Assembly (NCBI GenBank): GCA_021234155.1
Contig: JAJEKV010000011.1
Coordinates: 9,589,712-9,653,711 of the forward strand
Direction of reading: 5' to 3'
Source of the DNA: Isoetes taiwanensis
Taxonomy: Eukaryota; Streptophyta; Lycopodiopsida; Isoetales; Isoetaceae
Length of the DNA stretch: 64,000 nucleotides
The position numbers and the translations under genes were made by a program. Every line of letters begins with the position of its first letter. Position 1 is the stretch's first letter. The notes beneath the pieces were generated by a model. It ran no database searches. It saw nothing but the letters and a program-made list of their open reading frames with translations, and had not been told where the DNA came from. Positions 1-64,000 of this stretch are shown here, in pieces.

Positions 1-660
1 AAACTGCGGTCCACGATTGCTGACGATAGTATCGGGCAAGTCGTGAAGTCTGACTACTTCACGAAGAAGAAGATCCATTGTTCCCTCACTGGTGATGGTG
101 ATGTTGCAGGGAATAAAATGAGTCATCTTAGAGAAACGATCAACAACAACCATAATGGCATCATAACCCCGAGAGACTGGCAGCTCCAGAATAAAGTCTA
201 TAGAAATGCTCTTCCAAATCTGGTACTGGAAGTGGCTGAAGAAGGTCATGAGGAAGATGCTTTGGAACCTTCGCTCGACAGTAGATATCACAGGATCGAA
301 TAAAAACTTAGACAGCACGACGAAGCCCAGACCACCAATATTCTCAACTAATAAGTTCAAGAGTCTTGGCCATTCCAAAGTGTCCAGCCATAGGTGAATC
401 ATGGCAAGCCTGGAGAACCCGAAACCTAGAAGTACCATCTGGCACATACAGAAGCCCATCACGGAACAAATGTCCATCTCGAACCTCAAAACGATCGAGT
501 CCGATCGCGATTTACCGAGAAGATGATGCGTGGTCGAGGTGTGAGAATATATCTTGAGCCAATGGATCGGAGGGCGTAAATGCTCGAACAGCATCTTAAT
601 ACCGTGATCATGAGGCCTCTCGAATAAAATGTATGGCTGATCAAATGTAGGATCGCCTAC
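1..660 (-). pseudogene. Ty3/gypsy integrase core fragment, inactivated
   Basis: Minus-strand translation of the first bases gives a Ty3/gypsy integrase core: a VVVDRFSKM-like stretch near 120-160 and HDLPDTIVSNRGPQF near 1-45. The family has Asp in the S-D-R-G motif; here bases 16-18 encode Asn, so one catalytic residue of the DDE triad is lost. The piece is cut by the window edge, and the linker towards RNase H (about 300-900) reads only in broken frames. It is the 3' end of the polyprotein whose other parts lie at 880-2,779 and 8,839-9,655. Seen: motifs and substitution. Inferred: inactive integrase of an old element. Exact domain ends are uncertain. Confidence 0.8.
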
Positions 661-879
661 CTTGGACTCAAGGTAGAAGCATCAAGACAAGGCATCAAGC
701 TTTCCTTGGAAGGATCAAGGTCAGTACTTGATCACGAACGGGATAATACTTGAGTATGCCATCGGGCCTGACGACAGTTAAGCACCCAAGCAGACTGAAA
801 ATATTCTAGATTTCGATGATCTGTATAAACTGTGACCTTATAAGGAGATCCCTCTAGGAAACTTCTCCACTCCTTGAAA

Positions 880-2215
880 GAATCCACTATAGCCAACAAC
901 TCCTTGTCATAAATGGGGTAGTTGATTTCTTTTTTTTATTGAAGGCATGGTTGGTGGGACTTGCACCCACCCACGTCTCCCACCCGATGGTAGCCAGTGG
1001 GTTTTGAACCCTGGTGGGGATTACCCCAATCCAAGGCCTTACCACTAGACCACCACCGCGATGGGCTGGGGGGGGGGTAGTTGATTTCAACTGCCTAAAA
1101 CTTCCGTAAGTGATAGGCGATTGGATGCAATTCATGGTCATCCCCCTGCTGTAACAGGATCCCACCAAGAGAAAAATCAAAAACATCTGCTTCGACAACA
1201 TATGGGCGTAAAGGATCTGCATGAGCAAGAACAGGCGCCGTGGTAAAAACATGCTTCAGAGTAACGAAGGCAGATTCCGCTTGCACACTCCATTCAAATG
1301 GCACGTCCTTAACCATGAGGTGTGTCAAAGGAAGGATAATCTTCGAATAGTCCCGAATGAAATGGCAATAGAAATTGGCAAACCCAAGAAAACACTAAAC
1401 ACTTCAAACAGATAAAGGTGTTTGCCACTCCAGAACAATGCTGACTTTTTCGAGATCCATAGAGACTCTATGTGGAGTGATATGGTAGCCAAGGAACTCC
1501 ACGTTATCCTACTCAAACTGACATTTCTTAAGTTTGACATATAACCCATACTCACGAAGCTTCTGAAGGACTTGTCGAACATGCCTCTCATGTTCTTTGA
1601 GAGTCTTAGAATAAATAAGAATATCATTCAAATAGATGATAACAAAAGTGTCTAAGAACTCTCGAAAGACATCATTGGCCATATGTTGGAATACTGCTGG
1701 AGCATTGGTAAGTCCAAACGGCATAAATGCTCAAAATGTTCATATCGAGTACGAAAAGCTGTTTTTCACCCATCACCCTCCCAGATCCGGATAAGATTGT
1801 AGGCACCCCGAAGATCAATCTTCATAAAATAATGCGCACCTTGGAGTCACTCCAACAACTCTGGGATCAGAAGAAGCGGATATCGATTCGGCACTGTGAT
1901 TTTATTGAGGCCACGATAATCAACGTTCAGACGCAGCGAATCATCCTTCTTTTTGACGAAAACGATAGGAGCTCTAGCAGGGGACTGAGAATGTCGAATG
2001 AAACCAGTGGTTAGATTCTCTTCAATATAATCCCGCAAAACCTTCAACTCAGCGGGAGATAGACCATATATCGGACCATATGTCGACATTGTCCCCTGCT
2101 GCAAATCAATAGGACAATCATATGGACGATGCTCTGAGAGCTTGCTGGCCTTGACTTTGTCAAAATCATCAGAGAAGTCGCCATATTTATCTAGGAGCAT
2201 TGGGGCAGACTTCAC
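880..2215 (-). pseudogene. Ty3/gypsy reverse transcriptase and RNase H, broken
   Basis: Reverse transcriptase is recognisable in two pieces. 1,847-2,215 holds the fingers/palm with IVFVKKKDDSLRLNVDYRGLNK. 1,509-1,724 holds [13 protein letters not shown] and the active-site region, where the YxDD box reads Y-L-N-D: bases 1,626-1,628 encode Asn instead of the first catalytic Asp. RNase H/connection sequence lies at 1,095-1,328 (SAFVTLKHVFTTAPVLAHAD) and continues below 930 after removal of a SINE. Frameshifts separate the pieces. The order on the minus strand (protease, RT, RNase H, integrase) is that of Ty3/gypsy. Together with the Asn in the integrase motif, the enzyme is certainly non-functional. 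Confidence 0.9.
930..1073 (-). mobile_element. tRNA-derived SINE (Au-SINE-like) with 15-bp target-site duplication
   Basis: Read on the minus strand, the insert starts in a G/C run at 1,073 and carries a Pol III box A (tggtctagtgg, within 1,041-1,054) and a perfect box B (ggttcaaaacc, 1,000-1,010). It ends in a short A-rich tail (930-940). It is flanked by identical 15-bp repeats ggggtagttgatttc at 915-929 and 1,074-1,088. Removing element plus one repeat deletes 159 bp, a multiple of three, and rejoins the RNase H frame of the surrounding gypsy remnant. The tRNA-related head resembles the widespread plant Au-SINE type as I know it; the family name is recognition from memory, while the boxes and duplication are seen directly. 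Confidence 0.9.
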
Positions 2216-2329
2216 TAGCTAGCCGACGGGTGAACCTGGATTGCAAATACTAAACTTGGATCTTGCCTTCCAGATTTAATGAACTCGCGAAGAGAAATCT
2301 TCGAGATATGAAACTGAGGGCATGAAGAA

Positions 2330-2505
2330 GCCTCTACAGAAGCAGGAGCAGGAGCAAGAGCAGGAGCAACTAGAACAAGAACTGGAGCAGGGAGTGGAGC
2401 ACGAACTGGAGTAGGAGCAGAAGCAGGAACTGGAACTGGAGCAAGAGGACGAGGAAGAGCAGAAACTGGAGCTAGAGCTGGATCTGAGACATTATCAAGA
2501 ATATG
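2330..2505 (-). repeat. Low-complexity GGAGCA-type repeat coding a Pro/Ala-rich linker
   Basis: An imperfect run of gagcagga/ggaactgg units on the plus strand translates on the minus strand to an alternating Pro-Ala-Val linker (PAPVPAPASAPTPV). It sits between protease and RT of the gypsy remnant and probably expanded by slippage; length varies freely in such spacers. Confidence 0.75.
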
Positions 2506-2506
2506 G

Positions 2507-2779
2507 TCAGAATCTGGGGCACGAACTAGAGCAGAGGAAAGAGTCGCAACATAGAGCAGAAATAGGAACAGCAAGGACGAAATCAGGGGCCCACGATACT
2601 ACACGGATCGAAGTCAATGTTGGTATAGAGTTCTGAACTGCAGATGAACTGGAATTAGAGCTAGAACCCGCAAATCGAAATGATCTAGTATGCCAATCAA
2701 TCTGTGGGTTATGTAGCTCAAGCCAGGGCAGACCCAAGACTATTGGCGCATGTGGGCTAGCGATGAAATTGAAGGAAAT
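2507..2779 (-). pseudogene. Ty3/gypsy protease, C-terminal part (split by the copia insertion)
   Basis: Minus-strand translation reads [27 protein letters not shown], the ILGLPWL/HNPxIDW end of a Ty3/gypsy aspartic protease. Its N-terminal half, with the active-site region, lies 6 kb away at 8,839-9,170. Deleting the copia element plus one 5-bp duplication (6,064 bp) puts the two halves in the same frame, so the protease was still an open frame when copia landed. Confidence 0.9.
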
Positions 2780-3001
2780 TATTGGACGTTGGAATATTCT
2801 CTGGAACAAAGTGACTTCATGATCTAGGGTTAGATTGATGTGTTTTTAGTATGTCATTGAAAACTCCATTGTTCACGGAGCTATTACGGGCAGAAGCTAT
2901 GACGGTGCCCATGCTCTATTTGGAGCACTGTCTCTTGTATAAGAACAAGGAGAAGCAATGTAATTCTAGTCTGATTACCTCATATTTTCTTGTTTTTATC
3001 A
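2780..3001 (+). repeat. copia 5' LTR
   Basis: 222 bp, starting tattggacgttgg and ending ttttatca. A TATA-like tgtataagaa lies near 2,936. The primer site starts at the next base. Partner of the copy at 8,617. Confidence 0.93.
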
Positions 3002-3013
3002 TGGTATCAGAGT
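3002..3013 (+). other. copia primer-binding site (tRNA-iMet type)
   Basis: tggtatcagagt directly after the 5' LTR matches the usual plant primer site complementary to the 3' end of initiator methionine tRNA. Confidence 0.9.
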
Positions 3014-3061
3014 CAGGGAGATTGCCACGGCTGAGAAGCTGCATTTGGCCAATGAGAGAAA

Positions 3062-4770
3062 ATGGGCAAGATTGAGAAACTCTCTCATAGCAATGCATTC
3101 TATTGGTTCATAAAGGTACGAGGGAAGCTAGCTGAGAAGGGATTATGGCACATAGTCTCTGGAGATGAGCCAAGGCCAGTGCTCACACCAAGTATCGTGC
3201 CCTATGGCTGCTCAAGTTGTCAAAGGAGGAATTGGAACTTCACTTCAAATTGAGAGCAAGAATGAATCGGTGAAAAGGATGTAAGTCTCAAAGGAAGTGA
3301 GAATGAGAGACAGCTCGCTAAGGTGGATGAGAGAGATTGGGAAGCTCGAAATATCATGAAATATCTAGATGATAACTTGATTGCATAGATCGAAGAGCTG
3401 CGAGAAAGTGCTAAAGAGGCATGGGAGCAACTCAATGCCACATACCGTAGAAAGCATTTTTCTCAACAAAGCTACCTTGTATTCAATCATTTTTACAACA
3501 AAATTGAAAGATTGTATGTCAACCGAGGAGTACATCTCAAAAGTAAAGGCAAACAGCAGCTCTTCAACTCCAAGGGATGGAAAAAGGAATGATCTCATCA
3601 GAGGTGCCTTATTACTTGGTCTACCTACCAGCTATAATAACGGAAGAATCTTATTGGTTCTTCAGAGCATGTAGAGCTTGAATGGGCCTGCCAACAGATA
3701 TTGATGGAAGAAACAAATCAATGTGGATATAAGAAAGTGGGAAATAAAGAAGGGCAAGCACTATTGGGAAGGCAGGATGGTATGGAAAGTAGAAAATGTT
3801 ACAACTGTAACAAAATTGGTCATTTAGCCAAAGACTGCCCTGAATTAGATCGTAGGAAAAGGAAGCACAAGGTTAAGGAAAAGGAAGAAAGTAAGAAGAA
3901 AGGAGGCCACGCACAGGGTCATAAGGCTTCAAAGGCAAGTGATTCGGATAGCTCCAACAGTGATTCCATGATCTCAGCTGCTAAGGCCTTTATGGCAAGT
4001 TCAAAAGTAAGTGGAAAAGACTTTTGTTTTAAAAATGCGTGTTTTGCACTTTGGTGGCTTGCAATGTACGTCTGCCATCTCTTATCCCATGTTGTCCAGA
4101 TTGCTGTGAATGCTTTTCAGGATACACAAGACTCATGGTGTAGTCCTGATATCTTGAATTCTGTTGGTGTATTGGCAGACACGGCTCAAGGTACTCGGTA
4201 CCTGGATTCTGGAGCCAGTGACCACATGACTAGTAATAGAGAGTTGTTCAAACAACTCAAATTGCTTCCTGGAAATAAGAAAGTGAAGATCGGAAAAGGA
4301 ACTCTTGCAATAAATGGGTCAGGGACAGTCAATGTGGAACTTGCAGCAGGAAGTGTACAGTTGAAAGGCACCCTATTTGTTCCCGAACTAGAAGTAAATC
4401 TCATATCTATATCCAAAATGGATGATGCTGGACTGTTTGCTACCTTTGGAAACAGGCAATGCTTGATCAAAGATAAATATCAAAAAATATTGGCCCGTGG
4501 AGAAAGGGAAGGAAGTTTGTATAAATTGAGTTGGTACAAAGAACAGTCCACTGCCCTGGTTGTGGTATCAACTAATGAGCATCAAATCTAGCATGAAAGG
4601 CTAGGGCATGCCAATTATGATTTTCTGAAGAAAATGAAAGAACAAAACTTGGTGCTTGGAATGCCTAGAGTCAAAGCTCCTCTAGGAATGTGTGAGGGTT
4701 GTGCCCTCGGAAAACTTAGCAGGAAGGCTTACAAACAATGCAAAGGTTCTCGTGCAACAGGGAAAATTTT
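3062..4770 (+). pseudogene. copia gag, zinc knuckle, protease and integrase zinc domain
   Basis: Gag begins near 3,062 (KIEKLSHSNAFYWFIKVRGK) and shifts frame more than once before 3,700. The frame from 3,701 carries a CCHC knuckle (CYNCNKIGHLAKDC, about residues 33-46). Further on is a protease with intact D-S-G (YLDSGASDHMT, near 4,200-4,230). A TAG at 4,589-4,591 precedes the integrase zinc domain (HERLGH...CEGC), which ends where a 770-bp insert begins. Zinc knuckle, Asp protease and HHCC order is diagnostic of copia. An unusual hydrophobic stretch (4,030-4,130), not typical for the spacer, may be a small insertion or a frameshifted segment. Confidence 0.88.
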
Positions 4771-5540
4771 AAGGGACCTATAATTTTGTATAAGTATAAT
4801 GAATTGGCCATTCCTTGTAAAATATGCCCCCAAAAGTGTAGCCTGAACTGGCCATTTTTCCTATTTTTTTCTAATGTGGCAGCAACCCAATTGGCGATTT
4901 TTGAACCAAATATCTAGTAATGTGCAGCTCAAATGGCGATTTTTAGCTAGATTCTTATTAAATATAGTGCTAGTTGCCCAAACATAAAGAAGTCGCTACC
5001 CTATATAAATATGTTTAAGTTACATATTGTATGAATTCAAACTCATACCCCATGTATTTCAATAATGCACAGATTGCTGGTAGGGAGAATCGGATATCGG
5101 ATGCCGGAGTCTTCGTAAAGAGGATTGAAAAGTGCCTCGATATTTGATTTTCCAAAAGAGCGAGATTATTCTTAGTTGGTAGATATATTTAGAAATAAAA
5201 ATTTCTAATAATGTTGGCCCCCCATAAGTGACGAATTTATGAGGGGGCCTCGAATGAGTTAAGATTTGGCGAACTTAAGGCATTATAGAATTTGGCCAAG
5301 TGGCCTAAATGGCCATTCCATAAGCATACCTAGTTCTCGCTTGGGACTAAATTGGCCCCAAAGTCGATACCACTCTAATTAGCAAACATCTAATTGGCCA
5401 TTTTAATGTCATAATAGGCAATAAAGTGTCGTGAAATGGCGAATCTGCAGGTAGTCCACGGGTAAGGCATCCTACTCAAGCCGGCCGTCGCATTTTGTCT
5501 GAACCTGTAATTTGTGGCCAAATGGCCCGCCGGGGCCACT
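4771..5540. mobile_element. 770-bp insertion rich in TGGCC/TGGCG motifs, 8-bp flanking repeat
   Basis: The copia integrase reading is interrupted between matching aaaatttt octamers (4,763-4,770 and 5,541-5,548). The insert has no coding capacity. It carries about a dozen copies of a short motif, (a/t)(a/t)tggc(c/g), in both orientations. It also has a strong inner hairpin at about 5,214-5,248 (ggccccccataa against ttatgagggggcc). The terminal inverted match is weak (aagggacc against agtggcccc). An 8-bp duplication and many short sub-repeats would suit a non-autonomous hAT-type element; without clear terminal repeats this assignment stays tentative. Confidence 0.6.
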
Positions 5541-5548
5541 AAAATTTT

Positions 5549-6120
5549 CACTGTCGTGCAAAGCAACCTTTGGAAGTTGTGCACATGGATGTATGGGGAC
5601 CAGCACGCGTCACCTCTCTTGGAGGATCAAGGTATGTTCTGTTATTGGTTGATGACTTTTCAAGGAAAAATTGGGTGTTCTTTATGGCCTATAAATCTGA
5701 TGCTTTTGGTCAGTTTAACACATGGAAGGCCATGGTAGAGAGCTTCACGGATAAGACCATAAAAACTATCAGAACAGGTCAAGGAGGAGAGTTCGTTGGA
5801 GGGGAATTTTCTGAATTTCTTCAAAGCTTTGGCATTATTCATGAGACATCGGTGGCACATGAGCATCAGCAAAATGGCGTCGTAGAGCTTAAGAATCGTA
5901 CTGTCTTGGAGTGTGCCAGGGCTATGCCTTTGTCCAAAAGCATTGACCACAAGTTCTGGGCAGAAGCCATCCATACAGCAGTCTACATCATAAATCGAGT
6001 GCCAACTAAGGTTGTAGCCAATGGTGTACCAGAGGAGATATAGACAGGAAAGAAACCTAATGTTGAAGGATTAAGATCTTCGGGTGTACAGCATATGCGC
6101 ATGTCTCTAAAGAAGAACGC
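5549..6120 (+). pseudogene. copia integrase core, second catalytic Asp replaced
   Basis: The frame resumes after the insert with LEVVHMDVWGP (first catalytic Asp) and continues through LLLVDDFSRKNWVFF. The usual D-N-G-G-E-F block reads G-Q-G-G-E-F: bases 5,777-5,779 encode Gly in place of the second catalytic Asp. The third residue is kept (QQNGVVELKNRT). A TAG at 6,041-6,043 ends the frame, and the next segment is shifted. Loss of the Asp makes integration activity very unlikely. Confidence 0.85.
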
Positions 6121-6156
6121 AAATCAGGTAAGCTCTCAAATAGAGCATTCCCATGC

Positions 6157-7051
6157 ATGTTTGTAGGTTATGGTGAGACCACTAAAGGCTATAAACTGTT
6201 TATACCTGGTACACGCAAAATGATGATCAGAAGAAATGTGATTTTTGATGAGCAGGATTTTAGTATAGGGCAGAATAAGAAGCCATCTCACTTTGGTCCT
6301 CTTGAGGTTGCTACACATGAAGACGCAGATGACTCTAGTGATACAGATATTGAAGATGCTGATCACACCCAAAACACCCTTGTAGAAGAAATTGATATTC
6401 CATCTGAGCCTGAATTAGCAGGGGATGCTAGTGAGGATGATACTGCAGAGGGTGCCAGGGAGGATGATACTGGTGCTGCTGAACCAAGGAGGTCTACCCA
6501 ACCTAGGAAGAACACTGCCAGAATGCAAGATTACCTTGATAGTAGAAAGCCTAGAGGTGCAGCGTACTTGGCCCTGCACAGCAATGCATCTGTAGAAGAA
6601 CCAAGCACATACTTAGAAGCCATGCAAAGTCATGACAAGCTCTTATGGAGGCAAGCGATGGAAGAAGAATATGCTTCTTTGATGGAGAACCACACGTGGG
6701 ATTTGTGCAGTTTACCACCTAGACGGAAAGCTATCACCTGTAAGTGGATTTACAAAATCAAATATGATGAAAACAATGTTATTACTAGATACAAGGCTCG
6801 GCTGGTTGCTAGAGGCTGCTCTCAGACTGCTGGTATTAACTACCATGAGACTTTTGCTCCAGTTGCATGCCTTACTTCTGTGAGAGTAGTTTTGGTATTG
6901 GCTGCTGCACTTGAGCTTGACTTACAGCAAATGGACATCAAAAGTGCTTTCTTGCATGGCAAACTAGATGAAGAGGTATATTTGAAACAACCACCTGGAT
7001 TTATTGCTCCCAGCCATGAGAAAGAAGTATGCAAGCTCAATAAGGCTATTT
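6157..7051 (+). pseudogene. copia integrase C-terminus and reverse transcriptase, first part
   Basis: Starts with the copia GKxxxKxxG-related tail of integrase (FVGYGETTKGYKLFIPGTR). An acidic spacer follows (Asp/Glu-rich, about residues 50-115), then the RT fingers and palm: WKWIYK-type motif, RYKARLVARGCSQTAGINYHETFAPVA, and QMDIKSAFLHGKLDEEVYLKQPPGF. The reading stops inside the LNKAIYGLKQ block, where a foldback element was inserted at 7,052. Confidence 0.9.
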
Positions 7052-7372
7052 GGGCATATGCATGTTACACCCTGCCATTTTTGGAACCTGCCAAAGTACC
7101 TGCACTAGGTACTTTTGGATTGGGTACTATTTTCTTGTTCTTTTGGTCAAAACTAGTTCAAAAGTTCGATATAAAATGTCAAAAGCATATCAATGTTCAA
7201 GGTTAAGATAGAGATAATACTATTGGAGGCCAAAATGAATGCATTCAATTTAACATTTGTAGTTATTGAGATATTATAAAAGTACCCAGTACCCAGTGTT
7301 GGGTACTTTTTTAGGTAGTTTTATGGTTCCTAAATGGTACTTTTTTTTATAGGGTGTAGCATGCTTATGCAC
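7052..7372. mobile_element. Foldback (MITE-like) element inside copia RT
   Basis: 321 bp with imperfect terminal inverted repeats (left gggcatatgcatgttacaccc, right agggtgtagcatgcttatgcac), flanked by attt at 7,048-7,051 and 7,373-7,376. Element plus one duplication is 325 bp, which exactly explains the frame change between the two RT pieces. It contains repeated ggtactttt/aaagtacc blocks and no coding potential. The superfamily is not clear to me. Confidence 0.75.
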
Positions 7373-7373
7373 A

Positions 7374-8502
7374 TTTATGGCTTGAAACAGTCCCCTCGGC
7401 TCTGGTATAAGACCATACATGCTTTCTTTACTGCTCAGGGCTTTACTAGAAGCGAGGCTGATTGGAATATCTATTCTAAAGTAAGTGGGACACAACTTAT
7501 GATTGTTGTGCTTTATGTCGATGACCTCATTCTGGCATCCAACCCTGCTGATATGATGAATCAGACCAAGGCAGCATTGACTCACCGTTTCCATATGAGA
7601 GATCTTGGTCCTTTAAAGTATTTTCTAGGGATACAAGTGCTCATGGATCAGGCTACTCACTCTGTCACCCTGCACCAGGCAAAAGGTATCGAATCGCTTC
7701 TTGCTAGATGTAATATGGAGCATGCAAGAGATGTAAGCACCCCAGCGACTGCTAGTCACCTGACCTTTGCCATGTGTCCCACAACTGCCACTAGCAAACA
7801 ATCCATGCAACATATCCCCTATAGGAGTGTGGTCAGATCCCTCATGCATTTCATTGTGTGTAGCAGGCCAGATATTGCAGAGGATGTCATCACTGTAAGC
7901 CAATTCTTGGAGAACCTAGGGCCTGACCACTGGCAAGCAGTTAAAAGAATTTTAAGGTATTTGAAGAATACCATACACTTAGGCGTCTGTTATGGCGGCA
8001 CAGGTCTCACACATCCTATTCTAGAAGGTTTTGTGGATGTTGATTACGCAGGTGATCTTGACTCCAGAAAATCTCGTACGGGCTTCTGTTTTAAGCTACA
8101 AGGGGGAGTGGTTAGTTGGAATAGCAGAAAGCAGAAAGTTACTGCAGTAAGTTCTTGTGAAAGTGAATACATGGCAATATGTGCAGCTTCAAAAGAAACC
8201 ATATGGTTAAGGTGCCTTCTTAGAGATTTGGGAGCAGAACAGAAACATGCTACTGTCATTTTCAATGACAATAAAGCAGCAGTCAGCCTCGTGAAGAATC
8301 CTAGCAATTTCAGCAAAGCAAAGACATTGAAACTCAGTTCCATTTCACTCGTGAAAAAGTTGAAGAAGGAAAGATTGTCATCAAGCATCTTAAGACTCAC
8401 TTTATGACTGCAAATGCTCTCAGAAAACCTTTAGCAAGGAGAAGATATTCTGAGTGCTTGGACGAAATGGGGATGGTGAGAGTTGGAGCTGCAGCAGATA
8501 AG
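7374..8502 (+). pseudogene. copia reverse transcriptase active site and RNase H
   Basis: Resumes with IYGLKQSPRLWYKTIHAFF, then the intact YVDD box (VLYVDDLILAS, near 7,515) and the connection domain. RNase H follows (FVDVDYAGDLDSRKSRTGFCF; SSCESEYMAICAASKE; FNDNKAAVSLVKNP), keeping the acidic residues. Near 8,325 a frameshift moves the last ~55 codons (HFTREKVEEGKIVIKH...) into another frame, ending at about 8,502. The RT/RNase H portion is the best-preserved part of the element. Confidence 0.9.
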
Positions 8503-8604
8503 TGAAAGGGTGCTGAAAATCAAGTAAAGTAGATCTATTCAGTTCTTATTTGCCTTGTTATTCTGTTGGTACAGTAGCTGATTTGAATTGTAAATGAAGT
8601 CACT

Positions 8605-8616
8605 CTTGAGGGAGAG
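8605..8616 (+). other. copia polypurine tract
   Basis: cttgagggagag immediately before the 3' LTR; position and composition fit the plus-strand priming tract. Confidence 0.8.
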
Positions 8617-8838
8617 TATTGGACGTTGGAATATTCTCTGGAACAAAGTGACTTCATGATCTAGGGTTAGGTTGATCTGTTTTTAGTATGTCATTGAAAA
8701 CTCCATTGTTCACGGAGCTATTACGGGCAGAAGCTATGATGGTGCCCATGCTCTATTTGGAGCACCATCTCTTGTATAAGAACAAGGAGAAGCAATGCAA
8801 TTCTAGTCTGATTACCTCATATTTTCTTGTTTTTATCA
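8617..8838 (+). repeat. copia 3' LTR
   Basis: 222 bp, about 97% identical to the 5' LTR by eye. It is followed directly by the duplication gaaat and then the gypsy protease. Confidence 0.93.
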
Positions 8839-9170
8839 GAAATATTACAAGAAACTCCCTCGAACAAAACCTGAAGAGGCGCAGTACATTCTGTGACTGC
8901 ACCTGAGGAGATCTCCCATCCATCAATCACTTCGACAAAACCGGGATGCTCAACCTTGCTTCTAGGGATTGCATGCTTACTGGCGAATGCATTATCCATA
9001 AAGCAAGCATTTGCACCACAATCAAGTTGCGCCAACGCTTCCAATCTTCCAACCTCTGATTTCAATGCTATAGAGATGAAGAATGCCTTGCTGACCTTAT
9101 CCGATGGAATAAACATGTCAAGAAGTATGGAAGGAGTCTGAGAAAAGGCGGTCAGCCGACGAGAGACTCC
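8839..9170 (-). pseudogene. Ty3/gypsy protease, N-terminal part
   Basis: Minus-strand reading SEVGRLEALAQLDCGANACFMDNAFASKHAIP is the active-site segment of a Ty3/gypsy aspartic protease. The usual D-S/T-G reads D-C-G. It continues into the C-terminal piece at 2,507-2,779 once the copia element is removed. Confidence 0.85.
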
Positions 9171-9172
9171 TA

Positions 9173-9655
9173 CTACTTGGACCGGCCTCTGAAGTTTTCC
9201 GACTGATTTGGGTGCTTCACAGGGCATCCACGAACAATATGGCCAGCTCCTCCGCAATAGAGGCAGAGGTTAGCCTCCCTTCGACGCTGCTTCTCTGCAG
9301 CAGATAAAGGTCCTTGAACTGCCCGATCAATCTGCATAGGCTCAGGTCCGGACCTGCTAGATTCTACAGATGAAACCGGGGAAGGTGTAGCTACATGCGC
9401 TTGTGTGATTGGGAAAACCTGCATTCGAAGAGCCGATTATCACATCGAACTATAAATCTGATGGCTTCTTCCAAAGTCTGAGGGTCCTCCATGGACAACA
9501 ACATGTCTTTGACGTCCTCACATAACCCCCTTCGGAAACAATCTCGAAGCGCAATATCATCCCAGGCAGTATCTACCGCAGTTTGACAAAATTCTTATGC
9601 ATATACTGAAGCTGGACGAGAGCCTTGCCTTAGATTGCAAAGTTTTATGACTGGG
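9173..9655 (-). pseudogene. Ty3/gypsy gag with CCHC zinc knuckle, 5' truncated
   Basis: 9,173-9,424 encodes a gag C-terminus with the knuckle C-L-Y-C-G-G-A-G-H-I-V-R-G-C (CX2CX4HX4C) after a Pro/Ser-rich stretch. Upstream, 9,425-9,650 reads as gag matrix/capsid sequence (TAWDDIALRDCFRRGL, MLLSMEDPQTLEEAIRFIVR) with a stop near 9,595. The gag start and the 5' LTR of this element are missing; the reading ends at the G-run where an unrelated LTR fragment of opposite orientation begins. Confidence 0.85.
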
Positions 9656-10540
9656 GGGGTAGAGACCCTGAAAACCTTAATAGATGATATATCTAGATAG
9701 CCTCATTAATTCCCAGTTAATGTGGCCTGTGCATAAGAGCCCACCTGCCTGTGCATGGTGGGGCTAGACCGGCATATAAGGAGGACATATTCCATTACAG
9801 ATTGATCCCTCTAGTGTGTAAAGCCTATCGGAGAATTTAGTGGGGTAGGCCTGATGGTTTGCCACTGAGGGCGGGCAAGGTATGGGCTCGACACCTCTTG
9901 GGTGATGTGTCACCTTCAATGGGGTTCAAGTCGTAGACGAGCAGTAGCTCTCTAGCCACCTGCAGTGAGCATGCGTACTAGGGAGTGAAATCCTCCTGCC
10001 TCATCGAGACTGGGGAGATGCAACTCAGGAGTAGCCCCCTTGACTATGCACTCGACAGGCTACGGTCAAGTCCCAAGACTTATCAGCCTATTCTGCAAAG
10101 TATGCACAGGAGAGGCGGATGGAGCGGACTACCCAACGGCCATGTTCCTATGCCAGCCCAATCCATTTGCCATGAATTCCGACTGCATTGACTTTTGGAG
10201 ACCCAAGCCGTCAATCGACCCCCATGAGTCTAAGCCTTGGGTAGAATTTCTCTTATGTTGATGTTACTGATGTTTTTACAGATGTTACATTATGGTGAGC
10301 CACCCTTCACGATGGAACTATGTGTATTTGATGTTATGTGCTCATGTACGCTTCCGCAGCTAGGACGATCTCGAGGGAGATGGGATGAATGACACATCCA
10401 TTCTTCTCCATCGATTCCTTATCAGAAAGCAAGGGATTCTTTGCCAGTGGGACGGCCCTCGACGACTTGTGCATGGCAGAGGGATGAACTCCGGCTTCTT
10501 ATACGATGGGAGCATTGTATATGAAGTAGGGGACGTCACA
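9653..10540 (+). repeat. 5'-truncated LTR related to the giant gypsy element, opposite orientation
   Basis: Blocks match the reverse complement of the LTRs at 25,137-26,720 and 44,923-46,496: ggggtagagacc at the left edge, gcaaagtatgcacaggagagg with gcggatgg... in the middle, and the LTR end ggggacgtcaca at 10,531-10,540. The first ~600 bp of a full LTR are missing, no PBS or coding part follows, and divergence is high. It is an old solo or truncated LTR of a related family. Confidence 0.7.
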
Positions 10541-11573
10541 TGAAAGAAGAGTGAAATTTTACAATAGAGAACAAAATCTAGCAAACCTTATGTAAAGCTT
10601 TTAACCTTTTTAGCATTATTTTCAATGAATATCGTAACTTGATTTAGCTTGTGTGTTAGGCTTTTGAACGTAGATTCTGCTTAGACATGCAACTTCAAAT
10701 GGTTTTGGAAGCATCCCGAAATTGTCATGTGCACACTTGTACAAGTTTAGACATGCAACTTCAAATGGTTTTGGAAGCATCACGAAATTGTCTGCACCTG
10801 TACATCGACAATGTCATGCCAAGGGAACAAATACATTGATCTCTCACCAAAAATACATCGTATAATTTAACTACAAATCCCCCTCATATCAAACGAAAAT
10901 CCCAACAATGATGAGAAGAAGAATGAACATGTTATAAACCTCCCACGAAACATAATTGTAGATATTGTACTAATGAATTAAATCAAAGAACTCAAGCATA
11001 ATAACTTCTTAGCATTTCTATCTATTCTAGACATGGAATTATGCAATTATCTACTTAAACATGGAATTATGCAATTTAACCTCCTCACATTATGGAATTA
11101 TGCAATTCTCATTTGATGGTGCAAACACACTCCAGTGATGTGGAGACAACAACTCTAATCTCTCTTTTTATAGTTGATACTTTGGCACGTTTTCAAGGTT
11201 ACCAACATGTCTAATCAGTGAATGTTCATTCAGAACTCCCTCTTGTAAATGCTACAAACTTAAAAGACCAATATTTCCAAATTATTACCAAGCATTTCTT
11301 TGCTGTTACAAGTGATACATTCGGCATTTTCTGCCATGATCCAAATTTCCAACAGAAATGGTATATTCACAGATGAGGCAAATAAATTAAAATAATGCTA
11401 ACTATGGATACAATGGCAAAGCAACTATTGCCTGTACAAGTTTGGAACACTTGATAATTTGGCACTGAAAATGCCAAAGGCTGACATGGGGAACCGACCG
11501 AAGCTTGCGCATTTTCTCCACGAATCTTATGTACAGAACTTGGCTTTGATGGCGTTTTCTAAGAAAAAAATCC
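10541..11573. other. Spacer and 3' flank of the CSB gene
   Basis: No coding region seen. A 46-bp direct repeat (ttagacatgcaacttcaaat..., 10,681 and 10,747, period 66) and three copies of atggaattatgcaatt (about 11,034, 11,060, 11,092) are present. The 3' UTR and polyadenylation site of the gene on the minus strand should lie in the right part; I cannot place them. Confidence 0.6.
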
Positions 11574-14500
11574 TCAACTGCTAACTGTTGGTTTATCCTG
11601 ATAGTCTGGATTCAAAACCCACATGGGCTCAATTGCTCCGCTTCTATTCAATGTGGCTATCTGTTTCAATAATTGCCTGAACAATGGAAGTTCAGAAGAA
11701 GAAATCCTCGACTTGAAATGTTCTACGACATGTGCTGAAGACACAGTTCCACCATGTTCAAGCATAAAGCTTCTTAGCTGTTTGACAAGTGCTTCAGCCA
11801 GACGAGATGCCTGCCCATGAGATCCTCCAGTACCATTATTGAGCAGATTGGTTGCAATATCTGCTCCAGCACGGCGCTCCCGCATTTTTGACAAAAGGTC
11901 GGAGGAGCTTAAAACCTGACCAGCACCTGCCCCTGCTGCTGGCCTGCTGGCCTCTGAGATTGAAGTTGATGAAAATAGCTGAGAGTTCACAGTGGAGCCA
12001 AACCTCCTCTTTGAAGTTGGAGCCCCAGCCGCCAGAACGACCTGTCAAGTAGGTACTGATACACTCTCATTTGCACGAAGCATACGAGATTGCTTCAGGG
12101 CTTCAGCTGCACGTTGTGCAACTTTGCTTGCCTCATAGTCAATCTTTATTCTTTCAGGTTCATTCACTGACAAAATTGCATCATGGTCCATTGCAGACTG
12201 CAAGGACAAAAATGTCAGTCAACTGGCGAAAGGGCAATTTAATGACAAAATAACACTCACATGAATACCGTTTGCATCAAACAAAGTCTTAAGAATCCGA
12301 GACTCATCCTGATGTTCATCCAAAGTCGTATGGATAATTTCTTTTCCCTTATTTTCATGTTCCAATGTACTATTGCTTTCCATTTTGTGTTGCACTTTCG
12401 TATTCTTAGAACCTTTACCCTTGTTAGACTTCTTGGTGTTAGTAACACCATTTCTGCACAGTGTGTCTCCGACCTCGGCAAACAATTGTGATGTTTCTGT
12501 TTTTGCTGTTTCTTGATCATCTTGCAGTACAAAAAGATCCCGCATATCTCTGGCTTTAAAAATCCGCCGCTGTTGAGGATCACGAAGAATTTTATTGGTC
12601 AAAAAGTGCTTGTATATTTGTCGATGGTACACCTTCTCTTCAATGGTTCCTCTAGTAATAAGCCGGTAAATAGTAACATCCTTAAGTTGTCCAATTCGCC
12701 ATGCTCTTTCTCTTGCCTAAAAATACAGAAAGCATATAAAAATTGCTACTCCTTCGAATTGTAATCAGTATCCTGAAAGGAAAATACCTGCATATCTGTA
12801 GAGGGGTTCCAGTCAGGATCAAATATGATTACTCGATTTGCTCCTGTCAAGTTTGTTCCCAGCCCACCAACTTTCGTGGTCAATATGAAAACAAACACGT
12901 GATCTGATTCATTAAATTCATCGATGAGAGCCATGCGTTGACTAATCGGAGTTGTACCATCCATCCTTCTGTATACATACTCCTTCGAAACAATAAAACC
13001 TTCTAATATATCAAGCATCTGTTGGGTCTGAGCGAAGATAAGAACCCGATGACCCTGTCCCTTCCACAATTCTAGGACTTGGGCAACAACTTTAAGCTTC
13101 GCACTTCTTTCAATGTTCCCATAGTCTGGATGGTTACTGCTATGCTCCCTTTCTAACAAATCAGGATGATTACAAATTTTCCTAAGTATGTCAATCCCAT
13201 AAAGTGAATTTCTGCTTCCATCAAATATCTGCTCAACCTCTTTACTTCCGATAAATGCACGATAAGCACTTCGCTGCTCCTCTGTTAAAGTACAAAAGAG
13301 CACGTGCTCTGTTTTCTTGGGAAGATTCGCTTCAACATCTGATTTCATCCGACGCAGAAGATATGGCATTATCAAATCACGAAGGACAACAGCGCACCTA
13401 TAAGCTGTCGAGACCTGCAGAGGAGTGGCATTTGCATAACCACCAATTGCAATTGGTAGAGCAAATTGAGCTTGAAAAACTGGTAGCACACCCAGCTTTC
13501 CAGGAAAGACAAAGTCGAAGAGTGACCACAATTCTGTAAGTTTATTCTGAATTGGCGCACCTGTCATAATAATGCGGTGAACAGTTTGTAGCTGCTTACA
13601 TACAAGAGTGGTCTCAGTGTCTGGATTTCTTATTCTATGTCCTTCATCAAGAACGGCATAACCCCAACGTATGTCAAGAAGCTTTTCCTTTAGTATGCGC
13701 AATTGTTCATATGTGGTGATGAGCAATCCTGAATCTGATCTTGTTATCCTGTCAATGAGTCCATTCCACTTACTATCTTTTGGTGATACCTTCTCCTGTA
13801 TATCCTGGCTATTTTCATCTGAATCTGAAGAAGAGTTCTTCCTAGCTGATTTTCTACAAGCTGAATCATGCAGTATTTCAACTTTAAAGGCTGAATACCA
13901 TTTCTGTGCTTCTCGTTTCCACTGTTGAACAAGAGTCACAGGAGACACAATTATGCTTGGCTTATACATCCCACTGTGATGCAGGGAAGCTAAAAAGGCT
14001 ATGATTTGGATAGTCTTGCCTAATCCCATTTCATCTCCTATAATACCTCCTGCCCGTTGGCAATGCAATTCCCATAACCACTTTACTCCAGTTTTCTGAT
14101 AATCAAAGAGATTAGAATATATGCTAGCAGGAATTTTGAGTCCACCTTCCAAGAGTACATTGTCCTCTTCACAGACACCTAACCCAATATTCTTTTCCTT
14201 GTTTTCTTTCTTCCTCTGCCTTTTCCCATCATCAGAACTTGATGATAAATCATCCTCGTCATCGACAATCCAGTCATCTGCAAAATTAGAAGGTATACAC
14301 TCAGAACGCCACATAACAATGAGCTTGAATGAAAAGCAGCTTAATCCATGGTATAAAGTCCATAACATCCTAGCTACTTCTATTTCATATAAAAACAATC
14401 ATCTAAATAGTCTTTACCATCTGCTTCCAGTGACTCCTTTTGCTTTCCTTTGGCCTTTATTCTCCATTGAGGTTCAGGCAGTGGCCGTTTCCTTTTGCGA

Positions 14501-15948
14501 TGCTTGTAACTTTTTCCATCCATATCTCCACTATTTCCCTTAGAAGACTTTCGAAGCAAGCGGAATTCACGCAGTAGAGGGCTCAAGCCTTGGTAGCTCT
14601 GAAGCATCCAGCAATTTTGTGGTGGGCCGTGATCCAGAAAAATCAGCAAATGCTGCCACCACCTTAGAGAGAGATGCATCTTTATTCCCATCTTCACTTC
14701 CATCAATATCTCTAATTTTTATGCGACGCTCAAAGCCTTCAACTCTGTCAAAAGGTGTTAGAGCCCCAGTTCGAATAAGTCGCTCCCTCTCCTGAACAAC
14801 ATACCATTGTTAGTAACCCATTTTAAAAGACCTGTTCAAACTATGAACACAAGCTCAGCACTCACTGTTTCAACAAGGGCTGCAGCAGAATCCAAGGCTG
14901 CATCAAAATCATCATCATTATCTAACTGGAACTGAACCGTTCCTTCTGAACGTTTTATCCCTTTGTTGTTAAATTCATCATTGTTTCCACCATTCTCTGC
15001 AGCCTGGTTCTGTAGATATGTCAATTGTGCTTTGAGTTGCAGCTTCTTCTGCTTCAAGCTTTTCAAACGTTCTTCTGCTAGTGTTTTGTGAAGATCAGTA
15101 TGATCCTTCTTGATTGGTTCTACAGTCGTGACACCTTGCAAATCTTCTGGGCCATCCTCTTTCAACTCTGCTTCTTCAAAAGATTCAAGGCCTGCCTGAA
15201 CAGCCTTGATCTCTTTTCTCACCAATGCAAGCTGAGCATGAATGTGACTCTCTCGTGCACATCTTTTGTCCTCTTCAAACAAAGAAATCCCTTCGCTTTC
15301 TTCTCCAACTTCCCGTGTTCTCTCTTGATTGGCTTTCTCAATCTGATCAAATAATAAATGCATTAGAGTTTTGAGACACATAAGGACAGCGCCACCACAA
15401 GCTGTGTTTCATGTAGGGTTCTAATAATTCTATATCCAACTACCACCAACACATGGTGGCATGTTAGTGGTGAAAACCCTAGATAGCTATAGCTGTGATA
15501 ATGAAGCTATGAATAATCTGTTTTGTACCTATACTCCTGCACAATTTTGATACATGCCAAAAAGTATTGCAACATAATTTCATTATTGTTTTAAAACATG
15601 GCAAATCAGTGTATGCCATATACTGCACCCAAACAAATGTCTTCTTACGAACATAATTTCGTGAGTTCTTTAATCCTGGCAGAAGGAGATAAAAAATTAA
15701 CAAATCAATTGCATTGTACCATATACTGCACCCATACAAACTTCTTCTTACGAACATAATTTCGTGAGTTCTTTAATCCTGGCGGAAGGAGATAAAAAAT
15801 CAACAAATCAATTGCATTGTACCTCAGCAATCACATGGCGTTCAATGTCTTCAGGCTTTGCTGCTGTGACCCCCAAACTACTAAGAAAAGCAGCATCAGG
15901 ATCTGCAACATTCTTTTGCTCCTCCTCATCAGCTTCTTCTTCTTCCAT
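11574..15948 (-). CDS. CHR8: CSB/ERCC6 (CHR8-like) SNF2-family repair ATPase
   Basis: Plant orthologue of Cockayne syndrome B, the Swi2/Snf2 ATPase that helps stalled RNA polymerase II in transcription-coupled repair in the nucleus. Six exons with GT-AG borders on the minus strand: 15,823-15,948; 14,866-15,342; 14,418-14,791; 12,788-14,277; 12,261-12,716; 11,574-12,197, about 1,180 residues, as in Arabidopsis. The start at 15,948 precedes an acidic run and the conserved [14 protein letters not shown]. Motifs: GDEMGLGKT (about 406-414), [19 protein letters not shown]-type [14 protein letters not shown], and [10 protein letters not shown] opening exon 5. A coiled, charged N-terminus and a winged-helix-like C-terminus ([10 protein letters not shown]...) complete it. 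Two blemishes: an extra base near 14,569 in exon 3, and a TGA with compensating indels near 12,020-12,050 in exon 6. Either consensus errors or an early pseudogene. Confidence 0.95.
15617..15823. repeat. 103-bp tandem duplication in CSB intron 1
   Basis: The segment containing cttcttacgaacataatttc occurs twice with period 103, the right copy ending exactly at the exon 1 donor (ggtacaatgc on the minus strand). The left copy therefore carries a second, decoy donor-like sequence inside the intron. Confidence 0.85.
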
Positions 15949-16258
15949 ATTTATTATAAGAAATGAGGCGTCAGAGCTTCCCCGCGAACGGATCAGAATC
16001 CTTTTTGGAACTCTCGCAGCGACGGAAGAAATTGGCCCCGGTGCCACAAGTGGCAAGCGGTCGAGATACGTCCTCGGTACTTTGTTCTAACACTAACCTA
16101 ATAACTTACTGAACAAGCTTTTAACTTTGTTGTATTACCTTCAAACCTTAGGCACAATAGAAGGAGGGTGTGTTGACTTGGCCGGGCCACACAAAACTAG
16201 AAATAATTTGGTCATGCTTAAGGATGGATGGATGGAGTAGATAACGCCCTGGGCCGAG
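15949..16258. promoter_or_regulatory. Presumed 5' UTR/promoter region of the CSB gene
   Basis: Upstream of the CSB start on the minus strand. The frame stays open for a further 36 codons to 16,056, so a longer N-terminus is possible but is not needed by comparison with the family. No clear TATA box seen. Confidence 0.4.
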
Positions 16259-16366
16259 GGTGTTACTGAAAAAAAAATTTGAGGGCCATCAAAATGGCGG
16301 GGTGTGTGGCGTAAGCGCATGCAGAAACCATTTTGATGGCCCGAAAATTTTTTTTGAAGTAACACC
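16259..16366. repeat. 108-bp imperfect hairpin (foldback)
   Basis: Arms 16,259-16,297 and 16,328-16,366 pair over 39 positions with about five mismatches (outer ggtgttact/aagtaacacc, inner ggccatcaaaatgg/ccattttgatggccc) around a 30-nt loop. It looks like a small MITE or an inverted duplication upstream of the CSB gene. Confidence 0.85.
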
Positions 16367-16484
16367 GAGGGCTGCATGCTATCGCCTCTTTAACACATTG
16401 CCCCCGAGTTTTGGGCCATCCAGATCATTATCAAAATTGATGCGGATCGTCCATTTCATAACATCCTAGGGTGTTATGGAGTAG

Positions 16485-16513
16485 CAGTGTGTTATAGCTC
16501 CAGTAACACACTG
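16485..16513. repeat. Perfect 10-bp inverted repeat
   Basis: cagtgtgtta and taacacactg separated by nine bases. The tgtgtta word recurs around the neighbouring foldback (near 16,170, 16,390 and 16,560), suggesting one decayed foldback element over 16,140-16,580. Confidence 0.7.
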
Positions 16514-16607
16514 ATCAAGATTGATCTGAACCGTTGGATCACTATAAACTTGAGGGGCAGTGTGTTAAGGATAGATAGTAAGTTTTTCGTTTTTTTTTTT
16601 TTTTTTT

Positions 16608-19600
16608 AAGCATTATTACATTGATAGTCGATGGGATCCTAAGATCCTTTTTGATTGATTTTGCTTTTAGGCTATTTTGCTTTAATTAAGCAATTTTGCT
16701 TGGATATTCAATAGTGTTCTAGTGATCTTTCATAACACTAGAACACTTGAACTTCATCTGAAACATATGTTGCATATTTGTAAGAATACATTTTGTGTGG
16801 CTGTACATATTTAAGGGTGAAAAATTATTTTTACAGTGCTTCGGCAATATGTAAAAACCCTTGTACACTATTTTATATGCTTCGAGAGGCTTCCTAATAA
16901 TTTTCAAAAAGCCAAGTTTTGTCAAAGGTTGGATTTCCTTGACAAAATAACAAAAAAAATCTAGACTGTATTTTAGGGCTTTGCCCGAGAGTTTTTTTCC
17001 AGCGCCAATATGGCCGCTTGCACAATTTGTTGGCACTCATGATTTCATGGTTGCAGCTGCATCCGTTCACATCTTGAAGAATCGCCATAGCCAGGCCTTT
17101 GGGTCAATATGCTCTAGAGTTTTTCTGCTATAGATTTGGATTTCGGCAGGACAAACGATAAAAGGGCATGTTGATCTCAGTAAAAAAGGTTTTTTCCCCT
17201 TCGCTTAATCTAAATGCTTTGGGCTTTTATGTAATCCGGCATGGCCAAATCTTTGTTGCCATATCTGTCTGGCAAGGCAGTGTATGCCTATGATCCTTAT
17301 GCTCAAAAATCAAACTTTGTTACAGAAGAAGCGATGCCATGACTGCATTTCCGAACTTATAATACTGAGACTTCATAGGATGCAATTTTGCTCAGTTATG
17401 CTTCATTGCAAATAACTAGCAGGGTAGGGTTCGAATAGGCTCTAAATGATGCCTACAGCGCTACACATGATATTTAATGCAAAGAAGGCTATGCTATGGA
17501 TGCTATGCTATAGCACGAATTTTGGAACACTATGATGCTGGCGGATCTAATATTCTCATTGAGTCCTGTTAATATCGTGTGGGTTGTGAGCTTTATTTTG
17601 GAGTTCAAAACACAAGAGGAATGCTACAAAAAGGTTAATTTTGTCTATCTGCTTCAATAACTTGAAATATATACATACTGTTATGGATTTTAAGATTATA
17701 TGCTCTAGGCTCTTAAGGTTCAAAATGATGATTACACTTTGAATTGGTGTCCATGAATTTGATTGCACCATGAAATTGTTACAACTTGTTTGCACATAGA
17801 GTGCATAAAACATATAGGTTGGATATATTTGTTGCGTACTGCAGCTTTTGGATTTTATCTCTAAACTTATAATTCCATCTCTCTTTCTGTTTAAGCTAAC
17901 TCAGGGCAAAAGGATACAATTGGTGATCAGTGAAAAACTGAGAGACCCAATGTACCTTTTGGCCCTTGCATCGCTCTGGGATTCTCGCTAACGCGTTTGC
18001 ATGATTGGTTTGCAGTGCGGGTCTTTCCTCCAATTGTATTTATTTTTTTTTGTTAGAGTTGGTACGTGGCGTGAAGGATGTGGAATTCTCGAAAAGGACA
18101 TGCACAAGGCCACTTGGAGTTTGGAGGCTGTCTATATCTTTGGAATATGGGGCAGCAGGTGGTGGCCTACATAATCAGAATGATTCATGTATCACAATTA
18201 TTTTAGATAATTGATACATTGATACATGTGGTATGGTCCTCTTGACTCAATTTATATATGTTTGGATAGCTTAACAGTTGATAAGCTAATGTCAAGTTTT
18301 GGGCAAAAATTTCAAACAATTGTACATAGAGTTCATAGTATATGAAATGGCACAGGATTCATATTGATGACTGTAGCAGATGGTGTACTTCTTATTTCTT
18401 ACGGTTTTAATGAATAAATATTGGTCTTCAAATTACTTAGGCTTTGGGAGAAGATGTACTAGTCTAGACTGGCTTGCTCAGTTTAGATATTAGAATATTA
18501 TCTTGCCAAGGGATTGGCCAAAGGCGGATCTTTGGTCTAAGCGTTTGCTAGTTCGGTAGGGTTTTTTAGAAACTTCATTTCACTAGGGACACCTGGTGAT
18601 GCATCTCTCCCTCTGCTTTAGGTGGTTTAGAAGATTAAATAATTCTGGGAACTTTCACTTGCATCTATTATCTGGTTTTCTTATTTAACCAGGTGAATAT
18701 ACGTGGTAATATTTGTGCAGGTGGCATAGGCGGCTATGCAGACTGTTTTTACCAGTGTATTCTAATCAGGGTACTCTGGTGATGAATAATAATTCGTCAA
18801 GAACGTGCATTAATGGCAGGTGTCATTATTACACATATGGCAGTTGCCATGTTATGCCAGTTGGCTATAATCTTGATGATAAATATAATCTTTTTACTCG
18901 TATACAAGATAGAAGGGCAAAGCCCATTGGTAAATTGACAGATATAAAAGGGAAATCCCTACTGCCAGTTTACACCAATAGCAGACACTAGTCTATGCCA
19001 GTTGGCAAAATATCTTCCAAAATTATTTTATGCCAATGGGCTAAATAATTTCTATTCTAAAAAGCTACTGCGTAGAATCCTGATATCTACTCTTGTGTGC
19101 AACGATGAATCATTCATTCATTCTATGGCAATTTGCTACCGATATTTTTCAGGCTTCAAAGCAAAGTGACCTCCACGGGTCACAAAGGATGACCTTCGAC
19201 TGCAACTTCCTACTACAATTGCAGATTGCAAGTAACACAAAGGTATGTCTTAATACTATTCTTAAGACTATTTACATTCTGAAAGCAGGACTAATAGTTA
19301 TAGGGCATGGCATTACCCCTGCTGTAATAGTGGGGTCTTGCCATCCCTATAATTACAGTTCTATAAACAAGGGGACATGTCATACTCTACGGAAGGTGGT
19401 AGGGTTTTTTTATTAAGCATTATTACATTGATAGTCAGTAAGGATCCTAAGATCCTTTTTGACAGTTTTGCTTTAGGCTATTTTGCTTTAATTAAGCAAT
19501 TTTGCTTGGATATTCAATAGTGTTCTAGTGATCTTTCATAACACTAGAACACTTGAACTTCATCTGAAACATATGTTGCATATTTGTAAGAATACATTTT

Positions 19601-22600
19601 GTGTGGCTGTACATATTTAAGGGTGAAAAATTATTTTTACAGTGCTTCGGCAATATGTAAAAACCCTTGTACACTATTTTATATGCTTCAAGAGGCTTCC
19701 TAATAATTTTCAAAAAGCCAAGTTTTGTCAAAGGTTGGATTTCCTTGACAAAATAACAAAAAAAATCTAGACTGTATTTTAGGGCTTTGCCCGAGAGTTT
19801 TTTTCCAGCGCCAATATGGCCGCTTGCACAATTTGTTGGCACTCATGATTTCATGGTTGCAGCTGCATCCGTTCACATCTTGAAGAATTGCCATAGCCAG
19901 GCCTTTGGGTCAATATGCTCTAGAGTTTTTCTGCTACAGATTTGGATTTCGGGACAAGCGATAAAGGGCATGTTGATCTCGATAAAAAAGGTTTTTCCCC
20001 TTCGCTTAATCTAAATGCTTTGGGCTTTTATGTAATCCGGCATGGCCAAATCTTTGTTGCCATATCTGTCTGGCAAGGCAGTGTATGCCTATGATCTCTT
20101 ATGCTCAAAAATCAAACTTTGTTACAGAAGAAGCGATGCCATGACTGCATTTCCGAACTTATAATACTGAGACTTCATAGGATGCAATTTTGCTCAGTTA
20201 TGCTTCATTGCAAATAACTAGCAGGGTAGGGTTCGAATAGGCTCTAAATGATGCCTACAGCGCTACACATGATATTTAATGCAAAGAAGGCTATGCTATG
20301 GATGCTATGCTATAGCCTGGACTGGAACACTATGATGCCTGGCAGATCTAATATTCTCATTCAGGTCCTGTTAATATGCGTACGGACTGTGAGCTTTATT
20401 TTGGAGTTCCAAAACACAAGAGGAATGCTACAAAAAGGTTAATTTTGTCTATCTACTTCAATAACTTGAAATATATACATACTGTTATGGATTTTAAGAT
20501 TATATGCTCTAGGCTCTTAAGGTTCAAAATGATGATTACACTTTGAATTGGTGTCCATGAATTTGATTGCACCATGAAATTGTTACAACTTGTTTGCACA
20601 TAGAGTGCATAAAACATATAGGTTGGATATATTTGTTGCGTACTGCAGCTTTTGGATTTTATCTCTAAACTTATAATTCCATCTCTCTTTTCATTTTAAG
20701 CTAACTTTCGGGGCAAAAGGATACAATTGGTGATCGATGAAAAAGCGAGAGACCCAATGTACCTTTGGCCCTTGCATCGTTTCTGGGATTACGCTAGCGT
20801 TTGCATGATTGCAGAATGCGGGTCTTTCCTCCAATTGTATTTATTTTCTTTGTTAGAGTTGGGCGTAAGCGTGAAGGATGTGGAATTCTCGAAAAGGACA
20901 TGCACAAGGCCACTTGGAGTTTGGAGCTGTCTATATGCTGGAATATGGGCTGCAACAGTGGTGGCCTACATAATCAGAATGATTCATGTAACACAATTAT
21001 TTTAGATAATTGATACATTGATACATGTGGTATGGTCCTCTTGACTCAATTTATATATGTTTGGATAGCTTAACAGTTGATAAGCTAATGTCAAGTTTTG
21101 GGCAACAATTTCAAACAATTGTACATAGAGTTCATAGTATATGAAATGGCACAGGATTCATATTGATGACTGTAGCAGATGGTGTACTTCTTATTTCTTA
21201 CGGTTTTAATGAATAAATATTGGTCTTCAAATTACTTAGGCTTTGGGAGAAGATGTACTAGTCTAGACTGGCTTGCTCGGTTTAGATATTAGAATATTAA
21301 TCTTGCCAAGGGATTGACCGAAGGCGGAATCTTTGGTCTAAGCGTTTGCTAGTTCAGGCGGGTTTTTTAGAAACTTCATTTCACTAGGGACACCGGTGAT
21401 GCATCTCTCCCTCCGCTTTAGGTGGTTTAGAAGATTAAATAATTGCAGGAACTTTCACTTGCATCTATTATCTGGTTTTCTTATTTAACCGGTGAATATC
21501 GTGGTAATATTTGTGCGAGGTGGCATAGGCGGCTATCAGGATTTTTTTTTACCGGTGTATTCTAATCGGGGTACTACGGTGATGAATAATAATTCGTCAA
21601 GAACGTGCATTAATGGCAGGTGTCATTATTACACATATGGCAGTTGCCATGTTATGCCAGTTGGCTATAATCTTGATGATAAATATAATCTTTTTTACTC
21701 GTATACAAGATAGAAGGGCAAAGCCCATTGGTAAATTGACAGGATATAAAGGGAAATCCCTCGCGGTTTACACCAATAGCGGACACTAGTCTATGCCGGT
21801 TGGCAAAATATCTTCCAAAATTATTTTTATGCCAATGGGCTAAATAATTTCTATTCTAAAAGCTCTACTGCGTAGAATCGATATCTACTCTTGTGTGCAG
21901 CGATGAATCATTCATTCATTCTATGGCAATTTGCTACCCGATATTTTTAGGGCTTCAAAGCAAAGTGACCTCCGCGGTCACAAAGGATGACCCATTTTGC
22001 AACTTCCTACTACAATTGCAGATTGCAAGTAACACAAAGGTATGTCTTAATACTATTCTTAAGACTATTTACATTCTGAAAGCAGGGCTAATAGTTATAG
22101 GGCATGGCATTACCCCTGCTGTAATAGTGGGGTCTTGCCATCCCTATAATTCTGATTCTATAAACAAGGGGACATGTCATACTCTATGGAAGGTGGTAGG
22201 GTTTTTATTAAGCATTATTACATTGATAGTCGATGGGATCCTAAGATCCTTTTTGACAGTTTTGCTTTAGGCTATTTTGCTTTAATTAAGCAATTTTGCT
22301 TGGATATTCAATAGTGTTCTAGTGATCTTTCATAACACTAGAACACTTGAACTTCATCTGAAACATATGTTGCATATTTGTAAGAATACATTTTGTGTGG
22401 CTGTACATATTTAAGGGTGAAAAATTATTTTTACAGTGCTTCGGCAATATGTAAAAACCCTTGTACACTATTTTATATGCTTCGAGAGGCTTCCTAATAA
22501 TTTTCAAAAGCCAAGTTTTGTCAAAGGTTGGATTTCCTTGACAAAATAACAAAAAAAATCTAGACTGTATTTTAGGGCTTTGCCCGAGAGTTTTTTTCCA

Positions 22601-24155
22601 GCGCCAATATGGCCGCTTGCACAATTTGTTGGCACTCATGATTTCATGGTTGCAGCTGCATCCGTTCACATCTTGAAGAATCGCCATAGCGGGGCCTTTG
22701 GGTCAATATGCTCTAGAGTTTTTATGCTACAGATTTGGATTTCGGCAGGACAAACGATAAAAGGGCATGTTGATCTCAGTAAAAAAGGTTTTTTCCCCTT
22801 CGCTTAATCTAAATGCTTTGGGCTTTTATGTAATCCGGCATGGCCAAATCTTTGTTGCCATATCTGTCTGGCAAGGCAGTGTATGCCTATGATCTCTTAT
22901 GCTCAAAAATCAAACTTTGTTACAGAAGAAGCGATGCCATGGTGCATTTCGAACTTATATATCGAGACTTCATAGGATGCAATTTTGCTTTCGGTTATGC
23001 TTCATTGCAAATAACTAGCGGTAGGGTTCGAATAGGCTCTAAATGATGCCCTCTGGCTACACATGATATTTAATGCAAAGAAGGCTATGCTATGGATGCT
23101 ATGCTATAGCACGAATTTGGAACACTATGATGCACAGCGGATCTAATATTCTCATTCAGGTCCTGTTAATATCGTCTCGGATTTGTGAGCTTTATTATGT
23201 GGATATTGGAGTTCCAAAACACAAGAGGAATGCTACAAAAGGTTAATGTTGTCTATCTGCTTCAATAACTTGAAATATATACATACTGTTATGGATTTTA
23301 ATATTATATGCTCTAGGCTCTTAAGGTTCAAAATGATGATTACACTTTGAATTTGGTGTCCATGAATTTGATTGCACCATGAAATTGTTACAACTTGTTT
23401 GCACATAGAGTGCATAAAACATATAGGTTGGATATATTTGTTGCGTACTGCAGCTTTTGGATTTTATCTCTAAACTTATAATTCGATCTCTCTTTCTGTT
23501 TAAGCTAACTCAGGGCAAAAGGATACAATTGGTGATCAGTGAAAAACTGAGAGACCCAATGTACCTTTTGGCCCTTGCATCGTTACCGGGATTACTGCTA
23601 ACGTTTGCATGATTGGCTGCAGGTACGGGTCTTTCCTCCAATTGTATTTATTTTGCTGTTAGAGTTGGCTGTAGCGTGAAGGATGTGGAATTCTCGAAAA
23701 GGACATGCACAAGGCCACTTGGAGTTTGGAGCTGTCTATATGCTGGAATATGGGCTGCAACAGTGGTGGCCTACATAATCAGAATGATTCATGTAACACA
23801 ATTATTTTAGATAATTGATACATTGATACATGTGGTATGGTCCTCTTGACTCAATTTATATATGTTTGGATAGTTTAACAGTTGATAAGCTAATGTCAAG
23901 TTTTGGGAAAAAATTTCAAACAATTGTACATAGAGTTCATAGTATATGAAATGGCACAGGATTCATATTGATGACTGTAGCAGATGGTGTACTTCTTATT
24001 TCTTACGGTTTTAATGAATAAATATTGGTCTTCAAATTACTTAGGCTTTGGGAGAAGATGTACTAGTCTAGACTGGCTTTCGGTTTAGATATTAGAATAT
24101 TAATCTTGCCAAGGGATTGACCAAAGGCGGATCTTTGGTCTAGCGTTTGCTAGTT
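16608..24155. repeat. Tandem array of ~2.8-kb non-coding units, A-B-A-B-A
   Basis: Units A at 16,608-18,556, 19,415-21,357 and 22,210-24,155 alternate with B at 18,557-19,414 and 21,358-22,209; periods are about 2,807 and 2,795. Each A starts after a T-tract with aagcattattacattgatag and ends ...gctagttc. Each B ends in a hairpin and ggtggtaggg. No frame is conserved: the longest one (about 105 codons, minus strand, first quarter of A) is altered by an indel in the third unit and resembles nothing I know. Each A has one folded module (17,904-18,021; 20,711-20,822; 23,513-23,629). There is no primer site after A and no TG...CA ends, so A is not a normal LTR. Confidence 0.9.
23513..23629. ncRNA. 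Conserved nested-stem module, A-family copy
   Basis: gggcaaaagg pairs with ccttttggccc; inside, attgg pairs with ccaat, and cagt with actg across a gaaaa loop. The conserved right part reads cccttgcatc ... gattggctgcaggtacggg. Same layout at 17,904 and 20,711, and with changed but complementary stems in the A' and C' units. Transcription is not shown by the sequence. Confidence 0.55.
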
Positions 24156-25131
24156 CAGGTTTTTTTTTTTTTTTATATATAATTTTTTCAGCCCCTTTTT
24201 CCCTCTCCTTACCTAGAGTGTGTCCAAAGTTTTCTAGTCTTTTGAGTTTGAGAGGCATTCATTCCTAATTTTTTTGGTTTTGCAATTTCTTATAGACTTT
24301 ATAAAGGTTTTTTTTCTGTATATATTGCAAATGCTTTTGACTTGTAGGTTAATATATAGTTTGTAGCATAGCTAGAATAGAGAAATTTAGTTAGATACTG
24401 ATTGTAATGGATACTAAAAATGTGTGCCTGGCGATGCCAAGCATTAGTCGTGGGTAGACATAATGGACTGTGTATAGTAGAATATGATGTGATGGGATAG
24501 GTTCAGATGCATATGCGAAATCGAATAGATTTCTTTCATGCCTCTGACTTGGATGGTTAATTCTTTGATTATTAGATCTATAAAGGGATTGATTCAAATG
24601 TAATTGGACCTTTGAGGGTTCATCCATCTTTGCTAAGATACTTTCCATGTGGCCGATTCACGTGTGTCTAAGGATGCCAGGCATTAATCATGGATGTGTT
24701 AAATCGGTAGAGTTAATGGATTTTGCATGTAGGACTAGAATATGGTAAGATTTATCATATATGTGGAATGGAGTATAAGATGTGAAGGGTACTTTGCATG
24801 ATCAATGTTCAACTCGAATATGTATCATAATAACAGGGGGTTTTCTTTGTGTTTTTGTACGCTTTTCACTAAGGTTTTCCTATGATTTCGTGATGAATTC
24901 AAATGGATGTACTAATGCGTACATCTAGAGTGCACCATTTCTGAGCCATTGATTTTAGCCTTTTTTTTTCAATGGTCAACAACCAATGGCTCACAACAAA
25001 AGCCCTTTTTTTGTGCGTGTGGGCATAATGGGCACATGAAGGGCCATTGATTTTAGCCTTTTTTTCCAATGGTCAACAACCAATGGCTCACAACAAAAGC
25101 CCTCTTTTTGTGTGTGTGGTGCACAATGGGC
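24156..25131. repeat. Spacer with a 98-bp tandem duplication next to the giant element
   Basis: Starts with a T-tract and A/T-rich sequence, no gene seen. The stretch from gccattgattttagcc (24,945) is repeated at 25,043 with period 98; each copy contains the complementary words agccattg and caatggct. The giant LTR element inserted at the right end of the second copy. Confidence 0.75.
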
Positions 25132-25136
25132 ACATG

Positions 25137-26720
25137 TGTGACGCTCCCTGAATATATACGACACCCGGCCGTATACATACGGGGAATTTCCCCTCCCATG
25201 GCGACCAACTTCGCCATGGTGGAACCCTCCGTCTATCCGGGCCATCTATAGAAAGATGCCGAAAGTGAAGGACACAGAGGGGTCATTCGGCCCACGCCTT
25301 CAATGGGACTCCTAAGTCGCGGAAGCATGAATACAAGATTAGCACACAGCATAAATATATATATAAATAACCACCACGAAGGGTGGCACATCCATCCAAG
25401 TACCAACGGCAAAGAATATGCATCTACTCCTAGGGAAAACACCCCATACCCCAGGTTCTACCCCGGCTCAGACTCCTGTGAGGATGGATTGACGGCTCGG
25501 CCTCCAGGGATCAGCAGACAGAGGTATAACCTGGCGTTGGCTGGCATAGAACAATGGCTAGGGTTGTCCATTCTATCCGCCCCTTCTGTGCACACTTTGC
25601 AGATGGGTCGATTCACGCTATATAAGCCGCTATAGCCTTCCGGGAGACGACTCAAGGCATCACCCGCCGAGCACGCTCGGGGTTCATGAAGCCCTAGTCC
25701 GATGAAGGGGTGGGAAGTGTCCCCTTCGGGATCGCGATGGTTCCATGGGTGAGCTAGAGAATACGTGCGCATCGGCGACCCCCGCATCCCGTGCGGACTT
25801 ACTCACCCTAAATCTACTCAAAGTGCATGGTGCCCTATACGGGTCACACCTCTACACCCAGGGAGTGTCAGACCCATACCCCGCCCTCTACGTGACCGAC
25901 TATCAGGCCTAGCCCACTGTAGGAGTCTCAGGAGCCTTTTATGTTCATGCAAGACCCCACCCCCACTTCACCATTGCGTCCCTTCTCTGGTGCTAAGCCA
26001 TTCCATAGCGTCTACGACCCGGTGGTCTCTTGTACACAGGCCGCAACTAATGGGAAATACAGGGATCAACCTAGGAGCATACTACTAACATGGCTCAGAG
26101 GTCTCTACCCCCTTTAATTCCCCCATTTCCAGAGTAATACTATGCAAAGAACTATCAATCCATCCTTTAAAAGCAAGACCAGAATCATAAACAAAGAGAA
26201 CTCACCTTTGCAATCAAGGGTTAGTTCCTACAGGTAAAGCACAGAGAAAGCAGAAGAGATGAACACAACAGGTGCCCAACAGGGGCGCTACTCTAAAAAT
26301 ATCAAGCTACACTAACCACCCACCTGAGTTCCTGCTGGATCCGTTGTCATTTGGTGCTTCCATCTTCCCTGGACTTGGCGCTCAGCTCTGGACACACAGG
26401 TAAAGGCGCTTAGCAAGGTGGGCGCTCAGCTGCTGCTCCTCTTGATCGATTGTGGGAGTCAATCAGGGCTAGGGGTCAAGTTGATGACCCAAATTGGAAC
26501 TTCCCATGCTGGCCAATCGAGTTAGACCAGGTGGCGCTCCCCTAAATAGCCAATTAGTCCAATTCAAATAATTGGATAATTATCCTTTAATGGTTAATTT
26601 AGCATAGCTAAATTAATCCCTTTTAGGTCAATGTCGAAATACCCCATGGTGGCGTACCTTTACTGGTGACGTGTCAGTATATTATTTATACGTATCCCTA
26701 TAAATACTTGGAACGTCACA
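25137..26720 (-). repeat. 3' LTR of the giant element
   Basis: 1,584 bp. In element sense it begins tgtgacgttcc, with tatttata just inside, and ends ggagcgtcaca. The two LTRs differ mostly by small indels and changes around CAG/CTG/CCG, so the insertion is probably younger than their raw difference suggests. Confidence 0.95.
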
Positions 26721-26733
26721 TTCTCCCCCCCTT
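26721..26733 (-). other. Polypurine tract of the giant element
   Basis: aagggggggagaa in element sense, abutting the 3' LTR. Confidence 0.92.
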
Positions 26734-27348
26734 AGAAATAATGTTGTCCTCAGCATTGGGGTTAGTTAACCAGAGACAGTTAATCGCATAACTGAAATAG
26801 GAGAAAGTATACTTAAGAAAGGAAGATAACTCATTATTTATGACAGTAATACATTGAAGTTCAAAATATATCAGAGTGTAAGCACCAAGGTGCATTTTAC
26901 AGACTTATCATCAAAGAAAGTTCAAGGACCGAAGTTCAATTTCAAAACATTATCGGCAACGAAAAGAACACATGTAGACCAAAACAGAACTGAAGAAGTC
27001 GGGGCATCAGCAACCCTCTATACATGGGCAGGTCACGAACTATTCACTGGCTTGCACATGTCAGTATAGCAGTATATATAAATAATATAAATAGATTGTG
27101 GTTGAAGGGACCACCCCTATAATGAATAAAAGAAAACCCTATCTACAAGGGGACCTATCATGTCTATGGTTTGCAATTCATCGCGGCATAGGAAATGGTC
27201 GATTTCCCATTGTAGCCGAGATGAACGCGGCCTATCAACTATATGCTCTCCCAGCAATTTGTGGTCATGTCAACATCGACAGTACACCACGTCCTAGAGA
27301 ACACAAAGGTGATCTCATCATCGGTAACTATTATCACTTACGATGCAT

Positions 27349-30300
27349 CTACCCCTCTAGAGCGTCAGTCCTGGCAATCAAGCTTCCAAGCTTACCGCCG
27401 GCTGCGGGGTTGATAGCATCGTTGATGGTGTGGCCTTGAGATTCCCGCATGAAGTCCGGATAGTGCTTTTCAAGGTCTATTTTCATCACCCACGTAGCAT
27501 CTTCTGCTGGCAAGTGTTTCCACTTAACCAAGTATTGTAGCATTTGACTCCTTCTGGTCTGCTTATAGGCCCGATCAAGAAGAGCTTCAGGCACTATATC
27601 TAGATGCTCTTCTATCATTTCAAGAAGGGTGGGTGTATCCAAGATCTCCTCTGGATCTGGGGTGTGTTGTTTCAGAAGGCTCACGTGAAAGACCTTGTGG
27701 ATCTTCAAGCGGGGTGGCAAATCCAAGCGATATGCCTGCTCTCCAACTCGTTCAATGATTTTGAACGGTCCAGCCCATCTGGGTGCCAGCTTCTTGCAGT
27801 TACCAATCTTAAGCTTGGCCTGTTTTACCTTAATTTTAAGCCAAACTGATTCGCTCACCTGGAAGACTCGTGGGGTTCTGTGTTTATCTGCTACACTCTT
27901 CTGACGACTGCATGCAGCCAATAAGTAACCACGAACTTCCTCAACCAAAGCTTGCATTTCTAAGAGGAGTTGTTGAGAAACCTCCACTTTGGAAACGGGG
28001 TTATGCCATGTGTCTGGAGTAAGACATTGATAACCATAATTTATCATAAAGGGAGACATTCTGGAAGACTCCTGTTTCATGCTGTTATAGGCAAAGTCGA
28101 CCAGATAAATATAGTCAGCCCATTGTGACTGCTTACTCCACACATAAATTCATAGCATATCCTCTATGATGCGATTGGTACGCTCTGTCTGACCATCTGT
28201 CTGAGGATGATATGCCGTACTCATAGCAAGCTTGGTCTGGATGGTGGCAAAGAAGTCTTTCCAAAATGCACTTACTAATTTGGGATCCCTGTCGGATACA
28301 ATAACTCGTGGCATTCCGTGCAATCTGAAGATCTCCTTTGCAAATAGCAGAGCAGTATCGAATGCTGTATCCGTGGTACGACATGGCAAGAAATGAGCCA
28401 TTTTCGACAATTTGTCGACCACTACCATCAATGCATCATATCCACGGAGAGTACGTGGAAGGCCCACAATGAAATCCATGGTTATTACTTCCCACTTAGC
28501 GTTGGGCACATCCAGAGGTTGCAACTCTCCTGGAATCCTTAATTGCCCAGCCTTGGTTTGCTGACATACCTGACACTACTTAATGTACCTAGCAATATCC
28601 TTCTTCATAGAAGGCCAGAAATAACTGGAGCGGATCTTAAAGTAGGTCTTCATATTAAAACCTGCATGTCCGGCTATAGGGCTATTATGCGTGTCATGGA
28701 GAATTGGCTTACGTACTCCTGAAGTCTCAGGTACACACAACTTATCCTTGTAATATAACAAGTTGTCCTCTTTCTTATACGAACAGAAAGCTTCACGTTC
28801 TTTATCTGTGCGTGCCTCCTTATTCAAACTATCCCAAACTTCACGGAACTCGGGATCTGTGGCCAAGGTCTGTTCTATTTGTTTTCCAAACTCACTAATG
28901 GGTAAGAGCATGTTAGGGCCTACATGTTTTGGAAACTACCTGGAAAATACTCTGGGTAGTCAAAGATGATGATATATTTGAGTTCTTAACATCTTCTTGA
29001 CATCACAAAATACCTTACAACATGTATGTACTACTACTCTTGAACATAACACAATTTCTTTTAGTCAATCTTGTAGTCTAGGTACTTTAAAATACAATTA
29101 TGTACTTGCACAGAAGTACACAGAAAAGTACCTTTTTGGTAATTTTTTATGTAGGCCCTAACATGCTTTCACCCTAATGAGTGTGGAAATTGCGTTACAA
29201 TGGGTTCGGGTTGCGTGACAATGCATCCGCAACCACATTGTGCTTCCCAGGCTTAAACATAATCTCAAAATCATACTCCTCGAGAAACTCCATCCATCTT
29301 CTCTGACGGAGATTGAGATTGGGCTGGGTTGTTAGGTAACGGAGACTCTGATGATCCATATCCAACTGGAATCTTCTACCACGAAGGTAGTGTTTCCATA
29401 TACGCAGAGCACGGACAACGGCTAACAATTCCTGATCATGGGTAGGGTATCGTTGTTCAGTCTCATTCATTTTCTTTGAATCATAGGCAATAACCCTCCC
29501 CTCCTGCATTAGAACTCCACCGATAGCAATTTTACTGGCATCCGTTGCTAATAGTTTATCCTTTTCAGGGTCTGGCAATGTGAGGACTGGTGCAAACGTT
29601 AAAGCATCCTTAAGCTTTTGAAAACTTCCCTGGACTTTTGTTTTCCAATGTTCAAGTGCTGCAATCTTTGCGAAATCCTTAACAAATCTCCGGTAATATC
29701 GCGCTAATCCTAAGAAACTTCGGACCTCTGAAACATAACCTGGAATGGGCCAATCCTTCACTGCCTCTATTTTTGATGGATCTGTAGCAATTCCCTCTGC
29801 TGAAATGACATGTCCCAAATAATCCACCTTCGGAGTGGCAAACTTGCACTTAGAAAACTTGGCAAAGAGTTGGTGACGTCTTAACTTTTCTAGGGCCAAC
29901 CAAAGATGTTTCTCATGCTCCTCCAGGGTCTTACTGTAGATGAGAATGTCGTCAAAGAAAATAACAACAAAATCATCCAAGTATTGTCGGAAGACATCAT
30001 TCATTAACCGCATAAATGTTGCGGGGGCATTAGTTAATCCAAAAGGCATAACGGTAAACTCATAATGCCCATATCTAGTGCGAAAGGCAGATTTATGAAT
30101 GTCCTCCTCCTTAATTCTTATTTGATGGTATCCGGAGCGTAAGTCAATCTTTGAGAAATACTTGGCCCATTGCAACTGGTCCATAAGATCGTCTGCTCTA
30201 GGTAAAGCATAGCGATTCTTGATCGTATGCTTGTTAAGTTGTCGATAATCAATACACATCCTTAAGGAGCCATCCTTCTTCTTAACAACAAGGATAGGAG

Positions 30301-32368
30301 CACCAAAAGGTGAAACACTAGGCCGAATGAAGCCTAGGTTTAATAGCTCCTGAAGTTGCTTCTTAAGCTCTGCCAATTCAGGGGGACTCATACGGTACGG
30401 GGTCTTACTGGTAGGCTTAATACCTAGTTCCAAAGCTATTTCACATTCCACCCCTCTGAAAGGAGGAAGCTTCTGGATCTCATCTGGAAAAAGATCGCTA
30501 AATTGTCGGAGAAGATTAGCAATCCCTTCTGGCAAGGTGTCGATTACTTGCTTCTGCTTAACATCTGACTCAATGGAGGCAAGTCTAATGATGCAGATGA
30601 GCTTATCCTTGCGTATAGCTTTTTCTAAGTGTCTGATGGACATAGACTGCATAATAAGGTTGAATGGATCACCTTTTATAGTCACGCGGGCTCCATTAGC
30701 GGCGTTGAAGGTAACTTCCCGTTTCTCGCAGTCTATATTAGCCTTTGCAGATGCCAAGAGTTCCATACCAACAATGAGATCATATTTGCCAATATCCATT
30801 AACTCGGCACCCAAGGCAACTGGTGCACCTGGCAACTGCATTCTAAGGTTAATGCGACGGCCATGAGTGTGTCGGATCTTACCACTGGCTAAAGTGACAA
30901 GCTTCGGTCGGGATCTCAAAGTTTCAAGCTGCAATACCTGGGCCATTCTAGGAGAAGCAAAGTTATGTGTACTACTCGTATCCATCAGAAATATGAAAGG
31001 TTTGCTGTCTACTTGACCTATGGTGGAAATAACTTGGGGGTGACTTTCAGCATTGCCGGTTTCAATGCCTGCAAGGATATGGGACTCACCGTGAATGTAT
31101 TCGGGAGCCTCCTCCTCGATAGGTGGTGTGGACTCAAGGTCATCCCAATCGAGGTCGGCCATGGCCAGCTAGGTAGTCTGCGTTACATAAGGACAATTCT
31201 GCATGAAGTGCCTGGGCCGCATACACCTGTAGCATGCCTTATCTCGGCGGAGCTGTTCTCGAGCCTCTTTGGGAATGGACTATAAGAGGTTCCGAACTTC
31301 ATTACCGACATTGTTTGGTTTATCGGGCGTGCTGAAGGTGACCTTCTTTTCCTGGCGGCCGGAGGAGTTCTGCTGAGAGGGCCCCGGACTCGGCGAACGA
31401 CCCTTGTAAGGTGTGTATGGGCACGGCTGCGAGTAAGGTGCTGGACGTTGGTACTGGCTTCGCGGCGTGTCCTCCTCAAGGCTCAATGCCTTAGCCTCAG
31501 CCTCTGCAACTGACTTGGGATCTATGGCCTTAACCATTCGTTTAATTGATGGAGCCAACCCTTCAATATAACCTTCCACCGCCCTCTTTTCATTCATACC
31601 CGGCACATATAGCCTCAGGCGCATGAATTCATCAGTGTAGGCCTGAACTGACATGCCCTTTTGCTCCAACCGGTAAAAAGTTTGAATCTGTTGGCATTTG
31701 TGCGCACGAGGCACGTAATGCGACTTAAAGGCTTTGGCAAACTTTTTGAACTTGCACCTGCTTCTGTCCAGATGCTTGGCTCTGGCATAGCCCTTCCACC
31801 AAATACGGGCAGCTCCGGTCAGGTTTGTGGTGACAACCTTTCCTGTATCCTTTTCTGTCATACCGTAGGATTTTCCAAACTCCTTCATCTCGTCCAACCA
31901 GGACTCTGCATTCATTCCTCCTCTAAATTTCCCATCAAACTGGGCCAGTTTTCTATTTTTCCATATACTTGTTATGGCCGTATCAACCGTCTTACGGTAC
32001 TCCTTATCCCGGCGCTTCGCATGGTCACCAGATGATACAAACGACTCAGAGGACACAGAAGTGGCTGATTGTGAGGAGGTGGCACTATCCCTAGAGGAAC
32101 TCTGACGTCGTTTAGAATGGTGCCTCCTTTGTGCAGGCACGGGGCCTGGTTCAGGTGCAAGTGGCTGCTGGGGTGGTGGACTTGGCGGCAATGGAGGTAA
32201 CTCCGGTCCATCCTCCTGTACATGCTGCGGTGGGTTGGCATTCAACACATAAGTTTGTAACTCGACTAATTGCCTCTTCATCAACATAAGTTCATGTTCA
32301 GGTGTTAGTCTACTGGCATTCGAGGGCGTCTGCCAGGCGGCGTTGCGTGCACCGTCTATATTGAGCAT
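27349..32368 (-). pseudogene. gag-pol of the giant element (gag, PR, RT, RH, IN, chromodomain)
   Basis: One frame from ATG 32,368 to TGA near 27,349, interrupted by stops and a foldback element. Gag (31,280-32,368): Pro-rich start, capsid (WLDEMKEFGKSYG, RIWWKGYARAKHL), then knuckle CYRCMRPRHFMQNC after a TAG at 31,280. A second TAG (31,169) stands before pol. Pol from 31,162: protease with D-T-S (residues 61-63) where the family has D-T/S-G; RT with FFDD (402-405); RNase H Asp541, Glu578 and Asp603 intact. Stops TAA 29,195 and TAG 29,174 lie in the linker. Integrase: HHCC broken by TAG 28,576; DDE residues intact in MDFIVGLP, VIVSDRDP and GQTERTNR; TGA 28,150. GPY/F module and a chromodomain (YLVKWKHLPAEDATW) end it, defining a chromovirus. 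Confidence 0.93.
28913..29161. mobile_element. 249-bp foldback element between RNase H and integrase
   Basis: Ends are ttagggcctacat and its exact inverse atgtaggccctaa, flanked by catg on both sides (28,909-28,912; 29,162-29,165). Element plus catg is 253 bp; removing it restores one frame across pol, which supports a 4-bp duplication. Interior carries ggtacttt/aaagtacc words like the foldback element in the copia RT. No coding capacity. Confidence 0.85.
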
Positions 32369-32612
32369 AAAAAGGTATAAGCCGAATCATAGTGACATCA
32401 AGTCTCACAAAGAAGATCATTTCGAATAGTATTTAGAGAGAGAATAAATAGAAGAGTACAATAGAAAATATCTTTATTATAAGTGAGAACAGTTGTTACA
32501 TTAGAGATCATTACATTGGTAGTGACAAAACTTAAAGTGATATAATACAGAGATACAGTGGACAATTCCTAAATCACACGTAAGCATAGAAGAAAAACTG
32601 AGGGGACCGGAC
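32369..32612. other. Spacer between gag and the third extra frame
   Basis: A/T-rich, no frame recognised. Could hold the gag leader. Confidence 0.4.
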
Positions 32613-33073
32613 CTAGGGCTGCGCAAAAGGATACAAGATAGAATAGCGAACGCTCTCGCGTACAGCTCTGACTAACTTGTAGCGAGCCCAGGCCTGGACA
32701 ATAACAGGCTGGTAGTCTAGCGTGGAACTAATGATGAGGAGATTAAAGAGCCTCCTTAACGCATAGAAAATCTGCCACAAGTGATCGTTGGCGTCAGCAA
32801 AAGCTTCATGCCTTGTCATGTCCCAGTAATCCCATATTCGACGAAGAGTTTGCTGTAAGTCCTCAAAGGCCCGTTATCTGAGAATGTTAACTACTTCCAA
32901 GCCTTTAACTGGATCATAAGGCTCTCCTTCTTCTGCAGGTTCCCCTACCTCATAATCACCGTCCCGCTCCGGGTACTCCCCATATCATTGGCCGTAATCT
33001 TGTTCGGGAGGCCCTGGATCATCCCGTCGTATATGATTGGTGATTCTTTCTTCATATTCTTCGAGTCCCTCGT
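32613..33073 (-). pseudogene. Unrecognised acidic-then-basic frame in the giant element
   Basis: A continuous minus-strand reading with an acidic Glu/Asp/Pro-rich first half (LEEYEERITNHIRRDDPGPP, EEGEPYDPV) and a hydrophobic/basic second half (WQIFYALRRLFNLLIISS, ARYKLVRAVRESVRYS) ending PFAQP. It has two in-frame stops (TGA 32,985-32,987; TAA 32,874-32,876). No ATG opens it. Instead the reading starts right after a pyrimidine-rich acceptor-like tcttgcag (33,080-33,074), so it could be a downstream exon of the preceding gene. I do not recognise the protein. It lies between the second extra gene and gag. Confidence 0.45.
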
Positions 33074-33266
33074 CTGCAAGACAGCAAGAATGAATATACA
33101 ATGTGGAACAGTTTCTTACACTCGAAACTCTAATAGTTACAAGGAAGTATCATGGAAGAAAACAATTTAATTGTATTCATCGGTACAATAATCATAGAAT
33201 GGCTAAGGAAAATGTTAAATCAAAATTTTACAACTATGCGCAGTACAAGATGCGTAATACAATTGT

Positions 33267-34667
33267 CTAGGAACTAGGTCCCTCCTCTGCGTCCATAGGC
33301 CGGGGAGGTGGTGGCGGCGGTCGATGTCGTAACAGAGTCACCCCTGGGTCTACTGTGGCAGCTGCAATGGAGGCGACCTCTGGCGGATAGGCGGTAGCCA
33401 ATGGGGCCGCCGTAAGGAGCTTCATACTCATCCATGGTGCAATATCCTGCCCCAATGCAGTGAGGGCAAGATCCCGTCAGACGAGTACGTAAGTAAGCGT
33501 GCGATAGGGAAGCTTCTTGTGCCCTGCCAATGTGGAAAGAGCACGGAGGGTCCACCACGACGCCTCGGCCTCTGGCCCTAAGTCCCGGGCTACAAAAAGG
33601 ACTTGCCCCTGCCGGAAAGCTGATAGGAAGAAGCGGGTAAGGTGATTCCCCAACACCTTCCCTTGTGGGGTCTCTGACGTGGCAACCTCCTTATCTAAGT
33701 CCATAGGGACTTCTTCTTCCTTGCGTTTCTCCTGCTCTTCCTTCAAATGAGCAGGGTTATGGTATAGATCCTCTCCCTCCTCTTCCGAATCGGAGGGAAC
33801 TTCGACCATATTAATGTTTGGGACATGAGGCCTCATAGCTGTAAAGGCATCCGGTGAAGGCTGAGATGGCGGATCCTGCATCACCAGTTCCCGAAGCCGT
33901 AGCAAGGTTTCAGCCGGCGCTATGGTCTTCTGGTGGAATTGGAGTATCTGCTGTACCTTCTGGGGAAGGTCAATAGGAGTAAAGTCGATGAAATCATCCA
34001 TACAGTACTCTGCTAACTCATAGAGTACATGGTCCTTGCGTCGATGCTTAAACCCGTCCACCATGTGATAAGTCCAGATGATATCATCCAAGAGAAGGTA
34101 CTCTTGCCCTTGGTGATACACAACTGGAAGGATGTCTAGCCCGGACAAGCGTGCAGCTTGTTCCCGACGTGGTGGCATCTCCTCGGCCAACTGCTTCCAA
34201 CGGACGAAGTCACCCATGCCTATGTGCTCATCCTCTTCCTCCTCAAAAGACTCAGGAAGTTTGCCTTTCTCTGCCGGCAATGTCTCATCCTCAACGTACT
34301 GATCCATGAGGATGGCTAGGGCAAAGGCAACTTCAAGATATTGTCACCCCTGATGCTGCACAACTGGCAGCTGCTTGCCCCATCTAAGCTTGCCCTTCAA
34401 CACATCATATGCGTGGGTGTCACCCCCTAGCATATCTCGGACTACATCCCATTCTAGATACAACTGGGGAGGTTCCCCAAGAGGAATACACAAAGGAAGC
34501 ATCTCCTCTGTATAAAACTCTAGGAATCCGGCATAATCTGGGTGCCGCTGCATATTAGAGATGAGGTCAAGGCGCTGGCATAGAAAGGGCCGTAATAGGT
34601 CGAAGGGCACCTGTGGATCCCAATGCTCTCCATCCTGGTACCATGCAAGTAGGTCGGTGGCAGCCAT
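33267..34667 (-). pseudogene. Second extra gene of the giant element; possible H2A-like C-terminus
   Basis: One frame from ATG 34,667 to TAG near 33,267, about 466 residues, with in-frame TGAs at 34,344-34,346 and 33,477-33,479. N-terminal part (LLAWYQDGEHWDPQVPFDLL...FLEFYTEEMLPLC) is weakly like the N-terminus of the neighbouring H3-fusion protein (DP...DILL...YHYSEQ). A middle block (DFIDFTPIDLPQKV against [14 protein letters not shown]) also matches. A charged linker (PSDSEEEGEDLYH, EEQEKRKEEE) follows. The C-terminal ~90 residues (LTRFFLSAFRQ...LSTLAGHKK...YRTLTYVLV, then RDLALTALGQDIA) resemble in spacing the H2A segments RFL, LELAG, NKK, PRHIQLAV and the L-LLG-TIA docking region. Seen: frame and blocks. 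Inferred: diverged histone fold, low certainty. A truncated copy lies at 52,350-52,809. Confidence 0.6.
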
Positions 34668-34858
34668 GGGCGCTGGAAGGGAGGAGGGAGGAAGAGAAAC
34701 AGCTATAAACAAATGAAAATGAAACTTTAAAGATCCTTTTAACCCTTTATTTATGCTGATGTCAGCATTTTCGTACACAATACAAGAACAAAATGTAGAT
34801 TTTTATTTAATATAACAAAAAAAAAATTATTTACAACGCAGACATTCACCACAATTTA

Positions 34859-36124
34859 CTAAGGACGCTCTCCCCGAATCCTGCGGGCGAGGGCCAAATC
34901 CTTTGGCATTATGGTGACTCTCTTTGCGTGGATAGCGCAAAGATTTGCATCATCAAAAAGTGCCACTAGGTAGGCTTCTGCAGCCTCTTGAAGCGCTAGG
35001 ATGGCAAAAGTCTGGAAGCGGAGATCGGTTTTAAATTCTTGCGCTATCTCCCGAACCAACCTTTGAAAAGGCAGCTTCCGTATCAGAAGTTGTGTGGACT
35101 TCTGAAACTTACGGATCTCCCGTAAGGCCACGGTACCGGGTCGGAACCGGTGGGGTCTCCTTTGTGGAGCAGGGTTGGGAGGCGGCCCCCTTTGCCGTGG
35201 TATCGTCTTGGCCCCAACAACAGGACGGGGCCGAGAGGCATCCACCCGCTCCTGTCTCCGGCTAGAACTCGCGTTCTTCCCAAAAGCTCCGACAGTCTTC
35301 AACTTCTCCTTGTACTGGTTGCCGGACTTTCGGGCTACGTCTTTTCTCCGGTGTTTAATGGGCGTCCGGTCCGTCTGATTCGGCCCCTGCTCATTCTCTG
35401 GTCCCCCATTACCCTGCTGGTCATGCTGTTCTTGTTGGGCCTTCTCCTCCTTTTCCTTTTGGATCCTTTCCTGCTCTTCCCGGAACTCCCGAGCTCTCCT
35501 GAGGTCTTCTTCAACCTCATTGTACCGTCGCTCTACAATGCGGCGAAGAAGTTCCGCATGGTATCGATTGGGTCGCTGGCTCATATCGATTTGGATTGTC
35601 GTCAAATAATCCAGACTGATGTCAGGAATCTCTCCCCACATAAAGCTCTGGGAAGCTTCATGCCACTGATATGGGGGAAGCTCGATTGCCCTACCATCAA
35701 TGACGGCGACTCCATCCCCTAGATACCTATACTCTCGTCCCCGAGCCGCCGTATCGGCTCGTTCTATCTCTCTGCGGTCATCCTCCCTGGCCAAGTTCCG
35801 GATACGGTCGGCCTCTGTTCTTATGTCCTCCTCTTCAGTGTGTCCCGCACATTCAGGGGGGTAAAATTTAATCATCATCATGACCAAGTCAGGTTGCTCG
35901 GCCATGGTATAAGGAAGTTGTCGGAGATTCAGCCTAACCATAAACTGCTCCGAGTAATGGTAGATGAGATAGGGTATCCTAGCGTCGTTGGCAAATCTAT
36001 TTACCAACTCATCCAGAAGTATATCAATCAAAGCAGGGTCAGTAGCCAAATGCTGGGCGATCAAAGCATAGATCTGGGCGATAGTGAGGGTAGTGGGGTC
36101 CACGGTACTCTTGGTGGTGGCCAT
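34859..36124 (-). CDS. Histone H3 fusion protein encoded by a retrotransposon
   Basis: Intact 421-codon frame. Residues 324-421 are a complete H3 core, matching H3 positions 38-135 from [15 protein letters not shown] to RRIRGERP with roughly a dozen substitutions. It includes alphaN, alpha1-3, Lys56, Lys79, Cys110, His113 and Lys122 equivalents. Loop 1 has no insertion, so it is canonical H3, not CENH3. Phe at H3 position 41 is as in plant H3.1, while Leu at 90 is as in H3.3, and position 87 is Phe. The normal 37-residue tail is replaced by ~323 residues: an unknown domain (1-185), a charged helix or coiled coil (190-235), an Asn/Gln-rich linker, and a basic tail with an ARKS word (264-267) like the H3 Lys9/Lys27 context. 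No introns. Probable role: nucleosome or chromatin engagement by the element; inferred only. Second, damaged copy at 52,986-54,227. Confidence 0.95.
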
Positions 36125-36336
36125 AGCTATATGGCGAGGTCTAAAGCGTGGCGTGAGGTGAGGTGGGCGATTAGGAAGACGGTACGGAAGGCGCTAGGGG
36201 TAGAGAAGGCGATGGAGAAAAGCCAAGGTGGCAAAACAGGGTCGGTTTCGGTAGCTATGGTGGGCGGAGGCGCGGTAAAACTAAAAAGTTAACGGGCGCC
36301 TACCCTTTAAAGTTTAAAAGTTTTCTTGTTTTTTTT

Positions 36337-36344
36337 TTTTTATA
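36337..36344 (-). promoter_or_regulatory. Possible TATA box upstream of the H3-fusion gene
   Basis: tataaaaa on the minus strand about 210 bp before the ATG at 36,124, at the junction with the non-coding block. It lies in an A-tract, so it may be chance. Confidence 0.25.
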
Positions 36345-37431
36345 AAGCTTGCACGATTCATTTAGCTGTGCACCTTAATGTACTATCTTTTGATGGATCT
36401 AAATTGGAGGTTTGGTTCAATATATATGAAAGCTTATTGTTGGCATATCTCACCTTTATATTGTTGCCAGTACTGATTGAAGCGGGGTGTGGGGCGCCCA
36501 TGGTCTAATTATATACTGGTCCAATAAGTTGTAGCCGTATCAAATTACTCTATACTTCAGGTTTTTTAAGAGGAACATACAGTGAAAAATATCCTCTTAA
36601 AGAGTACAGCCATTGGGCATTCTATAACGTGTACTAGGGCTTTGCCAAAATAGGTTATATATTCATTCTTATTTAGGGTTCAAAGCGGTCTGGAATCTGG
36701 CCGACCCTGCATAGATATTCTTAGCTTGACCCATGCCTTTTCGGCAGATGATGCTAATGTAGCGGATCTGTCTTGAATCATTTTCCTGGGCACATATAAA
36801 GGCTGAATGGATAGGTATTTGCATCATACCTTGATAAGCAGGACTCCGATGTGATGAGTCATGGTTGTGCAAGGAAATAGCATTTACATGTACAGTTTCG
36901 GATTTGGATCCAGATTACTCCTTGTGCTTTTTAAACTCTGATACTGAGCATTATGATAAACTGTAAAAGGCCAAAAGTGATAGACTCTTTTCATAATGAT
37001 TTTTGAAAGTATAAGTATGGCTGTGGACATGGAGGCCGGCAGTAATATCAGAGCAATGGTGAAGCTTCCCATTTTGGCTTAAAAGGAAGATGTGCTTGGG
37101 TCACGACATTAACCAGGTATGGCAGTGATCCCGTTTATAAAAGAAAGTAATTCATATTTCGGTTGAGAATCCACTTGTATATTAAGGCTGTAAGGCAAAA
37201 GGTATTTTATAGTTATTGCCAGATTGGTAGGAATGAGATTAATCTATATGGTCATTTTGTATCAACTGTTCCCTCTTATTTTGCTGAATACTTCTAGATG
37301 CCTTTGGCGGATTTAACCTATAAAGTGAAAGGCCTTTTCTTGGTCATCTTCTGTAAATGAACCCAGTGGTGGTTATACTCTCTCATCTGTCATGATTTAT
37401 GTCAAATTACTCTAAGTTCTTTTTTGTATTT

Positions 37432-37545
37432 GGGCAAAAGGATTACATTAGGTGATGGGTTAATAGCAGAAGCCTAAGGTACCCACAGCTCTTGCATCTT
37501 TACCCTTATCAGGCTAATGATGTATTGATTGGCTGCAGGTACGGG
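37432..37545. ncRNA. Conserved nested-stem module, A'-family copy
   Basis: Outer stem gggcaaaagg/ccttttggccc (right arm partly lost in this copy), middle stem ttagg/cctaa, inner hairpin cggtt-aat-aaccg (one base changed here; perfect at 40,489 and 58,519). Followed by the conserved cttgcatc ... gattggctgcaggtacggg. Confidence 0.55.
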
Positions 37546-39351
37546 CTTCTCCTCTTAATGTTTTCCTTTTGTCCAATATATTTTAGGAGTTCTTGGGATT
37601 TTGGCATACGAACGAGACGGGAGCTGGCAAGGCTGAAGTTCATTTAAATGGTTACAAGAAAATGTTTATTACTGCTCGTATGATATGGCTGTGGCCTATA
37701 CCAAAACTCTTTGGTGATGTTTTTCTATTTCTCATAACTATAGTGCTCCATTAGGTGTATGCTTTATTGTAGGAACAACTAATTCTTCCTTGGATTGCTT
37801 TAACGTATAAATGGCATATCCGGGACTTGAATAATTAGAGGTCCATATTATCTATGAAATAGTTGGAAATATCTTGCTTGGCTGTATTTCCCTATGGTGC
37901 AAGCATCGTATAATGAAGTTTGGTTATGGCTTAAATCTCCTGTAACAGACTTAAAACTGCCCAGTGTAGTATTCAACTTTTTCTAAGTTGCCCTCACCGA
38001 CTTTCAACCCGGGAACTTGTATATTTGGAAGTACCATGCAGTACTTCTTTTTGTAAGAAAGCTCATATTATATTATAGTGTTTCTCCACTGTTTAGACTG
38101 GTCACAGTTGGTTTCATATGCTAAAGGATATTATTATATGACAAAGAATATTTAGAATGGTTTTTATCATTGCAATATGCTAGTCTGATTTCAGAATATG
38201 GATGTCATGTAATGCAATGTCGTATTTGAAAAACCATATCGGTTGAAAAGGAAAGATATTATTGATCTTGGTGATAACATATCGCAAGAAAGTTTTTTTT
38301 AATGTTAGTAATAAAGATGCTATTTTTTTCCTATGGTCCTTTTGAGCACAACGTAGAGTCTTTGGTTACTTATGTTGTAAACCGTAGTCCTACATTATTT
38401 ATTAGGCATTTGGGAACATGATTCATTGGCATTTTATGGTACTTGAACTTGAAGTCTTGTTTGAGTATGATTATATTAGGATTTAATCGTTTTCCCTAGA
38501 TTTATGGTACCATCTTGGATTGAAAAGTCCCTGTATGGCCGGATAAAGGCAATTGTGGGATTGACCAATCTTGATGTTTGAGCTAGGCTTAACTAGTTCA
38601 AGCCGGTTTTTTTATGATACATTGCATGCATTGGTCTTATCGGTCTTTGCCATAGGTCCTTGGTTAGGTTTCATATTTGATTGCATATTAAGGCTTTGTG
38701 ATGGATGATGAAAATTATGAAGAGTCCGAGTTCAAAAAGGCGAGTCCTTCTTGGTATTCAATACTCGGGAACTGGGGTTATGACTGGTACAATAGGAAGG
38801 TCCTAAATTTATTATGTTGTCAAAAGGTATCAAAAAATTCCAGAAACGAAATGCCCAATCGGTCTTAAAGGTAATTCTTTGACCAAATTTATGATTAGAC
38901 CATAAAAGATGATTACTCCAAATGAGTATTTGTGGCTCTCGAGGATTCAATTACTCATTATGCGTTATCCAACATTCTTCGCCACAATTGCCACTTGGCA
39001 TGTCACTATGCTTGAAGCCTTATTGTTATTCTAGTTGATAACAGGCTTTTCATAAATATTACTGATGTATCATTTGGCATCAAGGCCATTATTGCCACTC
39101 GGCTGATATACAAGGCCACTTGGCTTAAATGCATGCTGTATGATGACAGGTTCATTAGCTGGAACTCAGTTTCATTCCATGGAGCTTGTGCAAGTTCTTA
39201 ACAACCACTTCTAAGTTTAAGGTAAATAAGTGTATGTCTAGTTGGCATCTAGTCTCCAGGGAAGTGGTAGATGCCTTTGACAATTACTTCTTGATTTAAG
39301 GAAAGTGTGCCCTGCATTATAATGGCATCTAAAATTGGTTGCATGGCATGT

Positions 39352-39400
39352 ATAGGGTGTGGTTTGGCTCCTGCTATGAGTAGGGGACAGCCACCCCTAT
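39352..39400. ncRNA. Hairpin near the end of B'
   Basis: atagggtgtgg pairs with ccacccctat around an inner ggct/agcc stem. An equivalent hairpin of different sequence (gggcatggca.../...tgccatccc) sits at 19,303-19,347 and 22,100-22,144 in B, and a copy at 57,391-57,439. Confidence 0.5.
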
Positions 39401-42400
39401 TTCAGAAATTTAAACAGGAATCATCGTGTTGCCACACTCTACGGTTGGAGGTAGGGTTTTTTTTATAAAGCTTGCACGATTCATTTAGCTGTGCACCTTA
39501 ATGTACTATCTTTTGATGGATCTAAATTGGAGGTTTGGTTCAATATATATGAAAGCTTATTGTTGGCATATCTCACCTTTATATTGTTGCCAGTACTTAT
39601 TGAAGACGGGTGTGGGGCGCCCATGGTCTAATTATATACTGGTCCAATAAGTTGTCAAATTACTCTATATCAAATGAAAAATATACTTCACTAGGGCTTT
39701 GCCAAAATAGGTTATATATTCATTCTTATTTAGGGTTCAAAGCGGTCTGGAATCTGGCCGACCCTGCATAGATATTCTTAGCTTGACCCATGCCTTTTTG
39801 GCAGATGATGCTAATGTAGCAGATCTGTCTTGAATCATTTTCCTGGGCACATATAAAGGCTGAATGGATAGGTCTTTGCATCATACCTTGATAAGCAGGA
39901 CTCCGATGTGATGAGTCATGGTTGTGCAAGGAAATAGCATTTACATGTACAGTTTCGGGTTTGGATCCAGATTACTCCTTGTGCTTTTTAAACTCTGATA
40001 CTGAGCATTATGATAAACTGTGGAAGGTCAAAAGTGATAGACTCTTTTCATAATGATTTTTGAAAGTATAAGTATGGCTGTGGACATGGAGGCCGGCAGT
40101 AATATCAGAGCAATGGTGAAGCTTCCCATTTTGGCTTAAAAGGAAGATGTGCTTGGGTCACGACATTAACCAGGTATGGCAGTGATCCCGTTTATAAAAG
40201 AAAGTAATTCATATTTCGGTTGAGAATCCACTTGTATATTAAGGCTGTAAGGCAAAAGGTATTTTATAGTTATTGCCAGATTGGTAGGAATGAGATTAAT
40301 CTATATGGTCATTTTGTATCAACCGTTCCCTCTTATTTTGCTGAATACTTCTAGATGCCTTTGGCGGATTTAACCTATAAAGTGAAAGGCCTTTTCTTGG
40401 TCATCTTCTGTAAATGAACCCAGTGGTGGTTATACTCTCTCATCTGTCATGATTTATGTCAAATTACTCTAAGTTCTTTTTTGTATTTGGGCAAAAGGAT
40501 TACATTAGGTGATCGGTTAATAACCGAGAAGCCTAAGGTACCAACACAGCCCTTGCATCTTACCCTTATCGGGCTAATGATGTATTGATTGGCTGCAGTA
40601 CGAGCTTCTCCTCTTAATGTTTTCTTTTGTCCGATTATATTTTAGGAGTTCTTGGGATTTTGGCATCTGAGAGCAGAGGCGGGGAGTTGGCAAGGTGAAG
40701 TTCATTTAAATGGTTACAAGAAAATGTTTATTACTGCTCGTATGATATGGCTGTGGCCTATACCAAAACTCTTTGGTGATGTTTTTCTATTTCTCATAAC
40801 TATAGTGCTCCATTGGGTGTATGCTTTATTGTAGGAACAACTAATTCTTCCTTGGATTGCTTTAACGTATAAATGGCATATCCGGGACTTGAATAATTAG
40901 AGGTCCATATTATCTATGAAATAGTTGGAAATATCTTGCTTGGCTGTATTTCCCTATGGTGCAAGCATCATATAATGAAGTTTGGTTATGGCTTAAATCT
41001 CCTGTAACAGACTTAAAACTGCCCAGTGTAGTATTCAACTTTTTCTAAGTTGCCTACTGACCTTCAACCAGGAACTTGTATGACTGGAAGTACCATGCAG
41101 TACTTCTTTTTGTAAGAAAGCTCATATTATATTATAGTGTTTCTCCACTGTTTAGACTGGTCACAGTTGGTTTCATATGCTAAAGGATATTATTATATGA
41201 CAAAGAATATTTAGAATGGTTTTTATCATTGCAATATGCTAGTCTGATTTCAGAATATGGATGTCATGTAATGCAATGTCGTGACTGAAAAACCATATCA
41301 GTTGAAAAGGAAAGATATTATTGATCTTGGTGATAACATATCTGCAAGAAGGTTTTTTAATCTTAGTAATAAAGATGTTATTTTTTCCTATGGTCCTTTT
41401 GAGCACAATGTAGAGTGCTGGTTACTTATGTAACTTTGTAAACCGTAGTCCTACATTATTTATTAGGCATTTGGGAACATGATTCATTGGCATTTTATGG
41501 TACTTGAACTTGAAGTCTTGTTTGAGTATGATTATATTAGGATTTAACCGTTTTCCCTGGATTTATGGTACCATCTTGGATTGAAAAGTCCCTGTATGGC
41601 AGATAAGACAGCTGCGGGATTGACCAATGCTGATGTTTGAGCTAGGCTTAACTAGTTCAAGCCGGTTTTTTATATATGCATGCTGCTTGTTGGCTTTTCT
41701 TACTCATATTTAAAAGAGTGTAACTGAATTGCAAGTTTTACTCCAGCGAATTAGACCTTTGGACCCAGGCTGACCCAGGCATACATTTGCTTGTGAGGTA
41801 AATCCGTGGGGCAGTCTACCCAATTATTTTTTCCATGAATTAATAAATTATGGCTACTCCTTTATTGTGGAGGGTTTTCATTTCTTCTATGGTATAACTA
41901 TACCATCGGGATAATTCTGTGTGGCCAAGGGATACCTAAACGAATCTCAAGTTCTCATTCTCTACCTATTTTACCTACTGGCATGGCAGTGCTGCGGTAT
42001 GCAAATTGGAGCTCCCAAGTGTCTGCCATGAGAAATTCTGCGACCTTGGCATGGATTTGCTAGGCTCTGTATATTTATAGATCAAAGCTGAAAAGAAAAG
42101 ACTATTTCGCATTGAAACCCTTAGGGTTTGTGCTCATGTAGGCGATGTCGTCTGTGCAAAGAAAGATATCCATTTGAACTTAGACAGATATTTGTTGGGC
42201 TATGCCCAACGTTTCTGGCAGATTATATTTAAATAGAAATGGTGCATGGACTCTTGAGACTAGATTTTAGAGGACGGATTTCCCCTCTCAGACTCAACTC
42301 AACTCAGATCATGTCCAAAAGTTGCATCTTTACGGGATCTTTGCTTCTGCTAAAGAATCCTTTTACATCGGTTAACTTTCCATTTCTGATATGGAGGTAT

Positions 42401-43112
42401 TTGAGGTCGTTGTGGAAAGCCGATCTAGCTTCTTGCATGCAAAATGTTGCCTTGGGCGATCTATTCTGCAAAAGGATACAGTCGTGGAAGGTTTAGGAGA
42501 GGTTGCCATCTACTCAATAAGAGAACTTGTGGCCTTTTCAAGCATAGCCATGGAGATTCGTCTCAATCTGTGCAGTGCCAGAAACTCAGACTGAAGATGA
42601 CACAATGCCTTGGACTAAAGATAATCAGGTAAATTAGTGCATTGTGCGTAGATAAGATTAATGGCTTATAAAATAGGATGCAAGTGCTGTGATAGGATTT
42701 AAATACTGAAAATGATTATGGCTGATGGCGTCTTTAAAATTGAAGGTGAGCACAATAAAAGTATTTTAGTATCGATGGGCTTACATTCATTTCATAATAA
42801 GAATATGGTATTTAGCTGCAATTACTGGGACCTTTATGCACAGTGAATAGTGAATATGAAGCACCCTGATTGGGTTCGTTAATTTGATGGCTATTATGCA
42901 TAATTTAGCATTTGCATGTTCTATTTGGAAGGCTAATGATTATAAGACTGGTACGAGGGCTCTGGTTATAATAATGTTGTTTATCCTGGTTATTCAAGAT
43001 GTTTTTCTGAACCATTTTGCTTTAATAGTTTATTTGCATTATGATGTAGTTCTCTTTGTCTTATATTTAAACTAAACTAAGTTTATTTCCTGCCATGCTC
43101 ATTTAATCTTTT

Positions 43113-43229
43113 GGGCAAAAGGTCTACATTAGGTGTTCGGTTGACAACCGAGAAGCCTAAGGTACCTTTTGGCCCTTGCATCTTTACCCTTATCAGGCTA
43201 ATGATGTATTGGTTGGCTGCAGGTACGGG
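43113..43229. ncRNA. Conserved nested-stem module, C' copy
   Basis: gggcaaaagg/ccttttggccc, ttagg/cctaa and cggtt-gac-aaccg are all complete here. Flanking sequence of C' differs from A', so the module is the part that is kept. Confidence 0.6.
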
Positions 43230-44472
43230 CTTCTCCTCTTAATGTATTTCTTTTGTGCAAACTGTATTAGGTGAGCTTGGGAGTTTGCAGTCGATAGTGA
43301 CCAAGATCAAAGTTTGACTATGGTTTGGCTGAATGCATGACTATGGAAGTTTAGGCTGAAAATGTGATCGAGGTGTGATCTCATCTTTGTTTTTGCTCTA
43401 CATTTCTCCATACCAAGGTACTCTGCTAAAAAGTCTTTTTGAGACTACTGCATAACGTTTTGAGGATATTCAGTTATGTTGACATACAGTTCATATTTTA
43501 AGCATTAAAGTAATATTATTTCATGATTATATGCAGTTTGGGGTGCTGGTTCTACCAGCATGACCAAGCTTTCTAATTTTACAAATGTACTTGATCTTTC
43601 TTGTGTGCTATTTGTACTGGCAGCAATAAGCTCCATGTTGTTTGGTACTATTGACTTAAAAGTTTAGTCCTCATACTATTCTTCGTTCCGTTGTTTATGC
43701 TTGCTATGCTTGATGTCGCAAATTATATTTCAGGGGTCTCTAAAATACAGTATATGCTGTTGTCTCATGTTAATCCCTTTTATCTAATAGGAGTGGTTGC
43801 TAGCTGTAACTGATTTAACAGAATGCTTTACTGAACACATAATGTAGCTGTCAATAAGTCAGGTTATGACAAGGAACATGACAGTCCAGTTTATGTGGAA
43901 TCTGGTGTAATTGGTTAAGAAATATAACTTGGCATTTCCATATGTTTATTTCGGATCAGTATGTAAAACTGATAGTAAGGTCTCGCTTGCACATTTGTTT
44001 GAGACTGCATCCTTGAAAAATATGGTCATGTACACAGAATGCAAGAAGTTGATGCGTGCATAAATGGTTGACGTCTTTTTGTGGCAAGTGGCAAGGTTGC
44101 ATAAGGGTGCAAATTGCTGTTGCATTTCAGAACAGTAGATTAAAATATAGTGTTCATGGAATAGTGTTTATCTATATTCAGTAGACAAGAGTTATATTGT
44201 TATAGCTCTAATTGTGTCCATTAGGAATTAGGCATAATGCCTATTTTACTTGGACCTCTCAATGGCTTTTCAGTAGGAGTGTTGTAAAATGGTTAGATAT
44301 TTTTGTATCTGTATACCAAGGAAAGGTTTGTTATATGATAACATAGATGCCGTATACCAGGAAAGGATGGTACCATCTAGGACTTAACGGTTCTTGTATG
44401 GCGGATAAAGGCAATAAGCTGGATTGACCAATAGTTTGATGTTTGTGCTAGTATAGACTAGTTCAAGCCTCC

Positions 44473-44907
44473 TTTTTTTTTTTAATTTATTTATAGGGCA
44501 TTGTTGGAATACATACCAAAGAATATCACGGTATGGCCGACAACATTATCTGGCAGCTCCTACCGCGGATGTAGATCGAGAAAAAGCAAAGCTGCGCCGA
44601 GTTGACTTCGGGGGCCCCTCCTTGACTCCTTTCCGCTTGTTGATGATCCTCCTAGGGTTTTGGGTATGCCCGATCCATTGGAATCACTTTCGCCTTCATC
44701 TGAACTACCTACAAAAAGTTATAGCCCCTCCAAACTTGGGTCCTCCGGTTGCCCTAAGCCTCTTAAAACTTACAATCTACTACATCAACCTAGCACAAAA
44801 CCAAACATCAAAGAGTCAAACAATCACACTAGTTTAAACTTCCACCTAACTACCGAACTAACGAGTTAGAGTTTGGTCAGTGCTATGATTTCGAGCAATC
44901 GAAATCA
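44473..44907 (-). other. Leader of the giant element between PBS and non-coding block
   Basis: About 435 bp, nearly identical to 63,290-63,705 in the second copy. No frame in element sense. An opposite-strand frame of ~100 codons exists but is Ser/Pro-rich without recognisable domain. Confidence 0.7.
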
Positions 44908-44921
44908 CGGCTCTGATACCA
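44908..44921 (-). other. Primer-binding site of the giant element (tRNA-iMet type)
   Basis: tggtatcagagccg in element sense, one base after the 5' LTR. Confidence 0.93.
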
Positions 44922-44922
44922 C

Positions 44923-46496
44923 TGTGACGCTCCCTGAATATATACGACACCCGGCCGTATACATACGGGGAATTTCCCCTCCCATGGCGACCAACTCGCC
45001 ATGAGCAGGGCCCTCCGTCTATCACGGGCCATCTATAGAAAGATCCACAGTGAAATTACCACGGAGGGTCATTCGCCCATGCCTTCAATGGGACTCTAAA
45101 GTATGCGGAAGCATGAATACAAGGTTAGCACCACGGCGTAAATATATATATAAATAACCACCACGAAGGGTGGCACATCCATCAAGTACCAACGACAAAG
45201 AATATGCATCTACTCCTAGGGGAAAACACCCCATACCCGGGTTCTACCCCTTTCGGGACTCTGTGAGGATGGACTGATGGCTCGACCTCCGGGGATCGTG
45301 ACAGAGGAGGTATAACCGGCGTTGTTGGCATAGAAACGATGGCTAGGGTTGTCCATTCCATCCGCCCCTCCCATGCACACTTTGCGGATGGGTCGATTCA
45401 CGCTATGAAAAGCCGCTATAGCCTTCAGGGGAAGATGGGACTCAAGGCATCACCCGCCGAGCTTGCTCCGGGGTTCATGAAGCCCCTAGTCCAGATGAGG
45501 TGGTCAAGGAAGTGTCCCCTTCGGGGATTGATGGTTCCATGGGTGAGCTAGAGAATCGCCGCATCCGGCGACCCGCATCCGTGCGACTTACTCACCCTAA
45601 ATCTACTCAAAGTGTATGGTGCCCCATACGGGTCACACCTCTACACCTGGGGAGTGTCGGACCCATGCAGACCCCCCTCTATGTGAGGAGACTATCGGGG
45701 CCTAGCCCGGCGTAGGAGTCTCGGGGGGAGCCTTTTATGTTCATGCAAGACCCCACCCCCACTTCACCTGCTGCGTCCCTTCTTTGGTGCTAAGCCATTC
45801 CATGGCGTCGTCTGACCGGTGGTCTCTTGTACCGCAGGCCGCAACTAATGGGAAATCTGAGGGGATCAACCTAGGAGCATACTACTAACATGGCTCAGAG
45901 GTCTCTACCCCCTTTAATTCCCCCATTTCCAGAGTAATACTATGCAAAGAACTATCAATCCATCCTTTAAGAGCAATACCAGAATCAGAAACAAAGAGAA
46001 CTCACCTTTGCAATCAAGGGTTAGTTCCTACAGGTAAAGCACAGAGAAAGCAGAAGAGATGAACACAACAGGTGCCCAACAGGGGCGCTACTCTAAAAAT
46101 ATCAAGCTACACTAACCACCCACCTGAGTTCCTGCTGGATCCGTTGTCATTTGGTGCTTCCATCTTCCCTGGACTTGGCTCCACCGACTGGACACAGGTA
46201 AAGGCGCTTTTTAGCAAGGTGGGCTCATTTCTTTGCTCCTCTTGATCGATTGTGGGAGTCAATCAGGGCTAGGGGTCAAGTTGATGACCCAAATTGGAAC
46301 TTCCCATGCTGGCCAATCGAGTTAGGCCAGGTGGTGCTCCTCTAAATAGCCAATTAGTCCAATTCAAATAATTGGATAATTATCCTTTAATGGTTAATTT
46401 AGCATATCTAAATTAATCCCATGGTGGCGTACCTTTACTGGTGACGTGTCGGTATATTATTTATCATTATCCCGTATAAATACTTGGAACGTCACA
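44923..46496 (-). repeat. 5' LTR of the giant element
   Basis: 1,574 bp, partner of 25,137-26,720. Its outer end abuts acatg, which duplicates 25,132-25,136. Confidence 0.95.
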
Positions 46497-46501
46497 ACAT
46501 G

Positions 46502-48511
46502 AAGGGCTTGAAGGGCGCATGTAGTGCAGTTTCCCCGCCGGCAACACTCTTATCATAATTTTTGATCCAGAGCTCTGTTTGAGATGATTTTTATTGTGTT
46601 GGAAAGCTCTCTCCGAGATCTTTTTGATAATGTATGATATGGATATGTTTGGTTAAGTTATCTATGCTATAACAGCAATTTTTCGGCCGTGTTTGTAGGC
46701 TTTCACATCCTACCCCGGTGATTAATACTGAGTTAGCTATTGGATATTGTTTTATGGCTCATTCGAATGAAGCTTGCAAAAAATTACCATGCATTTTTAG
46801 ATTTTGAGGCAGTTATTAAGCAAATTCCAATGCTTCTAGATCCTTATGCTAACAAGCATAAAAGTTTCCCACTTTGGTTTCTCACCACAAGAATCCATGG
46901 AGGTCAAAGGTTTAAATTTAAATTCGGTTGAAAAATGTTTGTGTATAGGTGTTGCAAACTTTATGACTTTCAGAATAATGGGATCAATCTGCTCTATCTT
47001 TATGGTAACTTTTACTTATGTTCTATTTGTTTTATTGTGATCAAATTCAAAAGCTACGGTGATGAAAGCCTCAAATGAATTCTAGTTTTTTTTTCGGGTT
47101 TGAATTCTAAAATTTTTGTCTGCTTGGGGGTGGCGTCCCTAAAACTCGAAGGGGTCAAAATTTTTGCAACACAAACCATTAACATCCAACATATAAAAAT
47201 TAAATCCCCAACACATAACAACCAACACATAACAACCATTGACATTAACAACCAACACATAACTACCATTGACATTAATTAACACAACCATTGGGTCCAA
47301 CACATTTAAATTAAAATCCCCTTAAACCCCCTTTGGTTTGGGTGCATATTCACACGGGGGTGACTCCGGGCAACGAGAGCTGTTGGATAGGCATATTCAC
47401 CCCTTATTCCTTAATCTACACCGTACGTAAAGTTCCTCGTTTGTGGGGTATGCAAGTACAAAATTTTCTATACTGTATAACAAGATTCGCAAAATCTATA
47501 AGATTTCAAGCGGAATACTATATGGTGTTGATTTCGTACATGCAAAATACAATTATAATGGAGAATGGAGATTCAGGAAAAGGATGAAAGAGTGGACCTG
47601 GTGTTTAAGTAGGAAGAAAACATTAGGACATACATAAAAAAAAAATATGGAAGAAGAAATCATGCATACATACACGATATGGACATCTAAGCATGTAGGC
47701 TTTAATCCTACACTTACCTCTTGCATAGCATTAATTTCTATTGCCAAGAAAAGGGATAATCTATAGGTATCATTGCTCTGTCTCGAATGATAAATAATAA
47801 CATGTATCAAAAGCTAAACGTTGAAATAAACTTGTTGGACAACGGTTTAGGGTTTAAGGCACTTATGGCATTTGCATATTAGCCACTTGTTGCTTTGGAA
47901 TCATTTTTGCTTTCTTCTCATGTTGGATGTCAGGCATTTGTCATAGACAGTAACAAAACAAAGACGGTATAGTTTCTTACTATCTCTAGGGATTTCAGTA
48001 GATATAATGTCTCAAAAGGCCTTTTATGGATTTATTATAACATAACAGTCAATTGCTAGAATATATTACAGTACATAATTACATTCACCACTTATAAGCA
48101 CAACAATCAATGGAGGGAGGTGAAACCCATGATTGGCAGAATAGATCTATTATAAAAGCGTCCATCCAAATAGTAAGAATCATTATCACCTAAAAGAAAA
48201 CCTACTATACATGAAGAAATTTGAAATCCAAATACGCTACTTGACATTATATAAGTGATCAGGTTGATACCATGTTCGCGCCGTGGACATACAAAATCTT
48301 TCATATACATCAAGCAAATGAAGGGAATTGAAATCAAAACCTCCAGCAAGACCAAGGCAAGCAATTTTCATTCTACTCAAAATCAACACTCATGGCACTG
48401 CAAGATTCAAGCGAGATGTGTTTCTTTGCTTTTCATCACAATGCGCCTCCTTAGTACATGCAATGACAAAAATTTAATAACAATGACAAAAATTAATAAG
48501 CACTTCGAATC
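46502..48511. other. Spacer without recognised genes; short tandem repeat
   Basis: Continues the target sequence of the giant element. Around 47,196-47,295 the words caacacataac and accattgacattaa repeat three to four times. No supported gene; the longest frames (about 85 codons) show no domain. Confidence 0.5.
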
Positions 48512-48527
48512 ACTATCAAGGTATCAC

Positions 48528-50383
48528 GTTGGAGGTTCTTCAAGGCAGGAGGAGTTTCCCCCTCTTCCCTCAAACAAGCCTGAGATACCTTTTTCTTCAA
48601 CCACACCGCATATCTCGACCTCTACACCTTGGAGGTCTTGACCTGATGGCAAAGGGTTACTGGTGTCCGCTTCTCGACAGTGGCTATGTAAAGGTGTGGC
48701 ATCTCCAACCACCTCATTTTGTGTCTCATAGGCCATTGCCACCATGGTGGACAATAATAAGAAAGAAGTTGCATCTTATCTTCAGCAGTTGCAGGCCAAG
48801 CAGGACTCCATGGATGTTTGTTACCACCAGCTGAAATTTTTTATGAGGTTCAGGAGTGCACGTCAACCTTTGAGCGTTTTGGGGCCCCTGTGGTGCAAAT
48901 CAGTCATGAGACTCACCATCGTCATATGGAGCAATTAGTTGCATGCTCTGTTGTTTGTTACTTCACTGGCCCCTTCTTGGATCTGAAGCGCGTGGGATCT
49001 TGGTTATCTGGGCATCTACACAAATTAGGGCTTCCTGCGTATCAATCCATCAAGCTCGTGGCCAAAGATCAACGTTTGGGAGATGGAATTGCACGTGTTT
49101 ATGGATCGAACAGGATTGAAGCTGGGGAACCAGTTGAATTTGCTGGCGGTGCGAAAGGAACGGTTTCGAATCCACCAAAAAGGACAAAATGGGTGACAGA
49201 TCGGTTATAAGTACCCCAGAGAGCATACTAGGCGGACTGGGCACCCGTAATGTGAGGAACTCTGCTGAGGAAAGGGCCGTAGATGGCAATGCGCTACTCC
49301 CATAATCGCGTGGGTAGCATCGTGATGTTTAAGTCTCCGGGCGGTGGCTCGGCCTCATAGAACGAGGTGTTGATCCTCTGTGGAAACATTTTTTGTTGTA
49401 TCAACAGTATGTTCCTAGCTCTTTTCCAGGTAAGCCAAATGCCTTACGTGCCCCATTATGGGTTGCTATTGAAGATTTTCCTCCAGAGTTTCAGAATGCT
49501 GAGTTCATTTCTGCCATTGCTAGTGAGATTGGGCTTTACCTGCGATATGCTATAACCAATGGCATTACTAAGATTTGTGTAGCACGCCCCATTCATCGTG
49601 ATCTGCCTCAGACAATTGTTGTTCAAAGTGGACCTATGTTTTTTCCTTTCAAGCTACGATTGTTAAATGGCCCAGAGCTAGCTTTCATGTTTCCTGAGGC
49701 CCCTATATTTGCTCAGTATCATAAGTCTTATTAGCAGGCTCCTCCATTTGCCTCTGCCACAAATCCTACTCCTAGCTCTGCTCCTTCTTCAATGGATATC
49801 TCTCGTCCTCCTGTGACTTCCTCTACATCTATTCCAGCTGCTGGTCCCATGTCTCTGCTGCTGGATCAACAGAGGCAAAGGTTGGATGAAATTCAGAGGT
49901 CGCAAGAGCAAGTTGAAGAGGTTTGTGGGCAGTACATGGACATTGATCGTCGTGGTGCCCACCCTCCACCTAAACATCCACCTGCTCTTCATCAACCTCG
50001 AAAGTTAGCTAAGGGTTGTAACACCTCTGCATCCCAGCTCTCCTCACCTTCTGTTGCATGTGGTCGCTTTGCTCCACTCCAGTGGGCTGACTTGGTTGAA
50101 GATAATATTGTTTTGTCAAAGGCCCAAGTTACATCTTCAAACTCTCCTGAGATTCCAGTAGTCACATTGGATTTGACGTTGTTACAGGTTCAATGTGGTT
50201 AGCCTCTTAAGCAGAGCCTTCTCTTCTTTTACTTATCTAGTATGGAGTAAGCACATGGTGTCGCAGGCTCGTGTTCCAGCAGCACCCTCTTGTGCTTATA
50301 CAACTAGATGAGAAATATTCATTTTGTACTTATTCTTGCTGATTAATAAACTTTTTTGTTCGTCCTTCAAAAAAAAAAAAAAA
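48528..50383 (+). mobile_element. LINE-ORF1-derived retroposon with poly(A) and 16-bp TSD
   Basis: Flanked by actatcaaggtatcac at 48,512-48,527 and 50,384-50,399, and ends in an A15 run after a cttcaa end. Coding remnants read as the gag-like ORF1 of plant LINEs (DUF4283 type): TGPFLDLKRVGSWLSGHLHKLG and LWVAIEDFPPEFQNAEFISA (49,456-49,734). A Pro/Ser-rich tail (49,792-50,202) follows, ending ACGRFAPLQWADLVED. Several stops and frameshifts. No endonuclease or reverse transcriptase is present between the ORF1 part and the tail, so it moved in trans, comparable to the ORF1-only HAL1 elements of mammals. Family assignment is from recognition of the fold signature, not a search. Confidence 0.75.
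49070..49250 (+). pseudogene. Mitochondrial atpA-like fragment inside the LINE retroposon
   Basis: The frame reads GDGIARVYGSNRIEAGEPVEFAGGAKG, the N-terminal beta-barrel of ATP synthase subunit alpha as in plant mitochondrial atpA. Then come degenerate KRT and VP...A..LG words. It interrupts the ORF1 reading (which resumes near 49,380), so it looks like mitochondrial DNA captured by, or inserted into, the retroposon. Confidence 0.65.
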
Positions 50384-50399
50384 ACTATCAAGGTATCAC

Positions 50400-52349
50400 C
50401 TATGAAAGCATATATATTTGTCTCTTTATAAGTGGTAATACCCTGCTGGTACGCATATATCTCCTCTATATTATTATATTTTTCTTCAGTCTACTATTTT
50501 GTTTTGAGTTTCATCATTGAAGGTTTTAACCTGTTTTATTTGAAATTTAACGAATTTTATGGTTCCTATGCAAATTTTTGTGGGTTTTTGTAAACGCAGG
50601 CGTTGGGGACTTCTTGCTCTGACAAATGGCAAGTGCATACCCTCGGGCTTTCTCATTCAACTACCTAAAGCTATTCCAGAGAAATGGTAGACTTCTTTGC
50701 TCGACAAATGGCAAGTGCATACCCTCGGGCTTCTCATTCAACTACCTAAAAGCCATTCGGAGAAATGGTAGAGTAGATATGCTGAATTGGTATTTTTTGC
50801 TTCTTGTTCTGCTACTTTCTACTTCTTTGAGTGGTCCAGTTCGGATAGAATTGCATGTGCCATGATTTGGGCATAAAACATTGACATGATTTTCATGAAA
50901 AAAAATGTCATGATCAAGGGAATGTTTTGTAATATGAGGAAAATTTAGGAAAATTAGGCATATATCTAAGAGTGGTTCCAATGCTAAGCCTCTCTACTGA
51001 CACAGCTATAGGGCTCATAATCTTTGGGTAAGTTGCTCTTAAGCTCTTTTATACTACTCTTTGCCTGTCATATGGACATATCAATCAGTCTACCTTTGCT
51101 CTAATTGGTCAGTATCTCTTGCCTTCAGTGGCAAGTATCTATGATCCCTCTTGTAATTGCAAGCTTACACGATGCATCCCATAAGAATAGAGAAGAATGA
51201 CTTCCAGGCTGAAAATGAGAAAGAACTAAAATTTATGTGAATAAGAAAAAAAGAGATTACCAGTGATATGGTTCACAACAATGAACCATATCTTTTATCT
51301 CTTAAAAAAGAATATCAGACTTCTTCAAACAAATCATAATCTCACAACTCAGCAAAATGTACGGGTTTGCTACACAATCCACAAAATAAGCCGTTAGCAA
51401 TGACAAAATGATCTAAGTATGAAATAAGACGACAAATAAGCACAGGTCCAATAAACATAGCATACAAGTTACACCAATAACTCAGATTGGTCAAGCTCTT
51501 AGTTCACCAAAACTAAAGCTAGATCAAGATGCATTAACTAGTATTTGGTAGTTCACTGCCCAATAGGATCACTCGGTGCTAAGAACTGGCAAAATTATGG
51601 CAAGGCTTGTTGGCAGTTGCAAAGCAACAAGCAAGGGCGGTCTACATGATTCCGGTCACATGGTCAAGGGGATATTAGAATTAGAGTTCAAGCTAAAATA
51701 GTTTGTACAAAAAGTGGTCGTCTAATAATAACTATTTATGCCCATAGTTCCTTTTATAGTTTAATAGTACATCTACCTTTTCCTTTCAAACCAATTTTGG
51801 CTTTAGTTCCTAATTTTGGCTTTAGTTCCTTTTATATTTATCTTTGACCTTTAAACTTAAGGGATACTATCTTGGCTCCACTATATTTAAACTCTAAAAC
51901 TTTAACCATTCTTGGCTCCAAGACATTATTTAACCATAACCATTATAAGGTTTCCTTGCCATTTATTTGCCTTGCGTTGCCCATAATTTGCCATTCTTAC
52001 ACATCCATGTGTGTCCACCAAAACTAACGCCCTAAGACCCCCCCCCCCCCCCCCTACCCCAAAGCTACTATATTCATAACAATTCTTCCCTTCTTGGAAG
52101 CAATTGACCTCGGTTAATAAACCACAAATTAAGCACCAACTCAATTTGTACATGAGCACGAACTCAATCCATTTTAAGGGCCAACGGTTAGGATTACGAT
52201 CTCACAAATACCACCAACTATTTATGACAATCACAACAGTTGTGGCTAAAGATTAAGATAAAGATCCAGGCAAGATTTGATTATTCTTTTGAGATATGTT
52301 AGCAAAGCTTAAGATCTACTAGATAAAATTTAAGGTTTATCTTAAATCT
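50400..52349. repeat. Spacer with an ~80-bp tandem duplication and a C-tract
   Basis: gacaaatggcaagtgcatac... occurs at about 50,619 and 50,702 (period ~82, small indels). A run of 17 C lies at 52,038-52,054. No gene recognised in the rest; the sequence ends abruptly where the truncated second giant element begins. Confidence 0.6.
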
Positions 52350-52809
52350 GACGAAGTCACCCATGCCTATGTGCTCATCCTCTTCCCTCCTCAAAGACTC
52401 GTGAAGTTTGCCTTTCCCGCGGCAATGTCTCATCCTCAACGCATCGATCCATGAGGATGGCTAGGGCAAAGGCAACTAAGATATTGTCACCCCCGGATGC
52501 CGCATTAACCGGGCAGCCGCTGTTCCATCTAAGCTTGCCCCTTCAACACATCATATGCGGTGTCACCCCTAGCATATCTCTGACTACATCCCATTCTAGA
52601 TAAACCGGGAGGTTCCCAAGAGGAATACACAAAGGAAGCATCTCCTCCAGATAAAACTCTAGGAACTGCATAATAACTGTGCCGCCGCATATTAGAGATG
52701 AGGTCAAGGCGCCGCATAGAAAGGGCCGTAATAGGTCGAAGGGCACCGTGGATCCCAATGCTCTCCATCCCGGTACCATGCAAGTAGGTTTGGCACCATG
52801 GGCTTGGAA
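52350..52809 (-). pseudogene. Truncated copy of the second extra gene
   Basis: Corresponds to about 34,200-34,667 of the first element, including the PFDLLRPFLC and SLPLCIPLG-like region, with several frameshifts. Left end is the truncation point of the element. Confidence 0.85.
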
Positions 52810-52985
52810 GGGAGGAGGGAGGGAAGAGAAACAAAATATAAACAAATGAAAATGAAACTTTAAAGATCCTTTTAACCCTTTATTTATGCTGGCGTCAGCA
52901 TTTTCGTACACAATACAAGAACAAAATGTAGATTTTTATTTAATATAACAAAAATATTTACAACGCAGACATTCTCCAAAATTTA

Positions 52986-54227
52986 CTAAGGACGCCTCCC
53001 CCCCTAATCCTCATGGGCGAGGGCCAAATCCTTTGGCATTATGGTGACTCTCTTTATGCGATAGCGCAAAGATTTGCATCATCAAAAAAGTGCCACTAGG
53101 TAGGCTTCGCAGCCTCTTGAAGCGCTAGGGATGGCAAAAGTCCGAAGCGGAGATCGGTTTTAAATTTTGGCGCTTATCTCCCCCAACAACCTTTGAAAAG
53201 GTACTGTTATCGGGTTGTGTGGACTTCTCAAACTTACGGATCTCCAGAAGGCCCGCGCACCGGTCGGAACCGCGGGTCTCCTTTGTGGAGCGGTGGTTGG
53301 GAGGCGCCCCTTGCCGTGGTATCGTCTTGGCCCCAACAATGACGGGCCGTAGAGGCATCCACCTGTCCCGCTCCTGGCCAGAACTCGTTCTTCCCAAAAG
53401 CCCGGCCCGCCTTCAACTTCTCCTTGTAATCGTTGCCGGACTTTCGGGCTCACGCCTTTTCTCCGGTGTTTAATGGGCCCCGGTCCGCCTGATTCGCCCT
53501 CGCTCCATTCTCCTCGTCCCCATTACCCCGCTGGTCATGTTTGTTCTTGTTGGAGCCTTCTCCTCTTTTCCTTTTGATCCTTTTTCCTCGCTTTTCCCGG
53601 AACTCCCGAGTTTCCCGAGGTCTTCTCAACCTCATTGTAACCGCCGCTTACAATGCGCGGGAAGTTCCGCGATGGTATCGATTGGTCGCTGGCTCATATC
53701 GATTTGATTGTCGCTGGGTCAATCCAGACCGATGTCGAATTCTCCCACATAAAGCCTCGAAGCTTCATGTCACCGGGATATGGGGAAGCTCGATTGCCCT
53801 ACCATCAATGACGGCGACTCCATCCCCTAGATACCTATACTCTCCGGCCCCTCGAGCCCGTGATCGCTCGTTCTATCTCTCTCAAGGTCATCCTCCCCCC
53901 GCCAAGTTCCTGATACGGCCGGGCCTCTGTTCTATGTCCTCCTCTTGATTATGTCCCGCACATTCGGGGTAAAATTTAATCATCATCATGACCAAGTCAG
54001 GTTGCCGCCCATGGTATAAGGAAGTTGTCGGAGATTCAGCCTAACCATAAACTGCTCCGAGTAATGGTAGATGAGATAGGGTATCCTAGCGTCGTTGGCA
54101 AATCTATTTACCAACTCATCCAGAAGTATATCAATCAAAGCAGTCAGAGCCAAATGTCAGGCTTATCAAAGCATAGATCCGGGCGATAGTGAGGGTAGTG
54201 GGTCCACGGTATTTTGGTGGTGGCCAT
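52986..54227 (-). pseudogene. Second copy of the histone H3 fusion gene, frameshifted
   Basis: Aligns along its whole length with 34,859-36,124 but is ~24 bp shorter and broken by many 1-3 base indels, also within the H3 core (52,990-53,280). Many differences fall at CAG, CTG or CCG words (for example ctgatgctgc becoming cggatgccgc), so part of the damage may be base-calling error rather than decay. Position and orientation relative to the non-coding block are as in copy one. Confidence 0.85.
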
Positions 54228-54451
54228 AGCTATGGCTACCGAGGTCTAAGGCTACAAGCAGGAGGCGCTGGCGATTAGGGAAGACTTTAACTTTAAGGCG
54301 CTTAGGGGTAGAGAAGGCGATGGAGAAAAGCCAAGGTGGCAAAACAGGGTCGGTTTCGTAGCTATGGTGGGCGGAGGCGCCAGAAAACTAAAAAGTTAAT
54401 CCGCCTACCCTTTAAAGTTTAAAAAGTTTTTTTTTTTTTTTTTTTTTTTTT

Positions 54452-57400
54452 ATAAAGCTTGCACGATTCATTTAGTCAAGTAACCTTAATGTACTATCTT
54501 TGATGGATCTAAATTGAGGTTTGGTTCAATATATATGAAAGCTTATTGTTGGCATATCTCACCCTTTATATTGTTGCCGCATCGATTGAAGCGGGGTGGG
54601 GCCCATGGTCTAATTATATACCGGGTCCAATAAGTTGTAGCCAGATCAAATTATCAGATACTTCAGGTTTTTAAGAGGAACATACAAAGGAAAAATATCC
54701 TCTTAAAGAGTACACCCATTGGGCATTCTATAACGGTACTAGGGCTTTGCCAAAATAGGTTATATATTCATTCTTATTTAGGGTTCAAAGCGTCCGAATC
54801 CGGGCCGACCCCGCATAGATATTCTTAGTTTGACCCATGCCTTTTCGGGCAGATGATGCTAATGTAGCTGGATCTGTCTTGAATCATTTTCCGGCACATA
54901 TAAAAGGCTGAATGGATAGGTATTTGCATCATACCTTGATAAGCGGGACTGGCGTGATGAGTCATGGTTGTGCAAGGAAATAGCATTTACATGTACGCTT
55001 TGGATTTGGATCCGTGATTACTCCTTGTGCTTTTAAACTCGATAATCGAAAGCATTATGATAAACTGTAAAAGGCCAAAAGTGATAGACTCTTTTCATAA
55101 TGATTTTTGAAAGTATAAGTATGGCTGTGGACATGGAGGCCGGCAGTAATATCAGAGCAATGGTGAAGCTTCCCATTTTGGCTTAAAAGGAAGATGTGCT
55201 TGGGTCACGACATTAACCAGGTATGGCAGTGATCCCGTTTATAAAAGAAAGTAATTCATATTTCGGTTGAGAATCCACTTGTATATTAAGGTCAGAAGGC
55301 AAAAAGGTATTTTATAGTTATTGCCAGATTGGTAGGAATGAGATTAATCTATATGGTCATTTTGTATCAACTGTTCCCTCTTATTTTGCTGAATACTTCT
55401 AGATGCCTTTGGCGGATTTAACCTATAAAGTGAAAGGCCTTTTCTTGGTCATCTTCTGTAAATGAACCCAGTGGTGGTTATACTCTCTCATCTGTCATGA
55501 TTTATGTCAAATTACTCTAAGTTCTTTTTTGTATTTGGGCAAAAGGATTACATTAGGTGATCGGTTAATAACCGAAGCCTAAGGTACCTTTTGGTTTCAG
55601 ATCTTTACCCTTATCAAAGCAATGATGTATTGATTGGTCGCAGTACGGGCTTCTCCTCTTAATGTTTTCCTTTTGTCCAATATATTTTAGGAGTTCTTGG
55701 GATTTTGGCATACTTAACGAGACGGAGTCGGGTAAGGTCAAGTTCATTTAAATGGTTACAAGAAAATGTTTATTACTGCTCGTATGATATGGCTGTGGCC
55801 TATACCAAAACTCTTTGGTGATGTTTTTCTATTTCTCATAACTATAGTGCTCCATTAGGTGTATGCTTTATTGTAGGAACAACTAATTCTTCCTTGGATT
55901 GCTTTAACGTATAAATGGCATATCCGGGACTTGAATAATTAGAGGTCCATATTATCTATGAAATAGTTGGAAATATCTTGCTTGGTCAGATTTCCCTATG
56001 GTGCAAGCATCGTGATAATGAAGTTTGGTTATGGCTTAAATCTCCGAAACATGACTTAAAATCGCCCAAAGGTAGTATTCAACTTTTTCTAAGTTGCCTA
56101 CTGACTTTCAACCAGGAACTTGTATGACTGGAAGTACCATGCAGTACTTCTTTTTGTAAGAAAGCTCATATTATATTATAGTGTTTCTCCACTGTTTAGA
56201 CTGGTCACAGTTGGTTTCATATGCTAAAGGATATTATTATATGACAAAGAATATTTAGAATGGTTTTTATCATTGCAATATGCTAGTCTGATTTCAGAAT
56301 ATGGATGTCATGTAATGCAAATGTCGGATCGAAAACCATATCAGTTGAAAAGGAAAGATATTATTGATCTTGGTGATAACATATCTGCAAGAAGGTTTTT
56401 TAATGTTAGTAATAAAGATGCTATTTTTTCCTATGGTCCTTTTGAGCACAACGTAGAGTGCTGGTTACTTATGTTGTAAACCGTAGTCCTACATTATTTA
56501 TTAGGCATTTGGGAACATGATTCATTGGCATTTTATGGTACTTGAACTTGAAGTCTTGTTTGAGTATGATTATATTAGGATTTAATCGTTTTCCCTAGAT
56601 TTATGGTACCATCTTGGATTGAAAAGTCCCTGTATGGCCAGATAAGACAGCTGCGGGATTGACCAATGCTGATGTTTGAGCTAGGCTTAACTAGTTCAAG
56701 CCGGTTTTTTTTATGATACTTCTGTGCATTGGTCTTATCAGTGCTGCCATAGGTCCTTGGTTAAGGTTTCATATTTGATTGCATATTAAGGCTTTGACAG
56801 ATGATGAAAATTATGAAGAGTCCGAGTTCAAAAAGGCGATTCCAAATTTATTATGTTGTCAAAAGGTATCAAAAAATTCCAGAAACGAAATGCCCAATCG
56901 GTCTTAAAGGTAATTCTTTGACCAAATTTATGATTAGACCATAAAAGATGATTACTCCAAATCTGAGTATTTGTGGCTCTGAGGATTCAATTACTCATTA
57001 TGCAGTATCCAACATTACTGCCACAATTGCCACTTGGCATGTCACTATGCTTGAAGCCTTATTGTTATTCTAGTTGATAACAGGCTTTTCATAAATATTA
57101 CTGATGTATCATTTGGCATCAAGGCCATTATTGCCACTCGGCTGATATACAAGGCCACTTGGCTTAAATGCATGCTGTATGATGACAGGTTCATTAGCTG
57201 GAACTCAGTTTCATTCCATGGAGCTTGTGCAAGTTCTTAACAACCACTTCTAAGTTTAAGGTAAATAAGTGTATGTCTAGTTGGCATCTAGTCTCCAGGG
57301 AAGTGGTAGATGCCTTTGACAATTACTTCTTGATTTAAGGAAAGTGTGCCCTGCATTATAATGGCATCTAAAATTGGTTGCATGGCATGTATAGGGTGTG

Positions 57401-60400
57401 GTTTGGCTCCTGCTATGAGTAGGGGATAGCCACCCCTATTTCAGAAATTTAAACAGGAATCATCGTGTTGCCACACTACGGTTGGAGGTAGGGTTTTTTT
57501 TTATAAAGCTTGCACGATTCATTTAGCTGTGCACCTTAATGTACTATCTTTTGATGGATCTAAATTGGAGGTTTGGTTCAATATATATGAAAGCTTATTG
57601 TTGGCATATCTCACCTTTATATTGTTGCCAGTACTTATTGAAGACGGGTGTGGGGCGCCCATGGTCTAATTATATACTGGTCCAATAAGTTGTAGCCGTA
57701 TCAAATTACTGTATACTTCACTAGGGCTTTGCCAAAATAGGTTATATATTCATTCTTATTTAGGGTTCAAAGCGGTCTGGAATCTGGCCGACCCTGCATA
57801 GATATTCTTAGCTTGACCCATGCCTTTTTGGCAGATGATGCTAATGTAGCAGATCTGTCTTGAATCATTTTCCTGGGCACATATAAAGGCTGAATGGATA
57901 GGTCTTTGCATCATACCTTGATAAGCAGGACTCCGATGTGATGAGTCATGGTTGTGCAAGGAAATAGCATTTACATGTACAGTTTCGGATTTGGATCCAG
58001 ATTACTCCTTGTGCTTTTTAAACTCTGATACTGAGCATTATGATAAACTGTGGAAGGTCAAAAGTGATAGACTCTTTTCATAATGATTTTTGAAAGTATA
58101 AGTATGGCTGTGGACATGGAGGCCGGCAGTAATATCAGAGCAATGGTGAAGCTTCCCATTTTGGCTTAAAAGGAAGATGTGCTTGGGTCACGACATTAAC
58201 CAGGTATGGCAGTGATCCCGTTTATAAAAGAAAGTAATTCATATTTCGGTTGAGAATCCACTTGTATATTAAGGCTGTAAGGCAAAAGGTATTTTATAGT
58301 TATTGCCAGATTGGTAGGAATGAGATTAATCTATATGGTCATTTTGTATCAACCGTTCCCTCTTATTTTGCTGAATACTTCTAGATGCCTTTGGCGGATT
58401 TAACCTATAAAGTGAAAGGCCTTTTCTTGGTCATCTTCTGTAAATGAACCCAGTGGTGGTTATACTCTCTCATCTGTCATGATTTATGTCAAATTACTCT
58501 AAGTTCTTTTTTGTATTTGGGCAAAAGGATTACATTAGGTGATCGGTTAATAACCGAGAAGCCTAAGGTACCTTTTGGCCCTTGCATCTTTACCCTTATC
58601 AGGCTAATGATGTATTGATTGGCTGCAGGTACGAGCTTCTCCTCTTAATGTTTTTCTTTTGTCCAGTATATTTTAGGAGTTCTTGGGATTTTGGCATACG
58701 AACGAGACGGGAGCTGGCAAGGCTGAAGTTCATTTAAATGGTTACAAGAAAATGTTTATTACTGCTCGTATGATATGGCTGTGGCCTATACCAAAACTCT
58801 TTGGTGATGTTTTTCTATTTCTCATAACTATAGTGCTCCATTGGGTGTATGCTTTATTGTATGAACAACTAATTCTTCCTTGGATTGCTTTAACGTATAA
58901 ATGGCATATCCGGGACTTGAATAATTAGAGGTCCATATTATCTATGAAATAATTGGAAATATCTTGCTTGGCTGTATTTCCCTATGGTGCAAGCATCATA
59001 TAATGAAGTTTGGTTATGGCTTAAATCTCCTGTAACAGACTTAAAACTGCCCAGTGTAGTATTCAACTTTTTCTAAGTTGCCTACTGACTTTCAACCAGG
59101 AACTTGTATGACTGGAAGTACCATGCAGTACTTCTTTTTGTAAGAAAGCTCATATTATATTATAGTGTTTCTCCACTGTTTAGACTGGTCACAGTTGGTT
59201 TCATATGCTAAAGGATATTATTATATGACAAAGAATATTTAGAATGGTTTTTATCATATGCTAGTCTGATTTCAGAATATGGATGTCATGTAATGCAATG
59301 TCGTGACTGAAAAACCATATCAGTTGAAAAGGAAAGATATTATTGATCTTGGTGATAACATATCTGCAAGAAGGTTTTTTAATCTTAGTAATAAAGATGT
59401 TATTTTTTCCTATGGTCCTTTTGAGCACAATGTAGAGTGCTGGTTACTTATGTAACTTTGTAAACCGTAGTCCTACATTATTTATTAGGCATTTGGGAAC
59501 ATGATTCATTGGCATTTTATGGTACTTGAACTTGAAGTCTTGTTTGAGTATGATTATATTAGGATTTAACCGTTTTCCCTGGATTTATGGTACCATCTTG
59601 GATTGAAAAGTCCCTGTATGGCCAGATAAGACAGCTGCGGGATTGACCAATGCTGATGTTTGAGCTAGGCTTAACTAGTTCAAGCCGGTTTTTTTTTTTT
59701 TTTTTTTTTTTTATATATGCATGCTGCTTGTTGGCTTTTCTTACTCATATTTAAAAGAGTGTAACTGAATTGCAAGTTTTACTCCAGGGAATTAGACCTT
59801 TGGACCCAGGCTGACCCAGGCATACATTTGCTTGTGAGGTAAATCCGTGGGGCAGTCTACCCAATTATTTTTTCCATGAATAATAAATTATGGCTACTCC
59901 TTTATTGTGGAGGGTTTTCATTTCTTCTATGGTATAACTATACCATCGGATAATTCTCAGGTGGCCAAGGGATACCTAAACGAATCTCAAGTTCTCATTC
60001 TCTACCTATTTTACCCATCGGGCATGGCATGGCGTCTTTGCAGATGCAAATTGGAGCTCCCAAGTGTCTGCCATGAGAAATTCTGCGACCTTGGCATGGA
60101 TTTGCTAGGCTCTGTATATTTATAGATCAAAGCTGAAAAGAAAAGACTATTTCGCATTGAAACCCTTAGGGTTTGTGCTCATGTAGGCGATGTCGTCTGT
60201 GCAAAGAAAGATATCCATTTGAACTTAGACAGATATTTGTTGGGCTATGCCCAACGTTTCTGGCAGATTATATTTAAATAGAAATGGTGCATGGACTCTT
60301 GAGACTAGATTTTAGAGGACGGATTTCCCCTCTCAGACTCAACTCAACTCAGATCATGTCCGAAAGTTGCATCTTTACGGGATCTTTGCTTCTGCTAAAG

Positions 60401-63277
60401 AATCCTTTTACATCGGTTAACTTTCCATTTCTGATATGGAGGTATTTGAGGTCGTTGTGGAAAGCCGATCTAGCTTCTTGCATGCAAAATGTTGCCTTGG
60501 GCGATCTATTCTGCAAAAGGATACAGTCGTGGAAGGTTTAGGAGAGGTCGCCATCTACTCAATAAGAGAACTTGTGGCCTTTTCAAGCATAGCCATGGAG
60601 ATTCGCCTCAATCTGTGCAGTGCCAGAAACTCAGACTGAAGATGACACAATGCCTTGGACTAAAGATAATCAAGTAAATTAGTGCATTGTGCGTAGATAA
60701 GATTAATGGCTTATAAAATAGGATGCAAGTGCTGTGATAGGATTTAAATACTGAAAATGATTATGGCTGATGGCGTCTTTAAAATTGAAGGTGAGCACAA
60801 TGAAAGTATTTTAGTATCGATGGGCTTACATTCATTTCATAATAAGAATATGGTATTTAACTGCAATTACAGGACCTTTATGCACAGTGAATAGTGAATA
60901 TGAAGCACCCTGATTGGGTTCGTTAATTTGATGGCTATTATGCATAATTTAGCATTTGCATGTTCTATTTGGAAGGCTAATGACTATAAGACTGGTACGA
61001 GGGCTCTGGTTATAATAATGTTGTTTATCCTGGTTATTCAAGATGTTTTTCTGAACCATTTTGCTTTAATAGTTTATTTGCATTATGATGTAGTTCTCTT
61101 TGTCTTATATTTAAACTAAACTAAGTTTATTTCCTGCCATGCTCATTTAATCTTTTGGGCAAAAGGTCTACATTAGGTGTTCGGTTGACAACCGATAAGC
61201 CTAAGGTACCTTTTGGCCCTTGCATCTTTACCCTTATCAGGCTAATGATGTATTGGTTGGCTGCAGGTACGGGCTTCTCCTCTTAATGTATTTCTTTTGT
61301 GCAAACTGTATTAGGTGAGCTTGGGAGTTTGCAGTCGATAGTGACCAAGATCAAAGTTTGACTATGGTTGAAAACTGAATGCATGACTATGGAAGTTTAG
61401 GCTGAAAATGTGATCTGAGGTGTGATCTCATGCTGGTTTTTTGCTCTACATTTCTCCATACCAAGGTACTCTGCTAAAAAGTCTTTTTGAGACTACTGCA
61501 TAACGTTTTGAGGATATTAAGTTATGTTGACATACAGTTCATATTTTAAGCATTAAAGTAATATTATTTCATGATTATATGCAGTTTGGGGTGCTGGTTC
61601 TACCAGCATGACCAAGCTTTCTAATTTTACAAATGTACTTGATCTTTCTTGTGTGCTATTTGTACTGGCAGCAATAAGCTCCATGTTGTTTGGTACTATT
61701 GACTTAAAAGTTTAGTCCTCATACTATTCTTCGTTCCGTTGTTTATGCTTGCTATGCTTGATGTCGCAAATTATATTTTAGGGGTCTCTAAAATACAGTA
61801 TATGCTGTTGTCTCATGTTAATCCCTTTTATCTAATAGGAGTGGTTGCTAGCTGTAACTGATTTAACAGAATGCTTTACTGAACACATAATGTAGCTGTC
61901 AATAAGTCAGGTTATGACAAGGAACATGACAGTCCAGTTTATGTGGAATCTGGTGTAATTGGTTAAGAAATATAACTTGGCATTTCCATATGTTTATTTC
62001 GGATCAGTATGTAAAACTGATAGTAAGGTCTCGCTTGCACATTTGTTTGAGACTGCATCCTTGAAAAATCTGCCATCTCTCTTTTGCTATCCTAATATAA
62101 CTGTTTATTAACATGGTATCAGAGCCAGCGATGGCTTAGGAGGATCTAGAGAAATTCGTGGCTGCTGTAGAGCAGCCCAAAAGAACCTGGGACCTGCCAT
62201 GGAGGAGCCGTTGAAGATGAAGGTTGAAGATGAAGATAGAGGGCTGCCAGAGAGAATCGCATGATTGAAGGTAATAGCTCATTATTTTCTTCATTTCAAA
62301 TCCATATATAGCAAACCAGGATGCCTGCATGCATTCTGGAATAAGATGGGTCGAGATTTGCTTCATCTCTGTAAAAGAAGATGGGAAAGATATGCTCAAA
62401 ATGGAGCACAAAGAACCCATAAACCATATATACAGAGTAGAGAAGCAAATTCAGAATTTAAATGCTTCTGTTATGCATTTCCTGTCATTACTGTTTCTCC
62501 CTAGAAATCCTGGTTCTTATGAATCAGAAGAAGCTCTGGAAGATTGGGCTTGTTGCTCAGGAAAATAAGCCTGGAGCAAACACAATGCAGTTCAGAAGGA
62601 ATTGCAGATTAAGGGGGAGCAGATTGAAGACTCCTTAGACTCTTGATCCGATGCTGATCAAGGGGGAGTGTTGAAGAAAGGATGATCAAGCATCCTGGAT
62701 CAATGACGTGGATCTGCCAGCAGGGCAATCCACATGAATCGACACATATCTTTTCAGTTTTGTTGATGTATATATATGTGAGCCACGGCTGGGGCTTTTC
62801 CAGCTAGATCAATCCATTCCCTCCATTTCAGTAATTTAACACACAGAATGCAAGAAGTTGATGCGTGCATAAATGGCTGACGTCTTTTTGTGGCAAGTGG
62901 CAAGGTTGCATAAGGGTGCAAATTGCTGTTGCATTTCAGAACAGTAGATTAAAATATAGTGTTCATGGAATAGTGTTTATCTATATTCAGTAGACAAGAG
63001 TTATATTGTTATAGCTCTAATTGTGTCCATTAGGAATTAGGCATAATGCCTATTTTACTTGGACCTCTCAATGGCTTTTCAGTAGGAGTGTTGTAAAATG
63101 GTTAGATATTTTTGTATCTGTATACCAAGGAAAGGTTTGTTATATGATAACATAGATGCCGTATACCAGGAAAGGATGGTACCATCTAGGACTTAACGGT
63201 TCTTGTATGGCCAGATAAGACAGCGGCGGGATTGACCAATGCTGATGTTTGTGCTAGTATAGACTAGTTCAAGCCGG
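54452..63277. repeat. Non-coding A'-B'-A'-C' block, second copy
   Basis: A' 54,452-56,704, B' 56,705-57,502, A' 57,503-59,688, C' 59,713-63,277, separated by T-tracts (about 25 T before the first A' and 24 T before C', against 13 and 6 in copy one). Folded modules at 55,537-55,649, 58,519-58,635 and 61,157-61,273. The order is identical to copy one, showing the block travels with the element. Confidence 0.9.
62068..62841 (+). mobile_element. TRIM-like non-autonomous LTR element in C'
   Basis: Absent from the matching site in copy one (near 44,007-44,017). Contains tggtatcagagcc (PBS, 62,114-62,126), a ~530-bp interior without coding domains, the purine tract aagggggag (62,660-62,668), and a 173-bp 3' LTR starting tgttgaag and ending aatttaaca (62,669-62,841). 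The sequence before the PBS ends in ttaaca but does not match the rest of the 3' LTR well, so the 5' LTR is truncated or diverged. Confidence 0.75.
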
Positions 63278-63705
63278 TTTTTTTTTTTTTAATTTATTTA
63301 TACGGCGGGAATACACGCAAATATACGGTCGGGCGCCGACAACATTATACGCGCTCCTACCGTGACTGTAGATCGAGAAAAAGCAAGCGGCGCCCGAGTT
63401 GACTTTCGGGGCCCCTCCTTGACTCCTTTCCGCTTGTTGATGATCCTCCTAGGGTTTTTGGGTATGCCCGATCCATTGGAATCACTTTCGCCTTCATCTG
63501 AACTACCTACAAAAAGTTATAGCCCCTCCAAACTTGGGTCCTCCGGTTGCCCTAAGCCTCTTAAAACTTACAATCTACTACATCAACCTAGCACAAAACC
63601 AAACATCAAAGAGTCAAACAATCACACTAGTTTAAACTTCCACCTAACTACCGAACTAACGAGTTAGAGTTTGGTCAGTGCTATGATTTCGAGCAATCGA
63701 AATCA

Positions 63706-63719
63706 CGGCTCTGATACCA
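63706..63719 (-). other. Primer-binding site of the second giant element
   Basis: tggtatcagagccg in element sense, one base after its 5' LTR. Confidence 0.92.
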
Positions 63720-63720
63720 C

Positions 63721-64000
63721 TGTGACGCTCCCTGAATATATACGACACCCGGCCGTATACATACGGGGAATTTCCCCTCCCATGGCGACCAACTCGCCAT
63801 GAGCAGGGCCCTCCGTCTATCCTGGGCCATCTATAGAAAGATGCCCGAGTGAAGTACACAGAGGGGTCATTCGGCCCATGCCTTCAATGGGACTCCTAAG
63901 TCGCGGAAGCATGAATACAAGGTTAGCACACAGCGTAAATATATATATAAATAACCACCACGAAGGGTGGCACATCCATCCAAGTACCAACGACAAAGAA
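63721..64000 (-). repeat. 5' LTR of the second giant element, cut by the window end
   Basis: 280 bp starting tgtgacgctccc, almost identical to 44,923-45,200. Confidence 0.93.

Follow-up and report, generated by a model that had tools for sequence, protein, structure and literature searches.

The DNA analyzed here (the window) is a stretch of 64,000 nucleotides from the genome of Isoetes taiwanensis, the minus strand of which carries a complete but decayed Ty3/gypsy chromovirus with LTRs, a 5-bp TSD, a PBS, a polypurine tract (PPT), gag, pol, and a type-II chromodomain. The parts of this element are given below, followed by those of another copy of the family, which is broken and runs off the edge of the window:

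46497–46501: TSD ACATG, right
44923–46496, minus: 5' LTR (TGT...ACA), from self-blastn
44910–44921, minus: PBS TGGTATCAGAGC
36125–44922, minus: long 5' leader with 3.06-kb direct repeats
34859–36124, minus: ORF-A, 421-aa fusion of a novel N-terminal region and an H3 core
35525–36124, minus: ORF-A residues 1–200, novel domain
35390–35524, minus: ORF-A residues 201–245, acidic charged helix, pI 4.6
35156–35389, minus: ORF-A residues 246–323, basic linker standing in the place of the H3 tail
34862–35155, minus: ORF-A residues 324–421, H3 core corresponding to H3 positions 38–135
33477–34667, minus: ORF-B, second accessory gene
31280–32386, minus: gag (Ty3_capsid, Retrotrans_gag)
29195–31168, minus: protease, reverse transcriptase, RNase H
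27349–28935, minus: integrase (H2C2, rve, SH3), interrupted by stops
27448–27594, minus: chromodomain, type II (PF00385, 2e-8)
26721–26733, minus: PPT
25137–26720, minus: 3' LTR, from self-blastn
25132–25136: TSD ACATG, left
52341–64000, minus: second, broken copy of the same family
63721 onward, minus: LTR of the second copy
54270–63720, minus: leader of the second copy
53016–54202, minus: ORF-A pieces of the second copy, including H3
52341–52935, minus: ORF-B pieces of the second copy

ORF-A is the first gene of the element and ORF-B sits between ORF-A and gag. The order of the domains which follow (gag, PR, RT, RNase H, integrase) is that of Ty3/gypsy chromoviruses, the chromodomain being located at the C-terminus of the integrase. 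The PBS is of a type which we take to be that of the initiator-tRNA-Met. The two LTRs are 88.6% identical (self-blastn), and their divergence (K2P 0.123) indicates that the copy in the window is not young. The leader between the LTR and ORF-A measures about 0.65–0.78 kb in nine of the ten other copies checked and about 8.8–9.5 kb in the two copies of the window, the leaders of which (36125–44922 and 54270–63720) share the 3.06-kb direct repeats. The initial annotation of this DNA had described a TSD-bounded Ty3/gypsy element in which the fusion frame is open and gag-pol has stops. The LTRs, the ACATG in both flanks, and the gag-pol domains bear this out, and so does the state of the genes: gag and PR-RT-RH are open in pieces, stops interrupt the integrase, and a single in-frame stop is present in ORF-B. 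The picture was incomplete in that it included neither ORF-B, the PBS, and the PPT, nor the second, broken copy. In the chromodomain, W45 is present and Y24 and Y48 are absent, and six aligned copies likewise lack Y24 and Y48; a W45 retained in the absence of Y24 and Y48 is given as the mark of group II chromodomains in the part of PMC3350952 used here.

Other features are present in the remainder of the window. A large direct duplication (18010–24166, spacing about 2.8 kb, 94–95% identical) adjoins the element. An element of the Ty1/copia type is present in pieces (RVT_2, zinc knuckle) on the plus strand at 3641–8404, and the left end of the window (216–2176, minus) contains diverged fragments of the reverse transcriptase and integrase of another Gypsy-type element. 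An open frame of 550 aa with SNF2-type helicase domains (12749–14398, minus) is presumably a gene of the host with a function in chromatin or repair.

The ORF-A frame runs from an ATG at 36124 to a stop codon at 34861–34859, encoding 421 aa; the plus strand has stops there. The intact 421-codon frame initially annotated is therefore real, and so is the complete, gap-free H3 core noted in its last 98 residues: residues 324–421 align without gaps to H3 38–135 (Pfam PF00125, 5.2e-41), match the PDB H3.3 chain 7ux9_E (1.1e-52), and contain the whole histone fold and alpha-N, as the alignment with host H3 also attests. Histone was the only family above the cut-off in the Pfam scan of ORF-A. The tail with K4, K9, K27, and K36 is absent and is replaced, as first described, by about 320 novel residues (1–323) including the charged helix and the basic linker. 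Residues 1–200 have a pI of 5.0, residues 246–322 a pI of 11.9, and the H3 core a pI of 11.1. When the two parts were searched separately, the core was identified as H3 and the N-terminal part had no relatives in the libraries searched: neither this part nor ORF-B had any relative in the protein database among 4472 candidates or among the 8000 best-sharing candidates, none of the 43 pattern matches of the N-terminus in IMG/VR was confirmed by the profile search, and no relative of the N-terminus was found in PHROGs. Structure prediction of the whole fusion and of residues 1–215 gave mean pLDDT values of 44 and 40, respectively, which are too poor for fold comparison. The linker motif K-x-G-x-QYK...RR is retained in most copies. 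An ARKS motif in the linker of the window copy was considered as a possible mimic of K9, and many copies read AHKS or AHKA; since the motif is not strictly conserved, the idea of a tail mimic is weakened.

ORF-B is about 465 aa long in intact copies and open in many copies. It contains two LPVV-x-HQG-x-x-YL repeats and an acidic stretch, and no domain or protein-database relative was found for it in the libraries searched. The possibility that ORF-A and ORF-B might be mutual duplicates was rejected, the profile comparison having given no match.

The genome searched comprises 1,658,258,908 bases in 1110 contigs. With ORF-A as the query, 99 loci (including that of the window) among 16,575 first-look candidates were scored as carrying all or much of the fusion, at 72–100% identity, and the match is free of stops in 55 of them; the fusion is therefore not due to chance, and the proposal that it is encoded by a retrotransposon holds across the family. 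Loci of about 10 kb were inspected for the 20 matches ranking next after the window; all 20 contained pieces of ORF-A and ORF-B, and 17 contained pieces of gag as well. In a sample chosen independently of H3, consisting of 20 ORF-B loci (ranks 2–50) absent from the ORF-A and H3 lists, the H3 core was found upstream at the expected place in 18 loci, one other having its last 18 residues and one having none. An assembly join, which the initial annotation had regarded as a possible source of error, is thus excluded. Among the matches to a plant H3, the best 15 were full-length, with 96–98% identity, and were taken to be host H3; the remaining 135 of the 150 scored matches (the best 150 of 9022 first-look candidates) showed 71–86% identity, and all the loci inspected among these 135 were of the element type. 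The H4 query gave 43 matches from 69 candidates, 16 of which are intact genes. The 69 H4 candidates, as compared with 9022 for H3, show that H4 has not been amplified alongside H3, and an H4 partner would therefore come from the host.

ORF-A occurs in several types. Copies L057 and L059 belong to type 2 and L058 to type 3; they are 41–45% identical to the ORF-A of the window over the aligned part and retain its layout, with a related N-terminus, a linker, and an H3 core. Queries with types 2 and 3 gave 94 and 102 scored candidates, respectively, in lists which may overlap. A truncated H3 fusion (L056, C1014:353960–354880), 42.6% identical over the aligned part and reading LLGVL at H3 86–90, is possibly a fourth type. 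About 270 bp downstream of the ORF-A of L057 there is a gag-pol about 90% identical to that of the window, and no ORF-B (L057/L061, C1019:5370050–5379480); a diverged ORF-A beside a window-like gag-pol may be read as a sign of module exchange or loss. Downstream of L058, ORF-B (40–51%) and gag (37–50%) were found, with no pol within 8 kb. In a type-3 copy (L062), an acidic open frame of about 204 aa lies between ORF-B and gag (1784–2395, plus).

In a survey of 110 gag loci 88–94% identical to the gag of the window, ORF-A was found upstream in at least 47 among the matches listed, namely type 1 in 18, type 2 in 16, type 3 in 11, and an unassigned H3 in two. The fact that very different ORF-A types occur on nearly the same gag-pol points to an exchange of the 5' genes. 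The spacing between ORF-A and gag is within 3.6 kb in 44 of the 47 loci, and mostly 2.3–3.2 kb. The initial annotation had asked whether copies of the family lack the H3 part, and here the answer is divided: beside these loci with an ORF-A, none was seen upstream of the other 63 among the matches listed, and gag-pol copies without ORF-A may exist, ORF-A being perhaps absent from, or dispensable for, many copies. The H3 part is neither part of gag nor a substitute for a zinc knuckle, gag being a separate gene and the intact gag L061 retaining its knuckle. Among 14 type-1 copies, the ORF-A distances track those of ORF-B closely (rho 0.87) and those of gag less so (rho 0.59). The tree of H3 cores places 16 element sequences in one group with weak support (91/85, open fork), which is consistent with a single capture.

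Over H3 37–135, 85–86 of the 99 residues are identical to those of four host H3 genes, and the nucleotide match is only 69–70%, which indicates that the capture is old and that selection has maintained the protein sequence. CENH3 has a divergent fold and a longer loop 1; the gap-free core, with its close identity to canonical host H3, is therefore not a CENH3. The substitutions are shared to a large extent: Y54F, S86T, S87F, V89I, G102A, T107A, and I124L occur in all 27 intact type-1 copies, E105G, Q125A, and A135P in 26 of these 27, and E59 is replaced in 24. The three copies of types 2 and 3 share V89I, T107A, and I124L with the type-1 copies. Throughout the 30 intact copies, R49, R63, L65, R83, F84, Q85, C110, H113, K115, V117, T118, D123, L126, A127, and R129 are unchanged from the host; we take these 15 residues to be contacts with DNA, between H3 and H3', or with chaperones. 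The known contact residues for DNA, H4, and H3-H3' are retained in the intact copies apart from single-copy exceptions. The contact or surface changes amount to K56N, R69K, R72G, K122T, and R131W in one intact copy each and a change of R128 in two, and K64R is present in both type-2 copies. The retention of nearly all the residues known to touch DNA favours real incorporation into nucleosomes.

The stretch recognized by chaperones, H3 86–90, was surveyed in 68 copies, 58 of which were readable and 10 not. The host reading S[S/T/H]AVL (four genes) is changed to [T/A][F/H]AIL in 56 of the 58 (TFAIL in 53, AFAIL in two, and THAIL in one, the other two copies reading TFPIL and LLGVL). Isoleucine is normal at position 89 in animal H3.3 and in yeast H3, and V89I alone is therefore a weak clue. 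Three single viral H3s read SAIL or TAIL at this stretch and share AIL at 88–90 with the fusion, according to the part of PMC9145170 used here, and we think that the AIL common to the fusion and the viral H3s is the best clue for loading into nucleosomes.

Selection was assessed by the Nei-Gojobori method, comparing the window with the top copies, which were found by their likeness to ORF-A and included broken ones. The dN/dS values obtained were 0.12 for ORF-A (20 copies), 0.15 for the C-terminal part of ORF-B (20), 0.12 for gag (15), and 0.13 for PR-RT-RH (13). The check in other copies initially proposed thus placed ORF-A close to gag and RT. In a second set of 30 intact ORF-As, from which L055 (a duplicate) and L056 (truncated) were left out, values were averaged by identity bin. 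These averages were 0.02–0.05 for H3 in all bins and, above 60% identity, 0.07–0.11 for residues 1–200 and 0.19–0.25 for the linker. Pairs with saturated or undefined dS were dropped from the dS means (48 of 118 in the 60–80% bin for residues 1–200; below 60%, most of the pairs), and the values of single pairs vary more, reaching 0.13 for H3 among those printed. The choice of intact copies alone does not lower missense change, and the comparison of the window with the top copies took in broken ones too. In the copies examined, purifying selection acts on ORF-A as strongly as on gag and pol, which shows that it is useful, not which use it has.

These data establish that the first gene in an abundant lineage of chromoviruses encodes an H3 core which looks fit for nucleosomes and the tail of which has been replaced. 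We consider it somewhat more probable than the contrary (about 0.55) that this tail-less H3 of the element enters host nucleosomes with H4, putting an exchangeable module of the element in the place of the tail that bears silencing marks. The fusion would pair with host H4, be loaded by host H3 chaperones, and reside in nucleosomes. As K4, K9, K27, and K36 are gone, such nucleosomes could not bear the marks on which the silencing of elements in plants depends, and would instead display the N-terminal module of the element itself, which might recruit a partner from the element or the host. The most likely use would be to keep the chromatin of the element (new copies or cDNA) out of silencing based on the H3 tail. 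The occurrence of very different N-terminal types before nearly the same gag-pol would agree with an anchor that stays constant and a head that varies. A broader view, in which a class of retroelements makes its own chromatin by means of a tail-less H3, anchored in nucleosomes through its near-invariant core, and of fast-diverging heads swapped between elements sharing one gag-pol, so that a nucleosome encoded by a mobile element would rewrite the histone tail at the site of silencing, is put forward tentatively, the odds being somewhat against it.

Other uses of the fusion were also considered. It might mark nucleosomes which the integrase then finds via the N-terminal module or via H3, the element thereby supplying its own landing mark. 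The type-II chromodomain lacks the residues which read methylated K9 (Y24 and Y48 in the window and the six aligned copies), its partner in plants is stated as not found in the parts of PMC3350952 and PMC6317226 used here, and many of the 20 copies inspected have both ORF-A and the integrase within a single element. Type-II chromodomains are widespread in plant elements (PMC3350952), however, and no H3 was seen reported for those in the part of that paper used here, so that we regard a tether of this kind as rather improbable.

It is unlikely that the fusion serves in packaging, whether H3 and host H4 wrap or condense the cDNA or ride in the particles, with the N-terminal domain binding Gag. 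The strongly basic linker and H3 (pI 11.9 and 11.1) and the distance from ORF-A to gag where ORF-A was found upstream (mostly about 2.3–3.2 kb) would suit such a role, but the intact gag L061 keeps a zinc knuckle of its own, and the conserved nucleosome surface exceeds what a packaging peptide needs. Titration, in which the fusion would deplete the cytoplasm of H3 chaperones or H4 and thereby weaken replication-coupled silencing without entering chromatin, agrees with residues 86–90 being altered much alike in 56 of the 58 readable copies; it would not need contacts with DNA, and the fact that most of the DNA-contact residues are unchanged in the 30 intact copies makes it quite unlikely. Host genes are known to be trapped in mobile elements, but that an H3 fragment or retrogene was captured by accident and is passively carried along in a single copy, or that the join arose in the assembly, is scarcely credible in view of the 99 scored loci, the lists of 94 and 102 for the two other types, the H3 core in 18 of the 20 ORF-B loci from outside the H3 lists, and a dN/dS as low as that of gag, which already contradicts passive cargo, for which a value near 1 is needed.

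If the fusion enters nucleosomes, as the preferred reading has it, a transposable element would govern the histone through the tail of which it is itself marked for silencing. This would provide a direct test of whether it is sufficient for escape from silencing that the nucleosomes on an element lack K9 and K27, and would perhaps supply the partner of the plant type-II chromodomain, which is called unidentified in the parts of PMC3350952 and PMC6317226 used here. Parasite-encoded histones would also extend from DNA viruses to retrotransposons, with many copies and several diverged types in one genome.

The initial annotation knew of no described family with this layout, and in the open-licence literature searched we likewise found no published retroelement encoding a core histone. 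The chromoviruses of non-seed plants, such as SM-Cranky and SM-Diluvium of Selaginella (PMC3350952), share the LTR, the PBS, the gag-PR-RT-RH-INT order, and a type-II chromodomain at the C-terminus with the element in the window; the latter differs from them by two extra genes before gag, one of which is an H3 fusion, and the parts of PMC3350952 and PMC6317226 used here mention no element-borne histone gene. The giant Gypsy of orchids with an AlkB RNA demethylase (Gypsy_Pa_2799) is likewise a large Gypsy in which a captured host gene has been retained across subfamilies, but it carries an enzyme and its RT is sister to Ogre, whereas the element studied here is a chromovirus carrying a core histone (PMC9289625). 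In section 12 of the same paper, no histone is listed among the domains given for its survey of 121 angiosperm genomes.

Among viruses, the single H3s of xenomavirus, Dishui Lake phycodnavirus, and sylvanvirus have core identities of 73–87% and sometimes a longer N-terminus (PMC9145170, a review the main text of which does not contain the word retrotransposon). These H3s belong to DNA viruses and have extra tails of about 35–68 residues (PMC9145170), whereas the fusion has about 286 extra residues and is located in an LTR retrotransposon, and is therefore not itself a single H3 of a DNA virus. The bracovirus histone CvBV-H4, too, is a core histone encoded by a parasite; its tail is extended, and it joins host nucleosomes and changes expression (PMC9145170). 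It is an H4 with a short tail in a wasp-borne virus, whereas the fusion is an H3 in a retrotransposon. As an LTR element which has captured a gene of its host, the fusion element is of a known kind, and its role in chromatin, if shown, would be new in kind.
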